A stretch of DNA of 64,000 nt from an uncultured Oscillospiraceae bacterium (GTDB lineage: Bacteria; Bacillota; Clostridia; Oscillospirales; Oscillospiraceae), in NCBI GenBank assembly GCA_934591845.1, contig CAKTPO010000002.1, positions 138,147 to 202,146 on the forward strand, in the 5' to 3' direction. The translations under genes were made by a program, and so were the position numbers. Shown one piece after another: positions 1 through 64,000 of the stretch. The notes under the pieces were generated by a model that was given only the letters and a program-made list of their open reading frames with translations, was not told the origin of the DNA and ran no database searches. The first letter of the stretch is position 1, and each line of letters starts with the position of its first letter.

Positions 1-158
1 AGGGCATTCTTCCTGCCGTGGATGGCAGCTGGCTTCACTTTGACTATGTACCCGAGGAAACCAATATCCGCACCGGTTCTGCCGATGTTACCGGCAAGCT
101 TTGTGTCATCGGCTCCAAGCTGGACGAGCAGGGCATTGCCCAACTGTTTGGGGTGTAA
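1..158 (+). CDS. CobW-family GTP-binding protein, C-terminal fragment
   Basis: The window opens inside this gene; the frame read from base 3 ends at TAA 156-158 and gives about 51 residues. The fragment (WLHFDYVPEE ... TGKLCVIGSKLD ... IAQLF) looks like the CobW C-terminal domain, the part of these P-loop metallochaperone GTPases that follows the GTPase domain. Only 3 bases separate it from the next gene, which encodes a second CobW-like GTPase, so the two are probably co-transcribed and may act on the same metal. The GTPase domain itself lies outside the window, so the assignment rests on the tail and the neighbour. Confidence 0.6.
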   Translation, partial: GILPAVDGSWLHFDYVPEETNIRTGSADVTGKLCVIGSKLDEQGIAQLFGV

Positions 159-161
159 GAC

Positions 162-1112
162 ATGGTGATGCAGCAGATCCCTGTTTACGCTTTTACAGGC
201 TTCCTGGACTCCGGAAAAACCAAGTTTATTCAGGAGACCCTGGAAGACCCCCGGTTCAATGCCGGAGAGCGGACGCTTGTTTTGATTTTTGAGGAGGGAG
301 AAGAGGAATACGACCTTTCTACCTACCCCAAGAAAAATGTCTATCTGGAAGTGCTGGACCAGCAGACGGTTTCCACGGAGGAACTGAAAGCTCTGCAGAA
401 GAAATACAAGGCAGAGCGTGTGGTGGCGGAACTCAACGGTATGCAGCAGGTCGGTGACCTGTATATGCGCTTTCCTGAAACCTGGGCCATTGCCCAGGAG
501 GTCATGTTTGCGGATGCAACCACCATTATGACCTACAACGCCAATATGCGCAACCTGGTGATGGATAAGCTGGTAGGGGCCCAGATGGTGGTATTTAACC
601 GCATGACTCCGGGTCAGGATGTGATGCCTTTCCACAAGCTGGCAAGGGCTGCCAACCGCCGCATCGATATTCTCTACGACTACACCGACGGAACGACCCA
701 GTTTGATGAAATTGAGGACCCGCTGCCCTTTGACATCAATGCCCCTGTCATAGAAGTCAAAGATGAGGACTATGCTCTGTGGTACCGGGATGTATCTGAG
801 GAACCGGAAAAGTACGATGGCAAAACCGTTCACTTTAAGGCCCAGGTGGCCATGTTGCGCCGGGACAAGAACGGAATGTTTGCCCCGGGCCGGTTCGTGA
901 TGACCTGTTGTGTCGAGGACATTCAGTTCTGCGGTATTCCCTGCCGGTACAGCGGCTCCGGTTCTTTGGAGTCCCGGTCCTGGGTCATGGTCACCGCCAA
1001 AATCAGCGCGGAGAAGCATCCCCTTTATAAGGGCGATGTAGGGCCGGTACTGACGGCCCTCAGCGTGGAGACCGGAGCGGAACCTGCGGACCCGGATGTA
1101 GCAACGTTTTAA
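162..1112 (+). CDS. CobW-like P-loop GTPase with YcgQ-like C-terminal domain
   Basis: 316 residues. The N-terminus has a Walker A motif (GFLDSGKT, residues 13-20) in a CobW/G3E-type GTPase fold, but the CxCC metal-binding motif that usually follows in CobW proteins is absent. From about residue 205 the protein changes to a domain resembling the C-terminal half of YcgQ/TIGR03943 proteins (WYRDVSEEPEKYDGKTV, RFVMTCCVEDIQFCGIPC), with a Cys cluster that could bind metal. Family knowledge suggests a role in metal delivery or in a YcgR/YcgQ permease complex; the substrate is unknown. The first ATG follows a GGGGTG ribosome site that overlaps the end of the upstream GTPase gene. Confidence 0.65.
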   Translation: MVMQQIPVYAFTGFLDSGKTKFIQETLEDPRFNAGERTLVLIFEEGEEEYDLSTYPKKNVYLEVLDQQTVSTEELKALQKKYKAERVVAELNGMQQVGDLYMRFPETWAIAQEVMFADATTIMTYNANMRNLVMDKLVGAQMVVFNRMTPGQDVMPFHKLARAANRRIDILYDYTDGTTQFDEIEDPLPFDINAPVIEVKDEDYALWYRDVSEEPEKYDGKTVHFKAQVAMLRRDKNGMFAPGRFVMTCCVEDIQFCGIPCRYSGSGSLESRSWVMVTAKISAEKHPLYKGDVGPVLTALSVETGAEPADPDVATF

Positions 1113-1163
1113 AGGAGCGGCCCGAAGACCGCTCCTCAAAGCGTTTTGGAAAGGAGGTAGCCT

Positions 1164-2426
1164 ATGTATCAGCCCTTGGCAGACCTGCTGCGGCCAGAAA
1201 CCCTGGATGATGTGGTGGGGCAGGAGCATATACTGGCAAAGGGTGCGGTGCTGCGCCGACTGATTGAATCCGGTAAAATCCCCAATATGGTATTTTACGG
1301 ACCCAGCGGTACCGGGAAGACCACCGTTGCCAATATCATCGCCAAGCAAACCAATAGGACATTGTATAAGCTGAACGCCACCACCGCCTCTACCGCGGAT
1401 ATTCGGGAAATCACCGCGCAGTTGGATACCTTTATGGCACCCAATGGAGTGCTGCTGTACCTGGATGAGATCCAGTCCTTTAACAAAAAACAGCAGCAAT
1501 CCTTGCTGGAGTACATCGAAAACGGCAAAATCACCCTGATTGCCTCCACTACGGAAAATCCCTATTTCTATGTTTTTAACGCCATTCTCAGCCGGTCTAC
1601 AGTGTTTGAGTTTAAGCAGATCAGCCCGGAAGCGGCATTGAAAGCAGTCCTTCGGGCGGTTGACTTTATGGAAAAGCGCACGGGCCTTACCGCCAAACCC
1701 CAGGAGGGCGTTCTCAAGTATATCGCGGGAGCCAGCGGCGGGGATTTGCGAAAATCCATGAATGCCATTGAGGTTTTGTTTTCTGCCGCAGTTCCCCAGG
1801 GAACGGAGTTGCCTTTGACCATGGAGGATGCCGTGGCGGTGACCCAGAAAAGTGCCATGCGGGCAGACCGGGACGGGGATAACTATTTTGACCTCCTTTC
1901 CGCTCTGCAAAAGTCTATCCGTGGGTCAGACCCGGATGCGGCCTGCCTTTATCTGGCCCGGCTGCTGGAAGCGGGGCAATTGCAGTCCGCATGCCGAAGG
2001 CTCATGGTCATAGCGGCAGAGGATGTGGGCCTTGCTTATCCTATGATCATTCCCATTGTGAAGTCCTGCGTGGATATGGCCCTGATGCTGGGCATGCCGG
2101 AGGCCCGCATTCCCTTGGGAGATGCCGCAGTCCTGATGGCTACCTCGCCAAAATCCAACTCCGGCCACATTGCCTTGGATGCGGCTCTTGCGGATGTGCA
2201 GAAAGGACTGGGTGGCAGCTTCCCCCGGCACCTGCAAAATGTACACGCCGATACCTTTACACAGGAGCGGTCCCAGGGGTATCTATACCCCCACGATTAT
2301 CCCAACCATTGGGTGGCCCAGCAGTATCTGCCGGATGACCTGGTGGGAACCCACTACTATACCTATGGGCCAAACAAATTGGAACAGGCAGCAAAACAGT
2401 ATTGGGATGCCATCAAAAAGGAGTGA
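1164..2426 (+). CDS. rarA: Replication-associated recombination protein A (RarA/MgsA), AAA+ ATPase
   Basis: 420 residues, normal for the family. RarA is a clamp-loader-like AAA+ ATPase acting at stalled replication forks and single-strand gaps. Visible are Walker A GPSGTGKT (about residues 46-53), Walker B LYLDEIQ, sensor-1 STTENP, the arginine-finger region LSRSTVFEF, and the C-terminal tetramerisation region ending in GPNKLEQAAKQYW. A strong AAAGGAGG site lies about 10 bases before the ATG. A short GC-rich inverted repeat (1114-1136) sits between this gene and the GTPase gene but has no T-run. The next gene starts 6 bases downstream. Confidence 0.95.
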   Translation: MYQPLADLLRPETLDDVVGQEHILAKGAVLRRLIESGKIPNMVFYGPSGTGKTTVANIIAKQTNRTLYKLNATTASTADIREITAQLDTFMAPNGVLLYLDEIQSFNKKQQQSLLEYIENGKITLIASTTENPYFYVFNAILSRSTVFEFKQISPEAALKAVLRAVDFMEKRTGLTAKPQEGVLKYIAGASGGDLRKSMNAIEVLFSAAVPQGTELPLTMEDAVAVTQKSAMRADRDGDNYFDLLSALQKSIRGSDPDAACLYLARLLEAGQLQSACRRLMVIAAEDVGLAYPMIIPIVKSCVDMALMLGMPEARIPLGDAAVLMATSPKSNSGHIALDAALADVQKGLGGSFPRHLQNVHADTFTQERSQGYLYPHDYPNHWVAQQYLPDDLVGTHYYTYGPNKLEQAAKQYWDAIKKE

Positions 2427-2431
2427 GGGAT

Positions 2432-2617
2432 ATGGATATTCAGGTAAACGATATTCTGACCATGAAAAAAGCCCACCCTTGCGGGGAAAAAAGATGGGTG
2501 GTTCTGCGTACCGGTGCGGATTTTCGGCTGAAATGTTTGGGCTGCGGCCATGAACTGATGACACCTCGTTTTAAGGCGGAAAAGAACATCAAGTCTGTGG
2601 AACGTCCGGAAGCATAA
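2432..2617 (+). CDS. DUF951 family small protein
   Basis: 61 residues starting at the ATG behind AAGGAGTG; a longer frame runs further upstream but lies inside rarA. The sequence (DILTMKKAHPCG, WVVLRTGADFRLKCLGCG, ERPEA) matches the DUF951 family, small conserved Firmicute proteins with a CxxC and a DNA-binding-like appearance but no settled function. It is probably translated with rarA. A strong hairpin terminator follows at 2637-2675. Confidence 0.85.
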   Translation: MDIQVNDILTMKKAHPCGEKRWVVLRTGADFRLKCLGCGHELMTPRFKAEKNIKSVERPEA

Positions 2618-2636
2618 AAAAGTATACAGTTATGAG

Positions 2637-2675
2637 AAGGCGGTAGACTGCAACGGGTGCAGGCTGCCGCCTTTT
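2637..2675 (+). terminator. Rho-independent terminator after the rarA/DUF951 genes
   Basis: An inverted repeat with GGCGGTAG and CTGCCGCC arms ends in CTTTT. It closes the first gene group. The 160 bases from here to spoIIGA hold no gene. Confidence 0.75.
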
Positions 2676-2839
2676 GTATCATCCCCACCCCTTTCTACCA
2701 AAGCGGGAAGTTGAGGCCGGAACTTGCGTGGAAACAGCTGTGTGGCTCCGACGGCATTCTTTCCGGGCGGCTTATATAATGGCATCCAGGAGGCAAATGG
2801 AGGGCTGTTACTGAGGGCGATGGCCGGGAGGATGAGGGA

Positions 2840-3604
2840 ATGTATCTGGATCTTGTGATGCTGCTGAACTTTGCCGTGGACTACCTTCTGCTCTTTGCAA
2901 CCGCCCGGCTTTCCGGGTTAGAGCCCAGCCAGAAGCGCATTTTGAGTGCAGCGGTGCTGGGGGCGGTATATAGCGGAGGGTGTCTGGTGCCTGGATTTGC
3001 TTTTTTAGGCGGGATTTTCTGGCGGGTGGTGTTTCTGGCCCTTTTGGGGATACTGGCCTTTGGGTGGCGGGAAAGTGCCAAGCGGCAGATGGGGGTGTTT
3101 TTGCTGCTGAGCCTGTCACTGGGTGGCATGGCAGAACTGGCAGGACGTGCTGGCCCGGGAAAGCTACTGCTGTGTGCAGGGCTTTTGTGGTTGGCATGCA
3201 CACTATTGCTTCGGGGCAGCCTTTCTGCCCGGCGTTTGGTGTCGCTAGACATTATGGAAAATGGGGTCACGCTGCATCTGACAGCCCTGAGAGATACGGG
3301 AAATACACTGCGGGATCCAATCACTGGCGAGCAGGTGCTGGTGATCGGTCAGGAAGACTGTCAGCGTATCACAGGGCTGACCCGGCAGGAACTGGAAGCA
3401 CCCCTGGATACGCTGACAAAACCGCCCATCGGGGGATTGCGGCTGATTCCCTACAGAAATGTGGGCGCCCAGGCAGGGATGCTTCTGGGGATGCGCATTC
3501 AGGATGTCTTTTTAGGGGGCAGGCGGCAGCCGTCCATCGTAGCCTTTGCCCCCGGCAGGGTAGGGGGAGCAGATTATCAGGCATTGGCAGGAGGTAGCTT
3601 ATGA
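2840..3604 (+). CDS. spoIIGA: Sigma-E processing peptidase SpoIIGA
   Basis: 254 residues. This membrane aspartic protease removes the pro-sequence of sigma-E in the mother cell after asymmetric division. The N-terminal half has about five hydrophobic membrane segments; the C-terminal half carries the aspartyl protease motif ALRDTGNTLRDP (Asp-Thr-Gly) at about residues 150-161. The ATG is preceded by GGGAGG with 8-base spacing. Its stop overlaps the sigE start (ATGA). A TATAAT at 2775-2780 could be the promoter -10, with no good -35 at normal spacing; that is typical of Spo0A-dependent spoIIG promoters, but no clear Spo0A box was found. Confidence 0.95.
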   Translation: MYLDLVMLLNFAVDYLLLFATARLSGLEPSQKRILSAAVLGAVYSGGCLVPGFAFLGGIFWRVVFLALLGILAFGWRESAKRQMGVFLLLSLSLGGMAELAGRAGPGKLLLCAGLLWLACTLLLRGSLSARRLVSLDIMENGVTLHLTALRDTGNTLRDPITGEQVLVIGQEDCQRITGLTRQELEAPLDTLTKPPIGGLRLIPYRNVGAQAGMLLGMRIQDVFLGGRRQPSIVAFAPGRVGGADYQALAGGSL

Positions 3605-4305
3605 TGTTTTGGCAGCGGATCGCAGAGTGGCTCTGGGAAAAAGAACAGGTACTTTACTACATTGGCGGCAGTGACATTCTTCCTGCTCCACTGAAAGGGG
3701 AAGCAGAGCGGACGGCCATTGAGGGACTGGCCAGGGGAGAGGAGGCGGCCAGACAGACCTTGGTGGAACACAATCTTCGTCTGGTCGTGTATATTGCCCG
3801 GCGCTTTGATGGCGGCAGCACCAATTTGGAGGATCTGATCTCCATTGGAACCATCGGCCTGATGAAGGCCATCAGCACCTACCGGATGGATAAAAACATC
3901 AAGCTGGCCACCTATGCTTCCAGGTGTATTGAAAACGAGATTTTGATGCACATGCGCAAAATCTCCAACCAAAAGGCAGAGGTTTCTCTGGACGAGCCCA
4001 TCAATCTGGATGGGGAAGGGAATGAGCTGCTGCTGTCAGATATTTTGGGAACCGGGGAGGAGGATATTCTGGCGCCTTTGGAGGCGGCGGCAGACCTGGC
4101 AATGCTGCGGCAGTCTTTATCGGAACTGTCGGCAAGGGAGCGGGAGATCGTGGATATGCGCTATGGACTGGGAGGCGGGCAGGAGCTGACCCAGAAAGAA
4201 GTGGCGGCACGGTTGGGTATCTCTCAATCCTATATATCCAGACTGGAAAAAAGAATTATGGGCAAGCTTCGCAAGGCTTTCCTCAAGCAAATGAGCTGTG
4301 CATAG
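3601..4305 (+). CDS. sigE: RNA polymerase sporulation sigma factor SigE precursor
   Basis: 234 residues. SigE directs early mother-cell transcription. Region 2 (LRLVVYIARRF, DLISIGTIGLMKAI, KLATYASRCIENEILM) and region 4 (LSAREREIVDMRYGLG, ISQSYISRLEKR) are complete. The pro-sequence ahead of the YYIGG cleavage region is only about 18 residues, shorter than the 27 or so of Bacillus pro-sigma-E. Two adjacent ATGs (3601, 3604) are possible starts. It overlaps spoIIGA, as expected for substrate and protease. sigG, the common next gene, is absent; a 257-base gap leads to rex. Confidence 0.95.
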   Translation: MMFWQRIAEWLWEKEQVLYYIGGSDILPAPLKGEAERTAIEGLARGEEAARQTLVEHNLRLVVYIARRFDGGSTNLEDLISIGTIGLMKAISTYRMDKNIKLATYASRCIENEILMHMRKISNQKAEVSLDEPINLDGEGNELLLSDILGTGEEDILAPLEAAADLAMLRQSLSELSAREREIVDMRYGLGGGQELTQKEVAARLGISQSYISRLEKRIMGKLRKAFLKQMSCA

Positions 4306-4476
4306 AGAAACGCAGGATCGATCATTGGGTTGAAAAACGGGAAATACATTGGGCATTCCTCTGCGTTTCATCCTTTGCTGGGAAAATAAACGCTGGAGGC
4401 CAGCCATTGACGATTGAATCGGAGACTCCTTAAGAAAGCTTTATGATTCTATCAAAAAATTTTATAGCCAAGCCGC

Positions 4477-4505
4477 TTGTAAATCCTTATGGAAGATGAT
4501 ATAAT
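4477..4505 (+). promoter_or_regulatory. Promoter of rex
   Basis: TTGTAA (4477-4482), a 17-base spacer and TATAAT (4500-4505) form a good housekeeping promoter. Transcription should begin near 4512, at the first copy of a tandem repeat. Confidence 0.75.
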
Positions 4506-4511
4506 CCCTGT

Positions 4512-4542
4512 AAAAATATATCGATAGAAAAATATATCGATA
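4512..4542 (+). repeat. Tandem 15-base repeat in the rex leader
   Basis: AAAAATATATCGATA occurs at 4512-4526 and again, identical, at 4528-4542, a period of 16. Each copy contains the palindrome TATCGATA. The pair sits at the predicted transcription start of rex, so it could be an operator. It does not match the usual Rex box (TTGTNNAN...). Confidence 0.6.
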
Positions 4543-4562
4543 CACGAGGAGCGAAGAACGAA

Positions 4563-5207
4563 ATGGAACGTGATGTTAAGGTTTCTAAGGCGGTTTTGAA
4601 ACGGCTTCCGGGGTATCTTGCTTATCTGAAAAGTCTGCCGGATACGGCACCCGCCAATATTTCCGCCACTGCCTTGGCCAACGCTCTGGATATGGGCGAG
4701 GTTCAGGTCCGAAAGGATCTGGCCATTGTATCCGACGGTGGCCGTCCCAAGGTGGGCTATCAAAGAGAAGCACTCATTGATGACATCGAGCAGTTTCTGG
4801 GCTATGACAACTCCACAGATGCGGTGCTGATTGGTGCCGGTAAACTGGGCCTTGCATTGATGGCCTATTCCGGGTTTGAGGCCTACGGCCTGAATATCCA
4901 GGCTGCCTTTGATGTGAAGCCTCCCATGGAAAAAACAGAGGACGGTCAGCCTATTTATCCCATTTCCAAATTGGAGCATTACTGCAAGCTTCACAAGGTC
5001 TTAATGGGAATCATTACGGTTCCAGCCAGTGCGGCCCAGGAAGTGGCAGACCAGCTGATCGCCGGAGGGGTCAAGGCAATTTGGAACTTTGCCCCCACCC
5101 ATCTGGATGTGCCACCCAATATTCTGGTGCAGAATGAGAATATGGCAACTTCTTTGGCGGTTCTGTCCGTACATCTGCGTGCGGCTATGAAGGACGAAAA
5201 AAAGTGA
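4563..5207 (+). CDS. rex: Redox-sensing transcriptional repressor Rex
   Basis: 214 residues, full length. Rex represses fermentation and anaerobic respiration genes and releases DNA when NADH binds. The N-terminal winged helix covers about residues 1-80 (ALDMGEVQVRKDLA is the recognition helix); the Rossmann domain follows with VLIGAGKLGLALMAY as the dinucleotide loop. ATG 4563 follows CGAGGAGC. It has its own promoter and an unusual repeated leader, and ends at a bidirectional terminator shared with glnS. Confidence 0.93.
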   Translation: MERDVKVSKAVLKRLPGYLAYLKSLPDTAPANISATALANALDMGEVQVRKDLAIVSDGGRPKVGYQREALIDDIEQFLGYDNSTDAVLIGAGKLGLALMAYSGFEAYGLNIQAAFDVKPPMEKTEDGQPIYPISKLEHYCKLHKVLMGIITVPASAAQEVADQLIAGGVKAIWNFAPTHLDVPPNILVQNENMATSLAVLSVHLRAAMKDEKK

Positions 5208-5225
5208 CCCAAGCAGAAAGCATAT

Positions 5226-5266
5226 AAAAAGGACCTGAGCGGATCAACTCTGCTCAGGTCCTTTTT
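5226..5266. terminator. Bidirectional terminator between rex and glnS
   Basis: Arms AAAAAGGACCTGAGC and GCTCAGGTCCTTTTT form a perfect 15-base stem with a T-run on both strands, serving the two convergent genes. Confidence 0.92.
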
Positions 5267-5282
5267 GAAGTTCACGGTTTGA

Positions 5283-6962
5283 TCACTTACCGGGCTTGAA
5301 GCTGTCCTTCAGGCTGACGGAGCGATTGAATACCAAGTGGTCAGGAGTGGAGTCCTTGCTGTCGGGGCAGAAGTAGCCCAAACGCATGAACTGATAGCTT
5401 TCCGGGGCCTTGGCATCTTTCAAAGAAGCTTCTGCCTTGCAGCCCTGAAGCACTTCCAGAGAATGGGGATTCAGGCAGGCCAGGAAGTCTTTACCGGCGG
5501 CATCGGGGTCGGGATCGTCAAAGAGGTTGGAATACTGCCGAACCTCTGCCTCTACGCAGTTGTTGGCATCCACCCAATGGATGGTAGCACCCTTGATTTT
5601 CCGGCCGTCAGCGGGGTCGCCACCCTTGCTCTCCGGGTCGTAGGTGGCCAGGACTTCGGTCACGTTACCGTCTTCATCGGTAACACAGCCGGTACACTGG
5701 ATCACATAAGCACCCTTCAGACGGCACTCCGGTCCGTTGGGGTACAGGCGCTTGTATTTGGGAATGGGCTGGGCCAGGAAATCGTCTGCTTCGATCCAAA
5801 GGTCTCTGGAGAAGGTGATTTCACGGGAACCGGCCTCTGGGTCATTGGGATTGTTCTCCACCAGGAAGGTTTCACTCTGGCCCTGGGGATAATTGGTAAT
5901 GGTGAGCTTGACGGGCTTCAGGACGGTCATCACCCGTTTGGCGGTCTCGTTCAAATCCTCCCGCAGGCAGTGCTCCAGGAATGCAAACTCAATGGTGTTG
6001 GGGGACTTGGCCACGCCCACCCGGTCACAGAAATTGCGGATAGAGGTGGGTGTGTAGCCCCGGCGGCGCAGACCGCAGAGGGTGGGCATCCGGGGGTCAT
6101 CCCAGCCGGATACATAGCCGTTTTCCACCAGGGCCCGGAGTTTCCGCTTGGAGAGCACCGTGTGGTCGATGCCCAGTCGGGCAAACTCGATCTGCCGGGG
6201 GTGGCTGGGGACGGAAACATGTTCGGTGACCCAGTTGTACAGGGGCCGGTGGTTTTCAAATTCCAGAGAACACAGGGAGTGGGTGATTCCCTCCAAAGCG
6301 TCTTGAATGGGATGGGCAAAATCGTACATGGGGTAGATGCACCATTTGTCACCCTGACGGTGGTGGTGCATATGCCGGATCCGGTAAATAACGGGGTCAC
6401 GCATATTGAAGTTGCCGGAGGCCAGGTCAATTTTGGCCCGGAGGGTATACTTGTTGTCCTCAAACTCTCCGGCCCGCATACGGGCAAACAAATCCAGGCT
6501 TTCCTCAATAGGGCGGTCCCGGTAGGGGGAGATAGCGGGGGTATTCAGGTCGCCACGGTATTCCTTGAACTGCTCCGGGGTCAGCTCGCAGACGTAGGCG
6601 AGGCCCTTTTTGATTAGCTCAACGGCAAATTCATAGTCCTTTTCAAAGTAATCGGAGCCGTAGAAGAACCGATCACCCCAGTCAAAACCAAGCCAGTGAA
6701 TATCCTCCTGAATGGCCTCAACGAACTCCACGTCCTCTTTGGTGGGGTTTGTATCGTCCATACGCAGGTTGCAGATGCCGCCGAATTTCTCGGCGGTACC
6801 AAAGTCAATGATCAGGGCCTTGCAGTGGCCGATGTGCAGATAACCGTTGGGTTCCGGCGGAAAACGGGTGTGAACGGTTTTTCCGGCAAACTGCCCGCCG
6901 GGGGCAATGTCTTCTTCAATAAAGGCATGAATGAAATTCTTACTTTCCGTGATTTCAGCCAT
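5283..6962 (-). CDS. glnS: Glutamine--tRNA ligase (GlnRS)
   Basis: 559 residues, normal for bacterial GlnRS. It charges tRNA-Gln directly with glutamine. The class I signatures are HIGH (in GYLHIGHCKAL, about residue 45) and VLSKRKL as the KMSKS loop; the catalytic core is followed by the anticodon-binding beta barrels. Many Firmicutes lack GlnRS and use GatCAB instead, so this gene reflects the patchy and probably transferred distribution of GlnRS in Clostridia. It is monocistronic, with its own promoter and terminator. The start follows AGAGGAAG. Confidence 0.95.
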   Translation of the reverse strand: MAEITESKNFIHAFIEEDIAPGGQFAGKTVHTRFPPEPNGYLHIGHCKALIIDFGTAEKFGGICNLRMDDTNPTKEDVEFVEAIQEDIHWLGFDWGDRFFYGSDYFEKDYEFAVELIKKGLAYVCELTPEQFKEYRGDLNTPAISPYRDRPIEESLDLFARMRAGEFEDNKYTLRAKIDLASGNFNMRDPVIYRIRHMHHHRQGDKWCIYPMYDFAHPIQDALEGITHSLCSLEFENHRPLYNWVTEHVSVPSHPRQIEFARLGIDHTVLSKRKLRALVENGYVSGWDDPRMPTLCGLRRRGYTPTSIRNFCDRVGVAKSPNTIEFAFLEHCLREDLNETAKRVMTVLKPVKLTITNYPQGQSETFLVENNPNDPEAGSREITFSRDLWIEADDFLAQPIPKYKRLYPNGPECRLKGAYVIQCTGCVTDEDGNVTEVLATYDPESKGGDPADGRKIKGATIHWVDANNCVEAEVRQYSNLFDDPDPDAAGKDFLACLNPHSLEVLQGCKAEASLKDAKAPESYQFMRLGYFCPDSKDSTPDHLVFNRSVSLKDSFKPGK

Positions 6963-7002
6963 ATGGAAACTTCCTCTCTAAGCGTTGTTTCAATAATGAG
7001 GT

Positions 7003-7031
7003 ATTATAACCCATTCCCCCTTTAATTGCAA
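7003..7031 (-). promoter_or_regulatory. Promoter of glnS
   Basis: On the minus strand TTGCAA (7026-7031), a 17-base spacer and TATAAT (7003-7008) precede glnS. The glnS and pyrH promoters are back to back in a 228-base gap that holds nothing else recognisable. Confidence 0.7.
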
Positions 7032-7101
7032 TCAAAATTTATATGCTGTCCGGGAAATTGGTAGGGTTTGTGAAATAATTACGAATTCTTAAATTTAGTG
7101 G

Positions 7102-7130
7102 TTGTCAATTTGCCATTTGTACGCTAAAAT
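7102..7130 (+). promoter_or_regulatory. Promoter of the pyrH-polC operon
   Basis: TTGTCA (7102-7107), a 17-base spacer and TAAAAT (7125-7130) lie about 60 bases before the pyrH start. No other strong promoter was seen before polC. Confidence 0.7.
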
Positions 7131-7190
7131 AGAGTCGATGCCATGCGGGGCTGAGGGTGCCCCCGTGGGAAAGAGAAGGAGTGATACGAT

Positions 7191-7910
7191 TTGTCTCAAA
7201 TCAAGTACAAACGAATTCTGCTGAAGCTCAGCGGTGAGGCCCTGGCCGGTGACCAGCATCGGGGCCTTGATTATAGTGTGATCCATCCGGTGTGCGAAGC
7301 CATCAAGGAGTGCCATGAACAGGGTGTCCAGATCGGTCTTGTGATCGGCGGCGGCAACTTCTGGCGTGGCGTGAAAGACGGTGCAGACAAAATGCAGCGC
7401 TCTCACGGCGATGCCATGGGGATGCTGGCAACGGTTATGAACTGCATTGCCATGGCAGATGCCTTGGAGCAGCACGGTGTTCCTGCCCGAGTGCTCAGTG
7501 CTGTGGAGATGAACAAGTTTGCGGAGTATTTTACCCGGGATACAGCAGACCGTTACCTCAATGAGGGAAAGGTTGTCCTGTTTGCCGCAGGCACAGGCAA
7601 TCCTTATTTCTCCACCGATACCGGCGCAGTGCTCCGGGGTGTTGAAATTGAGGCCGATGCCATTCTCATGGCCAAGAACGTGGACGGCATTTACTCTGCC
7701 GACCCCAATGTGGATTCCACTGCCGTAAAGTTTGATGAGCTGACTTATGATGAGGTCCTGGCCCGTCATCTGAAAGCAACGGATACTACCGCAATGACCC
7801 TGGCAATGGACAACCATATGACTCTGGTTTGCTTTGCCCTGGCAGATCCCAGCAATATCCTCCGTGTTGTAAGCGGAGAGAAAATTGGAACCATCGTAAA
7901 GGAGGACTAA
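7191..7910 (+). CDS. pyrH: UMP kinase
   Basis: 239 residues. It phosphorylates UMP to UDP using ATP. The amino-acid-kinase fold is evident: KRILLKLSGEAL at the N-terminus, IGGGNFWRG, and the nucleotide-binding AGTGNPYFSTDT. The start codon is TTG at 7191, set by AGAAGGAGTGAT with good spacing and no ATG nearby. It is the first gene of the long operon and is followed by frr after 3 bases, an order common to many bacteria. Confidence 0.95.
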   Translation: MSQIKYKRILLKLSGEALAGDQHRGLDYSVIHPVCEAIKECHEQGVQIGLVIGGGNFWRGVKDGADKMQRSHGDAMGMLATVMNCIAMADALEQHGVPARVLSAVEMNKFAEYFTRDTADRYLNEGKVVLFAAGTGNPYFSTDTGAVLRGVEIEADAILMAKNVDGIYSADPNVDSTAVKFDELTYDEVLARHLKATDTTAMTLAMDNHMTLVCFALADPSNILRVVSGEKIGTIVKED

Positions 7911-7913
7911 TCA

Positions 7914-8468
7914 ATGAGCGTAGATTTCAGTGAATTTTCCAGAAAAATGGACCGGACCCTGGAGCATTTGGGGGAGGACTTTGATGCCGTTCGAGCCGGA
8001 CGTGCCAACCCGAAGGTTCTGGACCGCATCAGCGTAGAATACTATGGCAGTGAGACCCCTCTGAATGGTGTTGCCACCATTTCCTCTCCGGATGCCAGAA
8101 CCCTGGTGATCACCCCCTGGGATACCAAAATGCTCAAAGAGATACAGAAGGCTATTCAGGTCTCTGATCTGGGTATCAACCCCCAGAATGACGGCCGGGT
8201 CATCCGTCTGGTGTTCCCCCAGCTGACGGAGGAACGCCGTAAAGATCTGTCCAAGCAGGTCAAACGCTATGCTGAGGACGCAAAGGTCGCCATGCGGAAT
8301 ATTCGCCGGGATGGCATGGACTACGTGAAGAAGCTGAAAAAGAACAGCGAGATCACAGAGGATGACCAGAAGAAGGCAGAGAAGGATCTGCAGGATATGC
8401 TGGATAAGTATATCAAGAAGGTCGATGCCGCTCTGGCTGCCAAGGACAAGGAACTGATGTCCATTTGA
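7914..8468 (+). CDS. frr: Ribosome recycling factor
   Basis: 184 residues, full length. With EF-G it splits post-termination ribosomes. Family signatures include the N-terminal helix of the three-helix bundle, the AGRANP motif, and PLTEERRKDL with a long charged C-terminal helix. AAAGGAGG precedes the ATG. A 119-base spacer before uppS carries two GC-rich inverted repeats (around 8478-8507 and 8521-8541) without T-runs. Confidence 0.96.
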   Translation: MSVDFSEFSRKMDRTLEHLGEDFDAVRAGRANPKVLDRISVEYYGSETPLNGVATISSPDARTLVITPWDTKMLKEIQKAIQVSDLGINPQNDGRVIRLVFPQLTEERRKDLSKQVKRYAEDAKVAMRNIRRDGMDYVKKLKKNSEITEDDQKKAEKDLQDMLDKYIKKVDAALAAKDKELMSI

Positions 8469-8587
8469 TTTATCAGCCGCGGGCCGGTCCTTTGGCACCG
8501 GCTCGCGGAAAACAATACTACGGGGCTTTTAGAAGGCTCCCCAAAATTGAACGGACCTTACGGATCCGGTGAGAAAGAGGTGCTTGC

Positions 8588-9307
8588 ATGGCGCTCGAGA
8601 ATGAAAATCTTCCGAAACCGCCTCGGCATATTGCAATCATTATGGACGGCAACGGCCGGTGGGCAAAGAAACGTGGGCTGCCCCGTACCGCAGGTCACAG
8701 CGCCGGTGCGGAGGCTTTTCGGAGAATTGCCAATTATTGCCGCAGCCTGGGCGTGGAATACCTGACGGTCTATGCCTTTTCTACAGAGAACTGGAAACGG
8801 TCTCAGGAGGAGGTAGGAGGCATTATGCTGCTGCTCCGGAAGTATTTGGAGGAGGCCCTGCTGGACATGGAGAAAAACAGGGTTCGTTTTCGCTTCTTCG
8901 GAGATTTGTCCCGCCTGTCCCCACAGCTGCAAAAACTGTGTCGGGATGCGGAAAACCGTTCTGTAGAGTATGATGTTCAGGTGAATTTCTGCCTGAATTA
9001 TGGCGGCAGGGATGAAATCGTCCGGGCTGCCCAGGCCTTTGCCGCGGAGGTTGCCGCAGGGAAGCGCCAGCCCCAGGAGCTGACGGAGGGTCTTTTTGAT
9101 TCCTATCTGTATTCAGCCGGTGTGCCGGATCCAGAACTCATTATCCGGCCCTCGGGGGAGATGCGTACCAGCAACTTCCTGCTGTGGCAGTCCGCTTATT
9201 CAGAGTACGTATTCATGGATGTTCTGTGGCCGGATTTTGGACCTCAGGACCTGGATAAGGCCATTGCGGAGTATCACCGGCGCAACCGCCGCTTTGGAGG
9301 CGTCTGA
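8588..9307 (+). CDS. uppS: Isoprenyl (undecaprenyl) diphosphate synthase
   Basis: 239 residues. This cis-prenyltransferase makes the C55 lipid carrier of peptidoglycan and other wall polymers. Conserved segments are HIAIIMDGNGRWAKKRG, the catalytic Asp included (residues 14-30), YAFSTENWKR, VNFCLNYGGRDEIV and LIIRPSGEMRTSNFLLWQ. AGAGGTG precedes ATG 8588. cdsA starts 3 bases after the stop; dxr and ispG in the same operon feed isoprenoid precursors to this enzyme. Confidence 0.95.
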   Translation: MALENENLPKPPRHIAIIMDGNGRWAKKRGLPRTAGHSAGAEAFRRIANYCRSLGVEYLTVYAFSTENWKRSQEEVGGIMLLLRKYLEEALLDMEKNRVRFRFFGDLSRLSPQLQKLCRDAENRSVEYDVQVNFCLNYGGRDEIVRAAQAFAAEVAAGKRQPQELTEGLFDSYLYSAGVPDPELIIRPSGEMRTSNFLLWQSAYSEYVFMDVLWPDFGPQDLDKAIAEYHRRNRRFGGV

Positions 9308-9310
9308 CCC

Positions 9311-10123
9311 ATGAAAATGAGAATTATTACAGCGGCAATTGCCATACCGGTGTTGCTGCTGATCCTTTTACTTGCCCCGGAGATCGTGCCGACGCTGCTG
9401 CTGGGGGTGCTGATGGCGATTGCCGCCTATGAGTTCCTCTATCGCACGGGCCTGTGCCGCCGGACCCGCATGGTCGTCTACAGCGTGCTGTGTGCTTTTG
9501 GCCTGGCCATTTGGAGCTACTACGGCGGTTTGCAGGCCTATCTTCTGCTGGGACTCATCGTATACCTGATGCTTTTATTTTCAGAAGTCATGCTGGACCA
9601 TGTAAAAGTTCCTGTGGAACTGATTGGCCTTTGCACGCTGGGCGGCTTTGTGATTCCCCTGATGCTCAGCTCTATCATTCGCATTCTGATGACGACCAAC
9701 GGTCGGTTTTTTGTGCTGCTGCCCTTTGTGGTGGCGTTCCTTTCGGATGCGGGAGCCTATTTCGTGGGCCTGCGTTTTGGCAAACACAAGCTGGCACCGG
9801 TGGTAAGCCCCAATAAGACCATTGAGGGGGTTCTGGGCGGCTTCGTGTTTGCTTTGGTAGGTATGTTGGTATACGGCCTGATTTTGCAGTTGTTCCTGCA
9901 ATTCCGGGTAAACTATGGTGCAGTGGTTCTGTATGCCATTGCCGGTGCCGGTGTGGATGTTATGGGGGATCTGTGTTTCTCTGTTGTCAAGCGGCAGACC
10001 GGAATCAAGGATTACGGCAATCTGATTCCCGGTCACGGCGGTGTGCTGGACCGTTTTGATTCTATGGTCCTGGTAGCACCTCTCATGGAAGCGCTGCTTC
10101 TGATTCTTCCTTTGGCGGTGTAG
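9311..10123 (+). CDS. cdsA: Phosphatidate cytidylyltransferase
   Basis: 270 residues with about eight membrane segments. It forms CDP-diacylglycerol from CTP and phosphatidate, the branch point of phospholipid synthesis. The C-terminal signature is present in altered order as SDAGAYFVGLRFGKHKL, SPNKTIEGVLGG, GDLCFSVVKRQTGIKDYGNLIPGHGGVLDRFDS. It sits between uppS and dxr, the standard order in this operon. Confidence 0.95.
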   Translation: MKMRIITAAIAIPVLLLILLLAPEIVPTLLLGVLMAIAAYEFLYRTGLCRRTRMVVYSVLCAFGLAIWSYYGGLQAYLLLGLIVYLMLLFSEVMLDHVKVPVELIGLCTLGGFVIPLMLSSIIRILMTTNGRFFVLLPFVVAFLSDAGAYFVGLRFGKHKLAPVVSPNKTIEGVLGGFVFALVGMLVYGLILQLFLQFRVNYGAVVLYAIAGAGVDVMGDLCFSVVKRQTGIKDYGNLIPGHGGVLDRFDSMVLVAPLMEALLLILPLAV

Positions 10124-10126
10124 AAT

Positions 10127-11275
10127 ATGGTGAATTGTATCAGTATTCTCGGCTCTACCGGTTCTATTGGCCGCCAGAGCTTGGATGTAGTTCGGATGCA
10201 CCCGGAAATCCGGGTGGGTGCCCTGACTGCGGGCAGCAGTCTGGAACTTCTGTCTCAGCAATGCCGAGAATTCCGGCCGGAGCTGGCGGTGGTTGCCACG
10301 GAGGAGGGCGCAAAAGCCCTGAAAGAAATGCTTTGCGATATTCCTGTGCGGGTCAGCTTCGGAATGGAGGGCCTTTTGGAGGCCGCAACTCTGGAAAGTG
10401 CGGATTGTGTGATCACGGCGGTGGTAGGAATGCTGGGCCTTCGGCCCACTTTGGCTGCCATTCGGGCTCGGAAGCGCATCGGTCTTGCCAATAAGGAGAC
10501 CTTGGTTTGTGCCGGAGAGCTTGTGATGGCAGAGGCGAAGAAGTATGGGGCCCAGATCGTCCCCGTAGATTCGGAGCATTCCGCAATTTTCCAGTGCCTT
10601 ATGGGCTGTGAAAACCGAAAAGAGGTCAAACGTCTGATTCTGACCTGCTCCGGCGGTCCCTTTTTCGGCATGGACCGGCAGCAGCTGTCCAAGGTGACCA
10701 AGGCGGATGCCCTGAAGCATCCAAACTGGAAAATGGGGCCCAAAATCACCATTGACTGTGCCAGCCTGATGAACAAAGGCCTGGAAGTCATTGAAGCCAT
10801 GCGGCTGTATGATCTGCCTTTGGAGCAGGTGGATGTGTTGATCCATCGGCAGAGTATTGTTCACAGCATGGTGGAGTTTACCGATGGGGCAGTGATGGCT
10901 CAAATGGGATCGCCGGATATGCGGCTGCCCATCCAGTTGGCCATGACCTATCCCGAGAGAGTTCCCAGTCCTGTAGAGCCCCTGGATTTGACGGCTTGTG
11001 GCCCGCTGACCTTTGGCAAGCCTGATTTGGAGGCTTTCCCGTGTCTGGCCCTGGCCCGGCACTGTGCAAAACTGGGTGGCTCTGCCTGTGCCGCCATGAA
11101 CGGTGCCAATGAGGAAGCCGTTGCCCTGTTCCTGCAGGATAAAATCGGATTCTATGATATTTATGGCCTGGTGAAACAGGCAGTGGAGACAGTTCCGTTC
11201 CTGGCTTCTCCGACACTGGAGGATATTCTTGAAACGGACCGACTGGCAAGAAACTCTGTAAAATCCATGGTTTGA
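10127..11275 (+). CDS. dxr: 1-deoxy-D-xylulose 5-phosphate reductoisomerase
   Basis: 382 residues. It is the first committed step of the MEP isoprenoid pathway, converting DXP to MEP with NADPH. The Rossmann start ISILGSTGSIGRQ, ALANKETL-like GLANKETLVCAGE, the metal site VPVDSEHSAIFQ and the loop TCSGGPFF are visible. Translation is tightly linked to cdsA (3-base gap), and its end overlaps the possible upstream TTG start of rseP. Confidence 0.95.
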   Translation: MVNCISILGSTGSIGRQSLDVVRMHPEIRVGALTAGSSLELLSQQCREFRPELAVVATEEGAKALKEMLCDIPVRVSFGMEGLLEAATLESADCVITAVVGMLGLRPTLAAIRARKRIGLANKETLVCAGELVMAEAKKYGAQIVPVDSEHSAIFQCLMGCENRKEVKRLILTCSGGPFFGMDRQQLSKVTKADALKHPNWKMGPKITIDCASLMNKGLEVIEAMRLYDLPLEQVDVLIHRQSIVHSMVEFTDGAVMAQMGSPDMRLPIQLAMTYPERVPSPVEPLDLTACGPLTFGKPDLEAFPCLALARHCAKLGGSACAAMNGANEEAVALFLQDKIGFYDIYGLVKQAVETVPFLASPTLEDILETDRLARNSVKSMV

Positions 11276-11283
11276 GGCAATCT

Positions 11284-12345
11284 ATGAGTTATCTTTTTGC
11301 GTTTTTACTCTTTAGTTTTCTGGTTTTTATTCATGAACTTGGCCATTTCCTCACGGCGAAAGCCTTTGGAGTTCAGGTCAACGAATTTTCCCTATTCATG
11401 GGTCCGACCCTCTTCAAAAAGCAGATCGGTGAGACCCTGTATTCCATTCGCTGCATTCCCATCGGTGGATTCTGCGCCATGGAGGGAGAGGACGAGGAAA
11501 GCAACAATCCCCGCTCTTTTCCCAACGCCGTCTGGTGGAAGCGCATGGTCATTCTTGCCGCCGGTGCCGCAATGAACTTTTTGACCGGTGTTGTATTGCT
11601 GGCCTGTTTTTTTGCACCGGATAAACAATTCATCAAGCCTGTGATCACGCAAATTGACCCCCGGTGCAGTTTTACGGGGGTTGACGGCATTCAGGAGGGA
11701 GACCGGATTCTCCGGGTGGATGGAGAGAGAATCTATGTCTATAGCGACTTTTCCCTGATCCTTTCCCTGAATCCCGGCGATGTTCACGACCTGGTGTTGG
11801 AACGGGACGGAAAAACCGTGACTTTGAACGCCTTGAAAATGGAAAAGCAGGACTTTGAAAATGAGGACGGTACGGTTTCCAAACGCTATGGGTTCAGCTT
11901 TTCGGTGACAAAGGCGACTTTGTGGGAAAAGGTAAAATACACCTGGGCCAGTGCCATGGATACGGTGCGCATGGTTCGGCTGTCCCTGCGAATGCTCTTT
12001 ACAGGGCAAGCGGGGGTGGAGGATGTGTCCGGACCGGTGGGCATCGTTTCTCAGATGGCCCAGGTAGCGGACCAGTCCGGCAGCCGGTATTATGCGTTTT
12101 TGAATCTGTTATACTTTGGCGGCTTTATTGCCATCAACCTGGCAGTGATGAATCTGCTGCCCATTCCTGCGTTGGATGGGGGCCGTTTGATGGGGGTTCT
12201 TCTTACAACCGTCATAGAGGCAGTGACCCGAAAAAAAATGAATCCGAAAATCGAGGGTTATATTCATGGCATTGGTATGATTTTATTGCTGATTCTCATG
12301 GGACTTATTATGTTCAAGGACATTATTTTTGCGATAAAGGGGTAA
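11284..12345 (+). CDS. rseP: RIP metalloprotease RseP (site-2 protease)
   Basis: 353 residues from ATG 11284, which has GAGG 6 bases upstream; an in-frame TTG at 11272 is the alternative. This membrane zinc protease cleaves transmembrane segments of anti-sigma factors and other targets. HELGH lies in the first membrane helix (about residues 16-20), a PDZ domain spans about residues 110-190, and the second metal motif NLLPIPALDGGR is near residue 295. In a window with an ECF sigma/anti-sigma pair it could be the protease that finishes anti-sigma release, though nothing here shows that. Confidence 0.93.
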   Translation: MSYLFAFLLFSFLVFIHELGHFLTAKAFGVQVNEFSLFMGPTLFKKQIGETLYSIRCIPIGGFCAMEGEDEESNNPRSFPNAVWWKRMVILAAGAAMNFLTGVVLLACFFAPDKQFIKPVITQIDPRCSFTGVDGIQEGDRILRVDGERIYVYSDFSLILSLNPGDVHDLVLERDGKTVTLNALKMEKQDFENEDGTVSKRYGFSFSVTKATLWEKVKYTWASAMDTVRMVRLSLRMLFTGQAGVEDVSGPVGIVSQMAQVADQSGSRYYAFLNLLYFGGFIAINLAVMNLLPIPALDGGRLMGVLLTTVIEAVTRKKMNPKIEGYIHGIGMILLLILMGLIMFKDIIFAIKG

Positions 12346-12351
12346 CACAAC

Positions 12352-13395
12352 ATGACCAGACAGATAAAAGTTGGAAATGTGGCCATCGGCGGCGGTGCGG
12401 ACGTGGTCATCCAGTCCATGCTGAATACAAAGACCACCGATGTGGAAGGAAGCCTTTCTCAAATTCGCTCCCTGGCCGCAGCAGGCTGCCAGATCGCCCG
12501 CCTGGCTGTTCCCAATATGGAGGCCGCCCGGGGCTTTGCGGAGATCTGCAAGGAGAGCGTGCTGCCGCTGGTTGCGGACATTCATTTTGATTACAAACTG
12601 GCCATTGCTGCCGCTGAGGGCGGTGCCAGCAAAATCCGCATCAATCCCGGCAACATCGGCGGAGAAGAACGGGTGAAAGCCGTGGTTGAGGTTTGCAAGG
12701 AGAAACATATCCCCATTCGCATTGGTGTCAATGGGGGCAGTCTGGAGCAGGAGCTGCTGGAAAAATACGGCCATCCTACAGCGGAAGCTCTGGTGGAAAG
12801 TGCTTTTGGTCATTTGGAACTGCTGGAAAAGTTTGGCTTCTATGATACCTGTGTTTCCATGAAGTCCTCCCACGTACCCACTATGGTGGCAGCTGCCCGT
12901 CTGTTCCGCTCCAAGTGCGACTATCCGCTCCACATCGGCGTTACGGAAACCGGCCCTGTCCGGCAGGGCCTTATTAAGTCTGCCATGGGTATTGGCAGCT
13001 TGCTGCTGGACGGTATTGGCGATACCCTGCGGGTCAGCCTGACCGATGACCCTGTAGAGGAAGTTTATGCTGCCAAGGACATTCTGAAAGCCGCAGGACT
13101 TCGGAAAGAGGGTGTCGATATTATTTCCTGTCCCACCTGTGGCCGCACACGCATTGACTTGATCGGTCTTGTAAACCGGGTAGACGAGGCTCTGCGCAAC
13201 TGCGAAAAGCCCATTACGGTTGCAGTTATGGGCTGCGTGGTCAATGGACCCGGAGAAGCCCGGGAGGCGGACATCGGTATTGCCGGCGGCGACGGCTGGG
13301 GAATGATCTTTGAAAAAGGACAGCAGGTCGCAAAGCTTCCCTATGAGGAACTGCTGCCGGAACTGCTGCGCCGGATCGACGCAATGAACCTATGA
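12352..13395 (+). CDS. ispG: 4-hydroxy-3-methylbut-2-enyl-diphosphate synthase
   Basis: 347 residues. This 4Fe-4S enzyme makes HMBPP in the MEP pathway. The TIM-barrel N-terminus starts RQIKVGNVAIGG, and the cluster cysteines appear in ISCPTCGRTRID and VMGCVVNGPGEAREADIG. Its stop overlaps the polC start (ATGA), so the two are translationally coupled. Confidence 0.96.
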   Translation: MTRQIKVGNVAIGGGADVVIQSMLNTKTTDVEGSLSQIRSLAAAGCQIARLAVPNMEAARGFAEICKESVLPLVADIHFDYKLAIAAAEGGASKIRINPGNIGGEERVKAVVEVCKEKHIPIRIGVNGGSLEQELLEKYGHPTAEALVESAFGHLELLEKFGFYDTCVSMKSSHVPTMVAAARLFRSKCDYPLHIGVTETGPVRQGLIKSAMGIGSLLLDGIGDTLRVSLTDDPVEEVYAAKDILKAAGLRKEGVDIISCPTCGRTRIDLIGLVNRVDEALRNCEKPITVAVMGCVVNGPGEAREADIGIAGGDGWGMIFEKGQQVAKLPYEELLPELLRRIDAMNL

Positions 13396-16300
13396 AAGAG
13401 AACCTGTTTTTATTAGATATGTTTCCGGACTATGAGCCACCTGAGGAGATCCGCAAGGCCCTTTCTCAGGCGGCTCTTGTGGCCGTGGACTTAGACCCCG
13501 CTTCCCGGACGGTGGAGGCGGCGGCCCATGCGGAAACGTATATACCCCGGCGTGTTACCCAGCAGCTGGAAAAAGAACTGCTGGAACTCTACGGGCTGAA
13601 CAAACTCCACATTGTGATTACCCATCCGGCCCAGGAGCTTTCCAAGATGGAGCCGGAGGAGCTTCGGTGCTTGTTTGTGGAACAGGATTCTATGACAAGA
13701 GGCTCCCTGGCCGGGGCAAAGTGGGCGTGGAATGGGAATGAACTGACCATCTCTCTGGTGGCAAACGGAAAAGCCGGAATCGAAAAGCAGATTCCGGCTG
13801 TTGTATCGGCACTCAAAGCCCGGTTCGCAACGGATGTGACCATCCGTGTGGAGGCCGGACACGAGTTTTCGGACCAGGAGCTGAGCCAGGCCATGGAGAA
13901 AATCCGGCAGAAAGCCCTAACCTCCATTCCCATGGCCCAAAGCCACCAGCCCCAGCAAGAGGCCCCGAAGATTCAGGACAGCGACACTTTCTACGGAAAG
14001 CCTTTCCGGGGGAATGCCACGGCAATGAAAAATCTGAATCTGGACATGGGTACCATCATTGTAGAGGGAAAGGTCTTTGCCATTGAGCATAAGGAACTGA
14101 CCAAGCGCAATGCCTGGGTGGTCAAGTTCGATATGACGGACAATACCAATTCTATCCGGGTAACAAGATTCCTGGAAGCCCGGGAGGCAAAGCCCATTTT
14201 GGAAAATGTACAGATGGGCAGTGTGCTTCGGGTTCAGGGAAAGCTCATCGAGGACCGCTTTGAAAACGACATGGTTTTAAAGCCCTATGCCATGATGCCG
14301 GGGGCTATGCCCAAGCGGAAAGATACGGTCCCCGATGGCAAGCGTGTGGAACTGCACTTGCATACCACCATGAGCAATATGGATGCCCTGACCGATACCG
14401 CTGCTGCTGTAAAACAGGCAGCAGCCTGGGGCCACCGGGCCATTGCCATTACGGACCACGGTGTAGCCCAGTCCTTCCCGGATGCCATGAAAGCGGCCTC
14501 CAAGGCAAAGGTTGCCGGAACGGATGAAAACATCAAGGTTCTCTATGGTGTAGAGGGCTACTATGTCAACGATGTGGATGACCGCATTGTAGTCCACGGG
14601 GACCAGGATATTCCCTTTGATGGGGAGTATGTGGCCTTTGACTTGGAGACCACCGGGTTAAGCGCACAGAATGACCGGATTATCGAAATCGGCGCGGTGG
14701 TTATGAAGAACGGTCAGGAACTGGACCGTTTTCAGACCTTTGTGGACCCCCAGCGGATTCTGGACAAAAAAATCATTGAGCTTACAGGCATTACCGATGA
14801 TATGCTGGTGGGTGCCCCTCAAATCCAGGAGGTATTGCCCAAATTCCTGGAATTTGTGGGAGATCGGGTACTGGTTGCCCACAATTCTGATTTCGACACC
14901 GGTTTTATTCGGGCTGCCTGTGGCAGAATGGATATTCCTTACCATTTCACAGCGGCAGACACATTGATCCTTTCGCAAAACATGCTGCCTCAGCTGAATA
15001 AATTCAAGCTGGATATTGTGTCCAATGCCCTGAGTTTGCCAGACTTCCAGCACCACCGGGCGGCAGATGATGCTGTGACCTGCGGACTGATCATGCACCG
15101 GCTCATGGAGCAAATGACCCAGGATTTGGGTATCCACCGTTTGCAGGAAATCAATGCCCGCATGACCACCCTGCGGGCCAAGGGACGCATTACGGACCGC
15201 CACGCCCGGCACATTATCATCCTGGCCAAAAACCAGGTTGGTCTGCGGAATCTATACCATCTGATTTCCGATTCCAACCTGAAATATTTTAAGCGTGTTC
15301 CCCGAATCCCCAAATCGGAGCTTATGGAACTGCGAGAGGGCCTGATTATCGGTTCGGCCTGCGAGGCGGGTGAACTGTTCCAGGCCATGCTGGACGGAAA
15401 GAGCGAGGACGAGTTGAAGCGCATTGCCTCTTTCTATGACTATCTGGAAATCCAGCCTCTGGCAAACAACATGTTCATGCTGACGAAAGGCATGGCCAAG
15501 GATGTGGAGCAGCTAAAAGAATACAACCGTACCATCGTCCGATTGGGTGAGTCCTTAGGGAAAATGGTCGTTGCTACCGGTGACGTACACTTCCTGAACC
15601 CAGAGGACGAAATATTCCGGCATATCCTGTTGGCTACCAAGGGTTTTGATGACGCGGACAAGCCCAATCCTCTGTATTTCCGTTCTACCGACAATATGTT
15701 GGAGGAATTCAGCTATCTTGGAGAGGAGAAAGCCTATGAAGTGGTGGTGACCAACCCCAATCTCATTGCGGATATGTGCGAGACTCTTCGTCCTGTTCCC
15801 CACAATCTGTTTGCGCCCAAAATTGAAAACTCTGTGGAGGACCTGAAAAGCCTGGTATATGGGAAACTGCACCGGCTTTACGGGGAAAATCCCCCGGAGC
15901 TGATCACCAAGCGTGTGGAAACGGAGCTGCATGATATTATCTCCTGCCACTACGATGTGATTTACATGTCTGCCCAGAAATTGGTGCAGAATTCCCTGGA
16001 GCATGGTTATCTGGTAGGTTCCCGTGGCTCTGTAGGCTCCTCCATCGTTGCCTATATGTCCGGCATTACAGAGGTAAACTCGTTCCCGCCCCACTACCGC
16101 TGCCCGAACCCGGAGTGTAAGTTCACCACCTTTGATGTGCCAAAGGGCTACGGCTGCGGTGCGGATTTGCCGGATGCGGTATGCCCCAAGTGCGGAGCGA
16201 AATTTGAGAAGGACGGATTCAATATTCCCTTTGAGACTTTCCTGGGTTTCGGCGGCGATAAAGTACCGGATATCGACCTGAACTTTTCCGGTGAGTATCA

Positions 16301-17693
16301 GTCCAAGGCCCACGCCTATTGCGTGGAAATGTTTGGAAAATCCCATGTGTTCCGGGCTGGTACCATTGGAACCGTTGCGGAAAAGACCGCCTTTGGCTAT
16401 GTAAAAAAATATCTTGCCGAACGGGGCATGTCTGCAAACCGGGCAGAGGAAAACAGACTTGCGGCAGGCTGCGTCGGTGTCCGGCGCACTACAGGCCAGC
16501 ACCCCGGCGGTCTGGTGGTTATTCCCCAGGAAAACGAGATTTGGGATTTCTGCCCCGTACAGCACCCGGCGGATGACCCCAATGCCGACCAGATCACCAC
16601 CCACTTTGAATACCACTCCATGGAGGAAAACCTCTTAAAACTGGACATGCTGGGCCACGATGACCCCACCATGATCCGTATGATGGAAGACATGACTGGC
16701 GTGGATGCCAAAACCATTCCGCTGGATGATAAGAAAACCATGTCCATTTTCACGTCCTCCAAAGTCCTGGGCTACGAAAATGACAAGATCCTGGGACCCA
16801 CCGGGGCGGTGGCCATTCCGGAGTTCAACACCAAGTTCACCCGTGGCATGCTGATGGACACCATGCCGGAACGGTTTGATACCCTGCTGCGCCTGTCCGG
16901 CTTCTCCCACGGCACGGATGTGTGGCTGGGCAACGCCAAGGATTTGATTACCTCCAAAACGGCCACGGTTGACCAGGCCATCGGCTGCCGTGACGACATT
17001 ATGCTCTACCTCATCTCCTGCGGGATGCCGGAGAAGCGCTCCTTCAAAATCATGGAGGCGGTGCGAAAGGGCAGAGGTCTGCCCGAGGGGGCGGAGCAGG
17101 AGATGATCGACGCGGGAGTGCCGGATTGGTACATTGGTTCCTGTAAGAAAATCAAATACCTGTTCCCCAAAGCCCACGCAGTTGCCTATGTTATGATGGC
17201 TTTCCGAATCGCCTGGTTCAAGGTGTATCACCCGCTGGCTTTCTACGCGGCTTATTTTTACAGACGAAGCCAGAAAGGCGGCTTTGATGCGGTGCTGATG
17301 ACCCAGGGTATGGAGTCCATCATGGCCAATATGGATGCCATTGAAACCAACGAAAACGCCACCGATAAGGACGAGGACCTGCTGACAACCATGGAAGTCG
17401 TCTATGAATACTATCTTCGGGGCTTTACATTCCTGCCCATCGATGTGTATAAGAGCCACGCAACGAAGTTTCTGATCATCGATGGGAAGATTTTACCGCC
17501 TTTCGTTGCCATTTCCGGACTGGGCGAAAATGCCGCCTGGGATTTGATGCGGGGCAGGGAAGGGAAGACCTTTCTGTCCATCGAGGAGGTTGCCGCCGCC
17601 TGCCCGAAGGTATCCAAAACCCACATCCAGATGCTTAAAGATGCCGGAGCCTTTGGTTCTCTGCCGGATACCAGCCAGATCAGCCTGTTCTAG
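13392..17693 (+). CDS. polC: DNA polymerase III subunit alpha, PolC type
   Basis: 1433 residues, the normal length of Gram-positive PolC, the main replicative polymerase. Domains in order are an N-terminal domain, an OB fold (about 200-310), a PHP domain beginning HLHTTMSNMDALTD (about 320), a DnaQ-type exonuclease inserted in PHP (VAFDLETTG, about 415-585), a zinc-binding stretch (CPNPECK ... CPKCG, about 900-935), the palm with PDIDLNFSGEYQ, and C-terminal fingers. It is the last gene of the pyrH operon; no clear terminator follows before the udp promoter. Confidence 0.97.
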   Translation: MKENLFLLDMFPDYEPPEEIRKALSQAALVAVDLDPASRTVEAAAHAETYIPRRVTQQLEKELLELYGLNKLHIVITHPAQELSKMEPEELRCLFVEQDSMTRGSLAGAKWAWNGNELTISLVANGKAGIEKQIPAVVSALKARFATDVTIRVEAGHEFSDQELSQAMEKIRQKALTSIPMAQSHQPQQEAPKIQDSDTFYGKPFRGNATAMKNLNLDMGTIIVEGKVFAIEHKELTKRNAWVVKFDMTDNTNSIRVTRFLEAREAKPILENVQMGSVLRVQGKLIEDRFENDMVLKPYAMMPGAMPKRKDTVPDGKRVELHLHTTMSNMDALTDTAAAVKQAAAWGHRAIAITDHGVAQSFPDAMKAASKAKVAGTDENIKVLYGVEGYYVNDVDDRIVVHGDQDIPFDGEYVAFDLETTGLSAQNDRIIEIGAVVMKNGQELDRFQTFVDPQRILDKKIIELTGITDDMLVGAPQIQEVLPKFLEFVGDRVLVAHNSDFDTGFIRAACGRMDIPYHFTAADTLILSQNMLPQLNKFKLDIVSNALSLPDFQHHRAADDAVTCGLIMHRLMEQMTQDLGIHRLQEINARMTTLRAKGRITDRHARHIIILAKNQVGLRNLYHLISDSNLKYFKRVPRIPKSELMELREGLIIGSACEAGELFQAMLDGKSEDELKRIASFYDYLEIQPLANNMFMLTKGMAKDVEQLKEYNRTIVRLGESLGKMVVATGDVHFLNPEDEIFRHILLATKGFDDADKPNPLYFRSTDNMLEEFSYLGEEKAYEVVVTNPNLIADMCETLRPVPHNLFAPKIENSVEDLKSLVYGKLHRLYGENPPELITKRVETELHDIISCHYDVIYMSAQKLVQNSLEHGYLVGSRGSVGSSIVAYMSGITEVNSFPPHYRCPNPECKFTTFDVPKGYGCGADLPDAVCPKCGAKFEKDGFNIPFETFLGFGGDKVPDIDLNFSGEYQSKAHAYCVEMFGKSHVFRAGTIGTVAEKTAFGYVKKYLAERGMSANRAEENRLAAGCVGVRRTTGQHPGGLVVIPQENEIWDFCPVQHPADDPNADQITTHFEYHSMEENLLKLDMLGHDDPTMIRMMEDMTGVDAKTIPLDDKKTMSIFTSSKVLGYENDKILGPTGAVAIPEFNTKFTRGMLMDTMPERFDTLLRLSGFSHGTDVWLGNAKDLITSKTATVDQAIGCRDDIMLYLISCGMPEKRSFKIMEAVRKGRGLPEGAEQEMIDAGVPDWYIGSCKKIKYLFPKAHAVAYVMMAFRIAWFKVYHPLAFYAAYFYRRSQKGGFDAVLMTQGMESIMANMDAIETNENATDKDEDLLTTMEVVYEYYLRGFTFLPIDVYKSHATKFLIIDGKILPPFVAISGLGENAAWDLMRGREGKTFLSIEEVAAACPKVSKTHIQMLKDAGAFGSLPDTSQISLF

Positions 17694-17705
17694 AATGAAA
17701 ACATC

Positions 17706-17734
17706 TTGCATTATCCGGCGGCCTGTGCTATAAT
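17706..17734 (+). promoter_or_regulatory. Promoter of the nucleoside phosphorylase gene
   Basis: TTGCAT (17706-17711), a 17-base spacer and TATAAT (17729-17734) lie just after polC. They rule out the ATG at 17706 as the start of the next gene. Confidence 0.75.
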
Positions 17735-17765
17735 TTTTGTACAAATTCCACAAAGGAGGACGATT

Positions 17766-18533
17766 ATGCAGAAAACCGAGAAGCAGTTTCACATTCACTG
17801 TGAAGAAGGTGATGTGGGCCGCTATGTGTTCCTGCCCGGTGACCCGGGCCGGTGTGAGGCCATTGCGTCTTATTTTGATAACCCTGTCCATATCGGCATG
17901 AACCGGGAGTATAACGTCTATACCGGCACCATTTTAGGGGAGAAGGTCTCCGTCTGCTCTACGGGCATCGGCGGCCCCTCCGCCGCCATCGCCATGGAGG
18001 AGTTGGCCAACATCGGCGCGGACACCTTCCTGCGGGTGGGCACCTGCGGCGGCATCGCCCTGGATGTGTGCCCCGGGGATATTGTGGTGGCCAGCGGTGC
18101 CATCCGCTATGAGCACACCTCCCTGGAGTATGCCCCTATCGAGTACCCCAGCGTGCCGGATTTTGACGTGACCCTGGCCCTGCGGGAGGCAAGCCGGGAG
18201 CTGGGCTACAGCACCCATGTGGGCATTGTCCAGTGCAAGGACGCGTTCTACGGCCAGCACAGCCCGGAAAAGAGTCCTGTTTCCTACGAGCTGCTGCAAA
18301 AATGGGAAAGCTGGAAGCGCCTCGGTGTCAAAGCCAGTGAAATGGAGTCTGCGGCACTGTTTGTAGTAGCCGCCGCCAGAGGGGTCCGCTGCGGCAGCTG
18401 CTTCCACGTGATCTGGAACCAGGAGCGGGAAAAGGCCGGGATGTTTATGCCCATGACCGAGGATACCTCCGGGGCTATCCGGGTGGGGATTGAAGCGGTC
18501 AAGAGGCTGATTCTGGCAGACCGGAAGAAATAA
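17766..18533 (+). CDS. udp: Nucleoside phosphorylase, uridine phosphorylase type
   Basis: 255 residues from ATG 17766 behind AAAGGAGGA. It splits a nucleoside with phosphate into base and ribose 1-phosphate. NP-I family features are LPGDPGRCE near the N-terminus, the phosphate/ribose loop [24 protein letters not shown] and the ribose-binding [11 protein letters not shown]. The pattern fits uridine phosphorylase better than DeoD, but substrate cannot be fixed from sequence alone. It has its own promoter and a GC-rich hairpin after the stop. Confidence 0.8.
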
Positions 18534-18540
18534 AAATGAG

Positions 18541-18569
18541 CCGGACACTGCGGCTTCGGCGGTGTCCGG
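18541..18569 (+). terminator. Hairpin after the nucleoside phosphorylase gene
   Basis: Arms CCGGACAC and GTGTCCGG with a GC-rich inner part follow the stop closely. The T-tract is poor (GTTCGTTGTTT), so termination may be partial. Confidence 0.5.
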
Positions 18570-18594
18570 CAGTGTTCGTTGTTTGGAAAGAGAA

Positions 18595-20352
18595 GTGAAC
18601 AGTTTGGAAAAAATCGGAAGTCTCTTGATCCTTGGGGTGTGGCTGCTGTTTCTGCTTCTGCAAAACCTTGGATATTGGGAAGTTTTGCAAAGAAAATGTA
18701 ATGTAGAAATTGAATTCTTGCCGGCCTTGACCTGCGCAGTTCAGATTTCGGTGCTATTCTTTGCGGGAATTCTGAACCTTTTGTTGGAGGCGGCAGTCTG
18801 TCTTTGGCTGTTTGGCCTTCTGTCCCTTGGCTACTGTGTCAAACAGAACCGTGGCCTGTCCTTTGCAAAGCGTTATTGCAATGCAGGCTATTTGTGCCTG
18901 TTCCTGTTCCTTGCGGCCCTTGTTCTCCACTTACACGGTGCAACATTTTCAGCTGGGGATGACTTTACGCATTGGGGTTTGGTTGCTAAATCTGTTTTGA
19001 CTACAGACCATATGCCAACCATGCGGGAGGCATATATTGAATATCCGGATTATCCTTTGGGAAGTGCTGTGTTTATTTATTATTGCATGCGTTTTTCCGG
19101 TGCCGTTACCAGTGAGTGGCAGATGATGCTCTGCCAGGCTTATCTGGCACTTGCATTCCTGTTACCGATGATGCTCCCTCTCAAAAAGCATCGGGGCGTT
19201 GGGTTTGTAGTGGCAGTTTTGCTGACAGAATTCTTCCTGAAGTACAATATTCGACCCAGTTCCCTGCAAGTTGATACGTTGCTGCCACTGGCAGGCATGG
19301 CGATGCTATTATATGTGTTCCGATATTGTGCTGCTGGGGAAACCGGAAAGCCCAGTTTCTATCTGGCCAGTGCCTTCATTATGGCGGTTTCTCAAATAAA
19401 AAGCGCAGGAGCCTTTTTTGTTGCCATCGCCCTGGGCTATGTTATGCTGGAAGGGAAAAAGGACCGCCAATGGAAGCAGCGGGTCATCGTGGTTTTGGTG
19501 CAGCTTATTGTCTACCTGCTTTGGATGAAACACAGGGATTATGTTTTTGGCTATGCAGGCCGCCATGGTGTCAGCATCAAAGAGTTTTCACGTGTTCTGG
19601 CGATTCACGATAAATCAGAATTACCTGTTTTGATTCGCTCTTTTGTTTTGCGTTTGGCATCTTTTAAGGGAAATATTCTGTGCCTTTGCGCAGCTGCTGT
19701 GGTTAGAATTCTGTATTGTACGGCAGGTGAGCGCAAACAGGCATCGGATTTTCTAAAACTTTGCGGAAAGGTTTTGTTAGCCTATCTTGCGTATATGGCA
19801 GCGCTGTGTGTCATGTACTATACCTCCATGGAAGTTCCGGGATACGAGACCAGCTTGCCTGGCTTTGACAGATATGCGCAGACTGCTGTGATTGCAGTGC
19901 TTTATGGCTTTGGTGTACTGCTGATGCAGCGAATCAGCGAATATCAGTTCCGGCGGGAAAAGTGTGCCGTGGCAGCATTGCTGGTGCTGCTTCCGGGACT
20001 GCTGTGGTGGCAGGGCATCCGGAAACCGTTCTTGCTGGAAACACCTCCTGTCAGTGCAGACCGGGTGAAAATTGAAAATGCCATGCGTTATAAGTACATT
20101 AAAGAAGGCACCTCCTGTGCGATTCTTGGTGTCGAGGAAGAAAACCTTGGCCCGAGATATATTGCAAAGTATCTCTTTAACAACTGGGATCGGGAGAATT
20201 TTACCATTAACAGCATGGAAGATTTCCGGGCAGTGGAGGATTATGACCCGGACTATCTGATCATTCTTGATTTGGAGAATCCTTATATTCAGCAGTGGAT
20301 ACAGGAAAAGTATCCCGAATATGTGGGAAAGACCTTTATTGACCTGACATAA
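18595..20352 (+). CDS. Multi-pass membrane protein, possible GT-C glycosyltransferase
   Basis: About 585 residues if GTG 18595 is used; no ATG is available, and TTG 18583 or 18604 are alternatives, so the start is uncertain. At least ten hydrophobic segments are followed by a soluble tail of about 120 residues. Soon after the third or fourth segment comes AGDDFTHWGLVAK, an acidic pair plus His/Trp in an outer loop, as in GT-C enzymes that use lipid-linked sugars. I do not recognise a named family. It stands alone between a weak hairpin and a strong terminator. A wall or surface glycan role is an inference. Confidence 0.5.
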   Translation: MNSLEKIGSLLILGVWLLFLLLQNLGYWEVLQRKCNVEIEFLPALTCAVQISVLFFAGILNLLLEAAVCLWLFGLLSLGYCVKQNRGLSFAKRYCNAGYLCLFLFLAALVLHLHGATFSAGDDFTHWGLVAKSVLTTDHMPTMREAYIEYPDYPLGSAVFIYYCMRFSGAVTSEWQMMLCQAYLALAFLLPMMLPLKKHRGVGFVVAVLLTEFFLKYNIRPSSLQVDTLLPLAGMAMLLYVFRYCAAGETGKPSFYLASAFIMAVSQIKSAGAFFVAIALGYVMLEGKKDRQWKQRVIVVLVQLIVYLLWMKHRDYVFGYAGRHGVSIKEFSRVLAIHDKSELPVLIRSFVLRLASFKGNILCLCAAAVVRILYCTAGERKQASDFLKLCGKVLLAYLAYMAALCVMYYTSMEVPGYETSLPGFDRYAQTAVIAVLYGFGVLLMQRISEYQFRREKCAVAALLVLLPGLLWWQGIRKPFLLETPPVSADRVKIENAMRYKYIKEGTSCAILGVEEENLGPRYIAKYLFNNWDRENFTINSMEDFRAVEDYDPDYLIILDLENPYIQQWIQEKYPEYVGKTFIDLT

Positions 20353-20353
20353 C

Positions 20354-20392
20354 AAAAAGTCATTGCGTGTTTTCAGCACGCAATGACTTTTT
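20354..20392. terminator. Bidirectional terminator
   Basis: Arms AAAAAGTCATTGCGTG and CACGCAATGACTTTTT form a 16-base stem with T-runs on both strands, between the membrane protein gene and the convergent 106-residue gene. Confidence 0.92.
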
Positions 20393-20401
20393 TGAAATTA
20401 T

Positions 20402-20722
20402 TCATTCATTGGCATAAGAGATAAAACCAAGTGTCATATAATCCAGAATAACCATCTTGTCCGGGGTCGTTCCCATGGTGACTCGGTGGCAGTGGACTTT
20501 CCACACATCGGAGGAACCCATTTTTGCTTTGCGGATTTCAAAAACATGGTTCCAACTGCGGCCTTCCAGGTATTGCTCCTCCCGGATGAAGCGAATCAAC
20601 TCCAGACGGCGAAAATGAAATGTGGGAAAGGCATTTTCGATGCAGGCTTCAAACAGCGTTTGGGCATCCCGCACGCTGCCAAGCTCAAAAGTATTGCGAA
20701 TCATTGCGCCGTAATCTTCCAT
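20402..20722 (-). CDS. Conserved hypothetical protein, 106 residues
   Basis: I do not recognise this protein. It starts at ATG 20722, with AAGGAGTG 8 bases upstream; a GTG at 20731 lies inside that site and is unlikely. The sequence is soluble, mixed helix and strand, with RRLELIRFIREEQYLEGRSW and a C-terminal strand-rich part (VWKVHCHRVTMGT, MVILDYMTLGF). It is 12 bases downstream of a thioesterase gene on the same strand and is probably co-transcribed with it. Confidence 0.6.
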   Translation of the reverse strand: MEDYGAMIRNTFELGSVRDAQTLFEACIENAFPTFHFRRLELIRFIREEQYLEGRSWNHVFEIRKAKMGSSDVWKVHCHRVTMGTTPDKMVILDYMTLGFISYANE

Positions 20723-20734
20723 CTTGAACACTCC

Positions 20735-21121
20735 TTATAGTTTTTGGTAGGTTTTCTCCAAAAATTTCTCGTTGTTTACCAATACACGGGTATGGGTAGC
20801 CCGGCCGATTTCACCGGCTTCGTCAAAGGCTGTAATGGCAAAAGTGATTTTCCGACCATCCACGGCGGTGACTTCCGCCGAAGCCCGGACCTCTAATCCA
20901 ACGGGGGTGGCGCTGAGATGCTCCAGATTCAGGGCCGTACCCACGCTGGTCTGCCCCAGGGGAAGTACTTCCTCAATGGCGGCACAGGCGGCGCCTTCCA
21001 TGAGCGCAGCGAGGCAAGGGGTGGCGTATACAAGCAGGCTCCCGGAGCCGACATACTGGGCGGTATCCTCTTTTTCCACCAGGGTGGAGGCTTCGCCCTT
21101 CATACCAATTATAATTTCCAT
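20735..21121 (-). CDS. Thioesterase-like hotdog protein (FlK-type)
   Basis: 128 residues from ATG 21121, preceded by GGAAGGTG; a frame extends 3 codons further but has no ribosome site. The pattern MKGEASTLVEKEDTAQYVGSG, PCLAALMEGAACAAIEEVL, GTALNLEHLSATPVG resembles fluoroacetyl-CoA-type thioesterases with a single hotdog domain. Members hydrolyse small acyl-CoA thioesters or act as binding proteins. The substrate is unknown. Confidence 0.7.
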   Translation of the reverse strand: MEIIIGMKGEASTLVEKEDTAQYVGSGSLLVYATPCLAALMEGAACAAIEEVLPLGQTSVGTALNLEHLSATPVGLEVRASAEVTAVDGRKITFAITAFDEAGEIGRATHTRVLVNNEKFLEKTYQKL

Positions 21122-21195
21122 GACACACACCTTCCAATTCTTATGTTTCTTTTATCAATATATCTCATGGATTTCTAATTGTCAATGATCTGGAC

Positions 21196-21224
21196 TTGTA
21201 AAACGGATGATTTTTTCATATAAT
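21196..21224 (+). promoter_or_regulatory. Promoter upstream of the ATT-start membrane protein gene
   Basis: TTGTAA (21196-21201), a 17-base spacer and TATAAT (21219-21224). The leader of about 105 bases holds two small hairpins: GGCGAA/TTCGCC near 21262-21276, and AGCTCT/AGAGCT enclosing CTGATT/AATCAG near 21279-21303. It may be regulatory, but I match it to no riboswitch class. Confidence 0.7.
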
Positions 21225-21336
21225 CTAAGGGAGTTCTGAATAAATCATCTGCGGCTAAGCGGCGAATCTTTCGCCGTCAGCTCTTGCTGATTTAATCAGA
21301 GCTTTCCCAAGATATACTTGAAAGGAGGGGACAGCC

Positions 21337-21849
21337 ATTCATTATTCCAATACAAAGGCCATTGCCCTGGGCGGTGTGTTGGCTGCTCTGGCCGTGTGCA
21401 TTCTGTGTCTGGGAAGCTTGATTCCAATCAATACCTATGTAAGTCCCATGCTCTGCGCACTGCTTTTGCAGGTCGTTTTGAATCTTTGCGGAAGGCGACT
21501 GGCTACTGCCTGGTTTGCGGCAGTGGCGATTCTGGGGCTGCTGCTCTGTCCGGACCGGGAGGCGGCGGGGGTGTTTCTGTTTTTAGGAGAATACCCTATT
21601 GTAAAGCAGCTGCTGGATGGGAGAAAGTTTTCTGGTTTATGGAAAGCTCTTTATTTTAATTTCAGCGTGTTGGTACTCTACTGGTTGCTCCTTTTTGTGA
21701 TGGGCATTCCGGGGCTTTATGAGGAGTTTCAAGAACTGGGCCTCATCATGCTGGTAATACTGGTGCTGCTTGGAAATGGAACCTTCTTTTTGCTGGATCG
21801 GGTTCTTGAAAAACCATTTTTTCAAAAGTTGGGACGATATGGACACTAA
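21337..21849 (+). CDS. Conserved membrane protein, probable ATT start
   Basis: 170 residues if translation begins at ATT 21337. The strong site AAAGGAGGGG (21321-21330) sits 6 bases before it and no ATG, GTG or TTG lies at a workable distance; the first standard codon in frame is GTG 21376, 45 bases after the ribosome site and already inside the first membrane helix. About five membrane segments are visible (ALGGVLAALAVCILCLG, a Pro-rich turn, then hydrophobic stretches). The shape recalls small transporter subunits such as ECF S components, but I cannot name a substrate. The next gene overlaps its end. Confidence 0.6.
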   Translation: MHYSNTKAIALGGVLAALAVCILCLGSLIPINTYVSPMLCALLLQVVLNLCGRRLATAWFAAVAILGLLLCPDREAAGVFLFLGEYPIVKQLLDGRKFSGLWKALYFNFSVLVLYWLLLFVMGIPGLYEEFQELGLIMLVILVLLGNGTFFLLDRVLEKPFFQKLGRYGH

Positions 21850-22105
21850 CTGGGAACTTTATATTCTGCGCTGCGGTGACGGGAGCCTGTATACAGGAAT
21901 TGCCCGGGATGCGGAAAAACGGCTTGCGGCCCATTGCAGCGGCAAGGGCGCAAAATATACCAGGGGCAGAGGACCTCTGACCCTGGTATACCGGGAGCCC
22001 TGCACAGACCATGGCGAGGCCTTGCGGAGAGAATGTGCCGTCAAACGCCTTACACGAGCAGAAAAAGAACAATTGATCCTGAAGGCGGATGAATCAAAGA
22101 AATAA
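21839..22105 (+). CDS. GIY-YIG domain protein (UPF0213/YhbQ-YazA type)
   Basis: 88 residues starting at ATG 21839, overlapping the preceding gene by 11 bases. The single-domain nuclease fold is shown by LYILRCGDGSLYTGIARDA (the GIY and YIG elements) followed by RLAAHCSGKGAKYTRGRGP. These proteins are small, uncharacterised nuclease-like factors. The 3' end overlaps the convergent gene by 12 bases. Confidence 0.85.
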   Translation: MDTNWELYILRCGDGSLYTGIARDAEKRLAAHCSGKGAKYTRGRGPLTLVYREPCTDHGEALRRECAVKRLTRAEKEQLILKADESKK

Positions 22106-22345
22106 GTAAATGACAAGGGTGATCAGGGAAGTATTTGGCCCTTCTTTGCCGTTTCCTGAAATCAGCAGCAACAGCAGCACCACGATCAAATCCTCCGCTT
22201 CAAACCCAGAAGGTAAGAGGTTGCTGAAAAACGAGCCAACGGTCTGGTCTTTTACCGGTTCTCGGGAAGCAGGAAGCGACACCTGATCTGGCAGGCTTTG
22301 CCGGAGAAAAGTTCCATCCTGTGTGGGGACATAACGGTTATACAT
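22094..22345 (-). CDS. Small clostridial protein with C-terminal membrane segment
   Basis: 83 residues. It begins MYNRYVPTQDG, has a polar middle, and ends in a short hydrophobic stretch (IVVLLLLLISGN, TLVIYLFL). I recall similar small clostridial proteins with an MYNRY start and a leucine-rich tail; their function is unknown. It is the last of three minus-strand genes with 2-base and overlapping junctions, so the three form one unit. A sporulation role is a guess from the genome type. Confidence 0.6.
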   Translation of the reverse strand: MYNRYVPTQDGTFLRQSLPDQVSLPASREPVKDQTVGSFFSNLLPSGFEAEDLIVVLLLLLISGNGKEGPNTSLITLVIYLFL

Positions 22346-22347
22346 TT

Positions 22348-22707
22348 CTACACCACCGTTCCTTTCCCCAAAATACCGGACCCCAATAGACCGGATGCCT
22401 GCTGCGCCATTTTGGCTGCCCGCATGGCTTTTTCCAGTTTTTGGTGCCGCTCCCGGCTGATATAAGGGGTCAGAGCATTGAGAAGTGCCTGCTGCTCTTT
22501 GTCAATGGCGGCACCCTGGGCTAGGCTGGAAAAGGCCTTAATGGCTTCCAGACTGTCGCTTCCACCCATCTCTACAGAGTCCGGGCCAGGGGGTGGCCCT
22601 TGTTGTGGCTGTCCTAAGGACTGGGCGAGTTTTTGAATTTGGGCCATCATCTGGGGATTTCCCAGAATGGATTCCAGGGAGGTTTCCAGTGGGGCTTCCT
22701 GGCTCAT
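22348..22707 (-). CDS. Hypothetical soluble protein, 119 residues
   Basis: Not recognised by name. The protein is helix-rich with a Pro/Gly/Gln segment in the middle (GQPQQGPPPGPDSVEMGG) and a basic helix after it (SRERHQKLEKAMRAAKMA). It overlaps the gene upstream (ATGA) and lies 2 bases from the gene downstream, the middle of a three-gene operon. Confidence 0.6.
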   Translation of the reverse strand: MSQEAPLETSLESILGNPQMMAQIQKLAQSLGQPQQGPPPGPDSVEMGGSDSLEAIKAFSSLAQGAAIDKEQQALLNALTPYISRERHQKLEKAMRAAKMAQQASGLLGSGILGKGTVV

Positions 22708-22937
22708 GGTTCGTCACGCAGTTGTTTCAGAAGTGCTGCCGCTTCCGCTGTGGCGAGAAAAGCCTCCAAAGTCCGTTTTGCTCCAGCAAGGTCTCCTTTT
22801 CCTACCTGCTCCAGGGCTTGTTTCAGTCCTTTTGCGTCAGAACGCTGCAAAAGCGTTCGCAATTGTTGGCCAGCGTCCGTATCCGCCAGAAGCTGGGCCT
22901 TTTGAATTTGCTCCTTGGTAAAATCAGCTTGCTCCAT
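22704..22937 (-). CDS. Hypothetical helical protein, 77 residues
   Basis: First gene of the three-gene unit, starting at ATG 22937 with AAAGGAGC upstream. It is entirely helical and charged, with Ala-rich repeats (DAKGLKQALEQVGKGDLAGAKRTLEAFLATAEA). I do not recognise it; it may pair with the next protein. Confidence 0.6.
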   Translation of the reverse strand: MEQADFTKEQIQKAQLLADTDAGQQLRTLLQRSDAKGLKQALEQVGKGDLAGAKRTLEAFLATAEAAALLKQLRDEP

Positions 22938-23152
22938 TGAGGATGCTCCTTTCCAGTCCAGAGATGTTGTCTTTTATATCAGTATATGCGAGAAGTGCTT
23001 TTATTTGACTGTATGATAAAAATAATCCCAACAGTAGCTTTCTTGATTGGGGTATGTTATAATACGGAAACGAGAATACTAAGGGAACGCCTGATCGATT
23101 GTTGTCGGTTCTTGCCGAGCAAATCAGCGTTTCCCGGAAGGACGGATGAACG

Positions 23153-23647
23153 ATGGTTGTTTTGGTTTTGTCGGATTCCCATAGGTTCCTTTCATTTATG
23201 GAGCTTTGCGTTGAAAAAATCCATCCGGACTGTTTGATCCACCTTGGGGATTATTACCCGGACGGCTATGAGCTTAGGGCTTTGTGTCCCGGGGCGGAAG
23301 TGTATCAGGTACCCGGAAATTGCGATGAATATGGCTGTGATAGTCGTTTGCCGAGAATTCTGATGCCCACTATTGGTGGTGTTCGCTTTTATATGACCCA
23401 TGGTCATTTGCATAAGGTCAAAATGACCCGCTCCCTATTGCTGAAAGATGCCCGGAGTGCCAATGCCCAAGTAGTGCTATATGGCCACACCCATATCCCG
23501 GAATGCAGCCGGGAGGCAGATGGGCTGTGGGTGATGAATCCGGGTGCAGGTGGCTATTGCGGAACTGCGGGAGTTATTGAAATCGAAGACGGGAACGTCC
23601 GCTCCTGCCGTATTGTGGGGCGGGCAGAGTTGGAGGAGATGAAATGA
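23153..23647 (+). CDS. YfcE/MJ0936-type metallophosphoesterase
   Basis: 164 residues. Calcineurin-like metal ligands are all present: VLSDSH near the N-terminus, HLGDY, GNCD, THGH and YGHTHIP. Family members hydrolyse phosphodiesters with Mn or Ni; the natural substrate is unknown. The ATG follows GGAAGGACGG. An extended -10 (TGTTATAAT, ending 23063) is a likely promoter. The stop overlaps the coaX start (ATGA). Confidence 0.88.
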   Translation: MVVLVLSDSHRFLSFMELCVEKIHPDCLIHLGDYYPDGYELRALCPGAEVYQVPGNCDEYGCDSRLPRILMPTIGGVRFYMTHGHLHKVKMTRSLLLKDARSANAQVVLYGHTHIPECSREADGLWVMNPGAGGYCGTAGVIEIEDGNVRSCRIVGRAELEEMK

Positions 23648-24411
23648 TTCTTGCAGTACACATCGGCAATACCAACATCACTCTTGGGGCGGTCAATGGA
23701 AAAGAGATTTTGTTTCAGGCCCGCATCCGCACGGATGCCACAAAGACCTCGGATGAATACGCCATTGATCTTCAAATGCTGCTGGCCATCCATTGCGTGA
23801 GCAGCAACCAAATTGAAGGAGCAATCATCGCTTCTGTGGTACCCCAGGTGCTGAATCCTGTCAAAACAGCATTAAAAAAACTTTTCGGGAAGCCTGTTAT
23901 GGTGGTAGGCCCGGGGATCAAAACTGGCCTCAATATCCGCATTGACAATCCAGCCCAGACGGGTGCGGATTTGGTAGTAAGCTGTGTTGCCGCCCTAAAG
24001 ATGCAAAAGCCGCCGCTGATCGTGATTGGTATGGGAACCGCAACTACCATGATGGTGTTGGACGAAACAGGGGCCATGATCGGTGGCAGTATCAGCCCTG
24101 GCATCCGGGTTTCTATGGATGCGTTGACCCAGCGAGCGGCACTGCTTCCTGGATTGCAGCTGGATCAGCCCAAAAGGACCATCGGTCGCAATACGGTAGA
24201 GTGTATGCGCAGCGGCATTCTCTATGGTGCCGCATCTATGCTGGACGGCATGATCCAGCGCATGGAACAGGAACTGGGCACACAGGCTACGGTGGTCGCC
24301 ACAGGCCGTATCGGGCAGTATGTGGTGCCTTTGTGCAAAACCCCCATCATCTATGAGCGGGATCTCATCATCAAGGGCTTGGCGGCGCTCTATATGGAGA
24401 ATGTAAAGTAA
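23644..24411 (+). CDS. coaX: Type III pantothenate kinase
   Basis: 255 residues. It phosphorylates pantothenate, the first step to coenzyme A; coaD (52 kb) supplies a later step. ASKHA-fold motifs are LAVHIGNTNITLGAV (phosphate 1), TGADLVVSCVAAL, GMGTATTMMVLD and GGSISPGIRVSMDAL. It overlaps the phosphoesterase gene and is followed after 11 bases by a membrane protein gene. Confidence 0.95.
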   Translation: MILAVHIGNTNITLGAVNGKEILFQARIRTDATKTSDEYAIDLQMLLAIHCVSSNQIEGAIIASVVPQVLNPVKTALKKLFGKPVMVVGPGIKTGLNIRIDNPAQTGADLVVSCVAALKMQKPPLIVIGMGTATTMMVLDETGAMIGGSISPGIRVSMDALTQRAALLPGLQLDQPKRTIGRNTVECMRSGILYGAASMLDGMIQRMEQELGTQATVVATGRIGQYVVPLCKTPIIYERDLIIKGLAALYMENVK

Positions 24412-24422
24412 AGGAGAAGCTT

Positions 24423-24809
24423 ATGAAGAAAACACCTCAACCGGCCCAAGCGCCCAACGGTGCCTTGCAAGGCTATGAGCGATTTAAGCACGTCATGGGT
24501 ATTGTGATCACTTGGCTGTATCATCTGCGCAAGGTCGTTCTGGCAGCACCCGTTGTGTATGTTGCCCTCCGGATTGCGGCGTACAATACTGTGAATTTAC
24601 CCCTCTCTGTTGGATTGCTGCTGCAATCTGACGGTACATTTACCATGCACATTTCCCGATACCTGGCGGTGGTCGGACCGTTGGCACTGACTGGCGGGTG
24701 CCTTGCGATGATGTTCCTTTCCAGAAAGGCACTGTACGCTTGGGCGGTCAGCGTGTTTTCTCTGGCACTTCCGGTGCTGCTGGTGGTAAGCAATTTGTAT
24801 CCTGCATAG
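24423..24809 (+). CDS. Hypothetical membrane protein, 128 residues
   Basis: Start ATG 24423 behind AAAGGAGAAGC. A polar N-terminus is followed by four likely membrane segments (about residues 25-45, 50-65, 80-100, 105-125). I do not recognise it. It is the third gene of the phosphoesterase-coaX unit. Confidence 0.65.
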   Translation: MKKTPQPAQAPNGALQGYERFKHVMGIVITWLYHLRKVVLAAPVVYVALRIAAYNTVNLPLSVGLLLQSDGTFTMHISRYLAVVGPLALTGGCLAMMFLSRKALYAWAVSVFSLALPVLLVVSNLYPA

Positions 24810-24869
24810 TTTATTTCCCAATCGTTCAAGGATTCTTCACCTTTCTCCCAACAGTACATGGTATACTGT

Positions 24870-25016
24870 AAGTACAGGAAACGGGAGCGGTGAAGGAGCC
24901 GATGCTGCGGAAATATTCGCAGATAAGCCGACGGTATTCCTTGTGACACACCGGTTTCGCAGAAAAAGAAAAACATACTCAGGCGGCAGCGACCAGTTTC
25001 GGTCGCTGCCGTTTTT
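24870..25016 (+). ncRNA. Candidate small RNA (unclassified)
   Basis: A 230-base gap without a gene has an extended -10 (TGGTATACT, 24860-24867), about 110 bases containing hairpin arms (CTGCG/CGCAG near 24914-24931), and then a strong terminator: arms GGCAGCGACC and GGTCGCTGCC (24985-25010) plus GTTTTT. The following gene is on the other strand, so this is not a leader for it. I cannot match it to a known RNA family. The ends are estimates. Confidence 0.45.
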
Positions 25017-25039
25017 GGTTTGACGACTGCCCGATTTGC

Positions 25040-25558
25040 TTAAAAAATGGAGGCCAGGGGGAAATGCAGGGCCAGATGCTTCCAGGTATGCCGGTCAAGA
25101 TTCCCTGTGGGCGGAAGTCCGGATATTTGTTGGAAGGCAGACAGTGCATCCCGGGTAGCCAGATCCAGCACACCGGTGATCTCCGGAGCCTCCAGGCAAT
25201 TGTATTTATCTGCCATGATCAGCAGAATCACCTGGGCCAGGTAAACTGACGGGTTTCGTTCTCCATAGGTGATCGTCTGACAAGGATTCAGAAGAACAGC
25301 CAGGGCAGGGGGAGGTGCGACTTCTACCAGGGCTTTGCCATATTCGTGGGCAATCCGATCCCAGGTCTCCTGGTCGGTGACTCCAGTGATGGGAAGCTGA
25401 TGGCGCCGCTGAAAAATACGAACGGCCTCCATGGTATCCGGGCCATAGATTCCGTCCGGGATCAGGGCCTTGTATTCTTCGATGCTCTCAGCCAGCACCC
25501 GAAGCATGGTTTGCAAACTGCGGATGGGTTTGCCTAAAAAGGTTTCTTTTGGTTTCAT
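25040..25558 (-). CDS. Peptidoglycan-binding protein with two PG_binding_1 domains
   Basis: 172 residues with no signal peptide. Two peptidoglycan-binding repeats are visible, one around residues 8-70 (PDGIYGPDTMEAVRIFQRR) and one around 95-165 (ITGVLDLATRDALSAFQQI). It overlaps the end of the SleC-like gene (ATGA), so it is made with it and probably helps hold the cortex hydrolase or acts as an extra binding module. Confidence 0.8.
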   Translation of the reverse strand: MKPKETFLGKPIRSLQTMLRVLAESIEEYKALIPDGIYGPDTMEAVRIFQRRHQLPITGVTDQETWDRIAHEYGKALVEVAPPPALAVLLNPCQTITYGERNPSVYLAQVILLIMADKYNCLEAPEITGVLDLATRDALSAFQQISGLPPTGNLDRHTWKHLALHFPLASIF

Positions 25559-26781
25559 CTCACGACCTCCTTTCTTGCAGGGTCCTGAACGTTCATGGAA
25601 AGGTTGTAACCCGGGAATTGGGTAAGAGTAGTGGAATGGGCATATCGGTTTCGTGGCGGTGTCCCATTGATAACAGCGGAGGTATAGGGAAAACGTTCCA
25701 GGTCCAGGAAACTGGCATTTTCGATGCCGGCAAACTGGTCGTATATTTCATCCCAGGTTGTAAGGTCTACGACTCCGGTTTGTGGAATGCTGAAATAGGC
25801 CTGGGCCGCCAGAACCGCATTACGTGTGGCATCCCCAAAAATCCCGTCTACGGTAATGTTGGGAATTTGAGGAATATAGGCAGCCAATACACGAAGCATA
25901 TATTGTAGGTGTTCCACTCGAATACCCTGATTTCCGGGGGCGATGGGATCTCCGTGATTCCAGGCGATGGTATAGAACTGCTGGCCCTGACTTCGGAGCT
26001 CTGAGAGACTGGTAACTGCCGTATACAGCCGAACCAGGGCATACCAGCTGGCCGGTCCCACCACACCGTCTGGATTCAAGTCGAAGATTTCCTGGAAGGC
26101 CAGTAGTGCGCTTTCTGTTTGTGCGCCAAAAATACCGTCAATATTGGGTACTTTCGGAATTGCCGGATAGTTCTGAGAGATGCGATTTAACTCTGTTTGA
26201 ATGATTACAACGTTGGGGCCAACACTGCCTCGCCGCAGGGGCCTTCCGGGATAAGAAGATACGTAGTTTTGAATGGGGGCATTGGAAACGATTTCTATAT
26301 CGCCGTAATAGCTTTTCAGAATTTGGGTGGAGTTATAGCCTTTCTGGGCCAGCTTCTGACTTCCCCATTGACTAAGCCCCTCGCAGGTCACTGTGGTACC
26401 GTTGCAGAATTTGGCCGCCAGCGGTTCTACAAAATTGGGCCTGCGCAGGTAGGAGTTAAATAATTCGTCAACCAGTCGGGAAATGTTTGAAAAGAAACTC
26501 CGGCCTTTTACGAAAAACTGATCATATGCTGTGGAGCTGGTAATATCAAAATCATAGCCCCGGCTTCGATAGAATTCCGTATAAACTCGGTTCAGCGCAA
26601 AGGAAACAATGGCCAGAATATTGGCCCGTAAGGCGCTTTCTTCCCAGGTGGGGTAGATTTCACTGGAAGCTACATTTTTAACATAGTCTGGAAAGCTGAC
26701 GGTCACATTTTCGGCATCACTGCTGGGAGGCCCCAGGTGAACAGTGATCCGCTGGGGTACAAAAGGAGTAACAGTAGGCAT
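25555..26781 (-). CDS. SleC-like spore cortex-lytic enzyme, catalytic and PG-binding part
   Basis: 408 residues from ATG 26781, behind AGGAGG that directly follows the stop of the upstream gene. Residues 1-170 resemble the SpoIID-like catalytic part of SleC (YVKNVASSEIYPTW, ANILAIVSFALNRVYTEFYR, TSSTAYDQFFVKGR, TCEGLSQWGSQKLA). Two peptidoglycan-binding repeats follow (about 185-260 and 290-355). In Clostridium SleC this enzyme is one chain with an N-terminal pro-domain and is activated by proteolysis; here the pro-domain-like part is a separate upstream gene. The enzyme would degrade cortex during germination. Confidence 0.8.
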   Translation of the reverse strand: MPTVTPFVPQRITVHLGPPSSDAENVTVSFPDYVKNVASSEIYPTWEESALRANILAIVSFALNRVYTEFYRSRGYDFDITSSTAYDQFFVKGRSFFSNISRLVDELFNSYLRRPNFVEPLAAKFCNGTTVTCEGLSQWGSQKLAQKGYNSTQILKSYYGDIEIVSNAPIQNYVSSYPGRPLRRGSVGPNVVIIQTELNRISQNYPAIPKVPNIDGIFGAQTESALLAFQEIFDLNPDGVVGPASWYALVRLYTAVTSLSELRSQGQQFYTIAWNHGDPIAPGNQGIRVEHLQYMLRVLAAYIPQIPNITVDGIFGDATRNAVLAAQAYFSIPQTGVVDLTTWDEIYDQFAGIENASFLDLERFPYTSAVINGTPPRNRYAHSTTLTQFPGYNLSMNVQDPARKEVVR

Positions 26782-26789
26782 AGAACCTC

Positions 26790-27170
26790 CTATAGATTTT
26801 GCGGCGGCGTATTGTAGAGAACGTTTTCGTCCCATCGATCCGGCAATTCTGAAAGCGGAACCATTTCAAGATTCTGAACCGTAGTCACATCGGGGAAAAT
26901 CTGCACGTTTCTGGCAAAAATCTGCTCAAAATGATTTTTATAGGCGCAGACGGTAATATTCGTAAAGGGCTTCTGTCCGTGTTCTTCCGGTTCCAGGCTC
27001 TCCGCCTTCTCGGGGGTTGGAATGGGGATTCGTTCTGTCAGCCCGCTGCGGCCTGTTAGGCGCATGGCAATGGCAGTCCCGTCCTGAGATGTGACAACCA
27101 CCGCCACGTCTTCCAATGGAATCTGGGCGTAACTCATGTATGCTTTTGCGACAAGATAGCCGTTTGGCAA
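26790..27170 (-). CDS. SleC pro-domain-like protein, separate gene
   Basis: 126 residues from TTG 27170, which has GGAGG 8 bases upstream; a TTG at 27185 overlaps that site. The sequence (GYLVAKAYMSYAQIPLEDVA, LTERIPIPTPE, FARNVQIFPDVTTVQNLEMV) resembles the N-terminal pre/pro region of SleC, a beta-rich domain removed during germination in clostridia. The stop lies in the ribosome site of the catalytic gene, so the two are coupled. It could act in trans as inhibitor or folding aid; that is inference. Confidence 0.7.
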   Translation of the reverse strand: MPNGYLVAKAYMSYAQIPLEDVAVVVTSQDGTAIAMRLTGRSGLTERIPIPTPEKAESLEPEEHGQKPFTNITVCAYKNHFEQIFARNVQIFPDVTTVQNLEMVPLSELPDRWDENVLYNTPPQNL

Positions 27171-27198
27171 TTGGCATCCCTCCAAGATAAAATCCTGA

Positions 27199-27226
27199 TA
27201 GTATATGCTGGTGAATCAAAAATTGT
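27199..27226 (-). promoter_or_regulatory. Sigma-K-like promoter of the split sleC operon
   Basis: On the minus strand ACA (27224-27226), 16 bases, then CATATACTA (27199-27207) match the Bacillus sigma-K pattern AC-N16-CATANNNTA exactly. This fits a late mother-cell cortex-lytic operon. It lies within the preceding terminator stem region. Confidence 0.6.
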
Positions 27227-27258
27227 TCCGGCTGCCTGGTTTGGCAGCCGGAACAATT
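27221..27258 (-). terminator. Terminator of the 142-residue gene
   Basis: A perfect 16-base stem (27221-27236 with 27243-27258) is followed on the minus strand by TTTTTG. It overlaps the stop codon of the upstream gene. Confidence 0.88.
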
Positions 27259-27685
27259 ATAGGAACGGACGCATCTGACGAATGTTGTTGGTTTCAGTGT
27301 CGATCAGCTTTTGAGAAAGCGTTTGAATTCGGGTGTCCCGCCCATCAGAATGATGGAGATTTTTAAGCCCTTTGACCATGCCTTTGGTATTGCCCTGAAT
27401 CATCAGATCCGCAATTTTGGAATCGGGATTTGCCCTGGAAAGCTTCATTCGTACCATCATATCGGTCATTACCCGAATGGCGGGGTCCAGTTCCCGCAGT
27501 TCCCATCCCCTCTGAGAAGCGATGCTGTGGGCTTCGGTCTCGATACGGTCATATTCCTGCAGCTGCTGCCCAAGGGCTTGCCGCAAATCCGGCTGAATTG
27601 CCGCATCCATAACACTGCGAATGCCAATCTGCCCCATTTGTGTGGTTTTTAGAACGGAGGATAGAATTTCACGATTGTTTTTCAT
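27257..27685 (-). CDS. Conserved clostridial helical protein, ferritin-like appearance
   Basis: 142 residues, all helical, without a named family I can give with certainty. KNNREILSSVLKTTQMGQIGI and QEYDRIETEAHSIASQRGWE recall a group of clostridial four-helix proteins near sporulation genes. ATG 27685 follows AGAGGTGA. A possible sigma-G-type promoter lies upstream, and a strong terminator ends the gene. Confidence 0.6.
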   Translation of the reverse strand: MKNNREILSSVLKTTQMGQIGIRSVMDAAIQPDLRQALGQQLQEYDRIETEAHSIASQRGWELRELDPAIRVMTDMMVRMKLSRANPDSKIADLMIQGNTKGMVKGLKNLHHSDGRDTRIQTLSQKLIDTETNNIRQMRPFL

Positions 27686-27704
27686 AACGTTGTCACCTCT
27701 AGGC

Positions 27705-27733
27705 TAGTATTGGCAGAGGGGAAACTTCTATGC
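27705..27733 (-). promoter_or_regulatory. Possible sigma-G/F-type promoter
   Basis: Minus-strand GCATA (27729-27733), 17 bases, then AATACTA (27705-27711) resemble forespore promoters (GNATR ... CATNNTA). The match is partial. Confidence 0.35.
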
Positions 27734-27778
27734 ACCGAATGAATTTTCCAGCATAAAATGGCAGAGGAGTGTGATGAT

Positions 27779-29602
27779 ATGTGTGCCATAGCCGGCTGTA
27801 TCGGCCTGGAGCTACAGGAATGCACGGCAGAGAAAATGCTGAAAACAATGGACCGTCGAGGGCCGGATGGCCGGGGGTCGCTCTATCTTCCCGGCTGTGT
27901 GCTGCTGCATACAAGACTGGCTGTAATCGACCCAGCCGGTGGCCAACAGCCCATGGAGCTGGAATGGGGAGGGGAGAAGTACAGTCTTGTATACAATGGA
28001 GAAACCTATAACGCAGACGAACTACGGCAGGAGCTTCGAAAATTGGGGCATTCCTTTGAAACCCATTGTGATACGGAGGTGGTGCTGCACGCCTATGCCC
28101 AGTGGGGGAGGGAAGCACTATCCAAAATCAATGGTATTTTTGCAATCGCAGTGTGGGAACACAAGGCCCGAAGGCTATTCTTGGCCCGAGACCGTATGGG
28201 TGTAAAGCCCCTATTTTACAGCCTGATTGATGGAGGAATCTTGTTCGCCTCAGAAATCAAAACCATTTTGGCTTATCCTGAAAGCAGAGCAGTGCTGACC
28301 CAAGAAGGGGCTGCACAGCTTCTTCTGTTGGGGCCAGGACGAAAACCAGGCAGCGGCGTGTTTGACGGGGTATCCGAATTGGAACCCGGCTGCTGCGCTT
28401 ATTTTGAGGCAGGGAAGCTCCATGTGGAAAGGTACTGGTCCTTAAAGGACCGGGAACACCATGAAAGCTTTGCCGAGACCGTAGAGCATACCAGATACCT
28501 GGTGCTGGATGCCATCAAACGGCAGATGATTTCCGATGTACCCATCGGTACATTTTTATCAGGGGGGCTGGATTCCAGCATTATTAGTGCGGTATGTGCA
28601 GAAGAATTGAGAGCGCAGGGGATGAAACTGAGCACGTTCTCGGTGGGATACCCTGACCATGACTTGTATTTCCGGCCAGGAAAATTTCAGCCCTCCTCAG
28701 ACAGCCATTATATAGAGCAAATGGTTCACTATTTGGATACAGAACAGCACTTGACAGAGCTTGGCCCTGAGACATTGGTGGATGCACTGGAAGATGCAAC
28801 GATTGCACGGGATTTGCCGGGGATGGCCGATGTGGATTTTTCATTGCTGGCTTTTTGCAGGATGATTTCCAATCACGTGAAAGTTGCGCTGTCCGGGGAA
28901 TGTGCCGACGAACTGTTTGGAGGGTATCCCTGGTACCGAGACCCTGAGGTGCGGATGCGCACGGGATTTCCGTGGGCCCAGAATACGGAAGATCGGGCAG
29001 CGATCCTTTCACCGGAAATGCGCCATGGCCTTGACTGCATGGAATATGTTACGGAAGCCTATGAAAGAACCTGTCGGGAAAGCGACATTCTTCCGGAAAA
29101 CAGTCCTCTGGAACGGCGCATGAAAGAAATGGTCAATTTGAATCTTCGATGGTTTATGCAGACACTTCTGGACCGCAAGGATAGAATGAGTATGTTCAGC
29201 GGGTTGGAGGTCCGTGTTCCATTTTGTGACTACAGAATTGCAGAGTACCTATATGCTGTGCCGTGGGAATACAAAGACTATGGAGGGGAGGAGAAGGGCC
29301 TGTTGCGAGCCGCTTGCGGCGACCTGCTTCCAAAGGAAGTGGCTCATCGGAAAAAGAGCCCCTATCCCAAAACCTTGGACCCAGCCTATGTGACGTTGCT
29401 GGAAAACAAGCTCAGTCGACTTTTGAATCGTGGAGATGCACCGCTGTTTCACCTGGTTGACAAGAAGGCACTACAGGCTCTGCTGTCCAAAGAAACGGTT
29501 TGGCCCTGGTATGGTCAGCTGATGACAAGACCGCAAAAAATTGCCTATTTCCTACAAATGGATTTTTGGCTGCAGCAATACGATGTGAAGCTTAAGCTTT
29601 AA
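27779..29602 (+). CDS. asnB: Asparagine synthase (glutamine-hydrolysing)
   Basis: 607 residues from ATG 27779 with GAGGAGTG upstream; this start puts the catalytic Cys at position 2 (MCAIAG), which is required, so the longer frame is rejected. The N-terminal glutaminase domain (1 to about 200) releases ammonia; the synthetase domain carries the pyrophosphate loop FLSGGLDSSII and adenylates aspartate. Essential ALSGECADELFGGY follows. It is monocistronic with a strong terminator, divergent from a possible sporulation gene. Confidence 0.93.
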   Translation: MCAIAGCIGLELQECTAEKMLKTMDRRGPDGRGSLYLPGCVLLHTRLAVIDPAGGQQPMELEWGGEKYSLVYNGETYNADELRQELRKLGHSFETHCDTEVVLHAYAQWGREALSKINGIFAIAVWEHKARRLFLARDRMGVKPLFYSLIDGGILFASEIKTILAYPESRAVLTQEGAAQLLLLGPGRKPGSGVFDGVSELEPGCCAYFEAGKLHVERYWSLKDREHHESFAETVEHTRYLVLDAIKRQMISDVPIGTFLSGGLDSSIISAVCAEELRAQGMKLSTFSVGYPDHDLYFRPGKFQPSSDSHYIEQMVHYLDTEQHLTELGPETLVDALEDATIARDLPGMADVDFSLLAFCRMISNHVKVALSGECADELFGGYPWYRDPEVRMRTGFPWAQNTEDRAAILSPEMRHGLDCMEYVTEAYERTCRESDILPENSPLERRMKEMVNLNLRWFMQTLLDRKDRMSMFSGLEVRVPFCDYRIAEYLYAVPWEYKDYGGEEKGLLRAACGDLLPKEVAHRKKSPYPKTLDPAYVTLLENKLSRLLNRGDAPLFHLVDKKALQALLSKETVWPWYGQLMTRPQKIAYFLQMDFWLQQYDVKLKL

Positions 29603-29676
29603 AGAAATACAAGAATAATGTAAAAGCAACTGATAGTTGATATAAAAATACTGTAAATACTTCATATATAATGGAG

Positions 29677-29706
29677 AAAAGCACCGGGCATATGCTCGGT
29701 GCTTTT
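29677..29706 (+). terminator. Terminator of asnB
   Basis: Arms AAAAGCACCG and CGGTGCTTTT with a 10-base loop and T-run. Confidence 0.88.
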
Positions 29707-29732
29707 TGCAAGGGTAGATTGTATCCCTGGAT

Positions 29733-30251
29733 TTATTCAAGTAAAAACCCTTTGCGGCGAAGTTCCTGGGCAATCAGCTCCAGGAGCTTTTCTGAAGGAG
29801 CCGCTACCGTGTGGTAATGGCAGTCATCCGTTAGAATTTTCAGGGGATTGTCTTTGGATTTCAGAAGCTTGGCATAGAAATCCTTGGCATCCTGTTTGCT
29901 TTCAATCATCAGATCTACCCGAATCTGACCATATAATTCATGCTCTACAACCACATCCAGGATTTTTCCGCCGAAATCCAGTACGGCCATAAACTCCTCC
30001 AGCACCTGTTCTGTGGTGTGCCGAACAAAAAATACACGTTTCGGAAAAGAATCTGTTTCGCTTTTTTGACGGATCAAATATCCTCGGTTGGTAGATAGAA
30101 TGTCATAGTTTTCGGCCCGCATCAATGCAATGTCCTGGACGATCACTTGACGGCTTACATGAAACTGTCCAGCCAGCGCTGCCCCGGACAGGGGCGTGGT
30201 CTGTGTTTTCAATAGTTGAAGGATCTCATATCTGCGTTCTTCACCGGACAT
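29733..30251 (-). CDS. niaR: NiaR-type niacin-responsive repressor (HTH + 3H domain)
   Basis: 172 residues from ATG 30251, preceded by GAGGTG; a longer frame has no ribosome site. An HTH_11 domain covers residues 1-60 (LSGAALAGQFHVSRQVIVQDI), then the 3H domain shows its conserved histidines (RHTTEQV, VEHELYGQ, CHYHTV) that bind metal and niacin. NiaR proteins repress NAD synthesis or niacin uptake genes when nicotinate is plentiful. The gene is divergent from an EIIC-like transporter with an inverted repeat between them. Confidence 0.85.
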   Translation of the reverse strand: MSGEERRYEILQLLKTQTTPLSGAALAGQFHVSRQVIVQDIALMRAENYDILSTNRGYLIRQKSETDSFPKRVFFVRHTTEQVLEEFMAVLDFGGKILDVVVEHELYGQIRVDLMIESKQDAKDFYAKLLKSKDNPLKILTDDCHYHTVAAPSEKLLELIAQELRRKGFLLE

Positions 30252-30312
30252 GGTCAACACCTCGCCTTTCTTCCTTTTTGTATCATATTTCCGTCTACAA
30301 GTCAAATAATTC

Positions 30313-30340
30313 TTGACATATGAAAGAGAGTGAATATAAT
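30313..30340 (+). promoter_or_regulatory. Consensus promoter of the EIIC-like transporter
   Basis: TTGACA (30313-30318), a 16-base spacer and TATAAT (30335-30340), a perfect match in both hexamers. The inverted repeat at 30343-30364 covers the start point. Confidence 0.82.
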
Positions 30341-30342
30341 GG

Positions 30343-30364
30343 TGTCTAGTTAACTGACAAGACA
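30343..30364. promoter_or_regulatory. Probable NiaR operator
   Basis: A 22-base inverted repeat with arms TGTCT and AGACA and further symmetric positions inside lies immediately after the -10 of the transporter gene, in the niaR-transporter gap. Position and neighbour suggest repression by NiaR; binding is not shown. Confidence 0.6.
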
Positions 30365-30385
30365 GTAAGAAAGAGGAAGGATTTT

Positions 30386-31465
30386 ATGAATGCATTTCTG
30401 AAAAGAAAGAATATCGTCTTCTCTGCCAAGCGATATGGTATCGATGCCATGGGGGCCATGGCCCAAGGCTTATTTTGCTCTCTGCTCATTGGAACCATCG
30501 TAAAAACCCTGGGGCAGCAGTTGGGGATTCCTTTTTTGATGGATGTTGGAGGGTATGCCGCCGCCATGAGTGGCCCGGCCATGGCCATTGCCATCGGCTA
30601 TGCGCTGCAGGCGCCCCCGCTGGTTCTGTTTTCCTTGGCAACCGTTGGATATGCGGCCAATAAGCTTGGCTCTACCACTCTTTCCGGTGCAGCCGGTGCT
30701 GGTGGGCCCTTGGCGGTGCTTTTGATTGCGATTGTTGCGGCCGAATTTGGAAAGGCTGTGTCTAAGGAGACAAAGGTGGATATTCTGGTAACACCTTTGG
30801 TAACGATTCTTGTTGGCGTGGCCCTTTCTGCCCGGATCGCTCCGGCCATTGGTACTGCGGCTTCCTCTGTGGGTGAATTCGTAAAGTGGGCAACCGTTCT
30901 GCAGCCCTTCTGGATGGGCATTCTGGTGTCCGTTGTCATCGGTATTGCTCTGACACTGCCGATTTCCTCTGCGGCGATTTGTGCGGCTCTGGGCCTTACC
31001 GGTCTGGCCGGTGGTGCTGCGGTAGCGGGATGCTGTGCGCAGATGGTTGGTTTTGCGGTGATGTCTTTCCGGGAAAATCGGTGGGGCGGATTGGTCAGTC
31101 AGGGACTTGGAACTTCCATGCTCCAGATGGGCAATATTGTTAGAAACCCCAAAATCTGGATCCCGACGATTCTTGCCTCGGCTATTACCGGCCCTATTTC
31201 CACCTGTCTGTTCCACTTCCAGATGAACGATTCCTCCGGCGGTGTTGCATCCGGTATGGGTACTTGCGGCATGGTCGGCCCCATCGGTGTTTATGCCGGA
31301 TGGGTCAATGATGTTGCCACTGGTGTAAAGACGGCCATTACGGGCATGGACTATCTTGGAATGCTGCTGATTTGCTTTGTATTACCTGCAATCCTTACAT
31401 GGATATTCGCAGAACTGCTCCGCAAAATGGGTTGGATCGGCGAGAATGATTTGAAACTGGATTAA
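30386..31465 (+). CDS. PTS EIIC-like (PF13303-type) membrane transporter, possible niacin transporter
   Basis: 359 residues, about nine membrane segments, with Gly/Ala-rich motifs typical of the PTS_EIIC_2 group (GIPFLMDVGGYAAAMSGPAMA, GTCGMVGPIGVYAGW). No EIIA or EIIB partner is nearby, so PTS-type transport is doubtful. Its promoter carries an inverted repeat beside a NiaR gene, which points to vitamin uptake, perhaps niacin or a related pyridine. The substrate is inferred from context only. Confidence 0.7.
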   Translation: MNAFLKRKNIVFSAKRYGIDAMGAMAQGLFCSLLIGTIVKTLGQQLGIPFLMDVGGYAAAMSGPAMAIAIGYALQAPPLVLFSLATVGYAANKLGSTTLSGAAGAGGPLAVLLIAIVAAEFGKAVSKETKVDILVTPLVTILVGVALSARIAPAIGTAASSVGEFVKWATVLQPFWMGILVSVVIGIALTLPISSAAICAALGLTGLAGGAAVAGCCAQMVGFAVMSFRENRWGGLVSQGLGTSMLQMGNIVRNPKIWIPTILASAITGPISTCLFHFQMNDSSGGVASGMGTCGMVGPIGVYAGWVNDVATGVKTAITGMDYLGMLLICFVLPAILTWIFAELLRKMGWIGENDLKLD

Positions 31466-31468
31466 GCT

Positions 31469-31502
31469 TTTACCCCCGGCGCATTAAAGTGTCGGGGGTA
31501 AA
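31469..31502. terminator. Terminator after the EIIC-like gene
   Basis: Arms TTTACCCCCGGC and GTCGGGGGTAAA around a 10-base loop, then ACTTT. It may serve both this gene and the convergent cotJC. Confidence 0.75.
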
Positions 31503-31540
31503 CTTTAGAAAAAATCGATGTTCCTTGGTATTAATCAGGC

Positions 31541-32137
31541 TTACATATCGATTGACGGGTTCATAAAATAAACATTTCGCTGGTTTAGTTTCTCTCGCAG
31601 CAACTGCATGGCTTCACCGAATCTCTGGAAATGTACGATTTCCCGTTCCCGCAGAAACCGAATAACATCATTGACATCCGGATCATCACTGAGCCTTAAT
31701 ATATTGTCGTAGGTGACTCTTGCCTTTTGTTCTGCCGCCAGATCCTCGGTCAAATCCGCAATCGGATCTCCTTTAACGGCCATGGACCCTGCATTCCACG
31801 GAAAACCCGCTGCGGCATTTGGATATACGCCAACAGTATGATCCACAAAATAGGGCGCAAACACCGGGTCCTTGTATTGATTTTCTTTCAGGTTTCTGGT
31901 CAGCTGATGAACAATGGCCCCAACCATTTCCAGGTGGCCCAGTTCTTCGGTACCAATGTCGGTCAACAGTCCCTTTAACTCATCGAAAGGCATGGAGTAA
32001 CGCTGAGACAGATACCGCAAACTGGCACCCAACTCTCCATCTGGGCCGCCGTATTGGGAGATGATGATCCTTGCCAGGTATGGATTGGGATGATGAATTT
32101 TTACAGGATATTGGAGCTTCTTTTCATATTGAAACAT
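31541..32137 (-). CDS. cotJC: Spore coat protein CotJC, manganese catalase family
   Basis: 198 residues. The ferritin-like di-manganese site is suggested by the Glu/His-rich helices LTDIGTEELGHLEMV and EREIVHFQRFGEA. CotJC proteins sit in the inner spore coat. AAGGGGGAA lies before the ATG, 3 bases after the stop of the CotJA-CotJB gene. Confidence 0.92.
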   Translation of the reverse strand: MFQYEKKLQYPVKIHHPNPYLARIIISQYGGPDGELGASLRYLSQRYSMPFDELKGLLTDIGTEELGHLEMVGAIVHQLTRNLKENQYKDPVFAPYFVDHTVGVYPNAAAGFPWNAGSMAVKGDPIADLTEDLAAEQKARVTYDNILRLSDDPDVNDVIRFLREREIVHFQRFGEAMQLLREKLNQRNVYFMNPSIDM

Positions 32138-32140
32138 GGT

Positions 32141-32587
32141 TTATTCCCCCTTATTTGCGGCAAATTCCCACGGCCACGGATCATCCAGCCAGGCATAAGC
32201 ACTGTCCTGATTCGGCGAGTTGTGATTCAGAGGACGAATGTCCTTTTGATAGGCAATAGAGCATTTTTGATACATTTCCTGGTATTGCCGGTAAAGTTCC
32301 AATGCTTCCGTGTCTTCCGGGTGGGTATCCAAGTAAAGCGCAAGTTCCTGCACTGCAAAGGCCAGTACCTGCAATTCGGATAGAGGCGTGACAGGCAGAG
32401 CGTTTTTGTTAACCATTCCCAACAATGGAAGGTCAAGTCCTGGATAGAGAGTCCCTCGCACGATTGCTTTTCTTGGTTCATAACGAACTGGGCTTTCCAG
32501 CTGGAAAGGAACATAGGGATTTGCCAGAGGTGCTGCGGCGGGTAAGCGACCCTCTCCGCAAGAGGACTGGTTCATTTTGGAAATCAA
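32141..32587 (-). CDS. CotJA-CotJB fusion spore coat protein
   Basis: 148 residues. The first half matches CotJA (PLANPYVPFQ, YEPRKAIVRGTLYPGLDLP), the second half CotJB (ELQVLAFAVQELALYLDTHP, YQEMYQKCSIAY, YAWLDDPWPWEF). In Bacillus and most clostridia these are two genes; here one frame covers both without an internal stop. The likely start is TTG 32587, 5 bases after GGGGGAG; ATG 32575 is too far away. It is divergent from cwlD and transcribed with cotJC. Confidence 0.8.
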   Translation of the reverse strand: MISKMNQSSCGEGRLPAAAPLANPYVPFQLESPVRYEPRKAIVRGTLYPGLDLPLLGMVNKNALPVTPLSELQVLAFAVQELALYLDTHPEDTEALELYRQYQEMYQKCSIAYQKDIRPLNHNSPNQDSAYAWLDDPWPWEFAANKGE

Positions 32588-32705
32588 AGTAACTCCCCCT
32601 CGAAATTTATTTAGAAAAGTGATTCCGAGTCATTCTATGCTGCTTTTATGTTTCTGTGTGCATAGGAGTAGAGACGGAACGTATATTGAGAGTGGGGGGA
32701 TTTAT

Positions 32706-33410
32706 GTGGAAAGAAAGCTAGGCCTTTATCGGCTGCTACCATGCTATATACTTCTATTTGTGCTGGCATCCGTTGGAATATGGGGAGGTACGCAGGTAGT
32801 TTCTTATTTTCAAGAGCAGATACCGCTTTGCCGGAATCATACGATTATCATCGACCCAGGGCATGGAGGGGAGGACGGCGGCGCAATCAGCTGTACAGGA
32901 CGGCCGGAGAGTTCTTATAATTTGGAAATTGCTCTTCGTTTAGAGGAAATGATGCGATTCCTGGGTTATCGGACCTACATGATCCGAACAACGGACACAG
33001 CGGTATACCAAAAAGGGGAGACGCTGGCGCAAAAAAAGATCAATGATTTAAAAAATCGTGCTCAAACCGTTAATACGACAGCGGATGCGGTTCTCATAAG
33101 CGTTCATCAGAACTATTTTCCACAGGAAAAATTCTCAGGTGCTCAGGTTTTTTATGCAGGGAATGAGAAGAGTCGGCAGCTGGCAGAAGCTATTCAAACC
33201 TCATTTATTGATACCCTAAATCCAGATAGCCATCGAAAAATAAAGCAAGGGAAAGGCGTATATCTACTTGAAAAATGTGAAAAAACGGGGGTTTTAGTGG
33301 AATGTGGTTTTTTGTCAAACGTTCAAGAGGAAAGGAAACTGGCGCAGCCTGAATACCAAAAGGCAATTGCGGCGGTAATTGGAACGTCTGTCAGCAGGAA
33401 TCTGTCTTGA
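32706..33410 (+). CDS. cwlD: Germination-type N-acetylmuramoyl-L-alanine amidase CwlD
   Basis: 234 residues from GTG 32706 with GGGGGGA upstream, the usual CwlD length. One N-terminal membrane segment (about 14-35) is followed by an Amidase_3 zinc domain: IIIDPGHGGEDGGA, the Glu in SSYNLEIALRLEE, SVHQNYF, and VLVECGFLSN. CwlD starts the muramic-delta-lactam marking of spore cortex that SleC-type enzymes recognise. It neighbours cotJ and the split sleC, which fits sporulation. Confidence 0.88.
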   Translation: MERKLGLYRLLPCYILLFVLASVGIWGGTQVVSYFQEQIPLCRNHTIIIDPGHGGEDGGAISCTGRPESSYNLEIALRLEEMMRFLGYRTYMIRTTDTAVYQKGETLAQKKINDLKNRAQTVNTTADAVLISVHQNYFPQEKFSGAQVFYAGNEKSRQLAEAIQTSFIDTLNPDSHRKIKQGKGVYLLEKCEKTGVLVECGFLSNVQEERKLAQPEYQKAIAAVIGTSVSRNLS

Positions 33411-33435
33411 CCGCAACATCTGCATTTGCTATAAT
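33407..33435 (+). promoter_or_regulatory. Promoter of radA
   Basis: TTGACC (33407-33412) overlapping the cwlD stop, a 17-base spacer and TATAAT (33430-33435). Confidence 0.78.
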
Positions 33436-33467
33436 CAGAGCATCGAAACAAGAATGGGAGAATGACT

Positions 33468-34829
33468 ATGGCAAAGACAAAAACGGTCTTTTTCTGTACA
33501 AACTGCGGCAACGAAAGCCCCAAATGGCAGGGCCGGTGTCCGGCCTGTGGGGCGTGGAATACTTTTGAAGAACATATTGAAAAACCTTTGATGCCGGGAA
33601 AAGTAAAGGCAAATTCGGTTGGGCAGGGGAAAAAGCCTCAGAGAATTCAGAACGTGGATACGAATGCGGAAATCCGATTTTCCACCGGTATGAAAGAATT
33701 GGACCGGGTTCTGGGGGGCGGCGCAGTTGCAGGCTCTCTGGTTCTGGTGGGTGGTGCTCCGGGAATCGGAAAATCAACCCTGTTGCTGCAAATCTGCAAC
33801 AGCCTGTGTGCGGACAGAAGTGTCCTCTACGTATCTGGTGAAGAAAGCGAGCGGCAGCTGAAACTCCGTGCGCAGCGTTTAGAGGTCGCTCCTGAGAGAC
33901 TATATATTCTTTCAGAGACACGGTTGTCGGACATTTTGGAAGCTGTTGAAGAACTAAAACCGGATGTTTTGATCATTGACTCGATCCAGACCCTGTACCG
34001 GGAAGATAATAATTCTTCTCCGGGCAGCGTATCCCAGGTAAAGGACTGCACTATGGCTATGATGCAGTTAAGCAAATCTGAGGATATTACAATTTTTGTG
34101 GTTGGACATATCAATAAGGACGGCAATATTGCAGGCCCAAAAGTGCTGGAACACATGGTAGACTGTGTGCTGTATTTTGAAGGGGATTCTAACACATCTT
34201 ATCGTCTGCTCCGTGCGGCCAAAAACCGCTTTGGTTCTACAAACGAAATCGGAGTATTCGAAATGATGGAACACGGCTTGGAAGAAGTGCCAAGCCCCTC
34301 TCAAATGCTTCTGGAGGGCCGTCCAACGGGTGCCAGCGGCACCTGCGTTGCCTGTGTAATGGAAGGTACAAGACCTGTACTTGCAGAGGTGCAGGCACTT
34401 GTGGCCAAAACCATGGCAAATATTCCCAGAAGGGCCGCTGACGGATTCGATTTCAACCGAATGATGCTCCTTTTAGCTGTAGCAGACAAGCGTGCAGGAC
34501 TAAAAACAGCAGCATTTGATGCCTACATTAACGTGATTGGCGGACTTCGATTAGACGAGCCGGGAGCAGATTTACCGGTGGCACTATCAATAGCATCTTC
34601 CTACCGGGACCGGCCAATTGCGGATGATTTGGTGGCCATTGGTGAAATTGGCTTGACAGGCGAGATCCGTACAGTCTCCCACATGCACCAACGCTTAGAA
34701 GAGGCAATGCGTTTGGGATTCCGAAAGTGCATCATCCCCTACGGAAGATCGGAAAGAGTGGAAATCCCAGACGGAATGACAGCATACAAGGTACGTAATC
34801 TTCGAGAAGCAATTGAAATAGCGTTATAA
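33468..34829 (+). CDS. radA: DNA repair protein RadA
   Basis: 453 residues from ATG 33468; GGGAG is 7 bases upstream, too close to the ATG at 33462. RadA is a RecA-like helicase acting at branched DNA. It has a C4 zinc finger (CTNCGNESPKWQGRCPACG), Walker A (GGAPGIGKSTLLLQ), the RadA motif KNRFG, and a Lon-protease-like C-terminal domain. A strong terminator follows. Confidence 0.95.
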   Translation: MAKTKTVFFCTNCGNESPKWQGRCPACGAWNTFEEHIEKPLMPGKVKANSVGQGKKPQRIQNVDTNAEIRFSTGMKELDRVLGGGAVAGSLVLVGGAPGIGKSTLLLQICNSLCADRSVLYVSGEESERQLKLRAQRLEVAPERLYILSETRLSDILEAVEELKPDVLIIDSIQTLYREDNNSSPGSVSQVKDCTMAMMQLSKSEDITIFVVGHINKDGNIAGPKVLEHMVDCVLYFEGDSNTSYRLLRAAKNRFGSTNEIGVFEMMEHGLEEVPSPSQMLLEGRPTGASGTCVACVMEGTRPVLAEVQALVAKTMANIPRRAADGFDFNRMMLLLAVADKRAGLKTAAFDAYINVIGGLRLDEPGADLPVALSIASSYRDRPIADDLVAIGEIGLTGEIRTVSHMHQRLEEAMRLGFRKCIIPYGRSERVEIPDGMTAYKVRNLREAIEIAL

Positions 34830-34870
34830 AATGATGAGGAGCCAAAAATCAATGGCTCCTCATCATTTTT
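34828..34870. terminator. Bidirectional terminator after radA
   Basis: Arms ATGATGAGGAGCCA and TGGCTCCTCATCAT with A- and T-runs outside, shared with the convergent XRE regulator gene. Confidence 0.92.
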
Positions 34871-34886
34871 TACAAGGTTTTAAGTA

Positions 34887-35369
34887 TTATAGAAGCAAAC
34901 CTAAGATCAATCCCAATACTAGACCAAGAGCAGCCGCAAGAAGCAACTGCAATGGGTCATTGCGATAACGAACGTGGACGACCTTTTTTAGAACCGGCTT
35001 TTCGATTTCTACGATACGCTCAACAGGGACCTCGTTCACTTTGGTAATGACCTTGGGCTGAACAGGAATGGAAGGCTTCTCAATGTATATCGGTTTCTCG
35101 ATGATTTTCTCAACGTAAACAGGGCGTTCTTCTACCTGATGGAGGACAATTGGAGGGGAGGGGAGCTGGGCATGTTTTCCGCTGGCAAGGTATTCGCTAT
35201 CGGTATTCAGCACATCAGCCAATTGAATCAAACGCAATGGATCTGGCGTAGATAAATCATTCTCCCATTTGCTCACTGCCTGACGGCTTACGTCCATACG
35301 CTCTGCTAACTGTCCCTGGGAAAGGGAGGCAGCTTTTCGAAGCTCGATGATGCGGTCTCCAATCGACAT
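34887..35369 (-). CDS. XRE-family regulator with C-terminal membrane anchor
   Basis: 160 residues from ATG 35369 behind AGGTGAT; a longer frame is unsupported. An HTH_XRE domain (residues 4-60: LSQGQLAERMDVSRQAVSKWE) is followed by a linker of valine/glutamate/proline repeats (VYVEKIIEKPIYIEKP, VERIVEIEKPV) and one C-terminal hydrophobic helix rich in Leu/Gly. A membrane-tethered DNA-binding protein is suggested; its target is unknown. Confidence 0.75.
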   Translation of the reverse strand: MSIGDRIIELRKAASLSQGQLAERMDVSRQAVSKWENDLSTPDPLRLIQLADVLNTDSEYLASGKHAQLPSPPIVLHQVEERPVYVEKIIEKPIYIEKPSIPVQPKVITKVNEVPVERIVEIEKPVLKKVVHVRYRNDPLQLLLAAALGLVLGLILGLLL

Positions 35370-35422
35370 AAAAATCACCTGTATAATGTAAACTATCGGT
35401 TGCAATTGATATAATACATCAT

Positions 35423-36421
35423 TTATTTAGAAAAATCAAGTTTTGACAGCGGATTTGCCTCGGATGCTATTTTGAGTTCTGTATTCTCGATATGCGTGTA
35501 GATTTGCGTGGTGTTTAGATTTTCGTGCCCTAGAACCTCCTGGACGGTTTTAACATCAACACCACCGGAGAGCATCATCGTGGCTGCCGTATGGCGCAGT
35601 TTATGAGCAGAAAACTGAGTGCTGTCTAACCCAGCCTTTAATAGTGCTTTTTTCACAAGACGGTGGACGGCTGTTACGCTGATCCGATTTTTATCACGGG
35701 AGCCAAACAAGGCCCGGTTATCCGTCAGCTCAATTTTGTTGCGTTCTTCTAAGTAAGCATCAATGGCTTTCCGACACGAAGAACCAAAATAGACGAAACG
35801 CTCTTTATTTCCTTTGCCGACAACACGAATCCGATCCTCATAGACATCTGTCAGGTTTAAACCAACCAATTCACTCCGCCGTATGCCACAATTCAAGAAC
35901 AGCATGAGTATTGCATAATCCCGTTTTTCGTTTGTTCCAGATACTGCTTGAAGCAGGGCAGAGGATTCTTCAAGGGTCAGGTACTTGGGTAAGCTCTTTC
36001 GAAGTTTTGGATATTCCAGATCCGCTACCGGATTTTCTGTCAGCTGTTTTGTCCTTACCGTAAGATATTTATAAAAGGATTTGATTGCTGACAATTTTCT
36101 TGCACGAGATGCAGCTTCGATACCGTGTTCCGGAATCGCCATATCCGGTCGTGCTACACGGTCGTTTGCCAGATAAGAAAGGAAATCAAATATTTCGGAT
36201 TGAGTAATGCTTCCAATAAAGTCGAGATCAATATCTCGAATATCAATAGAATCCAAATCCGTATCAATGGGCATTTCATTGCGCATGAGCTTCATAAAAC
36301 GAAAAAACATCCTCAAGTCCAGATAGTACTCCCGAATCGTCAGCTGGGATTGACCCTTAATATTCTCGTGGTACGTTAGAAAATCCCGCAAAACCTGCGG
36401 ACAGTCACGATATTGTTGCAT
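35423..36421 (-). CDS. Tyrosine recombinase, XerC/XerD-like
   Basis: 332 residues with all catalytic residues: Arg in NCGIRRSELVGL, His-x-x-Arg in SAHKLRHTAA, His in VLGHENL, Tyr in TTQIYTHI. The N-terminal core-binding domain is longer than in XerD. A second Xer-type gene lies at 49 kb and is the better xerD, so this one could be the chromosome-dimer partner or an element integrase; the decayed region beyond it leaves both open. ATG 36421 has almost no ribosome site, unusual here, and the mRNA leader is about 190 bases. Confidence 0.82.
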   Translation of the reverse strand: MQQYRDCPQVLRDFLTYHENIKGQSQLTIREYYLDLRMFFRFMKLMRNEMPIDTDLDSIDIRDIDLDFIGSITQSEIFDFLSYLANDRVARPDMAIPEHGIEAASRARKLSAIKSFYKYLTVRTKQLTENPVADLEYPKLRKSLPKYLTLEESSALLQAVSGTNEKRDYAILMLFLNCGIRRSELVGLNLTDVYEDRIRVVGKGNKERFVYFGSSCRKAIDAYLEERNKIELTDNRALFGSRDKNRISVTAVHRLVKKALLKAGLDSTQFSAHKLRHTAATMMLSGGVDVKTVQEVLGHENLNTTQIYTHIENTELKIASEANPLSKLDFSK

Positions 36422-36485
36422 AGTATTTTCATCAGGAATATCTGTTGCGCGGATGAAAGCCTAAATGGTTGGTAATCCAAGTATC

Positions 36486-36517
36486 GAACGCAACAAAATT
36501 TTTATTTTGTTGCGTTC
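36486..36517. repeat. Perfect 14-base inverted repeat in the recombinase leader
   Basis: Arms GAACGCAACAAAAT (36486-36499) and ATTTTGTTGCGTTC (36504-36517) with a TTTT loop. The right arm overlaps the 6-codon leader reading frame on the minus strand. Confidence 0.8.
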
Positions 36518-36522
36518 ATCAT
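36502..36522 (-). CDS. Candidate leader peptide of the recombinase gene
   Basis: Six codons (Met-Met-Asn-Ala-Thr-Lys) and TAA, with GGAGG 7 bases before the ATG. The leader also carries AAAGGAGG and CAGGAGG further upstream. Translation of this frame would cover one arm of the hairpin. Real use is unproven. Confidence 0.35.
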   Translation of the reverse strand: MMNATK

Positions 36523-36615
36523 TTTAGGCCCTCCAGGCTCTCCGGTACCTCCTGTTTCCTCCTTTGTTCCTTGTTTCGGCTCCCTTTACGGGGTTTACCG
36601 TTCTTTTTTGCCCCT

Positions 36616-36644
36616 AGAATAGCTCAATTTCTGTAGTTTGTCAA
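36616..36644 (-). promoter_or_regulatory. Promoter of the tyrosine recombinase
   Basis: Minus-strand TTGACA (36639-36644), a 17-base spacer and TATTCT (36616-36621). It gives a leader of about 190 bases before the recombinase ATG. Confidence 0.65.
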
Positions 36645-36680
36645 TTGTCCTTTTTTGTTTCTGGATTTGGTGGTGTTCAA

Positions 36681-36821
36681 ATGAATAATATTCATAAGCG
36701 GTTTGTCAAGAAAACAGCATCCTATATGGCCAATCTGACCGCCGAAACACTGGTCATTCTGACCGGGGCCGCTGCGATCTCTGGCCTGTGGTATCTGGGC
36801 TTCATTGTTAAGATATTCTGA
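36681..36821 (+). CDS. Possible 46-residue membrane peptide
   Basis: Begins MNNIHKRFVKKTASYMANL and ends in one hydrophobic segment (TLVILTGAAAISGLWYLGFI). A basic N-terminus plus a helix fits a small single-pass protein. The ribosome site (GGTGGTG, 5 bases away) is weak, and I recognise no family. Confidence 0.35.
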   Translation: MNNIHKRFVKKTASYMANLTAETLVILTGAAAISGLWYLGFIVKIF

Positions 36822-37135
36822 AAGCTGTTTATTTCGCTTCCCCGCCCGTATAACCTTAGCGCAGCTGTAAGCACACGTGTAAGCATTGTTCATGTGTAGT
36901 ACGTTTCTTTGTGCGAACCTAGCCGCTTTGGTGAGATTGAGCCTTTTATGAGCGTTGGGCCTAGCTGGTGGCTAGTCCGCGGGTAGTTGCTTTCCGGTTT
37001 TCTGCCCTCCCCTATTCGCGTCCTTGTCAAGTCGGCCCCCGGCCCAGCGTTCCGGTTTTGGGGACGTAAAGAAATAACCTCGCTGCTCTGGGAGTGCATT
37101 CCCATAGGTAGCGGGGTTTGAATCTTAATATTCAC
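36822..37135. other. Gene-free GC-rich block of unknown nature
   Basis: About 310 bases without a supportable reading frame. Several GC-rich inverted repeats can be picked out, such as TGGGA/TCCCA inside CCTCGCT/AGCGGGG near 37078-37116, so a structured RNA or a remnant is possible. It matches no RNA family I know. A hairpin follows at 37136-37167. Confidence 0.4.
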
Positions 37136-37167
37136 CCCCCGGAACTGCCGTGATACAGTTCCGGGGG
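37136..37167. terminator. GC-rich hairpin, probable terminator
   Basis: Arms CCCCCGGAACTG and CAGTTCCGGGGG with an 8-base loop, downstream of the minus-strand membrane protein gene. T-runs are weak on both sides. Confidence 0.5.
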
Positions 37168-37172
37168 ACTGT

Positions 37173-37661
37173 TTATCTGCAATGAAACACGAAAAACGAG
37201 TTTAACGGTTTAATCATAAGTCCTAGGAGAAAATATGCGTTTGCATTTTCTTTGTCGCAGAGTCTGTAAAAGTAGTAATAAGCAAACGCCTGATTGTATG
37301 ACAGCAAAACCAAAAGAATCAACGGAATGACGATTAGTGCAGCGTTTCCTAGCTTTGCCATTGCAATGACACAAATTACGCACAAAAACGTCATGATTTC
37401 AAATTGTGCGGTCAGTTTTTGGGGCTTTCCAACTTGAACTCTGCGCAAGTCTGCGACTTCGGTAAGTAGATGTTTTCTTGCAATCGGTAGCCATGACATC
37501 CAGCTATGTCCGATTCTGCACGCCCTTGCTACGCTACCTAGTCCGATTGCGAACAGGATGTACGGAACGATTGATAGGGCAATTGCTATGATAATCAGTG
37601 AACTGCCTAATGCGGCTATCTGTTGTACAGCTTCTTCAAATGGTTGTGTCATTGTGCCCAT
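37173..37661 (-). CDS. Hypothetical membrane protein, 162 residues
   Basis: ATG 37661 follows AGAGAGGTAG. About four membrane segments are visible; the second loop has RACRIGHSWMSWLPIARKHLL, a feature I associate with clostridial membrane proteins of unknown role. It lies directly after the truncated XRE remnant (stop 37667), perhaps once the second gene of a regulator-membrane protein pair. Confidence 0.6.
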   Translation of the reverse strand: MGTMTQPFEEAVQQIAALGSSLIIIAIALSIVPYILFAIGLGSVARACRIGHSWMSWLPIARKHLLTEVADLRRVQVGKPQKLTAQFEIMTFLCVICVIAMAKLGNAALIVIPLILLVLLSYNQAFAYYYFYRLCDKENANAYFLLGLMIKPLNSFFVFHCR

Positions 37662-37666
37662 GTCGT

Positions 37667-37873
37667 CTACCTCTCTTTTTGAATCTTATTTTTCAATTCT
37701 GTTTCTGTTTGAAAAACCGCCTTATTGTTTGTTCTTCCTGCCATATAATCGAGGCTTACATTGTAATAGTTGGCAAGTTCTACGAATAAGTGCATTGACA
37801 ATTCTCTTTCTCCACGTTCGTAAGGCCCGGAAGTGGATGGTACAGTTCGGCTCTGCTTTGTATTACTTATATT
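37667..37873 (-). pseudogene. 5'-truncated XRE-family regulator
   Basis: The open frame lacks any start codon and begins after a stop at 37874-37876. It reads ... YERGERELSMHLFVELANYY, VSLDYMAGRTNN, which is the last helix and tail of a Cro/C1-type HTH domain; the first helices are missing. It directly precedes a membrane protein gene. Confidence 0.7.
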
Positions 37874-37956
37874 TTAATATCACTTTGCACAGGTCTGCTG
37901 GTACCAAATTTATTTTTGCCTAGATTTTTTTGACCATTAGCAACTTTAACATCACG

Positions 37957-38377
37957 TCAAAAATTCAACTCCATAATGATTTCGTCCTCATCACGCCCCG
38001 TTTCTGCAAAGCCGATTTTTTCGTAAAGATGCTTGGCGGCCTGGTTTCCTTGGATATAGCAAAGCACGACCTTGTTGTATTTTCATTGCTTTCAGAACCA
38101 TTCTGGCCGCTTCCTCGCCGTACCCTTTGCCTTGATGCTGCGCACCAATGAAGAATTCGCTGAAAATATAAGCATTGAATTGAGGCTCATCGTGGTACAA
38201 TCCCATACCAATAGGTGTGTCGTCATTATAAATGATATATGCGCGGCTTCTTGCGTTGCGGTACGCATACGCACGGGCAAGGAGCATTGTGCTGCTTGCA
38301 ACATACTGCTTTTGCTCATCCGTGACATCGAACGGAATACGCCAATTCTTTTCATTTACGTCTTCTAATCGAATCAT
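37957..38377 (-). pseudogene. GNAT acetyltransferase gene with frameshift
   Basis: Starting at ATG 38377, frame 1 runs to FFIGAQHQGKGYGEEAARMV and LKAMK, the acetyl-CoA loop (QxxGxG). Near 38066-38074 the sense continues in another frame as YNKVVLCYIQGNQAAKHLYE then KIGFAETGRDEDEIIMELNF, ending at TGA 37957-37959. A single-base insertion or a loss of two bases explains it. The unshifted frame continues as an unrelated tail to 37991. Confidence 0.85.
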
Positions 38378-38483
38378 TGTTTTTATTCACCTTCGTGTAA
38401 TATCTACTACTATTGGCTTTAGTATAATGCACCGCACGGATCTGTGTCAACGATAGAGTAAAAAAAGCAGCCTTTTGCTTGTG

Positions 38484-38738
38484 TTATTCAAAGAGCGGGA
38501 TCAGCGTCATTGGCTCTAGTGCATTTCCGGCAGAGAGGAACACTTTCCCACTTTCATCCGGCTGGAACACCAAATTCATAACGGTTTCTCCGTTCTCATT
38601 TCTCTCCTCCGTTACCCATCCGGAAGCGTCGGAGAAGACTTCCTAGCAGTCCATTCTCTTTTCCCTCCGGATGGGGACGGCGACAGCATTGCGCTGTTTT
38701 CCGGGAACGTTTTTGAAAGTTCTGTTTTCTTTCTTCAT
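38484..38738 (-). pseudogene. Small gene with in-frame amber stop
   Basis: From ATG 38738 (AAGAGGTAA upstream) one frame of 85 codons ends at TAA 38484, interrupted by TAG at 38643-38645. The second part (ASGWVTEERNENGETVMNLV, FLSAGNALEPMTLIPLFE) reads like the C-terminal end of an extracytoplasmic protein. I cannot name the family. A CAG-to-TAG change is a simple explanation. Confidence 0.6.
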
Positions 38739-38795
38739 GGAAATTACCTCTTTTGCTCCACTGATGAAGACGATTTCTTCTAAAAAAGTGCTAAA

Positions 38796-38832
38796 GGGGC
38801 CTGAGACCTGTTTTTTGCAGATCTCAGGCCCC
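38796..38832. terminator. GC-rich hairpin in the decayed region
   Basis: Arms GGGGCCTGAGA and TCTCAGGCCCC. T-runs follow at a distance on both strands; it would end the collapsed sigma/anti-sigma transcript. Confidence 0.6.
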
Positions 38833-38844
38833 TGCCATCGTTTT

Positions 38845-39197
38845 TTATGGAAATTCGTTTATTGGCTGCATGGATAAATCGGCCTGTACATATCGGGAAA
38901 GGATGGACTGTACCTCATCTTCTGATATTTCTCGGATAGCATGATTGTTTTTGGGGGAGGAATACCACTTGCCCGATTCCTGATCCTGTTCAACCGTCTC
39001 TATGCGTTCGATACAGTAGGAATTTAACCTATAAAAGCTGCCATATATGTATCACTGACACTTTCCTCGGCATCTTCATTATTTGTCAGGACGTTGTAAG
39101 CAATGCTAAAACAGTAGCCACCATATTTGCTATCTGTTTCCACGATTGCTTTTTCGGATCGCTGCCAAAACAGGTCTACAATGTTTTTATCGTCCAT
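38845..39197 (-). pseudogene. Collapsed ECF sigma/anti-sigma pair
   Basis: From ATG 39197 (GAAGGTG upstream) 50-odd codons match the intact sigma factor at 41.3-41.9 kb (NNEDAEESVSDTYMAA is identical there) and then stop. In another frame the sequence goes on as NSYCIERIETVEQDQESGKW ... ISEDEVQSILSRYVQADLSM then QPINEF to TAA 38845. That tail resembles the C-terminal repeat of the membrane partner at 39.3 kb (ISREEFHAVLSSYQ, MKPIAEF). So a second sigma/anti-sigma pair lost its middle, leaving both ends joined near 39035. Confidence 0.75.
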
Positions 39198-39285
39198 ACA
39201 AACACCTTCTTCGTTTTGCTTTGAAAGGCCCTTCACTTATATGCTCGCAAAAATGTAGTGGGATATTGCATGATTAGAAAAAATT

Positions 39286-41340
39286 CTATTTCATTTCAAA
39301 TTCTGCAATGGGTTTCATCTCAATTTTCATCCTAGGGTATACCGCAATAGCAGCGTTGTATTCATCCACGGTAAGCCATTCTTCGTAGCTGGGCTTGCCA
39401 ATTTCCGAAATGTATCTGTACCAGGGGTTGTTGGGATTTGCAAAGGTGTCATAGCAGATACAGTCGATTTCAACCGCTTTGTGGCTTTCAATACGATAAT
39501 AGGTATGGCTTTCAAAGGTATCTAATGTACAAACCTTTTCGATGATATTCCCCTCACAGAGGTACAGACCGTTCAGCGTACTATCCGATAGCACAAGATC
39601 AATCATACCGTCAACCAGCATCACGACTTCTCCGAAAGGTGTATCACCAGCGCCCAGAAGAAGCTCCGGTTCCCCATCCCCGTTCAAATCATGCAGCGCA
39701 TAACGAATGCTCTCTGGGGCAGTGGAATTATCAATGTAATATTTCAGATAATTTTCGATACTGTCCTGGATAAACGGATGGCCAATTGATGCAAGGTATT
39801 CTTTGATTGGGGTTGTTTTCACTTCTATCTTTTGGTAGGACGAAAGAACGGCATGGAATTCTTCACGGCTGATTGGCTGATCCACAAGGTTCTGATCCTC
39901 GGGAGCAAAGGATGCGGACAATTTACCGTCGGCGTTTTTCCTGCATATCCGCATCCATGGTCTATCCGTATTTTCCGGATTGTATCTTACCCAATCCTGA
40001 TATTCGATGCTGGTGCCAACGACTCTGGCATAACGATAGTCCTGCCCGTTGAGACCATCATCCACAAACATGAGGATACCGTTCTGGCAGACATAGACCT
40101 TCGTATTCTCAATCCACCAGACCAGACTTTTGGACTGAGTGCCATCCAGTGTACAGACACTGTAGAAATAATCCTCCTGTCCCAACAACAATTCTTCTAC
40201 ACCGTTCCCGTCAATATCCAGCAGAGCATAGACTGCGTTAATGGAATCATAACCCTGCTCTGCTACCTGGATAATGCGTTCTTTGTAGCCGAAGTTTTCA
40301 AGTACCTTTGCTCGTTCTTCGCGCTCCTGTGCCAAACGCTCACTCAGCGCATCATACCGTGCCTGAGCTGCTTCAACATCCACCTCCTGCGGATCAACCT
40401 TAAAATCGATGACCTCGGCAACGGCTTCCATACCCTTGCGAGTCAGAATTTGTTCGCCCTCTGCGATATCTCCTGCTCGGACATTGTTTATCAGAACCGT
40501 GAGGAAGGCATCCTTCTGATCCACAATCATCAAAGCATTGTCCTTACTGAGCGCCATCAGAACATCTACTCCCTGCGCTGTGGTGTATGTCCATTCCTCA
40601 TAGTTTTCTAACGGTCCAATAAAGGCACTGACACCATCAAAAGATGTTTTCATAACATAACGCATCCGCATATCCAGTGGGTACTTCCATTGACAATCTT
40701 CACCGGTGAGCGTCAAATCAAAGGGAATGTCGAAAGTACCATCACCGTAGTAATAGCCTTGATTGTAATGTACCTTTGCCGGTGCGTGTGGTACAAGCAA
40801 GCCACCAATGCCTAGTGCATCAAAAGTGGTTTTGATATCTTCCTCGATCCACCCAATCCCCAGTGTGTTCAATCCGTATTTCTCGCAGATTTCGTCAACC
40901 TTGTCAATTTCTTCCTGAAAGAAACAGCCATATGCCAAATAATCCAGACGATCCTTCATTGGAATTTCCGGCTCATTTATCGGCATTTGATAGGCTTCCC
41001 GAGATTTATTCCATTCCTGATTGGCCAAATAGCCAGGGGTTCCGACATAGCCTTGCAGGGAAATCGCATTTCTTATCTGAGCGAGTTGTGTTTTCTCTCC
41101 GGGAGCTGCTGGAGGTGTGTATTCCTCTTGCGTGATAATCATATCACGCAGGCCAAAGACATAGATAACAGCGCAGCCAACCAACAGTAGCATCATGGCA
41201 ATAACTGCGGCAACTAACAATGTGCGGCTAAAGGAAAGTCGTTTTTGCGATTTCTTCTTTCCGTTTCGGCTGTCCAGAGCGGAGAGAACGTAAGGTTCCT
41301 TTGCTTCGCCAATAACTTCCAGTAATTGATCTGACTTCAT
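39286..41340 (-). CDS. Membrane partner of ECF sigma factor, probable anti-sigma sensor
   Basis: 684 residues. A 38-residue cytoplasmic N-terminus (MKSDQLLEVIGEAKEP) precedes one membrane segment (about 40-63), then a large outer part. Two calcium-loop-like repeats appear, DIDGNGVEELLLG (about 375) and DLNGDGEPELLLG (about 551), each followed by a similar module ending ...KPI/TPI. Its start overlaps the sigma gene (ATGA), the standard layout for a sigma and its anti-sigma. No zinc-binding HxxxCxxC motif was seen, so the anti-sigma role is inferred from arrangement. Confidence 0.65.
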   Translation of the reverse strand: MKSDQLLEVIGEAKEPYVLSALDSRNGKKKSQKRLSFSRTLLVAAVIAMMLLLVGCAVIYVFGLRDMIITQEEYTPPAAPGEKTQLAQIRNAISLQGYVGTPGYLANQEWNKSREAYQMPINEPEIPMKDRLDYLAYGCFFQEEIDKVDEICEKYGLNTLGIGWIEEDIKTTFDALGIGGLLVPHAPAKVHYNQGYYYGDGTFDIPFDLTLTGEDCQWKYPLDMRMRYVMKTSFDGVSAFIGPLENYEEWTYTTAQGVDVLMALSKDNALMIVDQKDAFLTVLINNVRAGDIAEGEQILTRKGMEAVAEVIDFKVDPQEVDVEAAQARYDALSERLAQEREERAKVLENFGYKERIIQVAEQGYDSINAVYALLDIDGNGVEELLLGQEDYFYSVCTLDGTQSKSLVWWIENTKVYVCQNGILMFVDDGLNGQDYRYARVVGTSIEYQDWVRYNPENTDRPWMRICRKNADGKLSASFAPEDQNLVDQPISREEFHAVLSSYQKIEVKTTPIKEYLASIGHPFIQDSIENYLKYYIDNSTAPESIRYALHDLNGDGEPELLLGAGDTPFGEVVMLVDGMIDLVLSDSTLNGLYLCEGNIIEKVCTLDTFESHTYYRIESHKAVEIDCICYDTFANPNNPWYRYISEIGKPSYEEWLTVDEYNAAIAVYPRMKIEMKPIAEFEMK

Positions 41341-41894
41341 AGAAAGCTCTCCTTTTCAAGCTGCTTCCGGAGTTTACCTCTTGTCCGGTACAGCATGGAT
41401 GTGACCTTACTCTGGGTAAAACCATAGCTTTCCGCAATGACCGCAATGGGATCAAAGAACCAATATCTGCGCAAAAAGATGTCCCGTTCGGCTTTGGGCA
41501 AAGAATCCAGGAACCGGTTCAGGCACGCAGATAGTTCCCTGGCATCAGAGCTTGCCTCAAGATCCTGCGTTCCGTCAACGCAGCTGTCCAGTTCTTCCAG
41601 AGCAAGGGTGATTTGCCCGCCGCCGCGCTTTGCGGTGTTTTTCGCTTTCCAGCGGTTAATGGAGATACGGCGGGTGATTTTTCCAAGGAATGTTGCAAGA
41701 ATCGCAGGACGATGGGGTGGAAGCTGGTTCCACGCAGCCATATATGTATCGCTGACACTTTCCTCGGCATCTTCGTTGTTTGCCAGGGCATGATAAGCAA
41801 TGCTGTAGCAATAGGCACCATATTTGCGGTCTGTTTCGGCAATGGCCTGCTCCGAGCGGTCCCAGTAAAGCGCAACGATGCTTTGATCGTCCAT
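41337..41894 (-). CDS. ECF-type RNA polymerase sigma factor
   Basis: 185 residues from ATG 41894, which has AAGGAGGTG upstream; a longer frame begins without one. Region 2 (YSIAYHALANNEDAEESVSDTYMAAWNQLP) and region 4 (LPKAERDIFLRRYWFFDPIAVIAESYGFTQSKVTSMLYRTR, given here only as landmarks across residues 140-180) are complete. It is co-transcribed with the membrane partner and presumably controls an envelope response. The linker between regions is about 60 residues, as in other clostridial ECF factors. Confidence 0.9.
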   Translation of the reverse strand: MDDQSIVALYWDRSEQAIAETDRKYGAYCYSIAYHALANNEDAEESVSDTYMAAWNQLPPHRPAILATFLGKITRRISINRWKAKNTAKRGGGQITLALEELDSCVDGTQDLEASSDARELSACLNRFLDSLPKAERDIFLRRYWFFDPIAVIAESYGFTQSKVTSMLYRTRGKLRKQLEKESFL

Positions 41895-42001
41895 ATAAAC
41901 ACCTCCTTTGATTTTCGTTGAAAGGCCCTTCACTTATATACTCAGGAAAAACTCTCTGATATTGCATGATTATTTGTCAAAAGTTTTGCAAATACGAAAG
42001 T

Positions 42002-43810
42002 TTATGGCTTCACCATCCAGAAAGTTGGTGCTCGTCTCATATTCGCCATACCAGTAGGCAGCTGATTCAGTGTTTGAACAGCTCCTTTTTCGCCATACCG
42101 TCCCTCTGTATCCCGGTATAGCATATTGCAGGTAGAACCGTGGTTTATAGCACAGGCGTTTACTGCTTTGTACTCTGTCATGATGTGGATCAGATCAGCG
42201 TAGGTCGCTCCAAGAGACTGGGGTGTTCTTCCGTCCGCACTGATGAAAATCACCGTTCCGTCTTCACGCTGGCCAATGGCCGTCCGGGATGTGTAACCGG
42301 AAAGAGTGTCGTATACGGACAGATTTGGTTTGCCATTGATCATCAGAACGGGACCGCCCTCATAGCCATCCCGGATTTCTAGATCAGCTGCCTCCTCCGC
42401 GGTGATGGAATTACCAACGATCAAAATATTGTCTTTATTGAAGCCCATGAATCCATCTTCGTAAATGTGGTCATGAAGACTGTTCCACACAACATGCTCG
42501 TTGGACAAAACCAATCCGCAAGGGACACTTCCTACGGCAAGACTGCTTGTTCCGTCATCGTAGAATACGCCGGCGTTGACTGCCGCAATTGCGTTTTCCT
42601 GCTCTATTGCTTTATCAATGCCAATTCCCGGTGTGTCCTGGGAGAGGAAATCAGAAGACGTTGCCAGGTAGACCTTTGAAGGATCACGAACCAGCATCAC
42701 ATGGGCGGTAAAGGTTTGTCCGGTGTAAGTGTCAATTTGAATACCATCCGGGAAAGCTGCCCACGCATCATTCAGGTTTTCTTCCTCCGTGGATATTGTG
42801 GGTGCTGTGGTCGGCTGCGTTGGTGCTGTAGGCGTTGTGGTGCTGGGCGCATCCTGAACAGGCTCGGATTTTTGAAAATCCGGGGCTGCTTGCTTTTTGG
42901 GAACAGTCAAAAATCCAATTGCCGTTGCCAATATAGCAACAACCGAAACAAGAACGACCCAGAAGCGGGGCTTCTTGTAATTCAGAATATTGCGCACCCG
43001 CTGGACAACTGCCGTTTCTCCAAAAGCCACGGGACAGGCCAGCACCAGCCGCTTTCCACCGCTGCAATCCAAAAGTGCTGCGGAATAGGCTTTCTTTTCA
43101 ACCAGGCCAAAGTGAGAGACGACCATTTCGTCACAGGCAAACTCAATATCCCGGCATACAAGAAAGTAGGCGATCCATACAAAGGGGTCAAACCAATAAA
43201 CAGATAAAAGGATGAACGCCAGGGGTTTCCACCAGTGATCTTTTCTGGATAGATGGCTCCGCTCGTGGGCAATCACATGGGCCTTGGCCGGCCCACACAG
43301 GCCGGAGGGCAGGTAAATTCTGGGCCGAATAAAACCGAGAATAAACGGGGTCGTTACAGCATCGCAAATCCAGATGTCGTCCGTTTCCGGAATGGCTTCC
43401 ATTACAAGGTGCCGCATTCTGATGTAACTGAATAGAAAATAGCTCAGCATGAGGCAAAGACCAATGCACCACACAATCGGTAACACCGAGACCTGAGGCT
43501 GGCTGCTTTCAGTTATGGCTTTTTGGTTTTCCGGAATCTGCGCTTGGGTTGCACCGGAGGGAACAGGTTCCGGATGAATCAGGTTCGTATTGACGGTTTC
43601 CTGAATGACAGAAGTAGTCTGCGGGACCATGCTGACGGGGCTTTCAATGGAGAACGGAAAGACCAACCGCAAAGCAACGACGGCCCAGAGCATACAGACG
43701 ATCCGCCTTGGTGCCTTTCTCAAAAGTATACGAAGAAAGATCACTGCAACGATCAGCCAATTTGCCAGAAGGCTAAGACTGACGAGTTTCGCAAATACGG
43801 TTTCCATCAT
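42002..43810 (-). CDS. BlaR1-type M56 metalloprotease fused to a phosphodiester glycosidase-like domain
   Basis: 602 residues (601 from the second ATG at 43807). The N-terminal part is a membrane M56 protease with HERSH (182-186), the third-ligand region CRDIEFACDE (219-228) and about four membrane helices, the last at 284-303. After a Thr/Pro-rich linker (320-340) comes a NAGPA-like domain (about 360-600): AVNAGVFYDDG, GPVLMINGKPN, TSRTAIGQREDGTVIFISAD. The usual DGGGSS motif is replaced by INHGSTCN (555-562). In BlaR1 this place is a penicillin-binding sensor. The gene overlaps its BlaI repressor by one base. Confidence 0.82.
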   Translation of the reverse strand: MMETVFAKLVSLSLLANWLIVAVIFLRILLRKAPRRIVCMLWAVVALRLVFPFSIESPVSMVPQTTSVIQETVNTNLIHPEPVPSGATQAQIPENQKAITESSQPQVSVLPIVWCIGLCLMLSYFLFSYIRMRHLVMEAIPETDDIWICDAVTTPFILGFIRPRIYLPSGLCGPAKAHVIAHERSHLSRKDHWWKPLAFILLSVYWFDPFVWIAYFLVCRDIEFACDEMVVSHFGLVEKKAYSAALLDCSGGKRLVLACPVAFGETAVVQRVRNILNYKKPRFWVVLVSVVAILATAIGFLTVPKKQAAPDFQKSEPVQDAPSTTTPTAPTQPTTAPTISTEEENLNDAWAAFPDGIQIDTYTGQTFTAHVMLVRDPSKVYLATSSDFLSQDTPGIGIDKAIEQENAIAAVNAGVFYDDGTSSLAVGSVPCGLVLSNEHVVWNSLHDHIYEDGFMGFNKDNILIVGNSITAEEAADLEIRDGYEGGPVLMINGKPNLSVYDTLSGYTSRTAIGQREDGTVIFISADGRTPQSLGATYADLIHIMTEYKAVNACAINHGSTCNMLYRDTEGRYGEKGAVQTLNQLPTGMANMRRAPTFWMVKP

Positions 43811-44172
43811 TACTCCTCCCCTGCTTCATCGATCATCTTCCGGACCAGCATCCGTTCTTCATCCGACAAGGGGCGGCTTCTGGAAAATGCCGCCAGAAAT
43901 GCCGGGAAAGAGCCTTGAAATGCGGTGTCCACGAATTGCTCACTCTGCATGGAATAAAACTGTTCCCTGGAAATAAGGGATGTGACCGTTCCGTTGTTGT
44001 TCTGAAACAGTCCCTTGTCGCAAAGCCTACGAAGGACGGTATGCACCGTTGTCCGTTTCCATTGTAGCTCCTCCCCTGCCAGTTTTACAAGGGTGGAAGA
44101 AGATACCGGTTCGTTCTTCCAAATCATATCCGCAAAGCGGGATTCTACTACACCGAGCTGTATTTCATTCAT
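43810..44172 (-). CDS. BlaI/MecI-family repressor (first copy)
   Basis: 120 residues. A winged helix (residues 1-75: LGVVESRFADMIWKNEPVSS, WKRTTVHTVLRRLCDKGLF) precedes a C-terminal dimerisation helix pair (FPAFLAAFSRSRPLSDEE). BlaI dimers bind operators until cut by their BlaR1 protease. AAAGGAGG precedes ATG 44172. Two operators lie in its promoter region, indicating autoregulation, and the BlaR1-glycosidase gene follows in the same transcript. Confidence 0.92.
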   Translation of the reverse strand: MNEIQLGVVESRFADMIWKNEPVSSSTLVKLAGEELQWKRTTVHTVLRRLCDKGLFQNNNGTVTSLISREQFYSMQSEQFVDTAFQGSFPAFLAAFSRSRPLSDEERMLVRKMIDEAGEE

Positions 44173-44194
44173 TTTGATGATTCCTCCTTTTTGG

Positions 44195-44238
44195 GACTAC
44201 ATAACGTAGTCTATACTTAAAGACTACACTATGTAGTC
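44195..44238. promoter_or_regulatory. Paired BlaI-type operators of the first locus
   Basis: Two 17-base palindromes, GACTAC-N5-GTAGTC at 44195-44211 and 44222-44238, 27 bases centre to centre. The sequence around them (TTGGG ... CCCAA) makes the whole block symmetric. A minus-strand TTGACT-N17-TAGTCT overlaps the upstream copy. Confidence 0.82.
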
Positions 44239-44368
44239 CCAAAAGTCAAGACTTTTTTTCAAAACCGTTTCTAAAAGGGGCTGCATAAGAATTTGCCAGG
44301 AAAACATAGCGTTTTCCTGGCAAATTCAAGAACCCTTTGGCGGTTTTGTGGTTCTATTGGCAGCACAT

Positions 44369-46141
44369 TTATTGAACACTGCACCCAAGAATGGCCCTGC
44401 ATTTATCCAGATTGGGAATCAGAACCTTGTGGGGACGGCCAAGTAGGTCAATTTCCGTTTCTTCTGAGGAGGTTCTATCGGGGCATTGGGCAACTGTGAC
44501 CCGATAGGAGGAGTGCCCATTGAGCCATTGTTCCCGATAGTCTTCCAATTGGGAGTTTTCTAAATCTGTTTCCAAAAGAGGAAGAACAGCCTCCAGCAAT
44601 TGGGAAAATTGCTCCCCAGAAAGCTTCCGACAGGCATCTAAAACCGTGGAAATTACCGTGGCATTCCTCTCTGAACGGCGGTACAGGCTTTCGTCCGGAA
44701 GAAAAAGATACCGATAAGCGAATGCAGCCTTACCGTTTAAGTGATATGTTCCCTCCGAATGATTATCCAGTGAAATTTGTTTCTCGGACAGGCAGCCTAT
44801 TTCATCGTCTTCCAGTGGCAGATCAATACCGCCAAGGGCATCAACAATGCCAATGAATACATCTGGACTTAGTTCCACGCTTCCATCAATAGATATGCCA
44901 AGATTCTCTGTAATGCCTTTGCTCAAAAACGGCCCGCCATGATCTTCATCATTCCAGGCACGTCCCAAAGCGTGGGCAATATTCAAAGTTGTTTGTCCAA
45001 CGGCATGAACTGTTTTAGAATCGGAATAGTTACCGAATTCCATATATGTCCAGGCAGGAAATACATAAAAATTCCATGTCTTGGTATTTGAATCTATAGA
45101 CGTCAAAACTATAGAACCTGCGTTTTTGATCTCAGTGCCATCCTTTAGCACAGTAGTATATTGACCAATGACAAGCAATCCAGGGCTTTTCGGTGCAGCA
45201 TGGACAGGAGCAGTCAAAAAGCCAACGCCAATTGCCGCAATGACGAGAATGCTCAGAGCTGTGTGCCATGCTGTTGGCCGTTTATAGCGGACAATGCTGG
45301 TAATGCGGTGCTTCACGTTCTTCTCTCCGAAAGCCAACGGTGCGGCTATCGCAGTTTTCTGGCCGCTGTAGCGCAAAAGGACCCTGGAATAAACCATCTT
45401 TTGCGAAACGGTCATATTCCGAATGACCGCTTCATCACAGGCAACCTCAATATCACGGCAAAAAACAAAATAGGCAACCCATATCATAGGGTGAAACCAA
45501 TACAGCGACAACAGAAAGAAACCCAATGGCTTCCACAGATAGTCCTTCCGCCTCAGATGCGCTTGTTCGTGGGCAAGGATAAAGGGCAATTCCTCTAGCT
45601 TCAGGCAGGATGGAAGATATATATTGGGCTTGAGCAGACCGAAAACAAAAGGTTCCTCAATGTAATCACAGGAATAGAGCCTGGGACCGACAGCCAAGGA
45701 AGCGGACAGTCTTCTTTTTGTAGCGATGCTCCACCCAACAGCATAAACGGACATTCCGGCAAATCCAACGAGCCATACAAAAGAAAGCATACCAAGCATA
45801 TCAAAGGCAACCTCGGAAGAAGTCTGCGGCTCTAGTCTCAGATTTTGCAGCAATGCTAAATCAGGCACAAGAGCGGTTTCGACTCTCTCAGGGGATAATC
45901 GAGCGGATGTTTCCGGAGTCGGATAAAAGGTCTCCTGTTCGATAGGAGCTGATGTTGGAAGAACACAAAGAGGACTTTCGATGCTGACTGGGGCAATCAG
46001 GCGAACCGCTAGGAGGACCCACAGGAAGCAGGAGACCGTTCTGGATTTTCGTGAAAGAAACAGGTGCGCGAGCAAAATCACCGGCAGCAGCCAGGCGGCG
46101 GAGATGCTGTTGTTCAGTAGCCATAAAAACAGTTCTTTCAT
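44369..46141 (-). CDS. BlaR1-type M56 metalloprotease fused to a degenerate LCP domain
   Basis: 590 residues. The M56 part has HEQAH (191-195) and CRDIEVACDE (228-237), with a last membrane helix at 294-310. Residues 320-530 align with LCP (LytR-CpsA-Psr) ligases: LLVIGQ, IVLTSID, FIGIVDALGGIDLP, GTYHLNGKAAFAYRY. Compared with the intact LCP protein encoded next door, the catalytic positions are changed: GQD to GQY, NADT to NAGS, LRDTY to PAWTY, GATKL to GQTTL. The fold is kept while the active site is lost, which suggests a binding sensor. It is divergent from a second blaI. Confidence 0.85.
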   Translation of the reverse strand: MKELFLWLLNNSISAAWLLPVILLAHLFLSRKSRTVSCFLWVLLAVRLIAPVSIESPLCVLPTSAPIEQETFYPTPETSARLSPERVETALVPDLALLQNLRLEPQTSSEVAFDMLGMLSFVWLVGFAGMSVYAVGWSIATKRRLSASLAVGPRLYSCDYIEEPFVFGLLKPNIYLPSCLKLEELPFILAHEQAHLRRKDYLWKPLGFFLLSLYWFHPMIWVAYFVFCRDIEVACDEAVIRNMTVSQKMVYSRVLLRYSGQKTAIAAPLAFGEKNVKHRITSIVRYKRPTAWHTALSILVIAAIGVGFLTAPVHAAPKSPGLLVIGQYTTVLKDGTEIKNAGSIVLTSIDSNTKTWNFYVFPAWTYMEFGNYSDSKTVHAVGQTTLNIAHALGRAWNDEDHGGPFLSKGITENLGISIDGSVELSPDVFIGIVDALGGIDLPLEDDEIGCLSEKQISLDNHSEGTYHLNGKAAFAYRYLFLPDESLYRRSERNATVISTVLDACRKLSGEQFSQLLEAVLPLLETDLENSQLEDYREQWLNGHSSYRVTVAQCPDRTSSEETEIDLLGRPHKVLIPNLDKCRAILGCSVQ

Positions 46142-46388
46142 AATGATCCTCTCTCATAATTATCGATTGTTTTACGGAGTTGCTCCGACAACCTTTTGCA
46201 AATGCAGTTCTAAAGCGAAAAATGTTATAATGACAAGCAATGAACTGTAGCCAGAGTTTTGTTGTATATAAGCTGCTCATTCTCAGTTTATAACAGATGA
46301 ACACAACTGTCAAGAAGTTTTTGTAGAGCATTCAGGGATGCTAAATATCCTGAGTTTTTCTAAATATACATTTCGTTTCTGAATAATC

Positions 46389-46417
46389 TTGACAAATCTG
46401 TCTATTGAATATAGAAT
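46389..46417 (+). promoter_or_regulatory. Promoter of the second blaI and LCP gene
   Basis: TTGACA (46389-46394), a 17-base spacer and TAGAAT (46412-46417). The 315-base gap to the divergent BlaR1-LCP gene holds no gene. Confidence 0.7.
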
Positions 46418-46440
46418 ATAATAGTCTATACAAAGTAGAC
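46400..46440. promoter_or_regulatory. Paired BlaI-type operators of the second locus
   Basis: Two inverted repeats, TCTAT-N5-ATAGA inside 46400-46416 and GTCTA-N7-TAGAC at 46424-46440, 24 bases apart, cover the spacer, -10 and start of the blaI promoter. The half-site GTCTA differs from GACTA at the first locus. Confidence 0.72.
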
Positions 46441-46456
46441 GAAAGGAGCAATAAAA

Positions 46457-46816
46457 ATGGATGAATATCGTCTTGGAGAAGTGGAATCAAGATTTGCGGA
46501 AATCATCTGGTCGAATGAACCTCTTTCTTCCAGGCATCTGGCGGACCTGGCCTTTGAGCAACTAAACTGGAAGCGCACAACGACCTATACTGTTTTGAAA
46601 CGACTGTGTGAGCGCGGACTATTTCAAAATCAGGGCGGCACTGTATCCGCTTTGGTCACTCGGGAGGAGTTTTTGGCCCATCGGAGCGAACAATTTCTGG
46701 ACGAAGCCTTTCAGGGGTCGCTTCCTGCTTTTATGGCGGCATTCAGCAGCCGAAAAAAGCTCTCCGAAACGGAAATCAAGGAGCTGGAGCAGATCATTGA
46801 CGGAATGCGGGAATAA
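46457..46816 (+). CDS. BlaI/MecI-family repressor (second copy)
   Basis: 119 residues, clearly paralogous to the repressor at 43.8-44.2 kb (LGEVESRFAEIIWSNEPLSS, WKRTTTYTVLKRLCERGLFQ). GAAAGGAGC precedes the ATG. The recognition helix region differs slightly (TTTYTVLKRL against TTVHTVLRRL), consistent with the different operator half-sites. The LCP gene follows 15 bases later and is probably under its control; the matching sensor protease is the divergent BlaR1-LCP protein. Confidence 0.92.
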   Translation: MDEYRLGEVESRFAEIIWSNEPLSSRHLADLAFEQLNWKRTTTYTVLKRLCERGLFQNQGGTVSALVTREEFLAHRSEQFLDEAFQGSLPAFMAAFSSRKKLSETEIKELEQIIDGMRE

Positions 46817-46831
46817 AAGGAGGATAAATCA

Positions 46832-47968
46832 ATGAAAAAAAGCGGCCGATTTCTGGCACGGCAAAAATCAAAGAAATCAGTATGGATCAAGGCCTTGGCA
46901 GTGGTACTGCTTGCGGCCCTACTCCTGGGCGCAATTGGTGTCAGTTTTGCTTATTCAAAACTGAATAAAATTCAAAGGGCGCAGGTCGGTTCCAATCAAC
47001 TGACCGATGATGTGTTGGCTGGACTCTTGGCAGAAGATCCTACAGCTTCCTATATAGATGAATCTGAACCTGAATCAACGGATGTAACTATTCCAAAAGA
47101 AACAACTCCGGGCTACGGAAAAATGGGAAAAGTAATCAATGTTCTGTTAATAGGTCAAGATGCCCGCGAAGGAGAAGAAAGCAAAAATGCAGATACGGTC
47201 ATTTTAATTACGATCAACAAGGAAGCCAAGAAAATCACGATGACATCTTTCCTGCGGGACACTTACGTCTCTTTGAATGGCATCAAGGATATCGAAGGAA
47301 AGCCCCGCTACGGTGCAACAAAGCTGACTTTGGTTTATGCAGTCGGCCATCAGTATGGCGGTGATCTGGGTGCCATGTATCTGATGGACCGTGTTATTGA
47401 GAAAAATTTTGGACCGGTTGTGGACCATAATATTGAAGTAAGCATGGACGCCTTTGACACCTGCATCAATGCGCTGGGCGGGGTTACGGTCACTCTGGAT
47501 GAGGACGAAGCCAAATACATGAACAACTACTTCAAGGATTATGACGACCGTTCGTATACAGTTGGGGAGAACCTGGTAGACGGTTGGGCAGCCGAGGTTT
47601 ATGTCAGAATCCGTCACGCAAACTACGGCGACAATGATTTTAACCGGACAGACCGCCAGCGAGCTGTGGTAGCGCAGGTGTTGGAGAAAGTCAAAAATAA
47701 GAGTCTGCTGGAAATCAATAAACTGTTGGACACCTTGCTTCCTTTGGTCCTGACGGATATGACGAATGCGGACATGACCAACTACATTATGGAAATCCTG
47801 CCGCTGCTGCCGGAAATGACACTGGAATCCATTCAATGTCCCAATGAGGATATGGACCGCTGGGGTGAGGTCCGGGATATTTTCAATGATGGACAGCCAC
47901 AGAGCATTCTGAATTTCAATTCCAACAAAGCAAAGGCCATTCTGCTCCCCATTACTGAATGCGATTAA
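46832..47968 (+). CDS. LCP (LytR-CpsA-Psr) family cell-wall polymer ligase
   Basis: 378 residues. One membrane segment (about 21-44) places the enzyme outside the membrane, where LCP proteins transfer undecaprenyl-linked anionic polymers to peptidoglycan. The active-site residues look complete: LLIGQDAREG, NADTVILITI, FLRDTYVSL, GATKLTLVYA, VRIRHANYGDNDFNRTDRQR. AAAGGAGG precedes the ATG. It is downstream of the second blaI, so its level may respond to the BlaR1-LCP sensor. Confidence 0.9.
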   Translation: MKKSGRFLARQKSKKSVWIKALAVVLLAALLLGAIGVSFAYSKLNKIQRAQVGSNQLTDDVLAGLLAEDPTASYIDESEPESTDVTIPKETTPGYGKMGKVINVLLIGQDAREGEESKNADTVILITINKEAKKITMTSFLRDTYVSLNGIKDIEGKPRYGATKLTLVYAVGHQYGGDLGAMYLMDRVIEKNFGPVVDHNIEVSMDAFDTCINALGGVTVTLDEDEAKYMNNYFKDYDDRSYTVGENLVDGWAAEVYVRIRHANYGDNDFNRTDRQRAVVAQVLEKVKNKSLLEINKLLDTLLPLVLTDMTNADMTNYIMEILPLLPEMTLESIQCPNEDMDRWGEVRDIFNDGQPQSILNFNSNKAKAILLPITECD

Positions 47969-48072
47969 GGGAAATGGGTGTTCCGTAAAGAGATAAAAAC
48001 AGAAGCCGGTAAGGAATAGGACATAGAAGCGAAAATGATACAAAAAAACCTGTAGTTTCCGCTTTTTTTATC

Positions 48073-48101
48073 TTTACATTGTGGGCCTTTTTCTGTAGAA
48101 T
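48073..48101 (+). promoter_or_regulatory. Promoter of pfkA
   Basis: TTTACA (48073-48078), a 17-base spacer and TAGAAT (48096-48101), about 40 bases before the start codon. Confidence 0.65.
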
Positions 48102-48140
48102 AAGAGTATGGCTATAAACCCATAAATAGGAGGTTCTATT

Positions 48141-49112
48141 ATGAGCGTTAGAAGAATTGGTGTTCTGACCAGTGGCGGCGATGCCCCCGGCATGAACCCC
48201 TGCGTTCGAGCAGTCGTGCGTACTGCGCTTTATCATGGCGTGGAGTGCTACGGCATTCGCAGAGGCTGGAACGGCCTGATTAGCGGCGACATTGTTCGTC
48301 TGGATGAGAAAAGCGTTGCCCATACCATCAACCGCGGCGGTACGATTCTTTATACTGCCCGCAGCAAGGAATTCATGACGGAAGAAGGTCAGCGACGGGC
48401 TGTCTCTACCTGCAAGTTCCTGGGCCTGGACAGCATCATTGCCATTGGTGGCGACGGTACGTTCCGGGGCGCACTGGCATTGAGCAAATACGGTATCAAC
48501 GTGATTGGCATTCCTGGCACCATTGACAATGATATCAGCTGCACCAATTACTGCATCGGCTTTGACACCGCAGCCAACACCGCTATTGAGTGTATCGATA
48601 AGCTGCGGGACACCATGCAGTCCCATGAGCGTTGCTCTGTTGTCGAAGTCATGGGTCGCAACGCCGGTTATCTGGCAATGTATGTGGGCCTTGCCTGCGG
48701 TGCTACAGCGGTTCTTGTCCCTGAAGAACCTATTGATTTTGAAAAAGATGTCATTGAAAAGATCCGTCAGGCCCGGTTTAATGGCTTTACCCACTATATG
48801 ATCGTTGTAGCCGAGGGTGCCGGAAAAGCAACGGACATTGCAAAGCAAATCAAGGACGCCATTGATCTGGACCCCCGTGTAACGGTGCTGGGTCACATTC
48901 AGCGTGGCGGTTCTCCCTCCGGCAGAGACAGAGTGAATGCCACAAAGATGGGATATTTGGCTGTGGAACTTCTGCTGCAGGGCAAGACGAACCGCATCGT
49001 CTGCACCCACGATGGCAGCTTCTCTGATGTAGATATTGACGAAGGTCTGGCAATGAAGAAGAGCATCCAGCAAATGGAAGTGGATGTTCTGGCCGCTATG
49101 ACCGGTACGTGA
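48141..49112 (+). CDS. pfkA: ATP-dependent 6-phosphofructokinase
   Basis: 323 residues. It phosphorylates fructose 6-phosphate, the control point of glycolysis. Family motifs are VLTSGGDAPGMNPCVRAVVR, IGGDGTFRGA, PGTIDNDI with the catalytic Asp, and EVMGRNAGYLA. The Gly in GGDGT indicates ATP rather than pyrophosphate as donor. AGGAGG precedes ATG 48141. A strong bidirectional terminator follows. Confidence 0.96.
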   Translation: MSVRRIGVLTSGGDAPGMNPCVRAVVRTALYHGVECYGIRRGWNGLISGDIVRLDEKSVAHTINRGGTILYTARSKEFMTEEGQRRAVSTCKFLGLDSIIAIGGDGTFRGALALSKYGINVIGIPGTIDNDISCTNYCIGFDTAANTAIECIDKLRDTMQSHERCSVVEVMGRNAGYLAMYVGLACGATAVLVPEEPIDFEKDVIEKIRQARFNGFTHYMIVVAEGAGKATDIAKQIKDAIDLDPRVTVLGHIQRGGSPSGRDRVNATKMGYLAVELLLQGKTNRIVCTHDGSFSDVDIDEGLAMKKSIQQMEVDVLAAMTGT

Positions 49113-49128
49113 TTTGCAAGCGAAATAT

Positions 49129-49168
49129 AAAAAAGAGCTTACGGTTTTGAAAGCCGTAAGCTCTTTTT
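49129..49168. terminator. Bidirectional terminator between pfkA and xerD
   Basis: Arms AAAAAGAGCTTACGG and CCGTAAGCTCTTTTT with a short loop. The xerD stop codon lies at its edge. Confidence 0.92.
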
Positions 49169-50054
49169 ATGCTTTTGGATGACATTTTTGGTAGACACTT
49201 TTAAGGCGTTGATTGATCATATGGGCGTATACCTGGGTAGATGAAATATCGCTGTGGCCCATAAGCTCCTGTAAGGAGCCCAGGTCGGCACCGTTTTCCA
49301 GCAGATGAACTGCGAAACTGTGGCGCAGTGTATGGGGGGTGATTTCTTTCTCGATACCGGCTTTTGTCTGATAGTGTTTTAGAATTTTCCAAAAGCCCTG
49401 GCGGCTCATACGGGTACCGCCTACGTTGACAAACAGGGCCTGTTCGGTAGCATCCAAAACCATGGTGGAACGAACATCTGTCAGATAGACGGAGAGCGCC
49501 TTTTGAGCGGCGGGATACAAGGGAATCGCACGGGACTTTTTCCCGCTGTGGCATTTTACCATGCCAAGCTCCAGGCTCACATCTTCCACATTCAGGCTAA
49601 TGAGCTCTGTGACCCGCATGCCTGTGGCATACATCAGTTCCAGCATCGCCTTGTCTCTGTAACCCTTTGCATCAATGCAGACGGGCTGGGCCAGAAGCAA
49701 TTCAACTTCTTTACCGGTGAGAATTTGGGGCATTTTCTTTTCGCCCCGTTCCACATGAATATCCGCACTTACAGGGGATGCATCCAGAAAACCGTTGGAG
49801 ACGGCGAAAGTGTAGAAATTCTTCAAACTGGCCAGAGACCTGGACACAGTGGCTCCGGATTTTCCTTGTTCAAATAAATAGGTGAGGTAGTCCTGAATAT
49901 GAACTTGTGTTGCGTTCGCAGCATCAGAAATACCTCCTTCCTGCAGCCAATCAAGAAACTGCCGAATATCTCGCATGTACGACGAGACGGTATTCTCCGA
50001 TGCCTGCCTCACCTGGACGAGATAATTCTCGTAGGCTCGAATAAGATCCAGCAT
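49167..50054 (-). CDS. xerD: Site-specific tyrosine recombinase XerD
   Basis: 295 residues, the standard XerD length. The catalytic set is complete: Arg in ATGMRVTELISL, HTLRHSFAVHLL, MGHSDIS and STQVYAHM. XerD acts at dif to resolve chromosome dimers. The gene is preceded by a small membrane protein gene that may be spoIIM-like, an order seen in clostridia. Confidence 0.92.
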   Translation of the reverse strand: MLDLIRAYENYLVQVRQASENTVSSYMRDIRQFLDWLQEGGISDAANATQVHIQDYLTYLFEQGKSGATVSRSLASLKNFYTFAVSNGFLDASPVSADIHVERGEKKMPQILTGKEVELLLAQPVCIDAKGYRDKAMLELMYATGMRVTELISLNVEDVSLELGMVKCHSGKKSRAIPLYPAAQKALSVYLTDVRSTMVLDATEQALFVNVGGTRMSRQGFWKILKHYQTKAGIEKEITPHTLRHSFAVHLLENGADLGSLQELMGHSDISSTQVYAHMINQRLKSVYQKCHPKA

Positions 50055-50072
50055 GAACCGAAGTACCTATCC

Positions 50073-50579
50073 TTATTTAGAATCTATCAGAAATGCCACA
50101 AAGGGCATCACCAACCAAAAATCTGTAAGGCTAACTATAGCGGCAACAGTCAAGCATAGAAATAAATCCAAGCGTCCCCATTGCTCAGACAAAAGTCGGA
50201 GCCAAAACAAGAAAAGAAACGGAAAAAAGAGAAGTTCCGAAAACAACAACATCGGCCACAACAGCCAACCGGCGCAGCCAAAGCGCAGCCGAGTGCTTAT
50301 TGCAGCCCACGCAAACATGGCAGAGCGGATAAAGGCGAAGCCAATCAATCCCTGGGAAGAAAAGCCCCAGCTCAAAGCAGCGGAAAGAAGTACGTCCAAA
50401 ATCGGCAAAAACAGGACAAGCCGGACACCTGACGGAAAAGCAGTTGCCGCCGGAATTTGAGAGTGAAGAACATCGCATCCCACGGCTCCCAACAGAAGGC
50501 CGAGAAGCCAGAAAAAAATCAGTAAACGATACAAGCGCCGACTGCGCATGTCAATGTAGAGCGGGCTGCATTTGCTCAT
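50073..50579 (-). CDS. Membrane protein upstream of xerD, possibly SpoIIM-like
   Basis: 168 residues from ATG 50579; a GTG at 50618 would add 13 residues but has no ribosome site. About five membrane segments are visible (YRLLIFFWLLGLLLGAVGC is the first). Its size, topology and location next to xerD resemble SpoIIM of the engulfment complex, but the sequence is too divergent for me to confirm it. Confidence 0.5.
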   Translation of the reverse strand: MSKCSPLYIDMRSRRLYRLLIFFWLLGLLLGAVGCDVLHSQIPAATAFPSGVRLVLFLPILDVLLSAALSWGFSSQGLIGFAFIRSAMFAWAAISTRLRFGCAGWLLWPMLLFSELLFFPFLFLFWLRLLSEQWGRLDLFLCLTVAAIVSLTDFWLVMPFVAFLIDSK

Positions 50580-50900
50580 AGGTGATTTCCCCGGGGCGCA
50601 GCAAGCCCAAACGGACACATCGGTAACGCTTTTAACATAGACATACTATACTCCGTTTTTTGCAAAAATTCAAGTATTATTAGCCAAAATAGATTTTTTT
50701 GTAGAATTCGCCAATTTTTATGTTAATATTGTTATGTAAACATATTGCATAAACGAACAAAAGTTTTTACCAATTTCAATTATTCGAGCCATATGTTAGA
50801 GAAATGCCTTGTATTTGTATGAAAAATTGCGGCTGCACTTTTTCTTGCAAAACCCCCTGAGAGGTAAACAAAATTTACCCTCAGGCGGATTTTGTGCAAT
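50580..50900. other. Gap of about 320 bases without a gene
   Basis: AT-rich DNA between two minus-strand genes. Apart from a hairpin at its low end I see only A/T-rich promoter-like stretches (around 50680-50750). No frame is supportable. Confidence 0.6.
50855..50885 (-). terminator. Terminator of the TIGR04086-like gene
   Basis: Arms CCTGAG-GGTAAA and TTTACC-CTCAGG; on the minus strand GGGGGTTTTG follows. Confidence 0.65.
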
Positions 50901-51329
50901 TTAACGAAATTGCCTCGATTTTTTATGGCCTTTCCATCCCCTTCCCCTACTTGTGGAGCGAAGGAATGCTACGCCGGAACCCCCAATTATCAGCATTGCC
51001 GTAGGGAAAATCCCTTCAAACTGCCCGCCGAAAAAGAGTGCGGTAACTCCCGTCAGAGTGACCAGATAACACAGTCCTGAAAGAGCAAATACCATGAGCC
51101 GTCGGTGACGGATGCGAGAATAGGCGACAGAACTTCCTGCGGCGGAGGCCAAAAACAGCACGGCCATGACCCCGTAGCCGATAGCTTCTTCCTGAATCAC
51201 CTCCCGACTGACCAGCACAGCCAGAAGGCAACCCAGTAAGACCGTCAGCAGCATTGCGGCCACCACGCCAAAGGCAAGACCCCCAGGTATGCTGGAAGAA
51301 GTCCCTGATGGTTTCTGATTTGTAAGCAT
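50901..51329 (-). CDS. TIGR04086-family membrane protein
   Basis: 142 residues, four membrane segments, with the pattern GLAFGVVAAMLLTVLLG near the start and a basic C-terminal tail (RSTSRGRGWKGHKKSR). This fits the YrzE/TIGR04086 group of Firmicute membrane proteins, function unknown. GGGGAGGGG precedes the ATG. Confidence 0.7.
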   Translation of the reverse strand: MLTNQKPSGTSSSIPGGLAFGVVAAMLLTVLLGCLLAVLVSREVIQEEAIGYGVMAVLFLASAAGSSVAYSRIRHRRLMVFALSGLCYLVTLTGVTALFFGGQFEGIFPTAMLIIGGSGVAFLRSTSRGRGWKGHKKSRQFR

Positions 51330-51464
51330 GCTCCCCTCCCCTTTCTGTAAACTCTATGCGCCCCAATAAAAAACAGAATCGAAGATTTTAACATGGCCGT
51401 CCTGTACTGGCCCTAAAAAATAGAAGCCCGAGACCTTTTGAGACGTTCGGACTTGAATAGAAAA

Positions 51465-51500
51465 ATCCTCCTACCCTTTGTTTGTTGAGGGTAGGAGGAT
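51465..51500 (-). terminator. Terminator of the coaD-side transcript
   Basis: Arms ATCCTCCTACCCT and AGGGTAGGAGGAT, followed on the minus strand by TTTTTC. Confidence 0.88.
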
Positions 51501-51535
51501 CATTTATTTCAGGTATCGGAATACCGGATACAGTG

Positions 51536-52042
51536 TTACATTTCCACATCTACATTTGCGGAGGCTTTGCGCTGCTGCTCCTGGGCTTCAGTGACGGTGC
51601 GGAACTTCATGCGGGTATCCCGGACCTCACTCAGGGCCTTGGAGATGGTATCTTCGGTTTCTTTCAGTGCGGAATCCATATATTCGTTACCGGCTCTGCG
51701 CAGCTGCTCAATGCGGTTCTGGGTCTGGGCGACCAATTCCTCACTGCGTTTTTTTGCTTCCTCATAAATAGCTTCCTTTGTAACAAGCTGCTGGGCCTGC
51801 TCCTGAGCCTGACGCAGGATGCCCTCTGCCTCACGGCGGGCCTGGTTGATCAGTTCGTTTCTGGACTCCACGATGGTACGGGACTGCTTCAGCTCTCCGG
51901 GCATCTGGGCAATCACTTCGTCCAGCATATCCAGCACACGATCCCGTTCCAGAATGCACTTGTCGGCAGCCAGAGGCATGGTTCGCGCATCCTGAACCAT
52001 ATCATAAAGGGAGCCGATGATGTCTTCAATATTGCTGCTCAT
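51536..52042 (-). CDS. Coiled-coil protein resembling ATP synthase subunit B/H or DivIVA
   Basis: 168 residues, almost entirely charged helix (RREAEGILRQAQEQAQQLV, RSEELVAQTQNRIEQLRRAG) with a short N-terminal part (IEDIIGSLYDMVQDA). No membrane segment. Similar proteins in clostridia sit beside coaD and are often named by resemblance to V-type ATPase subunits; the real role is unknown, perhaps cell division or envelope scaffolding. AGGAGG precedes the ATG. Confidence 0.65.
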   Translation of the reverse strand: MSSNIEDIIGSLYDMVQDARTMPLAADKCILERDRVLDMLDEVIAQMPGELKQSRTIVESRNELINQARREAEGILRQAQEQAQQLVTKEAIYEEAKKRSEELVAQTQNRIEQLRRAGNEYMDSALKETEDTISKALSEVRDTRMKFRTVTEAQEQQRKASANVDVEM

Positions 52043-52067
52043 AGTATTCCTCCTAAATTGGCTTTTC

Positions 52068-52562
52068 TCACTTCACTAAGGTGCGTTCCTGCAAACGCCG
52101 ACGAAAATCCCCGATGATTTCTTCCGGGATAAAATCGGTCAGGTCAGCACCATAAGAGCCCAGCTCTTTTACCAGGCTTGAACTCAGATACATGTACTGG
52201 CTGTCAGCGGTTAGAAACATGGTGTCCAAATCCGGGTTGATTTTTCGGTTGATGAGGGCCATCTGGAACTCATTTTCAAAATCCGAACCGGCCCGCAGAC
52301 CCTTGACCACCACACAGCTTCCACGACGTCTGGCGTACTCTGCCAGAAGTTCGCTGGAGCCGTCAACCTCCACATTGGGAAGATCCCGGGTGACACGGCG
52401 GATCAGCTCTACCCGCTCCTCCAAGGAAAACATGGGGTGCTTGCCCGCATTGACCATCACGCAGACGATCAGCTTATCAAAAATATTGGCAGCCCGGCGA
52501 ATAATATTCAGGTGGCCGCTGGTGACCGGGTCAAAGCTCCCGGGATAGATTGCTGTTTTCAT
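52068..52562 (-). CDS. coaD: Phosphopantetheine adenylyltransferase
   Basis: 164 residues. It joins 4'-phosphopantetheine to AMP in coenzyme A synthesis. YPGSFDPVTSGHLNII holds the TxGH nucleotide site; the C-terminal signature appears as YMYLSSSLVKEL. The ATG overlaps the rsmD stop (ATGA), the usual rsmD-coaD pair. Confidence 0.96.
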   Translation of the reverse strand: MKTAIYPGSFDPVTSGHLNIIRRAANIFDKLIVCVMVNAGKHPMFSLEERVELIRRVTRDLPNVEVDGSSELLAEYARRRGSCVVVKGLRAGSDFENEFQMALINRKINPDLDTMFLTADSQYMYLSSSLVKELGSYGADLTDFIPEEIIGDFRRRLQERTLVK

Positions 52563-53116
52563 ATACTCTCGGCATCCTCTTTGCGATAAATCGTAAGGAG
52601 TGTCTTTCCATACTTGTAGTCTTTGGAACGGGTGTATCCTGTAGGAGAAAAAGGCAACTCTTTCCCCAAGGGACGTTCCGTTACTATTATACCACCGGAA
52701 TGCAAAATGTCAATTTCTGTTATGCGCTTCAATGCGGTTTCCAGAAAAACTTCCGCATAGGGCGGGTCTAAAAAGATAATATCAAAAGTTTCCTGACAGC
52801 GGTTCAGATATTCCAGATAATCACAGCGTACCACGGTGGCCTGCTGGCTCAACTTGGTGCGGCGCAAGTTTTCCCTAATGAGATCGCAGGCATCCTGCCG
52901 TGCATCTGTAAATACCGCACGCTCTGCGCCCTGGCTCAATGCCTCAATGCCCAGCTGCCCGGTTCCGCCAAACAGATCCAGGACTCTGGCACCGGCCACA
53001 TCAAACCGGATGATGCTGAACAATGCCTCCTTCACCCGGTCTGCCGTAGGACGGGTAAGCAGGCCGTCAGGGGTTTTTAACTGGATACCCCGTGCTTTTC
53101 CTGTGATGACACGCAT
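52559..53116 (-). CDS. rsmD: 16S rRNA (guanine(966)-N(2))-methyltransferase RsmD
   Basis: 185 residues. The SAM-dependent fold shows VLDLFGGTGQLGIEALSQGA as motif I and the base-methylation motif IIFLDPPYAE. It modifies G966 of 16S rRNA. The N-terminus MRVITGKARG is typical. Confidence 0.94.
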   Translation of the reverse strand: MRVITGKARGIQLKTPDGLLTRPTADRVKEALFSIIRFDVAGARVLDLFGGTGQLGIEALSQGAERAVFTDARQDACDLIRENLRRTKLSQQATVVRCDYLEYLNRCQETFDIIFLDPPYAEVFLETALKRITEIDILHSGGIIVTERPLGKELPFSPTGYTRSKDYKYGKTLLTIYRKEDAESI

Positions 53117-53152
53117 ATACTTTTCTCCTAATGATTTCCTTATTTTGAAAAA

Positions 53153-54985
53153 TTATTCCTGTTCGGCCGGCTGGTTCTTGTCACGAAAATGCTGAAAAAC
53201 GGCCATTGCCGCATCCTTTGGAAGCAGCGCTTCTAATTCTGGCAGCGTGGCTTTGGATATGGCTGTCAGGGACTGGAACTTTCGTAGCAACTCCTGTTTG
53301 CGTTTGGGGCCGATGCCGGGGATGCCGTCCAACTCCGAGTAATGCAGCCGTTTGCTGCGAAGCTTCCGGTGGTAGGTAATGGCGAAGCGGTGGGTCTCCT
53401 CCTGGATATTACCGATCAAAGAGAAGATGGCCTGATTACCGTCGATACGGATTTCCTGGCCCTCAGGGGTCACCAGTGCCCGGGTGCGGTGCCGATCGTC
53501 CTTCACCATACCGAACACCGGGAAAGAAAGCCCCAGATCCTCCAAGGCCCTGACCGCCACAGCGGCATGCTGTATGCCGCCGTCGATCAGCAGCAGATCC
53601 GGTGCCTGGTCAAAGCCCTTATCCCCTGCTTTCAGGTGGGAAAATCGGCGCTTGACTACCTGATGCATGGAGGCGTAGTCATCCTGGTCGGTCAGTCCTT
53701 CCAGCTTAAAGTGTTTGTACTCGCTTTTCCGTGGTTTACCGCCCTGAAAAACCACCATACCAGCTACAATATCCGTTCCGGAAATGTTGGAAATATCAAA
53801 GGACTCCATGCGGTTTGGGGTGGGGATCGAGAGCATTTTTCCCAACGTGACCAGGGTAGCGTTGAGGCGCTCCTCCTTATCTGTCAGCCGTTGGGCTTCT
53901 TCCAGAGCGTTTTTGTTTGCTAGCTCGACCAACCGCATATTATCCCCCTTTTGAGGAACCCGGATTTTACTGCGGCGGCCATACTGCTGCTCCATGAGCT
54001 GGGAGAACAGCTCGCTGTCTTCGATTTCAAAGGGCAGCAGGACGATTTTAGGAGCAAGGCCCCGGCTTAGATAATACTGCTTCATCAGGCTGGAAACCGC
54101 TTCCTTGGGGTCTTCCGGCACAGAGAATACGTCATAATCCTTGTCCAGTAGGTTTCCGCCGCTGAAATGAAGAACAGCAAAGCAGGCTTTGACCTCCGTT
54201 TGCCCGTAACCTACAACATCCGTATCCGCCAAAGATCCGGCGGTCACCAGTTGTTTCTGGCCCAATGCTTCTACAGCATTCAGCCGATCTCGCAATGCCG
54301 CAGCCACCTCGAATTCCAGGTTATCCGCTGCTGCCAGCATGGCGGTTTTGATTTCTTCGGCAACGGTTTTGTAGTTGCCCTTCAACAGCTGCCGGGCCTG
54401 TTCCATCCGCTGGCGGTATAGAATGCTGCTGACATTCTCCTGGCACCAGCCCTCGCATTGATTCATGTGGTAATTCAGGCAAGGACGGTCCTTTCCGACA
54501 TCCCTTGGAAAAACCTTGCTGCACCCTGGAAGCTTCAAGGTCAGCCGTATGGTTTCCAGCAGATTGTGGGTCACGCTTCTGCTGCCGTAAGGCCCAAAAT
54601 ATTCCGCCTGATCGTCAGCGATTTTATTAACGATGGTAATAGTCGGATATATGGCTTTGCGATCCAGCCGCAAATAAGGATAGCCCTTGTCGTCTTTTAG
54701 AAGGATATTATATTTGGGCATATAGCGCTTGATCAGGGAGCATTCCAGAACCAGTGCCTCAAACTCACTGGCGGCGACAATGGTATCGAAATGATGGATT
54801 TTGCTGACCATCATTTTGGTTTTTGGCGTATGTGAGGCGGTGTCCTGAAAGTATTGACTGACCCTGTTTTTCAGCTTTTTTGCCTTACCGACATAGATGA
54901 CCTTGTCGTTTTTATCCCGCATAATATAGACTCCGGGGGCATAGGGCAGGGACAGGGCTTTTTTCTTCAATTCATCAAATGTCAT
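53153..54985 (-). CDS. uvrC: Excinuclease ABC subunit C
   Basis: 610 residues. UvrC makes both incisions in nucleotide excision repair. The GIY-YIG nuclease (PGVYIMRDKNDKVIYVGKAK, residues 15-40) cuts 3', a UVR motif lies near 205-240, the RNase H-like 5' nuclease begins around SFDISNISGTDIV, and a helix-hairpin-helix (IPGIGPKRKQELL) ends the protein. rsmD starts 36 bases downstream. Confidence 0.96.
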   Translation of the reverse strand: MTFDELKKKALSLPYAPGVYIMRDKNDKVIYVGKAKKLKNRVSQYFQDTASHTPKTKMMVSKIHHFDTIVAASEFEALVLECSLIKRYMPKYNILLKDDKGYPYLRLDRKAIYPTITIVNKIADDQAEYFGPYGSRSVTHNLLETIRLTLKLPGCSKVFPRDVGKDRPCLNYHMNQCEGWCQENVSSILYRQRMEQARQLLKGNYKTVAEEIKTAMLAAADNLEFEVAAALRDRLNAVEALGQKQLVTAGSLADTDVVGYGQTEVKACFAVLHFSGGNLLDKDYDVFSVPEDPKEAVSSLMKQYYLSRGLAPKIVLLPFEIEDSELFSQLMEQQYGRRSKIRVPQKGDNMRLVELANKNALEEAQRLTDKEERLNATLVTLGKMLSIPTPNRMESFDISNISGTDIVAGMVVFQGGKPRKSEYKHFKLEGLTDQDDYASMHQVVKRRFSHLKAGDKGFDQAPDLLLIDGGIQHAAVAVRALEDLGLSFPVFGMVKDDRHRTRALVTPEGQEIRIDGNQAIFSLIGNIQEETHRFAITYHRKLRSKRLHYSELDGIPGIGPKRKQELLRKFQSLTAISKATLPELEALLPKDAAMAVFQHFRDKNQPAEQE

Positions 54986-55005
54986 TGGATTCTCCCCAAA
55001 GAAGA

Positions 55006-55035
55006 GCCGCCTCTGCGTACACGGACAGAGGCGGC
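55006..55035 (-). terminator. Hairpin between ptsH-like gene and uvrC
   Basis: Arms GCCGCCTCTG and CAGAGGCGGC; on the minus strand TCTTCTTT follows, a weak T-tract. Confidence 0.55.
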
Positions 55036-55054
55036 CAGTGATGTTACCAGGAAA

Positions 55055-55315
55055 TCAATAAACGTCGCGCTGGAGCAGGGCATCCAGAGCCGTTACCGCT
55101 GCTTCCTCGTCAGCCCCAATGGCGCTAAGGGTCACGGTGGAGCCGGAGATAATGCCCAGAGACATGATGCCAAGCAAACTCTTGGCATTCATCTTCCGAT
55201 TGCCGGATTCCAGCCAGATGCTGCTCTCGAATTCGTTGGCCTTCTGAACGAAGTATGTAGCCTGCTTGTTGTGCAGACCGGACTCACAGCGAACAACAAC
55301 TTCCTTGCTATACAT
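55055..55315 (-). CDS. HPr-family phosphocarrier protein
   Basis: 86 residues from ATG 55315 behind AAAAGGAG. The HPr fold is clear: active-site His in GLHNKQATYFVQKA and the regulatory Ser in AKSLLGIMSLGI. The sequence after His differs from the usual HARPA (Lys for Arg17, Gln for Pro18). It may be a true PTS HPr or a Crh-like regulator that kept its His. No other PTS gene is adjacent. Confidence 0.85.
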   Translation of the reverse strand: MYSKEVVVRCESGLHNKQATYFVQKANEFESSIWLESGNRKMNAKSLLGIMSLGIISGSTVTLSAIGADEEAAVTALDALLQRDVY

Positions 55316-55443
55316 AACAAACACTCCTTTTCATTACACCCGAAGGGGCGCAACGGGTCTAGCCACATGATACCCTTTTTTTCGGAAAATGTCAACCGAT
55401 TCCTTTGAAAGATACAACAATTTTAACTAGGAAACACGGAAAA

Positions 55444-57822
55444 TCAGGCAAATTCCGCAATGGTAACACCGTCTTCTCCCTCCCCATATTGGCCTAATCG
55501 GAACTTTTTAATAAATTTGTTCTTTTTCAGGTCCTGCTGCACCGCAGCTCGCAGGGCGCCGGTGCCTTTGCCGTGAATGATGCGCACGGTAGACAGTTTT
55601 GCCCGCATGGCCTCATCCAGGTATCGGTCCAGAACGCAAATGGCCTCAACACAATCCATTCCCCGCAGATCCACCTCCATAGGCATGGAGGCCATTTTCA
55701 TTTCCCGGCCGGAGTGCTTGGGGCGGCCGCCCTTGGCAACATAGGGATCCTCGTTTTCCAACAAGTAGATTTCATCTGCCTTGGCGGTCATTTTCAAAAT
55801 GCCGGCCTGTAGCTGGTAGGTTCCATCCTTGTTGATGGCCAAAACACTGGCCTTGGTACCCAGTTTCAAAAGCTCAACGGTATCCCCTACCAAAATGCCC
55901 CGGGTGGCCTTGGGGCGTTCTTTTTTGGGGGCCTGGGCGCAGATCTGATCCTCGGTTTCATTGAGCATCCGCCGCAGTTCGGTTTGGCGTTGGTTGATGC
56001 CTGTGGTATCTGCGCTGGATTCCAACTGCTTGCGCAGTGCCTTCAGTTCTTCGGATGCGGCGTTGGCGGCGGTTCTGGCCTCCTCAATGATGGCCTGGGC
56101 TTCCCGCCGGGCGGATTCCATGGCCTTTTCCTTTTCCCGCTGCAGCTGCAGATTATATTCCTCGCTCTGCTGCTTGATTTTGGCGGTCTCCTGTTTCAGC
56201 CGTTCCGCCTCCAACCGAGCAGACTCCATCTGCTGCCGCTGCTGTTCCAGCTGTGTCAGCACGTCCTCAAAGTCCTTGTCGCTCTTTCCAACCAAATCTC
56301 CGGCTTCTTTCAGAATGTCCTCAGAAAGGCCCAGACGGCGGCAAATGGCGAAGGCGTTGGACTTGCCGGGAATGCCGATCAAAAGCCGATAGGTGGGCTG
56401 CAGCGTTTCCACATCAAACTCGCAGGAGGCATTGATGACCCCCTTGGTTCGCATTGCATACAGCTTTAACTCTGCATAGTGGGTGGTCGCCACCACACGG
56501 GAACCCATTTTCCGGCTGAACTCGATCAGAGCAATGGCCAAAGCCGCACCCTCGGCCGGGTCCGTTCCTGCACCCAGTTCGTCATACAGAACCAAAGTCC
56601 TGGAATCGCATTGGGCGACCACATCCACAATGGTCTTCATATGCCCTGAGAAAGTGGACAGGCTCTGGGCAATGGATTGCTCGTCACCAATGTCTGCCAG
56701 GATGGCATCAAAGGTGGACAGCACACTGCCGTCACCGGCAGGAACATGAAGTCCGCACTCTGCCATAAGGGTCAGCAGACCGATGGTCTTCAAAGTGACT
56801 GTTTTACCGCCGGTGTTGGGGCCTGTGATGATCATGGTATCAAAATCGGAACCCAGGCGCAGAGAAATGGGTACGACCTTTTTGGGGTCGATCAGCGGAT
56901 GCCGGGCGTTGCGCAGTTCTACCCTACCCTGATCGTTCATGATTGGTGCCCAGGCCCGCATCTGATAGCCCAGTTTGGCTTTGGCGAAAATCACATCCAG
57001 CTTTATAAGCATTTCAACATCCATCCGGATGTTTTCAGCATAGGCCGCCGCCTCTGCGGACAGCTCTGCCAGAATGCGCTCAATTTCCTTTTTCTCTTTC
57101 AGCTCCAATTCCCGCAGTGCGTTATTGGCGTTTACCGCAGATATGGGCTCTACAAAGTAAGTAGAACCTGTGGCAGAAACGTCATGCACCAGACCAGGAA
57201 CATCATTTTTGCATTCGGATTTTACAGGCACTACATAGCGGCCCTGGCGAATGGTGATGATGGGTTCCCGCAAAAACTTGCTGTAGGCCGGAGAGGAGAT
57301 GACCTTTTGTAGACTGTCCCGTATTTTTCCTGCTTGGATACGCATATGGCGGCGGATGTCTGCCAAGGCAGAAGATGCGGTATCGGCGATCTCATCCTCA
57401 GAAAGGATCGCACCAAAGATTCGATCCTCTAAGTATTTATTGGGGATCAGTGCATCAAACATAGGGTACAATACCGTTTTGGGGTCATCCTCTGACACAT
57501 ACCCTTTTATATTTCTGGTACAACGCAAGACCCCTGCGATCCGCAGCAGTTCAACGGGCTGTAGACTGCCGCCACGGTCTGCCCGTTCCAGACTGGCAGA
57601 TACATCGGTCACATCCGCAAAGGTAGGATTGCCCTTTCGGGTGCAGAAATCCGAGGCGGCGGTGGTTTGCGCCAACAGCTCCTGTACCGTATCCAAATCG
57701 GAATCAGGCTGCAGATGCAGGCATTGGGCTTTTCCGCCCTCACTTCCGGCGCATTGGGAAAGCATTGTAAGAACCTGCCCCAGTTCCAGCTTGGACAGGG
57801 ATTTTTCATACAATTCCGTCAT
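55444..57822 (-). CDS. mutS2: Endonuclease MutS2
   Basis: 792 residues. The MutS core ATPase carries ITGPNTGGKTVTLKTIG (Walker A) and LVLYDELGAGTDPAEGAAL (Walker B). A coiled coil covers about 510-620, and a C-terminal Smr nuclease domain (VDLRGMDCVEAI, RIIHGKGTGALR) completes the protein. MutS2 acts on branched DNA and collided ribosomes. It overlaps the recO end by 17 bases. Confidence 0.95.
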   Translation of the reverse strand: MTELYEKSLSKLELGQVLTMLSQCAGSEGGKAQCLHLQPDSDLDTVQELLAQTTAASDFCTRKGNPTFADVTDVSASLERADRGGSLQPVELLRIAGVLRCTRNIKGYVSEDDPKTVLYPMFDALIPNKYLEDRIFGAILSEDEIADTASSALADIRRHMRIQAGKIRDSLQKVISSPAYSKFLREPIITIRQGRYVVPVKSECKNDVPGLVHDVSATGSTYFVEPISAVNANNALRELELKEKKEIERILAELSAEAAAYAENIRMDVEMLIKLDVIFAKAKLGYQMRAWAPIMNDQGRVELRNARHPLIDPKKVVPISLRLGSDFDTMIITGPNTGGKTVTLKTIGLLTLMAECGLHVPAGDGSVLSTFDAILADIGDEQSIAQSLSTFSGHMKTIVDVVAQCDSRTLVLYDELGAGTDPAEGAALAIALIEFSRKMGSRVVATTHYAELKLYAMRTKGVINASCEFDVETLQPTYRLLIGIPGKSNAFAICRRLGLSEDILKEAGDLVGKSDKDFEDVLTQLEQQRQQMESARLEAERLKQETAKIKQQSEEYNLQLQREKEKAMESARREAQAIIEEARTAANAASEELKALRKQLESSADTTGINQRQTELRRMLNETEDQICAQAPKKERPKATRGILVGDTVELLKLGTKASVLAINKDGTYQLQAGILKMTAKADEIYLLENEDPYVAKGGRPKHSGREMKMASMPMEVDLRGMDCVEAICVLDRYLDEAMRAKLSTVRIIHGKGTGALRAAVQQDLKKNKFIKKFRLGQYGEGEDGVTIAEFA

Positions 57823-58588
57823 GTTTTTCTCCTAAAAAAGCTTCCCTGACAAACAGGGATTTGTAAAAATCAAGAGCCCCAAACCCACGTTCCAGCTGGG
57901 TTTGCAGGTATCCTTCTGTCAGCTGACTCAGCGCCTGAGTGGCCTTCTCTCCCAACCGGAAGGAAAAAAGCCGTTTTGGGGTGCAAAGACAGATATAGCG
58001 CATGGCTTCCAGCATTTCCGAGGTCACTGGCACACGAATTCCGGTAGACTGAGGATCCCGACAACCCTTACATTCCAGCTGTCCCTGGCTCAAATCAAAC
58101 CGCTCCGGGGCCTGACAGCCGCAAACATGGCAGCCAAACAACTCCGGCGTGTAGCCTGCCAGGCAGGCAGCCCGCAGTTCAAAGACGGCTTTGACCTGGG
58201 CTTCCGGAAGCCCCAGCTTGGACAGCGCATACAGGCAGTTCAGAAGCAGGGATTGAAGCTCCGGGTTTGGCATATCCTCCTGAGAAATCAGCTCTGTGAC
58301 CTGGGCAAAATAGCTGCCCAGAGAAAGCTGGGTCAGCTCCCGGCGCAGGCCGGAGAACAGTTCCAGGCTGTGGGCTTCGTTAATGGTGTATTTTCCATTG
58401 TATTCAAACAGCGTAAATTCACCGAAGCTTAAAAGCTGGCACGGGGCGGCAAGCGGACTGTTTTTTCGCCGCAGGCCCCGGGCCTTAATAGACAATTTTC
58501 CGTAATTCTGGGTCAGCACCGTCAACATTGCATCCCGGTCGTTGAACTCCGAAACCCGCAGGACGATGGCCCGGACGGTCAGATACAT
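57806..58588 (-). CDS. recO: DNA repair protein RecO
   Basis: 260 residues from ATG 58588 with CAGGAGGCG upstream. An OB fold covers about 1-80 (AIVLRVSEFNDRDAMLTVLT) and a zinc-binding part shows CHVCG and CKGC. RecO loads RecA with RecR. It overlaps mutS2 downstream and lies over the tail of the YqzL-like gene upstream. Confidence 0.93.
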   Translation of the reverse strand: MYLTVRAIVLRVSEFNDRDAMLTVLTQNYGKLSIKARGLRRKNSPLAAPCQLLSFGEFTLFEYNGKYTINEAHSLELFSGLRRELTQLSLGSYFAQVTELISQEDMPNPELQSLLLNCLYALSKLGLPEAQVKAVFELRAACLAGYTPELFGCHVCGCQAPERFDLSQGQLECKGCRDPQSTGIRVPVTSEMLEAMRYICLCTPKRLFSFRLGEKATQALSQLTEGYLQTQLERGFGALDFYKSLFVREAFLGEKHDGIV

Positions 58589-58682
58589 GATGCGCCTCCT
58601 GTTGCAGTGTTTGGGTATAAAGCAGATAGGCTTCCGGCGAACCGGTTTCAAGAAATAACGTCCAATAGACTTGTGACAGCAT
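58485..58682 (-). CDS. YqzL-like small protein overlapping recO
   Basis: 65 residues starting at ATG 58682 with the strong site GGGAGGGAAGG. The first 30 residues (VYWTLFLETGSPEAYLLYTQ) match YqzL, a small protein encoded ahead of recO in Bacilli and Clostridia. In this genome the frame continues 104 bases into recO in another frame, adding a tail of about 35 residues that is probably not conserved. Confidence 0.7.
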   Translation of the reverse strand: MLSQVYWTLFLETGSPEAYLLYTQTLQQEAHHVSDRPGHRPAGFGVQRPGCNVDGADPELRKIVY

Positions 58683-58746
58683 AAACCTTCCCTCCCGGGT
58701 TAGTCTTTGCGACGACAGCCGGTATTAGTCTGGGAAATGCTGGCGG

Positions 58747-59634
58747 TTACTCCCGATACCCAAAATTGCGAACCAGGAAATCACTGTCACGCCAGTTTTC
58801 CTTTACCTTGACCCAGGTGGTAAGGTAAACCCGGGTACCCATGAATTTCTCACAGTCATGGCGGGCCAGAGAGGAGATTTTTTTCAGCATCTCACCGTTT
58901 TTCCCGATGATGATTCCCTTGTGGCTGGCCTTTTCGCAGTAAATCGTGGCATCCAGATCGATGATCCCATTGTCCCGTTCGGAGAACTTGGTGATTTCAA
59001 CAGCGGTGCCGTGGGGAATCTCCTTATCCAGGCACCACAGCAGCTTTTCCCGAATAATTTCTGCCATGACCTGACGCTCCGGCTGGTCGGTGGTGGTATC
59101 TGCCGGGAACAGGAAGGGGCCTTCCTGCCCATAATCTCCGCAAAGCTTCAGCAACTCCTCTACCCCGTCACCGGTTTTGGCGGAGATGGGTACGATGGCA
59201 TCAAATTTGGCGGCTTCGGAATACTTGGCAATGACTTCCAGCAGGGTGTCCTTTTCAACGGTATCAATTTTGTTGATGACCAGGATGGCAGGACACCGGC
59301 TTGCCTGGATTTTCTGAATCAAGCCCTCCTCCTGAGGTCCGATGGAGGCGATGGGCTCCACCACCAGCAGCGTCAAATCCACGTCTGCAATGGACTCCTG
59401 GGCAATACTCACCATATAGTCGCCCAGCTTGGTTCTGGGCCGGTGGAAGCCGGGGGTATCCACAAAAACATACTGGGTATCCTGTCTGGTAACGATGCCG
59501 CAAATGCGGTTCCGGGTCGTCTGGGGCTTGTTGGAAACAATGGCGATCTTCTCGCCTACCAAGTAATTGGTCAGGGTGGACTTGCCCACATTGGGCCGTC
59601 CGCAAATGGTGATCATGGCGGTTTTTGTATTCAT
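58747..59634 (-). CDS. era: GTPase Era
   Basis: 295 residues. G motifs GRPNVGKST (G1), DTPGFHRP (G3) and NKID (G4) are followed by a KH domain (IGKNGEMLKKISSLAR) that binds the 3' end of 16S rRNA. Era helps 30S assembly. The ybeY gene lies 10 bases upstream, a normal partner. Confidence 0.96.
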   Translation of the reverse strand: MNTKTAMITICGRPNVGKSTLTNYLVGEKIAIVSNKPQTTRNRICGIVTRQDTQYVFVDTPGFHRPRTKLGDYMVSIAQESIADVDLTLLVVEPIASIGPQEEGLIQKIQASRCPAILVINKIDTVEKDTLLEVIAKYSEAAKFDAIVPISAKTGDGVEELLKLCGDYGQEGPFLFPADTTTDQPERQVMAEIIREKLLWCLDKEIPHGTAVEITKFSERDNGIIDLDATIYCEKASHKGIIIGKNGEMLKKISSLARHDCEKFMGTRVYLTTWVKVKENWRDSDFLVRNFGYRE

Positions 59635-59644
59635 AAATTCTCCT

Positions 59645-60145
59645 TTAAGTACGGCTCATGCCGGGGATCCCTGCGGCAATATCCTCTTCTCTGGCGCGCA
59701 TTTGCCGCTTCTGGGGGCCTTCATCCAAGTGGTCGTAGCCCAGCAGATGGAGCATAGAGTGGATGGTCAGATACCCAACCTCCCGCCGGGTGGTATGGCC
59801 GAATTCCTGGGCCTGGGCAATGGCCCGTTCTAAGGAAATGCACATATCTCCCAGGGGTACAAGGCCGGTGTCTGGGTCTATATACGGACTCCAATCCTGC
59901 GGAAGCTGGCCAGGGGAAAGCTCAAACATGGGAAAGCTCAGCACATCGGTGGGCTTATCTACATTTCGGGCGGTACGATTGATTTCCTGGATGCCCTTGT
60001 CATCGGTGACAAGTACGTTGATTTCACATTTCACAGGAACGCCTTCGGCTTTCAGCACAGCGTTGATACAGGTACGGATGTTGGCAGAAATTACCAGATG
60101 CTGTAATCCCCGCTGCTGGAATACCAGATTCACTTTATTTCTCAT
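59645..60145 (-). CDS. ybeY: Endoribonuclease YbeY
   Basis: 166 residues. The metal motif H-x3-H-x5-H is present as HSMLHLLGYDH, preceded by the RNTDVLSFPM-like PTDVLSFPM. It matures 16S rRNA 3' ends. It overlaps phoH by 11 bases. Confidence 0.95.
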   Translation of the reverse strand: MRNKVNLVFQQRGLQHLVISANIRTCINAVLKAEGVPVKCEINVLVTDDKGIQEINRTARNVDKPTDVLSFPMFELSPGQLPQDWSPYIDPDTGLVPLGDMCISLERAIAQAQEFGHTTRREVGYLTIHSMLHLLGYDHLDEGPQKRQMRAREEDIAAGIPGMSRT

Positions 60146-61163
60146 TTACTTTCTTCCTTTGGTATCTTCCCTGAAACTTCTGGGAAGATTTGTAGTTTTG
60201 TTCCGGTTTTGCCGCCTGTTCGTAGGCATTGATGATTTTCTGAACCAGAGCGTGGCGGACGACATCTGCTGCGGTCAGCCGGCAAATGGCAATGTCTTCC
60301 ACGCCTTGAAGCACCCGCACAGCATCCTTTAAGCCGGATACCTTATCATCCGGCAAATCGATCTGTGTTACGTCACCGGTGATCACGATTTTGGAGCCAA
60401 AGCCAAGCCGGGTCAGAAACATTTTCATCTGCTCCCGGGTGGTGTTTTGGGCTTCATCCAGAATGATAAAGCTGTCGTCCAGAGTGCGGCCACGCATATA
60501 GGCCAGCGGCGCTACTTCAATGGAACCCCGCTCCTGATATTTTTGAAAGGTTTCGGCACCCAGCATGTCATACAGCGCATCATATAGAGGCCGAAGATAG
60601 GGATCCACCTTGTTTTGCAGATCACCCGGAAGAAAACCCAGCCGCTCTCCGGCCTCTACCGCAGGCCGGGTCAGAATGATGCGGTTGACGGTTCGTTCCC
60701 GAAAAGCTGACACGGCAGCCGCCACGGCAAGGTAGGTTTTGCCGGTACCGGCCGGACCTACGCCGATGGTGACAGTATTCTTCTGAATGGCCTTCATGTA
60801 GTTTTGCTGGCCCACGGTTTTGGCTTTGATGGGCTTTCCCTTGGCTGTAATGCAAGCCACATCCTGGGCCATTTTGGCGATTTGATCTCCGTTTCCTTCA
60901 CTGACCAGGGTGATGAGGTATCGGACCCGCTGCTCATCAATGGCTTCCCCTTTGGCTGCCAGAGACAGCAGGGCTTCCAGGGTGCGAACGGCCTTGTCTA
61001 CGCTTTCCTCATCACCGGTAATTTTCAAATCGTCTCCCCGGCTTACGATGCGTACCCCCAGGGCTTCTTCGATCCGGCGCACGTTCTCATCGAAGGAACC
61101 AAATACGGCAATCAAATCCTCCACTCGGTCGGCATTTACAATTCTTTCTATTTCCTTACTCAT
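60135..61163 (-). CDS. phoH: PhoH-family ATPase
   Basis: 342 residues from ATG 61163 with AGGAG 6 bases upstream. Walker A (GPAGTGKTYLAVAAA), Walker B (FIILDEAQNT) and ITGDVTQIDLP define the family; an N-terminal KH-like part spans about 10-75. The role in RNA metabolism is poorly known. It overlaps yqfD by 8 bases. Confidence 0.94.
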   Translation of the reverse strand: MSKEIERIVNADRVEDLIAVFGSFDENVRRIEEALGVRIVSRGDDLKITGDEESVDKAVRTLEALLSLAAKGEAIDEQRVRYLITLVSEGNGDQIAKMAQDVACITAKGKPIKAKTVGQQNYMKAIQKNTVTIGVGPAGTGKTYLAVAAAVSAFRERTVNRIILTRPAVEAGERLGFLPGDLQNKVDPYLRPLYDALYDMLGAETFQKYQERGSIEVAPLAYMRGRTLDDSFIILDEAQNTTREQMKMFLTRLGFGSKIVITGDVTQIDLPDDKVSGLKDAVRVLQGVEDIAICRLTAADVVRHALVQKIINAYEQAAKPEQNYKSSQKFQGRYQRKKVNEK

Positions 61164-62340
61164 TGGCAACTCCTATCTGTTCCTGTCGGCTTCTTCCGAT
61201 AGACTCCAGGCAGCTATACAGGCCCCGGAGGGTATAGGTGTCTTCTGACAGGAATACGGTCTCCGCTGCGGTGCGCACGGTTCCGGCTACCATGGCTGTT
61301 GGAAGATAGTGTTCCGCAAAGTCTTTTAGCTCCCCAGTGGCCTCCTCCTGAGGCAGCGCTTCGGGGGTCAAATAGACTTGGGTAATATCTTCTGCTGTAA
61401 GGCCAACAGGAAGCACAAATCCTCCGGGCAGGGTCAGCGGATACTCCTGATACATTCTACCACATTCACTATCTAAAATTCCACTACTAAACCACAATTT
61501 TATACGTTTTTTTCCGAAAATCAAGTACCAGCGGCGAATGATTTTTGCTGTATCCCCTTTTTGGAGCCGATTTTCCGGAATGAGGGCCTGCAAAGAACGT
61601 TTGGTAAAGGCCACAGCCTCCCCTTGGGCTGCTTGGGAAAGGACACACAGGCCGCAATCCGTATAGCCGGAAATCAGGATCTGCCCCTTGGTAACGCTCT
61701 GTCCTGGGGCACAAAGAGCGGTTCCCCGGGTGACGGTGAGACTGTGAAGTACGCCGTCCCTAGCTGCCACAATGCTGGATACGCCCGCCGCTTCCGGCTC
61801 CTGAATGGTTTGGGCCTGCTTTTCCGCAACACGGATCACAGCTACACAGCCTTTGGTATTGACCCCTGCCCATTTGAGTTCCGGCAGCAGAGACAGGAGA
61901 TCATTTTTGATGTTCTCACTGCGGATGCCCCGACGGCGGACACCAAAGTACAGGCCGCTTTCTTCAGCCGCTGCCAAAATCTGAGCGGCGGGCACGGTAC
62001 TGTTCCCCTCCACCCGAAAAAAGAACACCCTGGTAGGGAGCCACAGCATTAACCCTACCAGAAATGCCATTCCCAGGACCAAGACAGGATGTGCTTTCAG
62101 CTTTACAAACTGCCAGAAAAGCCCTTTGCGGCGGAGGAGCCGCAGCCGTTCCCCCCGTTTCCGGGCAAGGGCTGCGGCCTTTCCGTAATCCCGTCTCCGA
62201 ACCTGAAAGCAGAGCAGCAGCCCTCCGTCCGTTGTGATATTCATCATGGGGATGAATGAAAAAGCATCCAGGGCTTGGGCCGGATCTGCTGTAAGCAGTT
62301 CCAGCTCCACTTGTCCTTCCAGAGATTGCCACAGATTCAT
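61156..62340 (-). CDS. yqfD: Sporulation protein YqfD
   Basis: 394 residues from ATG 62340 behind GGAGGTG. One membrane segment lies near residues 90-110; the outer part follows (FFRVEGNSTVPAAQILAAAE, GVNTKGCVAVIRV). YqfD is required for late forespore or envelope events in Bacillus. It is coupled to yqfC through ATGA. Confidence 0.9.
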   Translation of the reverse strand: MNLWQSLEGQVELELLTADPAQALDAFSFIPMMNITTDGGLLLCFQVRRRDYGKAAALARKRGERLRLLRRKGLFWQFVKLKAHPVLVLGMAFLVGLMLWLPTRVFFFRVEGNSTVPAAQILAAAEESGLYFGVRRRGIRSENIKNDLLSLLPELKWAGVNTKGCVAVIRVAEKQAQTIQEPEAAGVSSIVAARDGVLHSLTVTRGTALCAPGQSVTKGQILISGYTDCGLCVLSQAAQGEAVAFTKRSLQALIPENRLQKGDTAKIIRRWYLIFGKKRIKLWFSSGILDSECGRMYQEYPLTLPGGFVLPVGLTAEDITQVYLTPEALPQEEATGELKDFAEHYLPTAMVAGTVRTAAETVFLSEDTYTLRGLYSCLESIGRSRQEQIGVANE

Positions 62341-62615
62341 AGGCACCTCCTGCGGAGTTCCAAGGATTGGATAATTCCGGTGATCACCAAATGCTCCCGG
62401 GTCATTCTGGCCAGTTCCAGGCATTGCCCGCAGATATGCAATTCTCCAAAGCTTAACCGAATGCCCATGTGTTCCCGGGTGTAAGCAATAACACCCCGGT
62501 GATTTTCAATGAAAATCTGTCGGTCTCCCGTTAATTCCACCAGGCTTTGGCCCGGTAGGATCTCTCCCGGCAGATCACCGGCCAACCAGGACAGAAGCGA
62601 TTCCTTTCGGTTCAC
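62337..62615 (-). CDS. yqfC: Sporulation protein YqfC
   Basis: 92 residues from GTG 62615, which has AAGGAGGTG upstream; the longer frame lacks a site. The YabP/YqfC-type beta domain shows VELTGDRQIFIENHRGVIAY. First gene of the minus-strand yqfC-to-mutS2 set. Confidence 0.88.
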   Translation of the reverse strand: MNRKESLLSWLAGDLPGEILPGQSLVELTGDRQIFIENHRGVIAYTREHMGIRLSFGELHICGQCLELARMTREHLVITGIIQSLELRRRCL

Positions 62616-62689
62616 GGTGTCCACCTCCTTGGAAGAATCTATGTATCTGCGTTCCGGAAATTGCATACCATCTTCTGAGGTGATGTTTC

Positions 62690-63679
62690 ATGGGGATACT
62701 GCTGGCCATTGGAATGCTTGGGCTGATTCTGGACAGCCGAACGGCCATGCTTGGCGCGGCTGAGGGGGTGGAACTTTGTCTGACGGCGGTGATTCCCTCC
62801 CTCCTACCCTTTCTGTTTTTATCGATGCTGTTGACGGACAGTTTATGGGGCCGGGCAAATGGGCTTCTCAGGCCGCTGGGGCGGCTGTTTGGCTTGCCTT
62901 CCGGGGCGGAAGCACTGCTGATTCCAGGGCTTTTGGGGGGCTATCCCGCCGGGGCCGCCTGTGTGGGGCGGGCCAGGGAACAAGGGAAAATCACAAAGAC
63001 GGATGCCCAACGGCTTCTGGGCTTTTGCAGCAACCCAGGACCGGCCTTTGTATTTGGAATCGTAGGACATCAGTTTTCTTCGCTGCTGGCACCCTGGATG
63101 CTGTGGGGGCTGGTATTGCTGGGGGCCGTAGCTGCTGCACAGCTGCTGCCATCCTGTGAAAACGAAATCAAGGTCACTGGCGGTGGCGGGAATGTTCCGA
63201 CACAGGTGGCGCTGGTATTGGGAAACATCTGCGTATTGGTGATATTATTTCGTACAGGGTTAATTTTTTTGGCAACGTATCTTCCCCTGGACGGCACAGC
63301 CCTTGTTATAGCGCAGGGACTGCTGGAACTGACCAACGGCTGCTGCTTCCTTTCGAATGTTCCGTCCGAGGAAATACGGTTTTTGCTGGCGGCAGCGTTT
63401 TTATCCATGGGCGGCCTGTGTGTCGGCCTGCAAACCAGACAGGTCGCTCGAGGGTTATCCTTAAAATACTACTGCTTAGGCAAGTTCATACAGACCGCAA
63501 CAGCTGTTTTTGTGGGTTGGGTGCTTGTAAATCAGAATTGGAGCTGGGCAGCTGTGGTGGGGGGTGTATGGATCATGCGGAAAAAGTTTGGTAAAACGGT
63601 AGCTTTTTTGAAGGAAACGTTGTATACTGTTTGTAAAAAAGATTCCAGGAGGAGATTATGCTTTTCCGAAAGAAAATAG
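62690..63679 (+). CDS. YlbJ-like sporulation membrane protein
   Basis: 329 residues with about eight membrane segments. A nucleoside-recognition (GATE) pattern is seen: AVIPSLLPFLFLSMLL, GLLGGYPAGAACVGRA, LLGFCSNPGPAFVFGIVG. This matches YlbJ/SpoVM-associated integral proteins of spore formers. GAGGTGATG precedes ATG 62690. It is divergent from yqfC. Confidence 0.82.
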   Translation: MGILLAIGMLGLILDSRTAMLGAAEGVELCLTAVIPSLLPFLFLSMLLTDSLWGRANGLLRPLGRLFGLPSGAEALLIPGLLGGYPAGAACVGRAREQGKITKTDAQRLLGFCSNPGPAFVFGIVGHQFSSLLAPWMLWGLVLLGAVAAAQLLPSCENEIKVTGGGGNVPTQVALVLGNICVLVILFRTGLIFLATYLPLDGTALVIAQGLLELTNGCCFLSNVPSEEIRFLLAAAFLSMGGLCVGLQTRQVARGLSLKYYCLGKFIQTATAVFVGWVLVNQNWSWAAVVGGVWIMRKKFGKTVAFLKETLYTVCKKDSRRRLCFSERK

Positions 63680-63867
63680 AGCGGGCCTGTGCCTATTGCA
63701 GCCATGGAGTGGCTCTGTGTGACGATCAGATTTTGTGTGTCAAAAAAGGAATTCGCAGCCCGGAAAGCAGCTGCCGCCGATTTCAGTACGATCCCTTTAA
63801 GCGGATCCCTCTGAAACCCAAAGCCATGGATTTTAAGAAATATGACGAGGATGACTATTCCCTGTAA
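63658..63867 (+). CDS. Small Cys-containing clostridial protein
   Basis: 69 residues, overlapping the end of the YlbJ-like gene by 22 bases; AGGAGGAG lies before the ATG. Four Cys residues (ACAYCSHG, ILCVKKG, SSCRRFQYDPFKR) may bind metal. The family is widespread in clostridia, to my recollection, with no known function. Confidence 0.7.
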   Translation: MLFRKKIERACAYCSHGVALCDDQILCVKKGIRSPESSCRRFQYDPFKRIPLKPKAMDFKKYDEDDYSL

Positions 63868-63929
63868 AAGTCATAGCGTCTAGCCGGAATCCAATATCTG
63901 AAAACACCCTGTCCGGGTCGTAAACTGAT

Positions 63930-63986
63930 ATGCTCCCTTTATGAGAGACAGTGAAATAAAAACACTGTCAATCACGAAGGGAGCAT
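63930..63986 (+). promoter_or_regulatory. Nested hairpin covering a ribosome binding site
   Basis: Outer arms ATGCTCCCTT (63930-63939) and AAGGGAGCAT (63977-63986) enclose inner arms GACAGTG (63947-63953) and CACTGTC (63963-63969). AAGGGAG is the ribosome site of the reading frame at 63992, so it would be paired in a read-through transcript. Confidence 0.75.
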
Positions 63987-63991
63987 TGTTC

Positions 63992-64000
63992 ATGTCAAGA
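63992..64000 (+). mobile_element. Probable start of an insertion-sequence orfA (cut by window end)
   Basis: Only the first three codons (Met-Ser-Arg) are present, 6 to 8 bases after AAGGGAG. The compact terminal region with a hairpin over the ribosome site is typical of transposase genes. The family (IS3-like?) cannot be fixed from so little. Confidence 0.4.

Follow-up and report, generated by a model that had tools for sequence, protein, structure and literature searches.

The BlaR1-BlaI system is known as an antibiotic sensor, and the sensor domain of BlaR1 is a relative of class D beta-lactamases. Comparison of the bla and mec divergons of S. aureus (BlaR1/MecR1 with BlaI/MecI) with a locus of an uncultured gut bacterium of the Oscillospiraceae, contained in the 64,000-nucleotide stretch of DNA analysed here (the window), revealed a membrane M56 protease with HExxH...E residues and an outer C-terminal domain, a BlaI-family repressor with the cleavage-site (P1') Phe and a divergent layout in common. 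Unlike in the BlaR1/MecR1 systems, the outer domain at this locus is an LCP domain and not a penicillin-binding one, blaI is grouped with the output enzyme and not with the receptor, and that enzyme is an LCP transferase; judged by position only, with the LCP transferase gene behind blaI1, no beta-lactamase or PBP2a gene is controlled. The LCP transferases (TagTUV, Cps2A, LcpA) have their fold in common with the ectodomain, which also shares a tail with the neighbouring Oscillospiraceae ligase; unlike these enzymes, the 29 fused domains compared here (that of the window and those of 28 relatives available as sequences without genomic context) lack the catalytic arginines and are fused behind a protease. 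An LCP-fold protein without the four conserved arginines, EUBSIR_01389 of Eubacterium siraeum (PDB 4obm), is described in an excerpt of PMC11337229; its solved chain of 258 residues has no protease part, unlike the receptor. The receptors of Clostridium thermocellum are named BlaR1, with no mention of an LCP fusion in section 25 of PMC8457756, and an M56-LCP fusion was not found in the open-licence literature among the matches listed, going by titles and abstract openings.

The anatomy of the locus (Table 1) is well supported by its sequence, from the domains, protease site and lost LCP residues of the receptor to the blaI1-lcp pair with its operator-like dyads and the cleavage-site Phe of the repressor. 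A BlaR1-like relay from the pseudo-LCP domain via the M56 protease and BlaI1 to the LCP ligase, monitoring lipid-linked wall glycopolymer, is regarded as somewhat probable. It would be a BlaR1-like unit in which an inactivated LCP glycopolymer-transferase domain stands in for the penicillin sensor, and a working LCP transferase for the beta-lactamase as output. Going by the architecture, the M56-LCP protein would be membrane-embedded, its LCP domain lying outside and close to the membrane, and the state of this domain would change on binding or losing an LCP-type ligand, for example an undecaprenyl-linked wall glycopolymer precursor. The signal would cross the membrane and activate the zinc protease, leading to cleavage of BlaI1 at Ala95-Phe96, release of BlaI1 from the paired dyads at 46400-46440 and transcription of blaI1-lcp until newly made BlaI1 restores repression. 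We infer BlaI1 as the target, together with the ligand, the sign (direction) of the response and its benefit, which would be a ligase level matched to polymer supply. In the original prediction, which is partly supported, the ligase induced in this way would clear a backlog of polymer.

Table 1. Features of the M56-LCP locus, in window positions.
Feature	Position	Strand	Description
Second blaI (BlaI2)	43810-44172	same strand as receptor gene	196 bp downstream of receptor gene
M56-LCP receptor gene	44369..46141	-	590 aa; TM helices and M56 zinc protease ~1-312, pseudo-LCP ~318-590
Pseudo-LCP ectodomain, residues ~318-590	44369..45190	-	PF03816, 27% identity to neighbouring ligase, fold; catalytic Arg lost
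Promoter-like site of receptor gene	46285..46313	-	TTGACA-17-TAAACT, 10/12; ~87 bp from nearest dyad
Promoter-like site of blaI1-lcp	46389..46417	+	TTGACA-17-TAGAAT, 11/12
O1, BlaI-type operator dyad	46400..46416	.	GTCTAT-N5-ATAGAA; overlaps blaI1-lcp promoter-like site
O2, BlaI-type operator dyad	46424..46440	.	GTCTAT-N5-GTAGAC; just after -10-like hexamer
BlaI1 repressor, 119 aa	46457..46816	+	PF03965 2.6e-23; Phe96 aligned with MecI Phe102
LCP glycopolymer transferase, 378 aa	46832..47968	+	15 bp after blaI1; one N-terminal hydrophobic helix; conserved residues present

Regarding the protease half of the receptor, the M56 profile PF05569 matched with 138.1 bits (cut-off 31), and the zinc site H191, E192, H195 and E232 (HExxH and the downstream Glu) was intact, as originally predicted, and invariant in 29/29 fusions. 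The NCBIfam model blaR1_generic scored 87.5 bits against a cut-off of 400; by sequence, no solved relative of the M56 half was found at E<=0.001, and BlaR1 came up by fold only. F271 is likewise invariant in 29/29 fusions, and the spacing suggests an autocleavage site of the receptor at Ala270-Phe271.

The assignment of the outer domain to the LCP fold in the original prediction held in structure comparison, the ectodomain having a confidently predicted fold of which residues 315-590 match LCP chains; a transpeptidase-type (penicillin-binding) outer domain is absent from the receptor, for which Pfam gives LCP instead, and TIGR00350 scored 33.9 against a cut-off of 62.3. The equivalents of TagT R118, R219 and R227, each of which abolishes TagT transfer when replaced by alanine (R118A, R219A, R227A; excerpt of PMC11337229), are Ala, Phe and Arg in the receptor. 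The R-x-R motif, which the original prediction did not mention, has lost its two arginines (YVRIR to YRYLF). The three TagT positions were matched here to R142, R261 and R272 of the ligase via alignments and the numbering of the papers, R272 being the least certain. Across the fusions, the R118 equivalent is kept in 0/29, that of R219 in 1/29 and that of R227 in 11/29, while the three arginine equivalents and the Mg-binding Asp (the Asp of NADT) are each kept in 66/66 live LCPs. Among the key-residue changes proposed at the outset, those of LRDTY to PAWTY and of NADT to NAGS were confirmed, the loss of the NADT Asp not being general since it is kept in 10/29 fusions; GQD to GQY was discarded as an active-site change, as this Asp occurs in only 23/66 live LCPs and is uninformative. 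The motifs thus support an ectodomain that is probably catalytically dead in all 29 aligned fusions.

The same residues bear on what the domain may still bind. In one alternative, considered unlikely, binding of lipid-linked polymer has been lost and the LCP domain is a protein-contact module docking on the live ligase or another LCP partner and reporting its occupancy or absence; consistent with docking, the fusions have for the most part lost the arginines of the pyrophosphate site and the Mg-binding Asp, hydrophobic residues occupy two of the mapped pocket positions in only 10/29 and 4/29 fusions vs 57/66 and 61/66 live LCPs, and new residues have become fixed (Pro362 in 27/29), but three other mapped pocket positions stay hydrophobic (28/29, 29/29 and 29/29 fusions) and the Cps2A R267A mutant retains its ligand (excerpt of PMC11337229), so that losing a single arginine does not necessarily abolish binding. 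Two of the mapped pocket positions lie, at a guess, near the pocket mouth. With its head-group arginines lost, the domain may have stopped binding lipid-pyrophosphate, a point against the relay. That the domain is a drifting remnant with no sensing role, the signal coming from elsewhere in the M56 protein, is very improbable: in five distant members it has diverged more quickly than the protease core (28-46% vs 53-62% identity), and its former active site differs greatly from one fusion to the next, but the domain is retained in all 29 proteins, down to 39% identity, with scaffold residues invariant across the fusions, newly fixed residues and a confident predicted fold.

The neighbouring ligase matched the LCP profile with 106.4 bits (cut-off 24.6) and has its catalytic residues. 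The 29 fused LCP domains form one clade (100/100) apart from the 66 live LCPs, a biased set in which 65/66 come from one genus and which was retrieved with the ligase as query (filtered for a length of 300 aa or more, E<=1e-12 against the ligase and uniqueness over the last 200 residues). The fused domains do not group with the neighbouring ligase, and the earlier picture of a decoy of the enzyme it would induce is unsupported where it means a copy of that enzyme; a recent copy of that ligase was rejected on this separation, and the dead domain is, on the tree of these sequences, its distant paralogue.

Regarding the repressor and its operators, the observation behind the original prediction is real and the partners it named are present: the receptor gene is divergent from the two-gene unit blaI1-lcp, an apparent operon of blaI and the live ligase gene under BlaI-type dyads. 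The cleavage-site Phe is present in 84/85 BlaI proteins, including both of the window, and BlaI is cleaved at Asn101-Phe102 (excerpt of PMC9834060). CTA-N7-TAG occurs upstream of 42/83 BlaI genes (means of 1.2 for random stretches and 5.0 for shuffles), and candidate operator dyads of this type were found at the promoter of blaI1 itself. A looser dyad pattern gave 17 matches at up to 2 mismatches in the whole window vs a shuffle mean of 11.1, not clearly above chance, O1 and O2 being its two best matches. The promoter-like sites are weak on their own, because 8 occur in 44100-48200 vs 6.3 in shuffles. Operators and promoters are sequence matches only, which counts against the relay. The half-site and paired layout of the blaI1 dyads match those of C. 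thermocellum BlaI_0696 obtained by DAP-seq (GTCTAT, paired; excerpt of PMC8457756).

Among 87 M56 genes compared, 83 have a blaI gene immediately upstream, and the divergent blaI/M56 arrangement is seen in the window locus only, where the usual receptor position beside blaI is occupied by the live LCP ligase gene. The nearest orthologues of the ligase (58-68%) have no blaI or M56 gene within ~8 kb, so the ligase is not generally BlaI-controlled, which also speaks against the relay. BlaI2, with the same Ala-Ala-Phe motif as BlaI1, could be the target instead, a further point against the relay. It is rather doubtful that the receptor acts on BlaI2 or on both repressors, with the ectodomain reporting general wall stress and blaI1-lcp having another inducer: cross-talk with BlaI2 is possible because its gene is adjacent on the same strand and the motif is in common, and the receptor's own promoter-like site has no nearby dyad, but BlaI2 is already paired with an M56 partner of its own, M56-NAGPA, in the usual layout, blaI1 has no M56 partner other than the M56-LCP gene, and the half-sites of the two units differ (GTCTAT for BlaI1 at 46400-46440, GACTAC for BlaI2 at 44195-44238), much like those of the two BlaI repressors of C. 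thermocellum with their paired dyads (GTCTAT, GACTAT; excerpt of PMC8457756).

Linkage between the fusion and blaI-lcp rests on one locus, because no second fusion genome was found, and this weighs against the relay. A contig search gave, in its best 80 loci, matches starting at residues 1-4 and ending at 310-437, with no full-length fusion. When whole genomes were searched with the alignment of the fusions, no full-length match was found in sets of 8, 394 (order), 400 (family), 42, 136 (the genus nearest by MutS2 of those reached) and 34 genomes, nor in 370 genomes apparently repeating the family set, where one match covered positions 1-321; these counts cannot be added because the sets overlap, and in the large draws three candidates were scored per genome, which may hide some, with no fusion genome as positive control. 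No fusion was found in viral contigs, and the 26 plasmid records that matched did so in part, all with less than 80% coverage. When the most divergent fusion supplied the LCP part used as query, only that fusion and three standalone LCPs matched, and none of 99 other M56 extensions (some loci entered twice) matched the LCP profiles built here at E<=0.01. A homologue of the C-terminal extension lies nearby in 5/82 M56 genes with an extension of at least 80 aa (the window, loci L052 and L028, and the two M56 genes of L001, matching each other), so a sensor resembling a neighbour recurs but is uncommon at these loci, which had been picked for their resemblance to the fusion.

The relay reading suggests that the receptor senses cell-wall polymer supply and not antibiotics, because the gene of a receptor with an inactivated LCP domain is arranged divergently from those of a repressor and a live enzyme of the same class. 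A dedicated receptor for lipid-linked wall glycopolymer supply, in which a BlaR1-type protease has captured a pseudo-LCP domain still recognising LCP substrates to set the level of the live ligase, is a tentative reading. Here the same BlaR1-BlaI relay apparently serves the ligation of cell-wall polymer, its sensing head being an inactivated transferase. If true, this would provide a concrete candidate for the way in which lipid-linked glycopolymer is sensed, and LCP activity adjusted, in some gut Firmicutes. It would also offer a system for testing ligand binding by LCP domains separately from their catalysis, and hint at where to seek the ligands of further M56 receptors whose ectodomains are uncharacterised. 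Taken together with BlaR1, it would point to a rule by which M56 receptors can evolve through fusion to an inactive relative of the enzyme under their control.

In the receptor an M56 peptidase (Pfam, 4.4e-40) makes up the N-terminal half and an LCP domain (Pfam, 1.5e-07, exceeding the curated cut-off) the C-terminal half, and 315 bp lie between the receptor gene and blaI1, the repressor gene that precedes the gene for an LCP transferase, hereafter the ligase. Judged by its MutS2, which is 86% identical to a Faecousia sequence (P0212) and has its best match at 93%, the window probably comes from a Faecousia-like bacterium of the Oscillospiraceae.

Features of the M56-LCP locus and adjoining genes
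Feature	Position	Strand	Remark
M56-LCP receptor gene, 590-residue open frame	44369-46141	-	Pfam
blaI1	46457-46816		divergent from receptor gene
LCP transferase gene	46832-47968		15 bp 3' of blaI1
Dyad O1, 17 bp, GTCTAT-N5-ATAGAA	46400-46416		1 mismatch
Dyad O2, 17 bp, GTCTAT-N5-GTAGAC	46424-46440		0 mismatches
Ala-x-Ala-like stretch	45188-45205	-	just past receptor's last transmembrane helix
17-bp inverted repeat	44289-44327		perfect; arms 5 nt apart; between receptor gene and blaI2
blaI2	43810-44172	-	second unit, adjoining receptor gene
M56 protease with phosphodiester-glycosidase (NAGPA) domain	42002-43810	-	second unit with blaI2 (42002-44172)
ECF-type sigma factor and weak FG-GAP-match protein	39286-41933	-	68 bp past M56-NAGPA gene

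Searching the receptor against 5.8 billion proteins (7997 candidates scored) gave 159 matches, and among the 120 of these listed were 28 M56-LCP fusions with 91-100% of the query aligned at 39-93% identity; Pfam labelled both M56 and LCP in 26 and M56 alone in two, while none of the other 92 matches listed, which cover 53-76% of the query, had an LCP label. M56 proteins with varied C-terminal domains (SH3-type, FG-GAP, others) are frequent among the listed relatives. The M56 residues H191, E192, H195 and E232 are invariant in 29/29 aligned fusion proteins; the protease is therefore kept. No M56-LCP fusion was found in the genomes searched, order-, family- and genus-level sets among them, no description of such a receptor was found in the literature searched (titles and the starts of abstracts), and its blaI-lcp linkage rests on one locus.

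Regarding the LCP domain, the 29 fused domains were compared with 66 standalone, live LCPs (the neighbouring ligase and 65 others, all of one genus, from related genomes), using ligase numbering and our own matching to TagT by alignments and the residue numbers in PMC11337229 and PMC6381275. Arg is present in 66/66 live LCPs at R142 (TagT R118), R261 (TagT R219) and R272 (TagT R227) but in 0/29, 1/29 and 11/29 fused domains, the window receptor being among the 11. Likewise R259 is kept in 65/66 versus 1/29, the Mg ligand D121 in 66/66 versus 10/29 and D143 in 65/66 versus 1/29, with R275 retained in both sets (66/66 and 28/29). A single alanine change at R118, R219 or R227 is reported to abolish TagT transfer (PMC11337229), and R149 and R266 are likewise required in A. 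oris LcpA (PMC6381275). Judged from these alignments, the LCP active site is lost in the fused domains, as the original prediction of a dead outer domain had it; the change from GQD to GQY that it also invoked says little, since Asp occupies that position in just 23/66 live LCPs.

The fused domains form a single clade with full support and have kept the scaffold while gaining fixed residues of their own (e.g., Pro362 in 27/29), and by its sequence the pseudo-LCP domain is maintained, not decaying. In five distant fusion members the LCP part is 28-46% identical and the protease core 53-62%, a faster divergence, in keeping with what a sensing domain might show. Five positions were mapped to the LytR lipid pocket described in PMC11337229; three of them are hydrophobic in 28, 29 and 29 of the 29 fusions, and the other two in 10/29 and 4/29 against 57/66 and 61/66 live LCPs. 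Because of these counts a lipid tail might still fit the pseudo-LCP domain, with the head-group site rebuilt; the opposite reading, that lipid binding has been lost, is possible. The Ala-x-Ala-like stretch resembles a signal-peptidase site. By analogy with BlaR1, reportedly cut at Gly331 (PMC9834060), the receptor ectodomain might be shed.

The gap 5' of blaI1 holds a promoter-like TTGACA-17-TAGAAT (8 promoter-like sites in the receptor-blaI1-lcp region versus 6.3 in shuffles) and O1 and O2, the window's two best matches to the dyad pattern, which at <=2 mismatches occurs 17 times in the window against a shuffle mean of 11.1 (5/100 shuffles reach 17). As a test of the dyads as operators, the 220 bp 5' of 83 BlaI genes (80 relative loci and the window, which contributes two) were examined: CTA-N7-TAG precedes 42/83 genes, with 74 sites altogether, compared with means of 5.0 (maximum 12) after shuffling and 1.2 (maximum 5) in stretches drawn at random from those loci; among the 60 of 74 sites listed, paired sites start 24-33 bp apart, 24 at blaI1. 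The blaI1 dyads share the half-site GTCTAT with C. thermocellum BlaI_0696, for which an inverted GTCTAT with five nucleotides between is reported, and the blaI2 unit carries GACTAC-N5-GTAGTC twice; BlaI_1845 has a GACTAT repeat, and both C. thermocellum regulons have paired dyads (PMC8457756). Since the window's dyads differ, as do those described for the C. thermocellum BlaIs, BlaI1 and BlaI2 may well read different operators.

The M56 protease of the blaI2 unit, with its own paired GACTAC dyads, bears a phosphodiester glycosidase (NAGPA, 3.1e-26), possibly another ectodomain with wall-glycopolymer action. The sigma factor and FG-GAP-match protein on the same strand perhaps belong to the BlaI2 operon, and the inverted repeat is perhaps a terminator. 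At the related M56 locus L052, the C-terminal part of the M56 protein (828-2951) resembles, at 30% identity (E 9e-34), a protein without a Pfam name that is encoded 1.2 kb downstream (4179-5375), by this similarity a second case of a sensor resembling its neighbour. At another, L028, the M56 protein (8013-9809) has a C-terminal extension that shares 78% identity, across 288 residues, with a portion of a protein of 777 residues (17318-19651), encoded 7.5 kb away, which matches the extension twice.

As to gene layout, 83/87 M56 genes (81 sequences) have a blaI of the same orientation no more than 300 bp upstream, 3/87 have no blaI so placed, and the one divergent gene is that of the window receptor, where the ligase gene occupies the usual place of the receptor gene. 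In stretches from 20 related genomes, neither BlaI nor M56 genes neighbour the LCP genes at E<=1e-4 (flanks of ~8-9 kb per side in two genomes with 58-68% ligase orthologues, shorter at contig ends), so BlaI control of the ligase was seemingly acquired in the window's lineage.

The BlaR1 protease is reported to cut itself at Ser283-Phe284 and BlaI at Asn101-Phe102 (PMC9834060). Ala270-Phe271 of the receptor is invariant and similarly spaced, from which we infer an autocleavage site. BlaI1 Phe96 aligns with MecI Phe102, and Phe is kept there in 84/85 BlaI proteins; BlaI2 is an alternative target of the receptor protease. With BlaI1 as the target, and by analogy with BlaR1, a change in the pseudo-LCP domain would activate the M56 protease, which would cut BlaI1 before Phe96; the putative ligand would most simply be an LCP substrate or product, namely lipid-linked wall glycopolymer.
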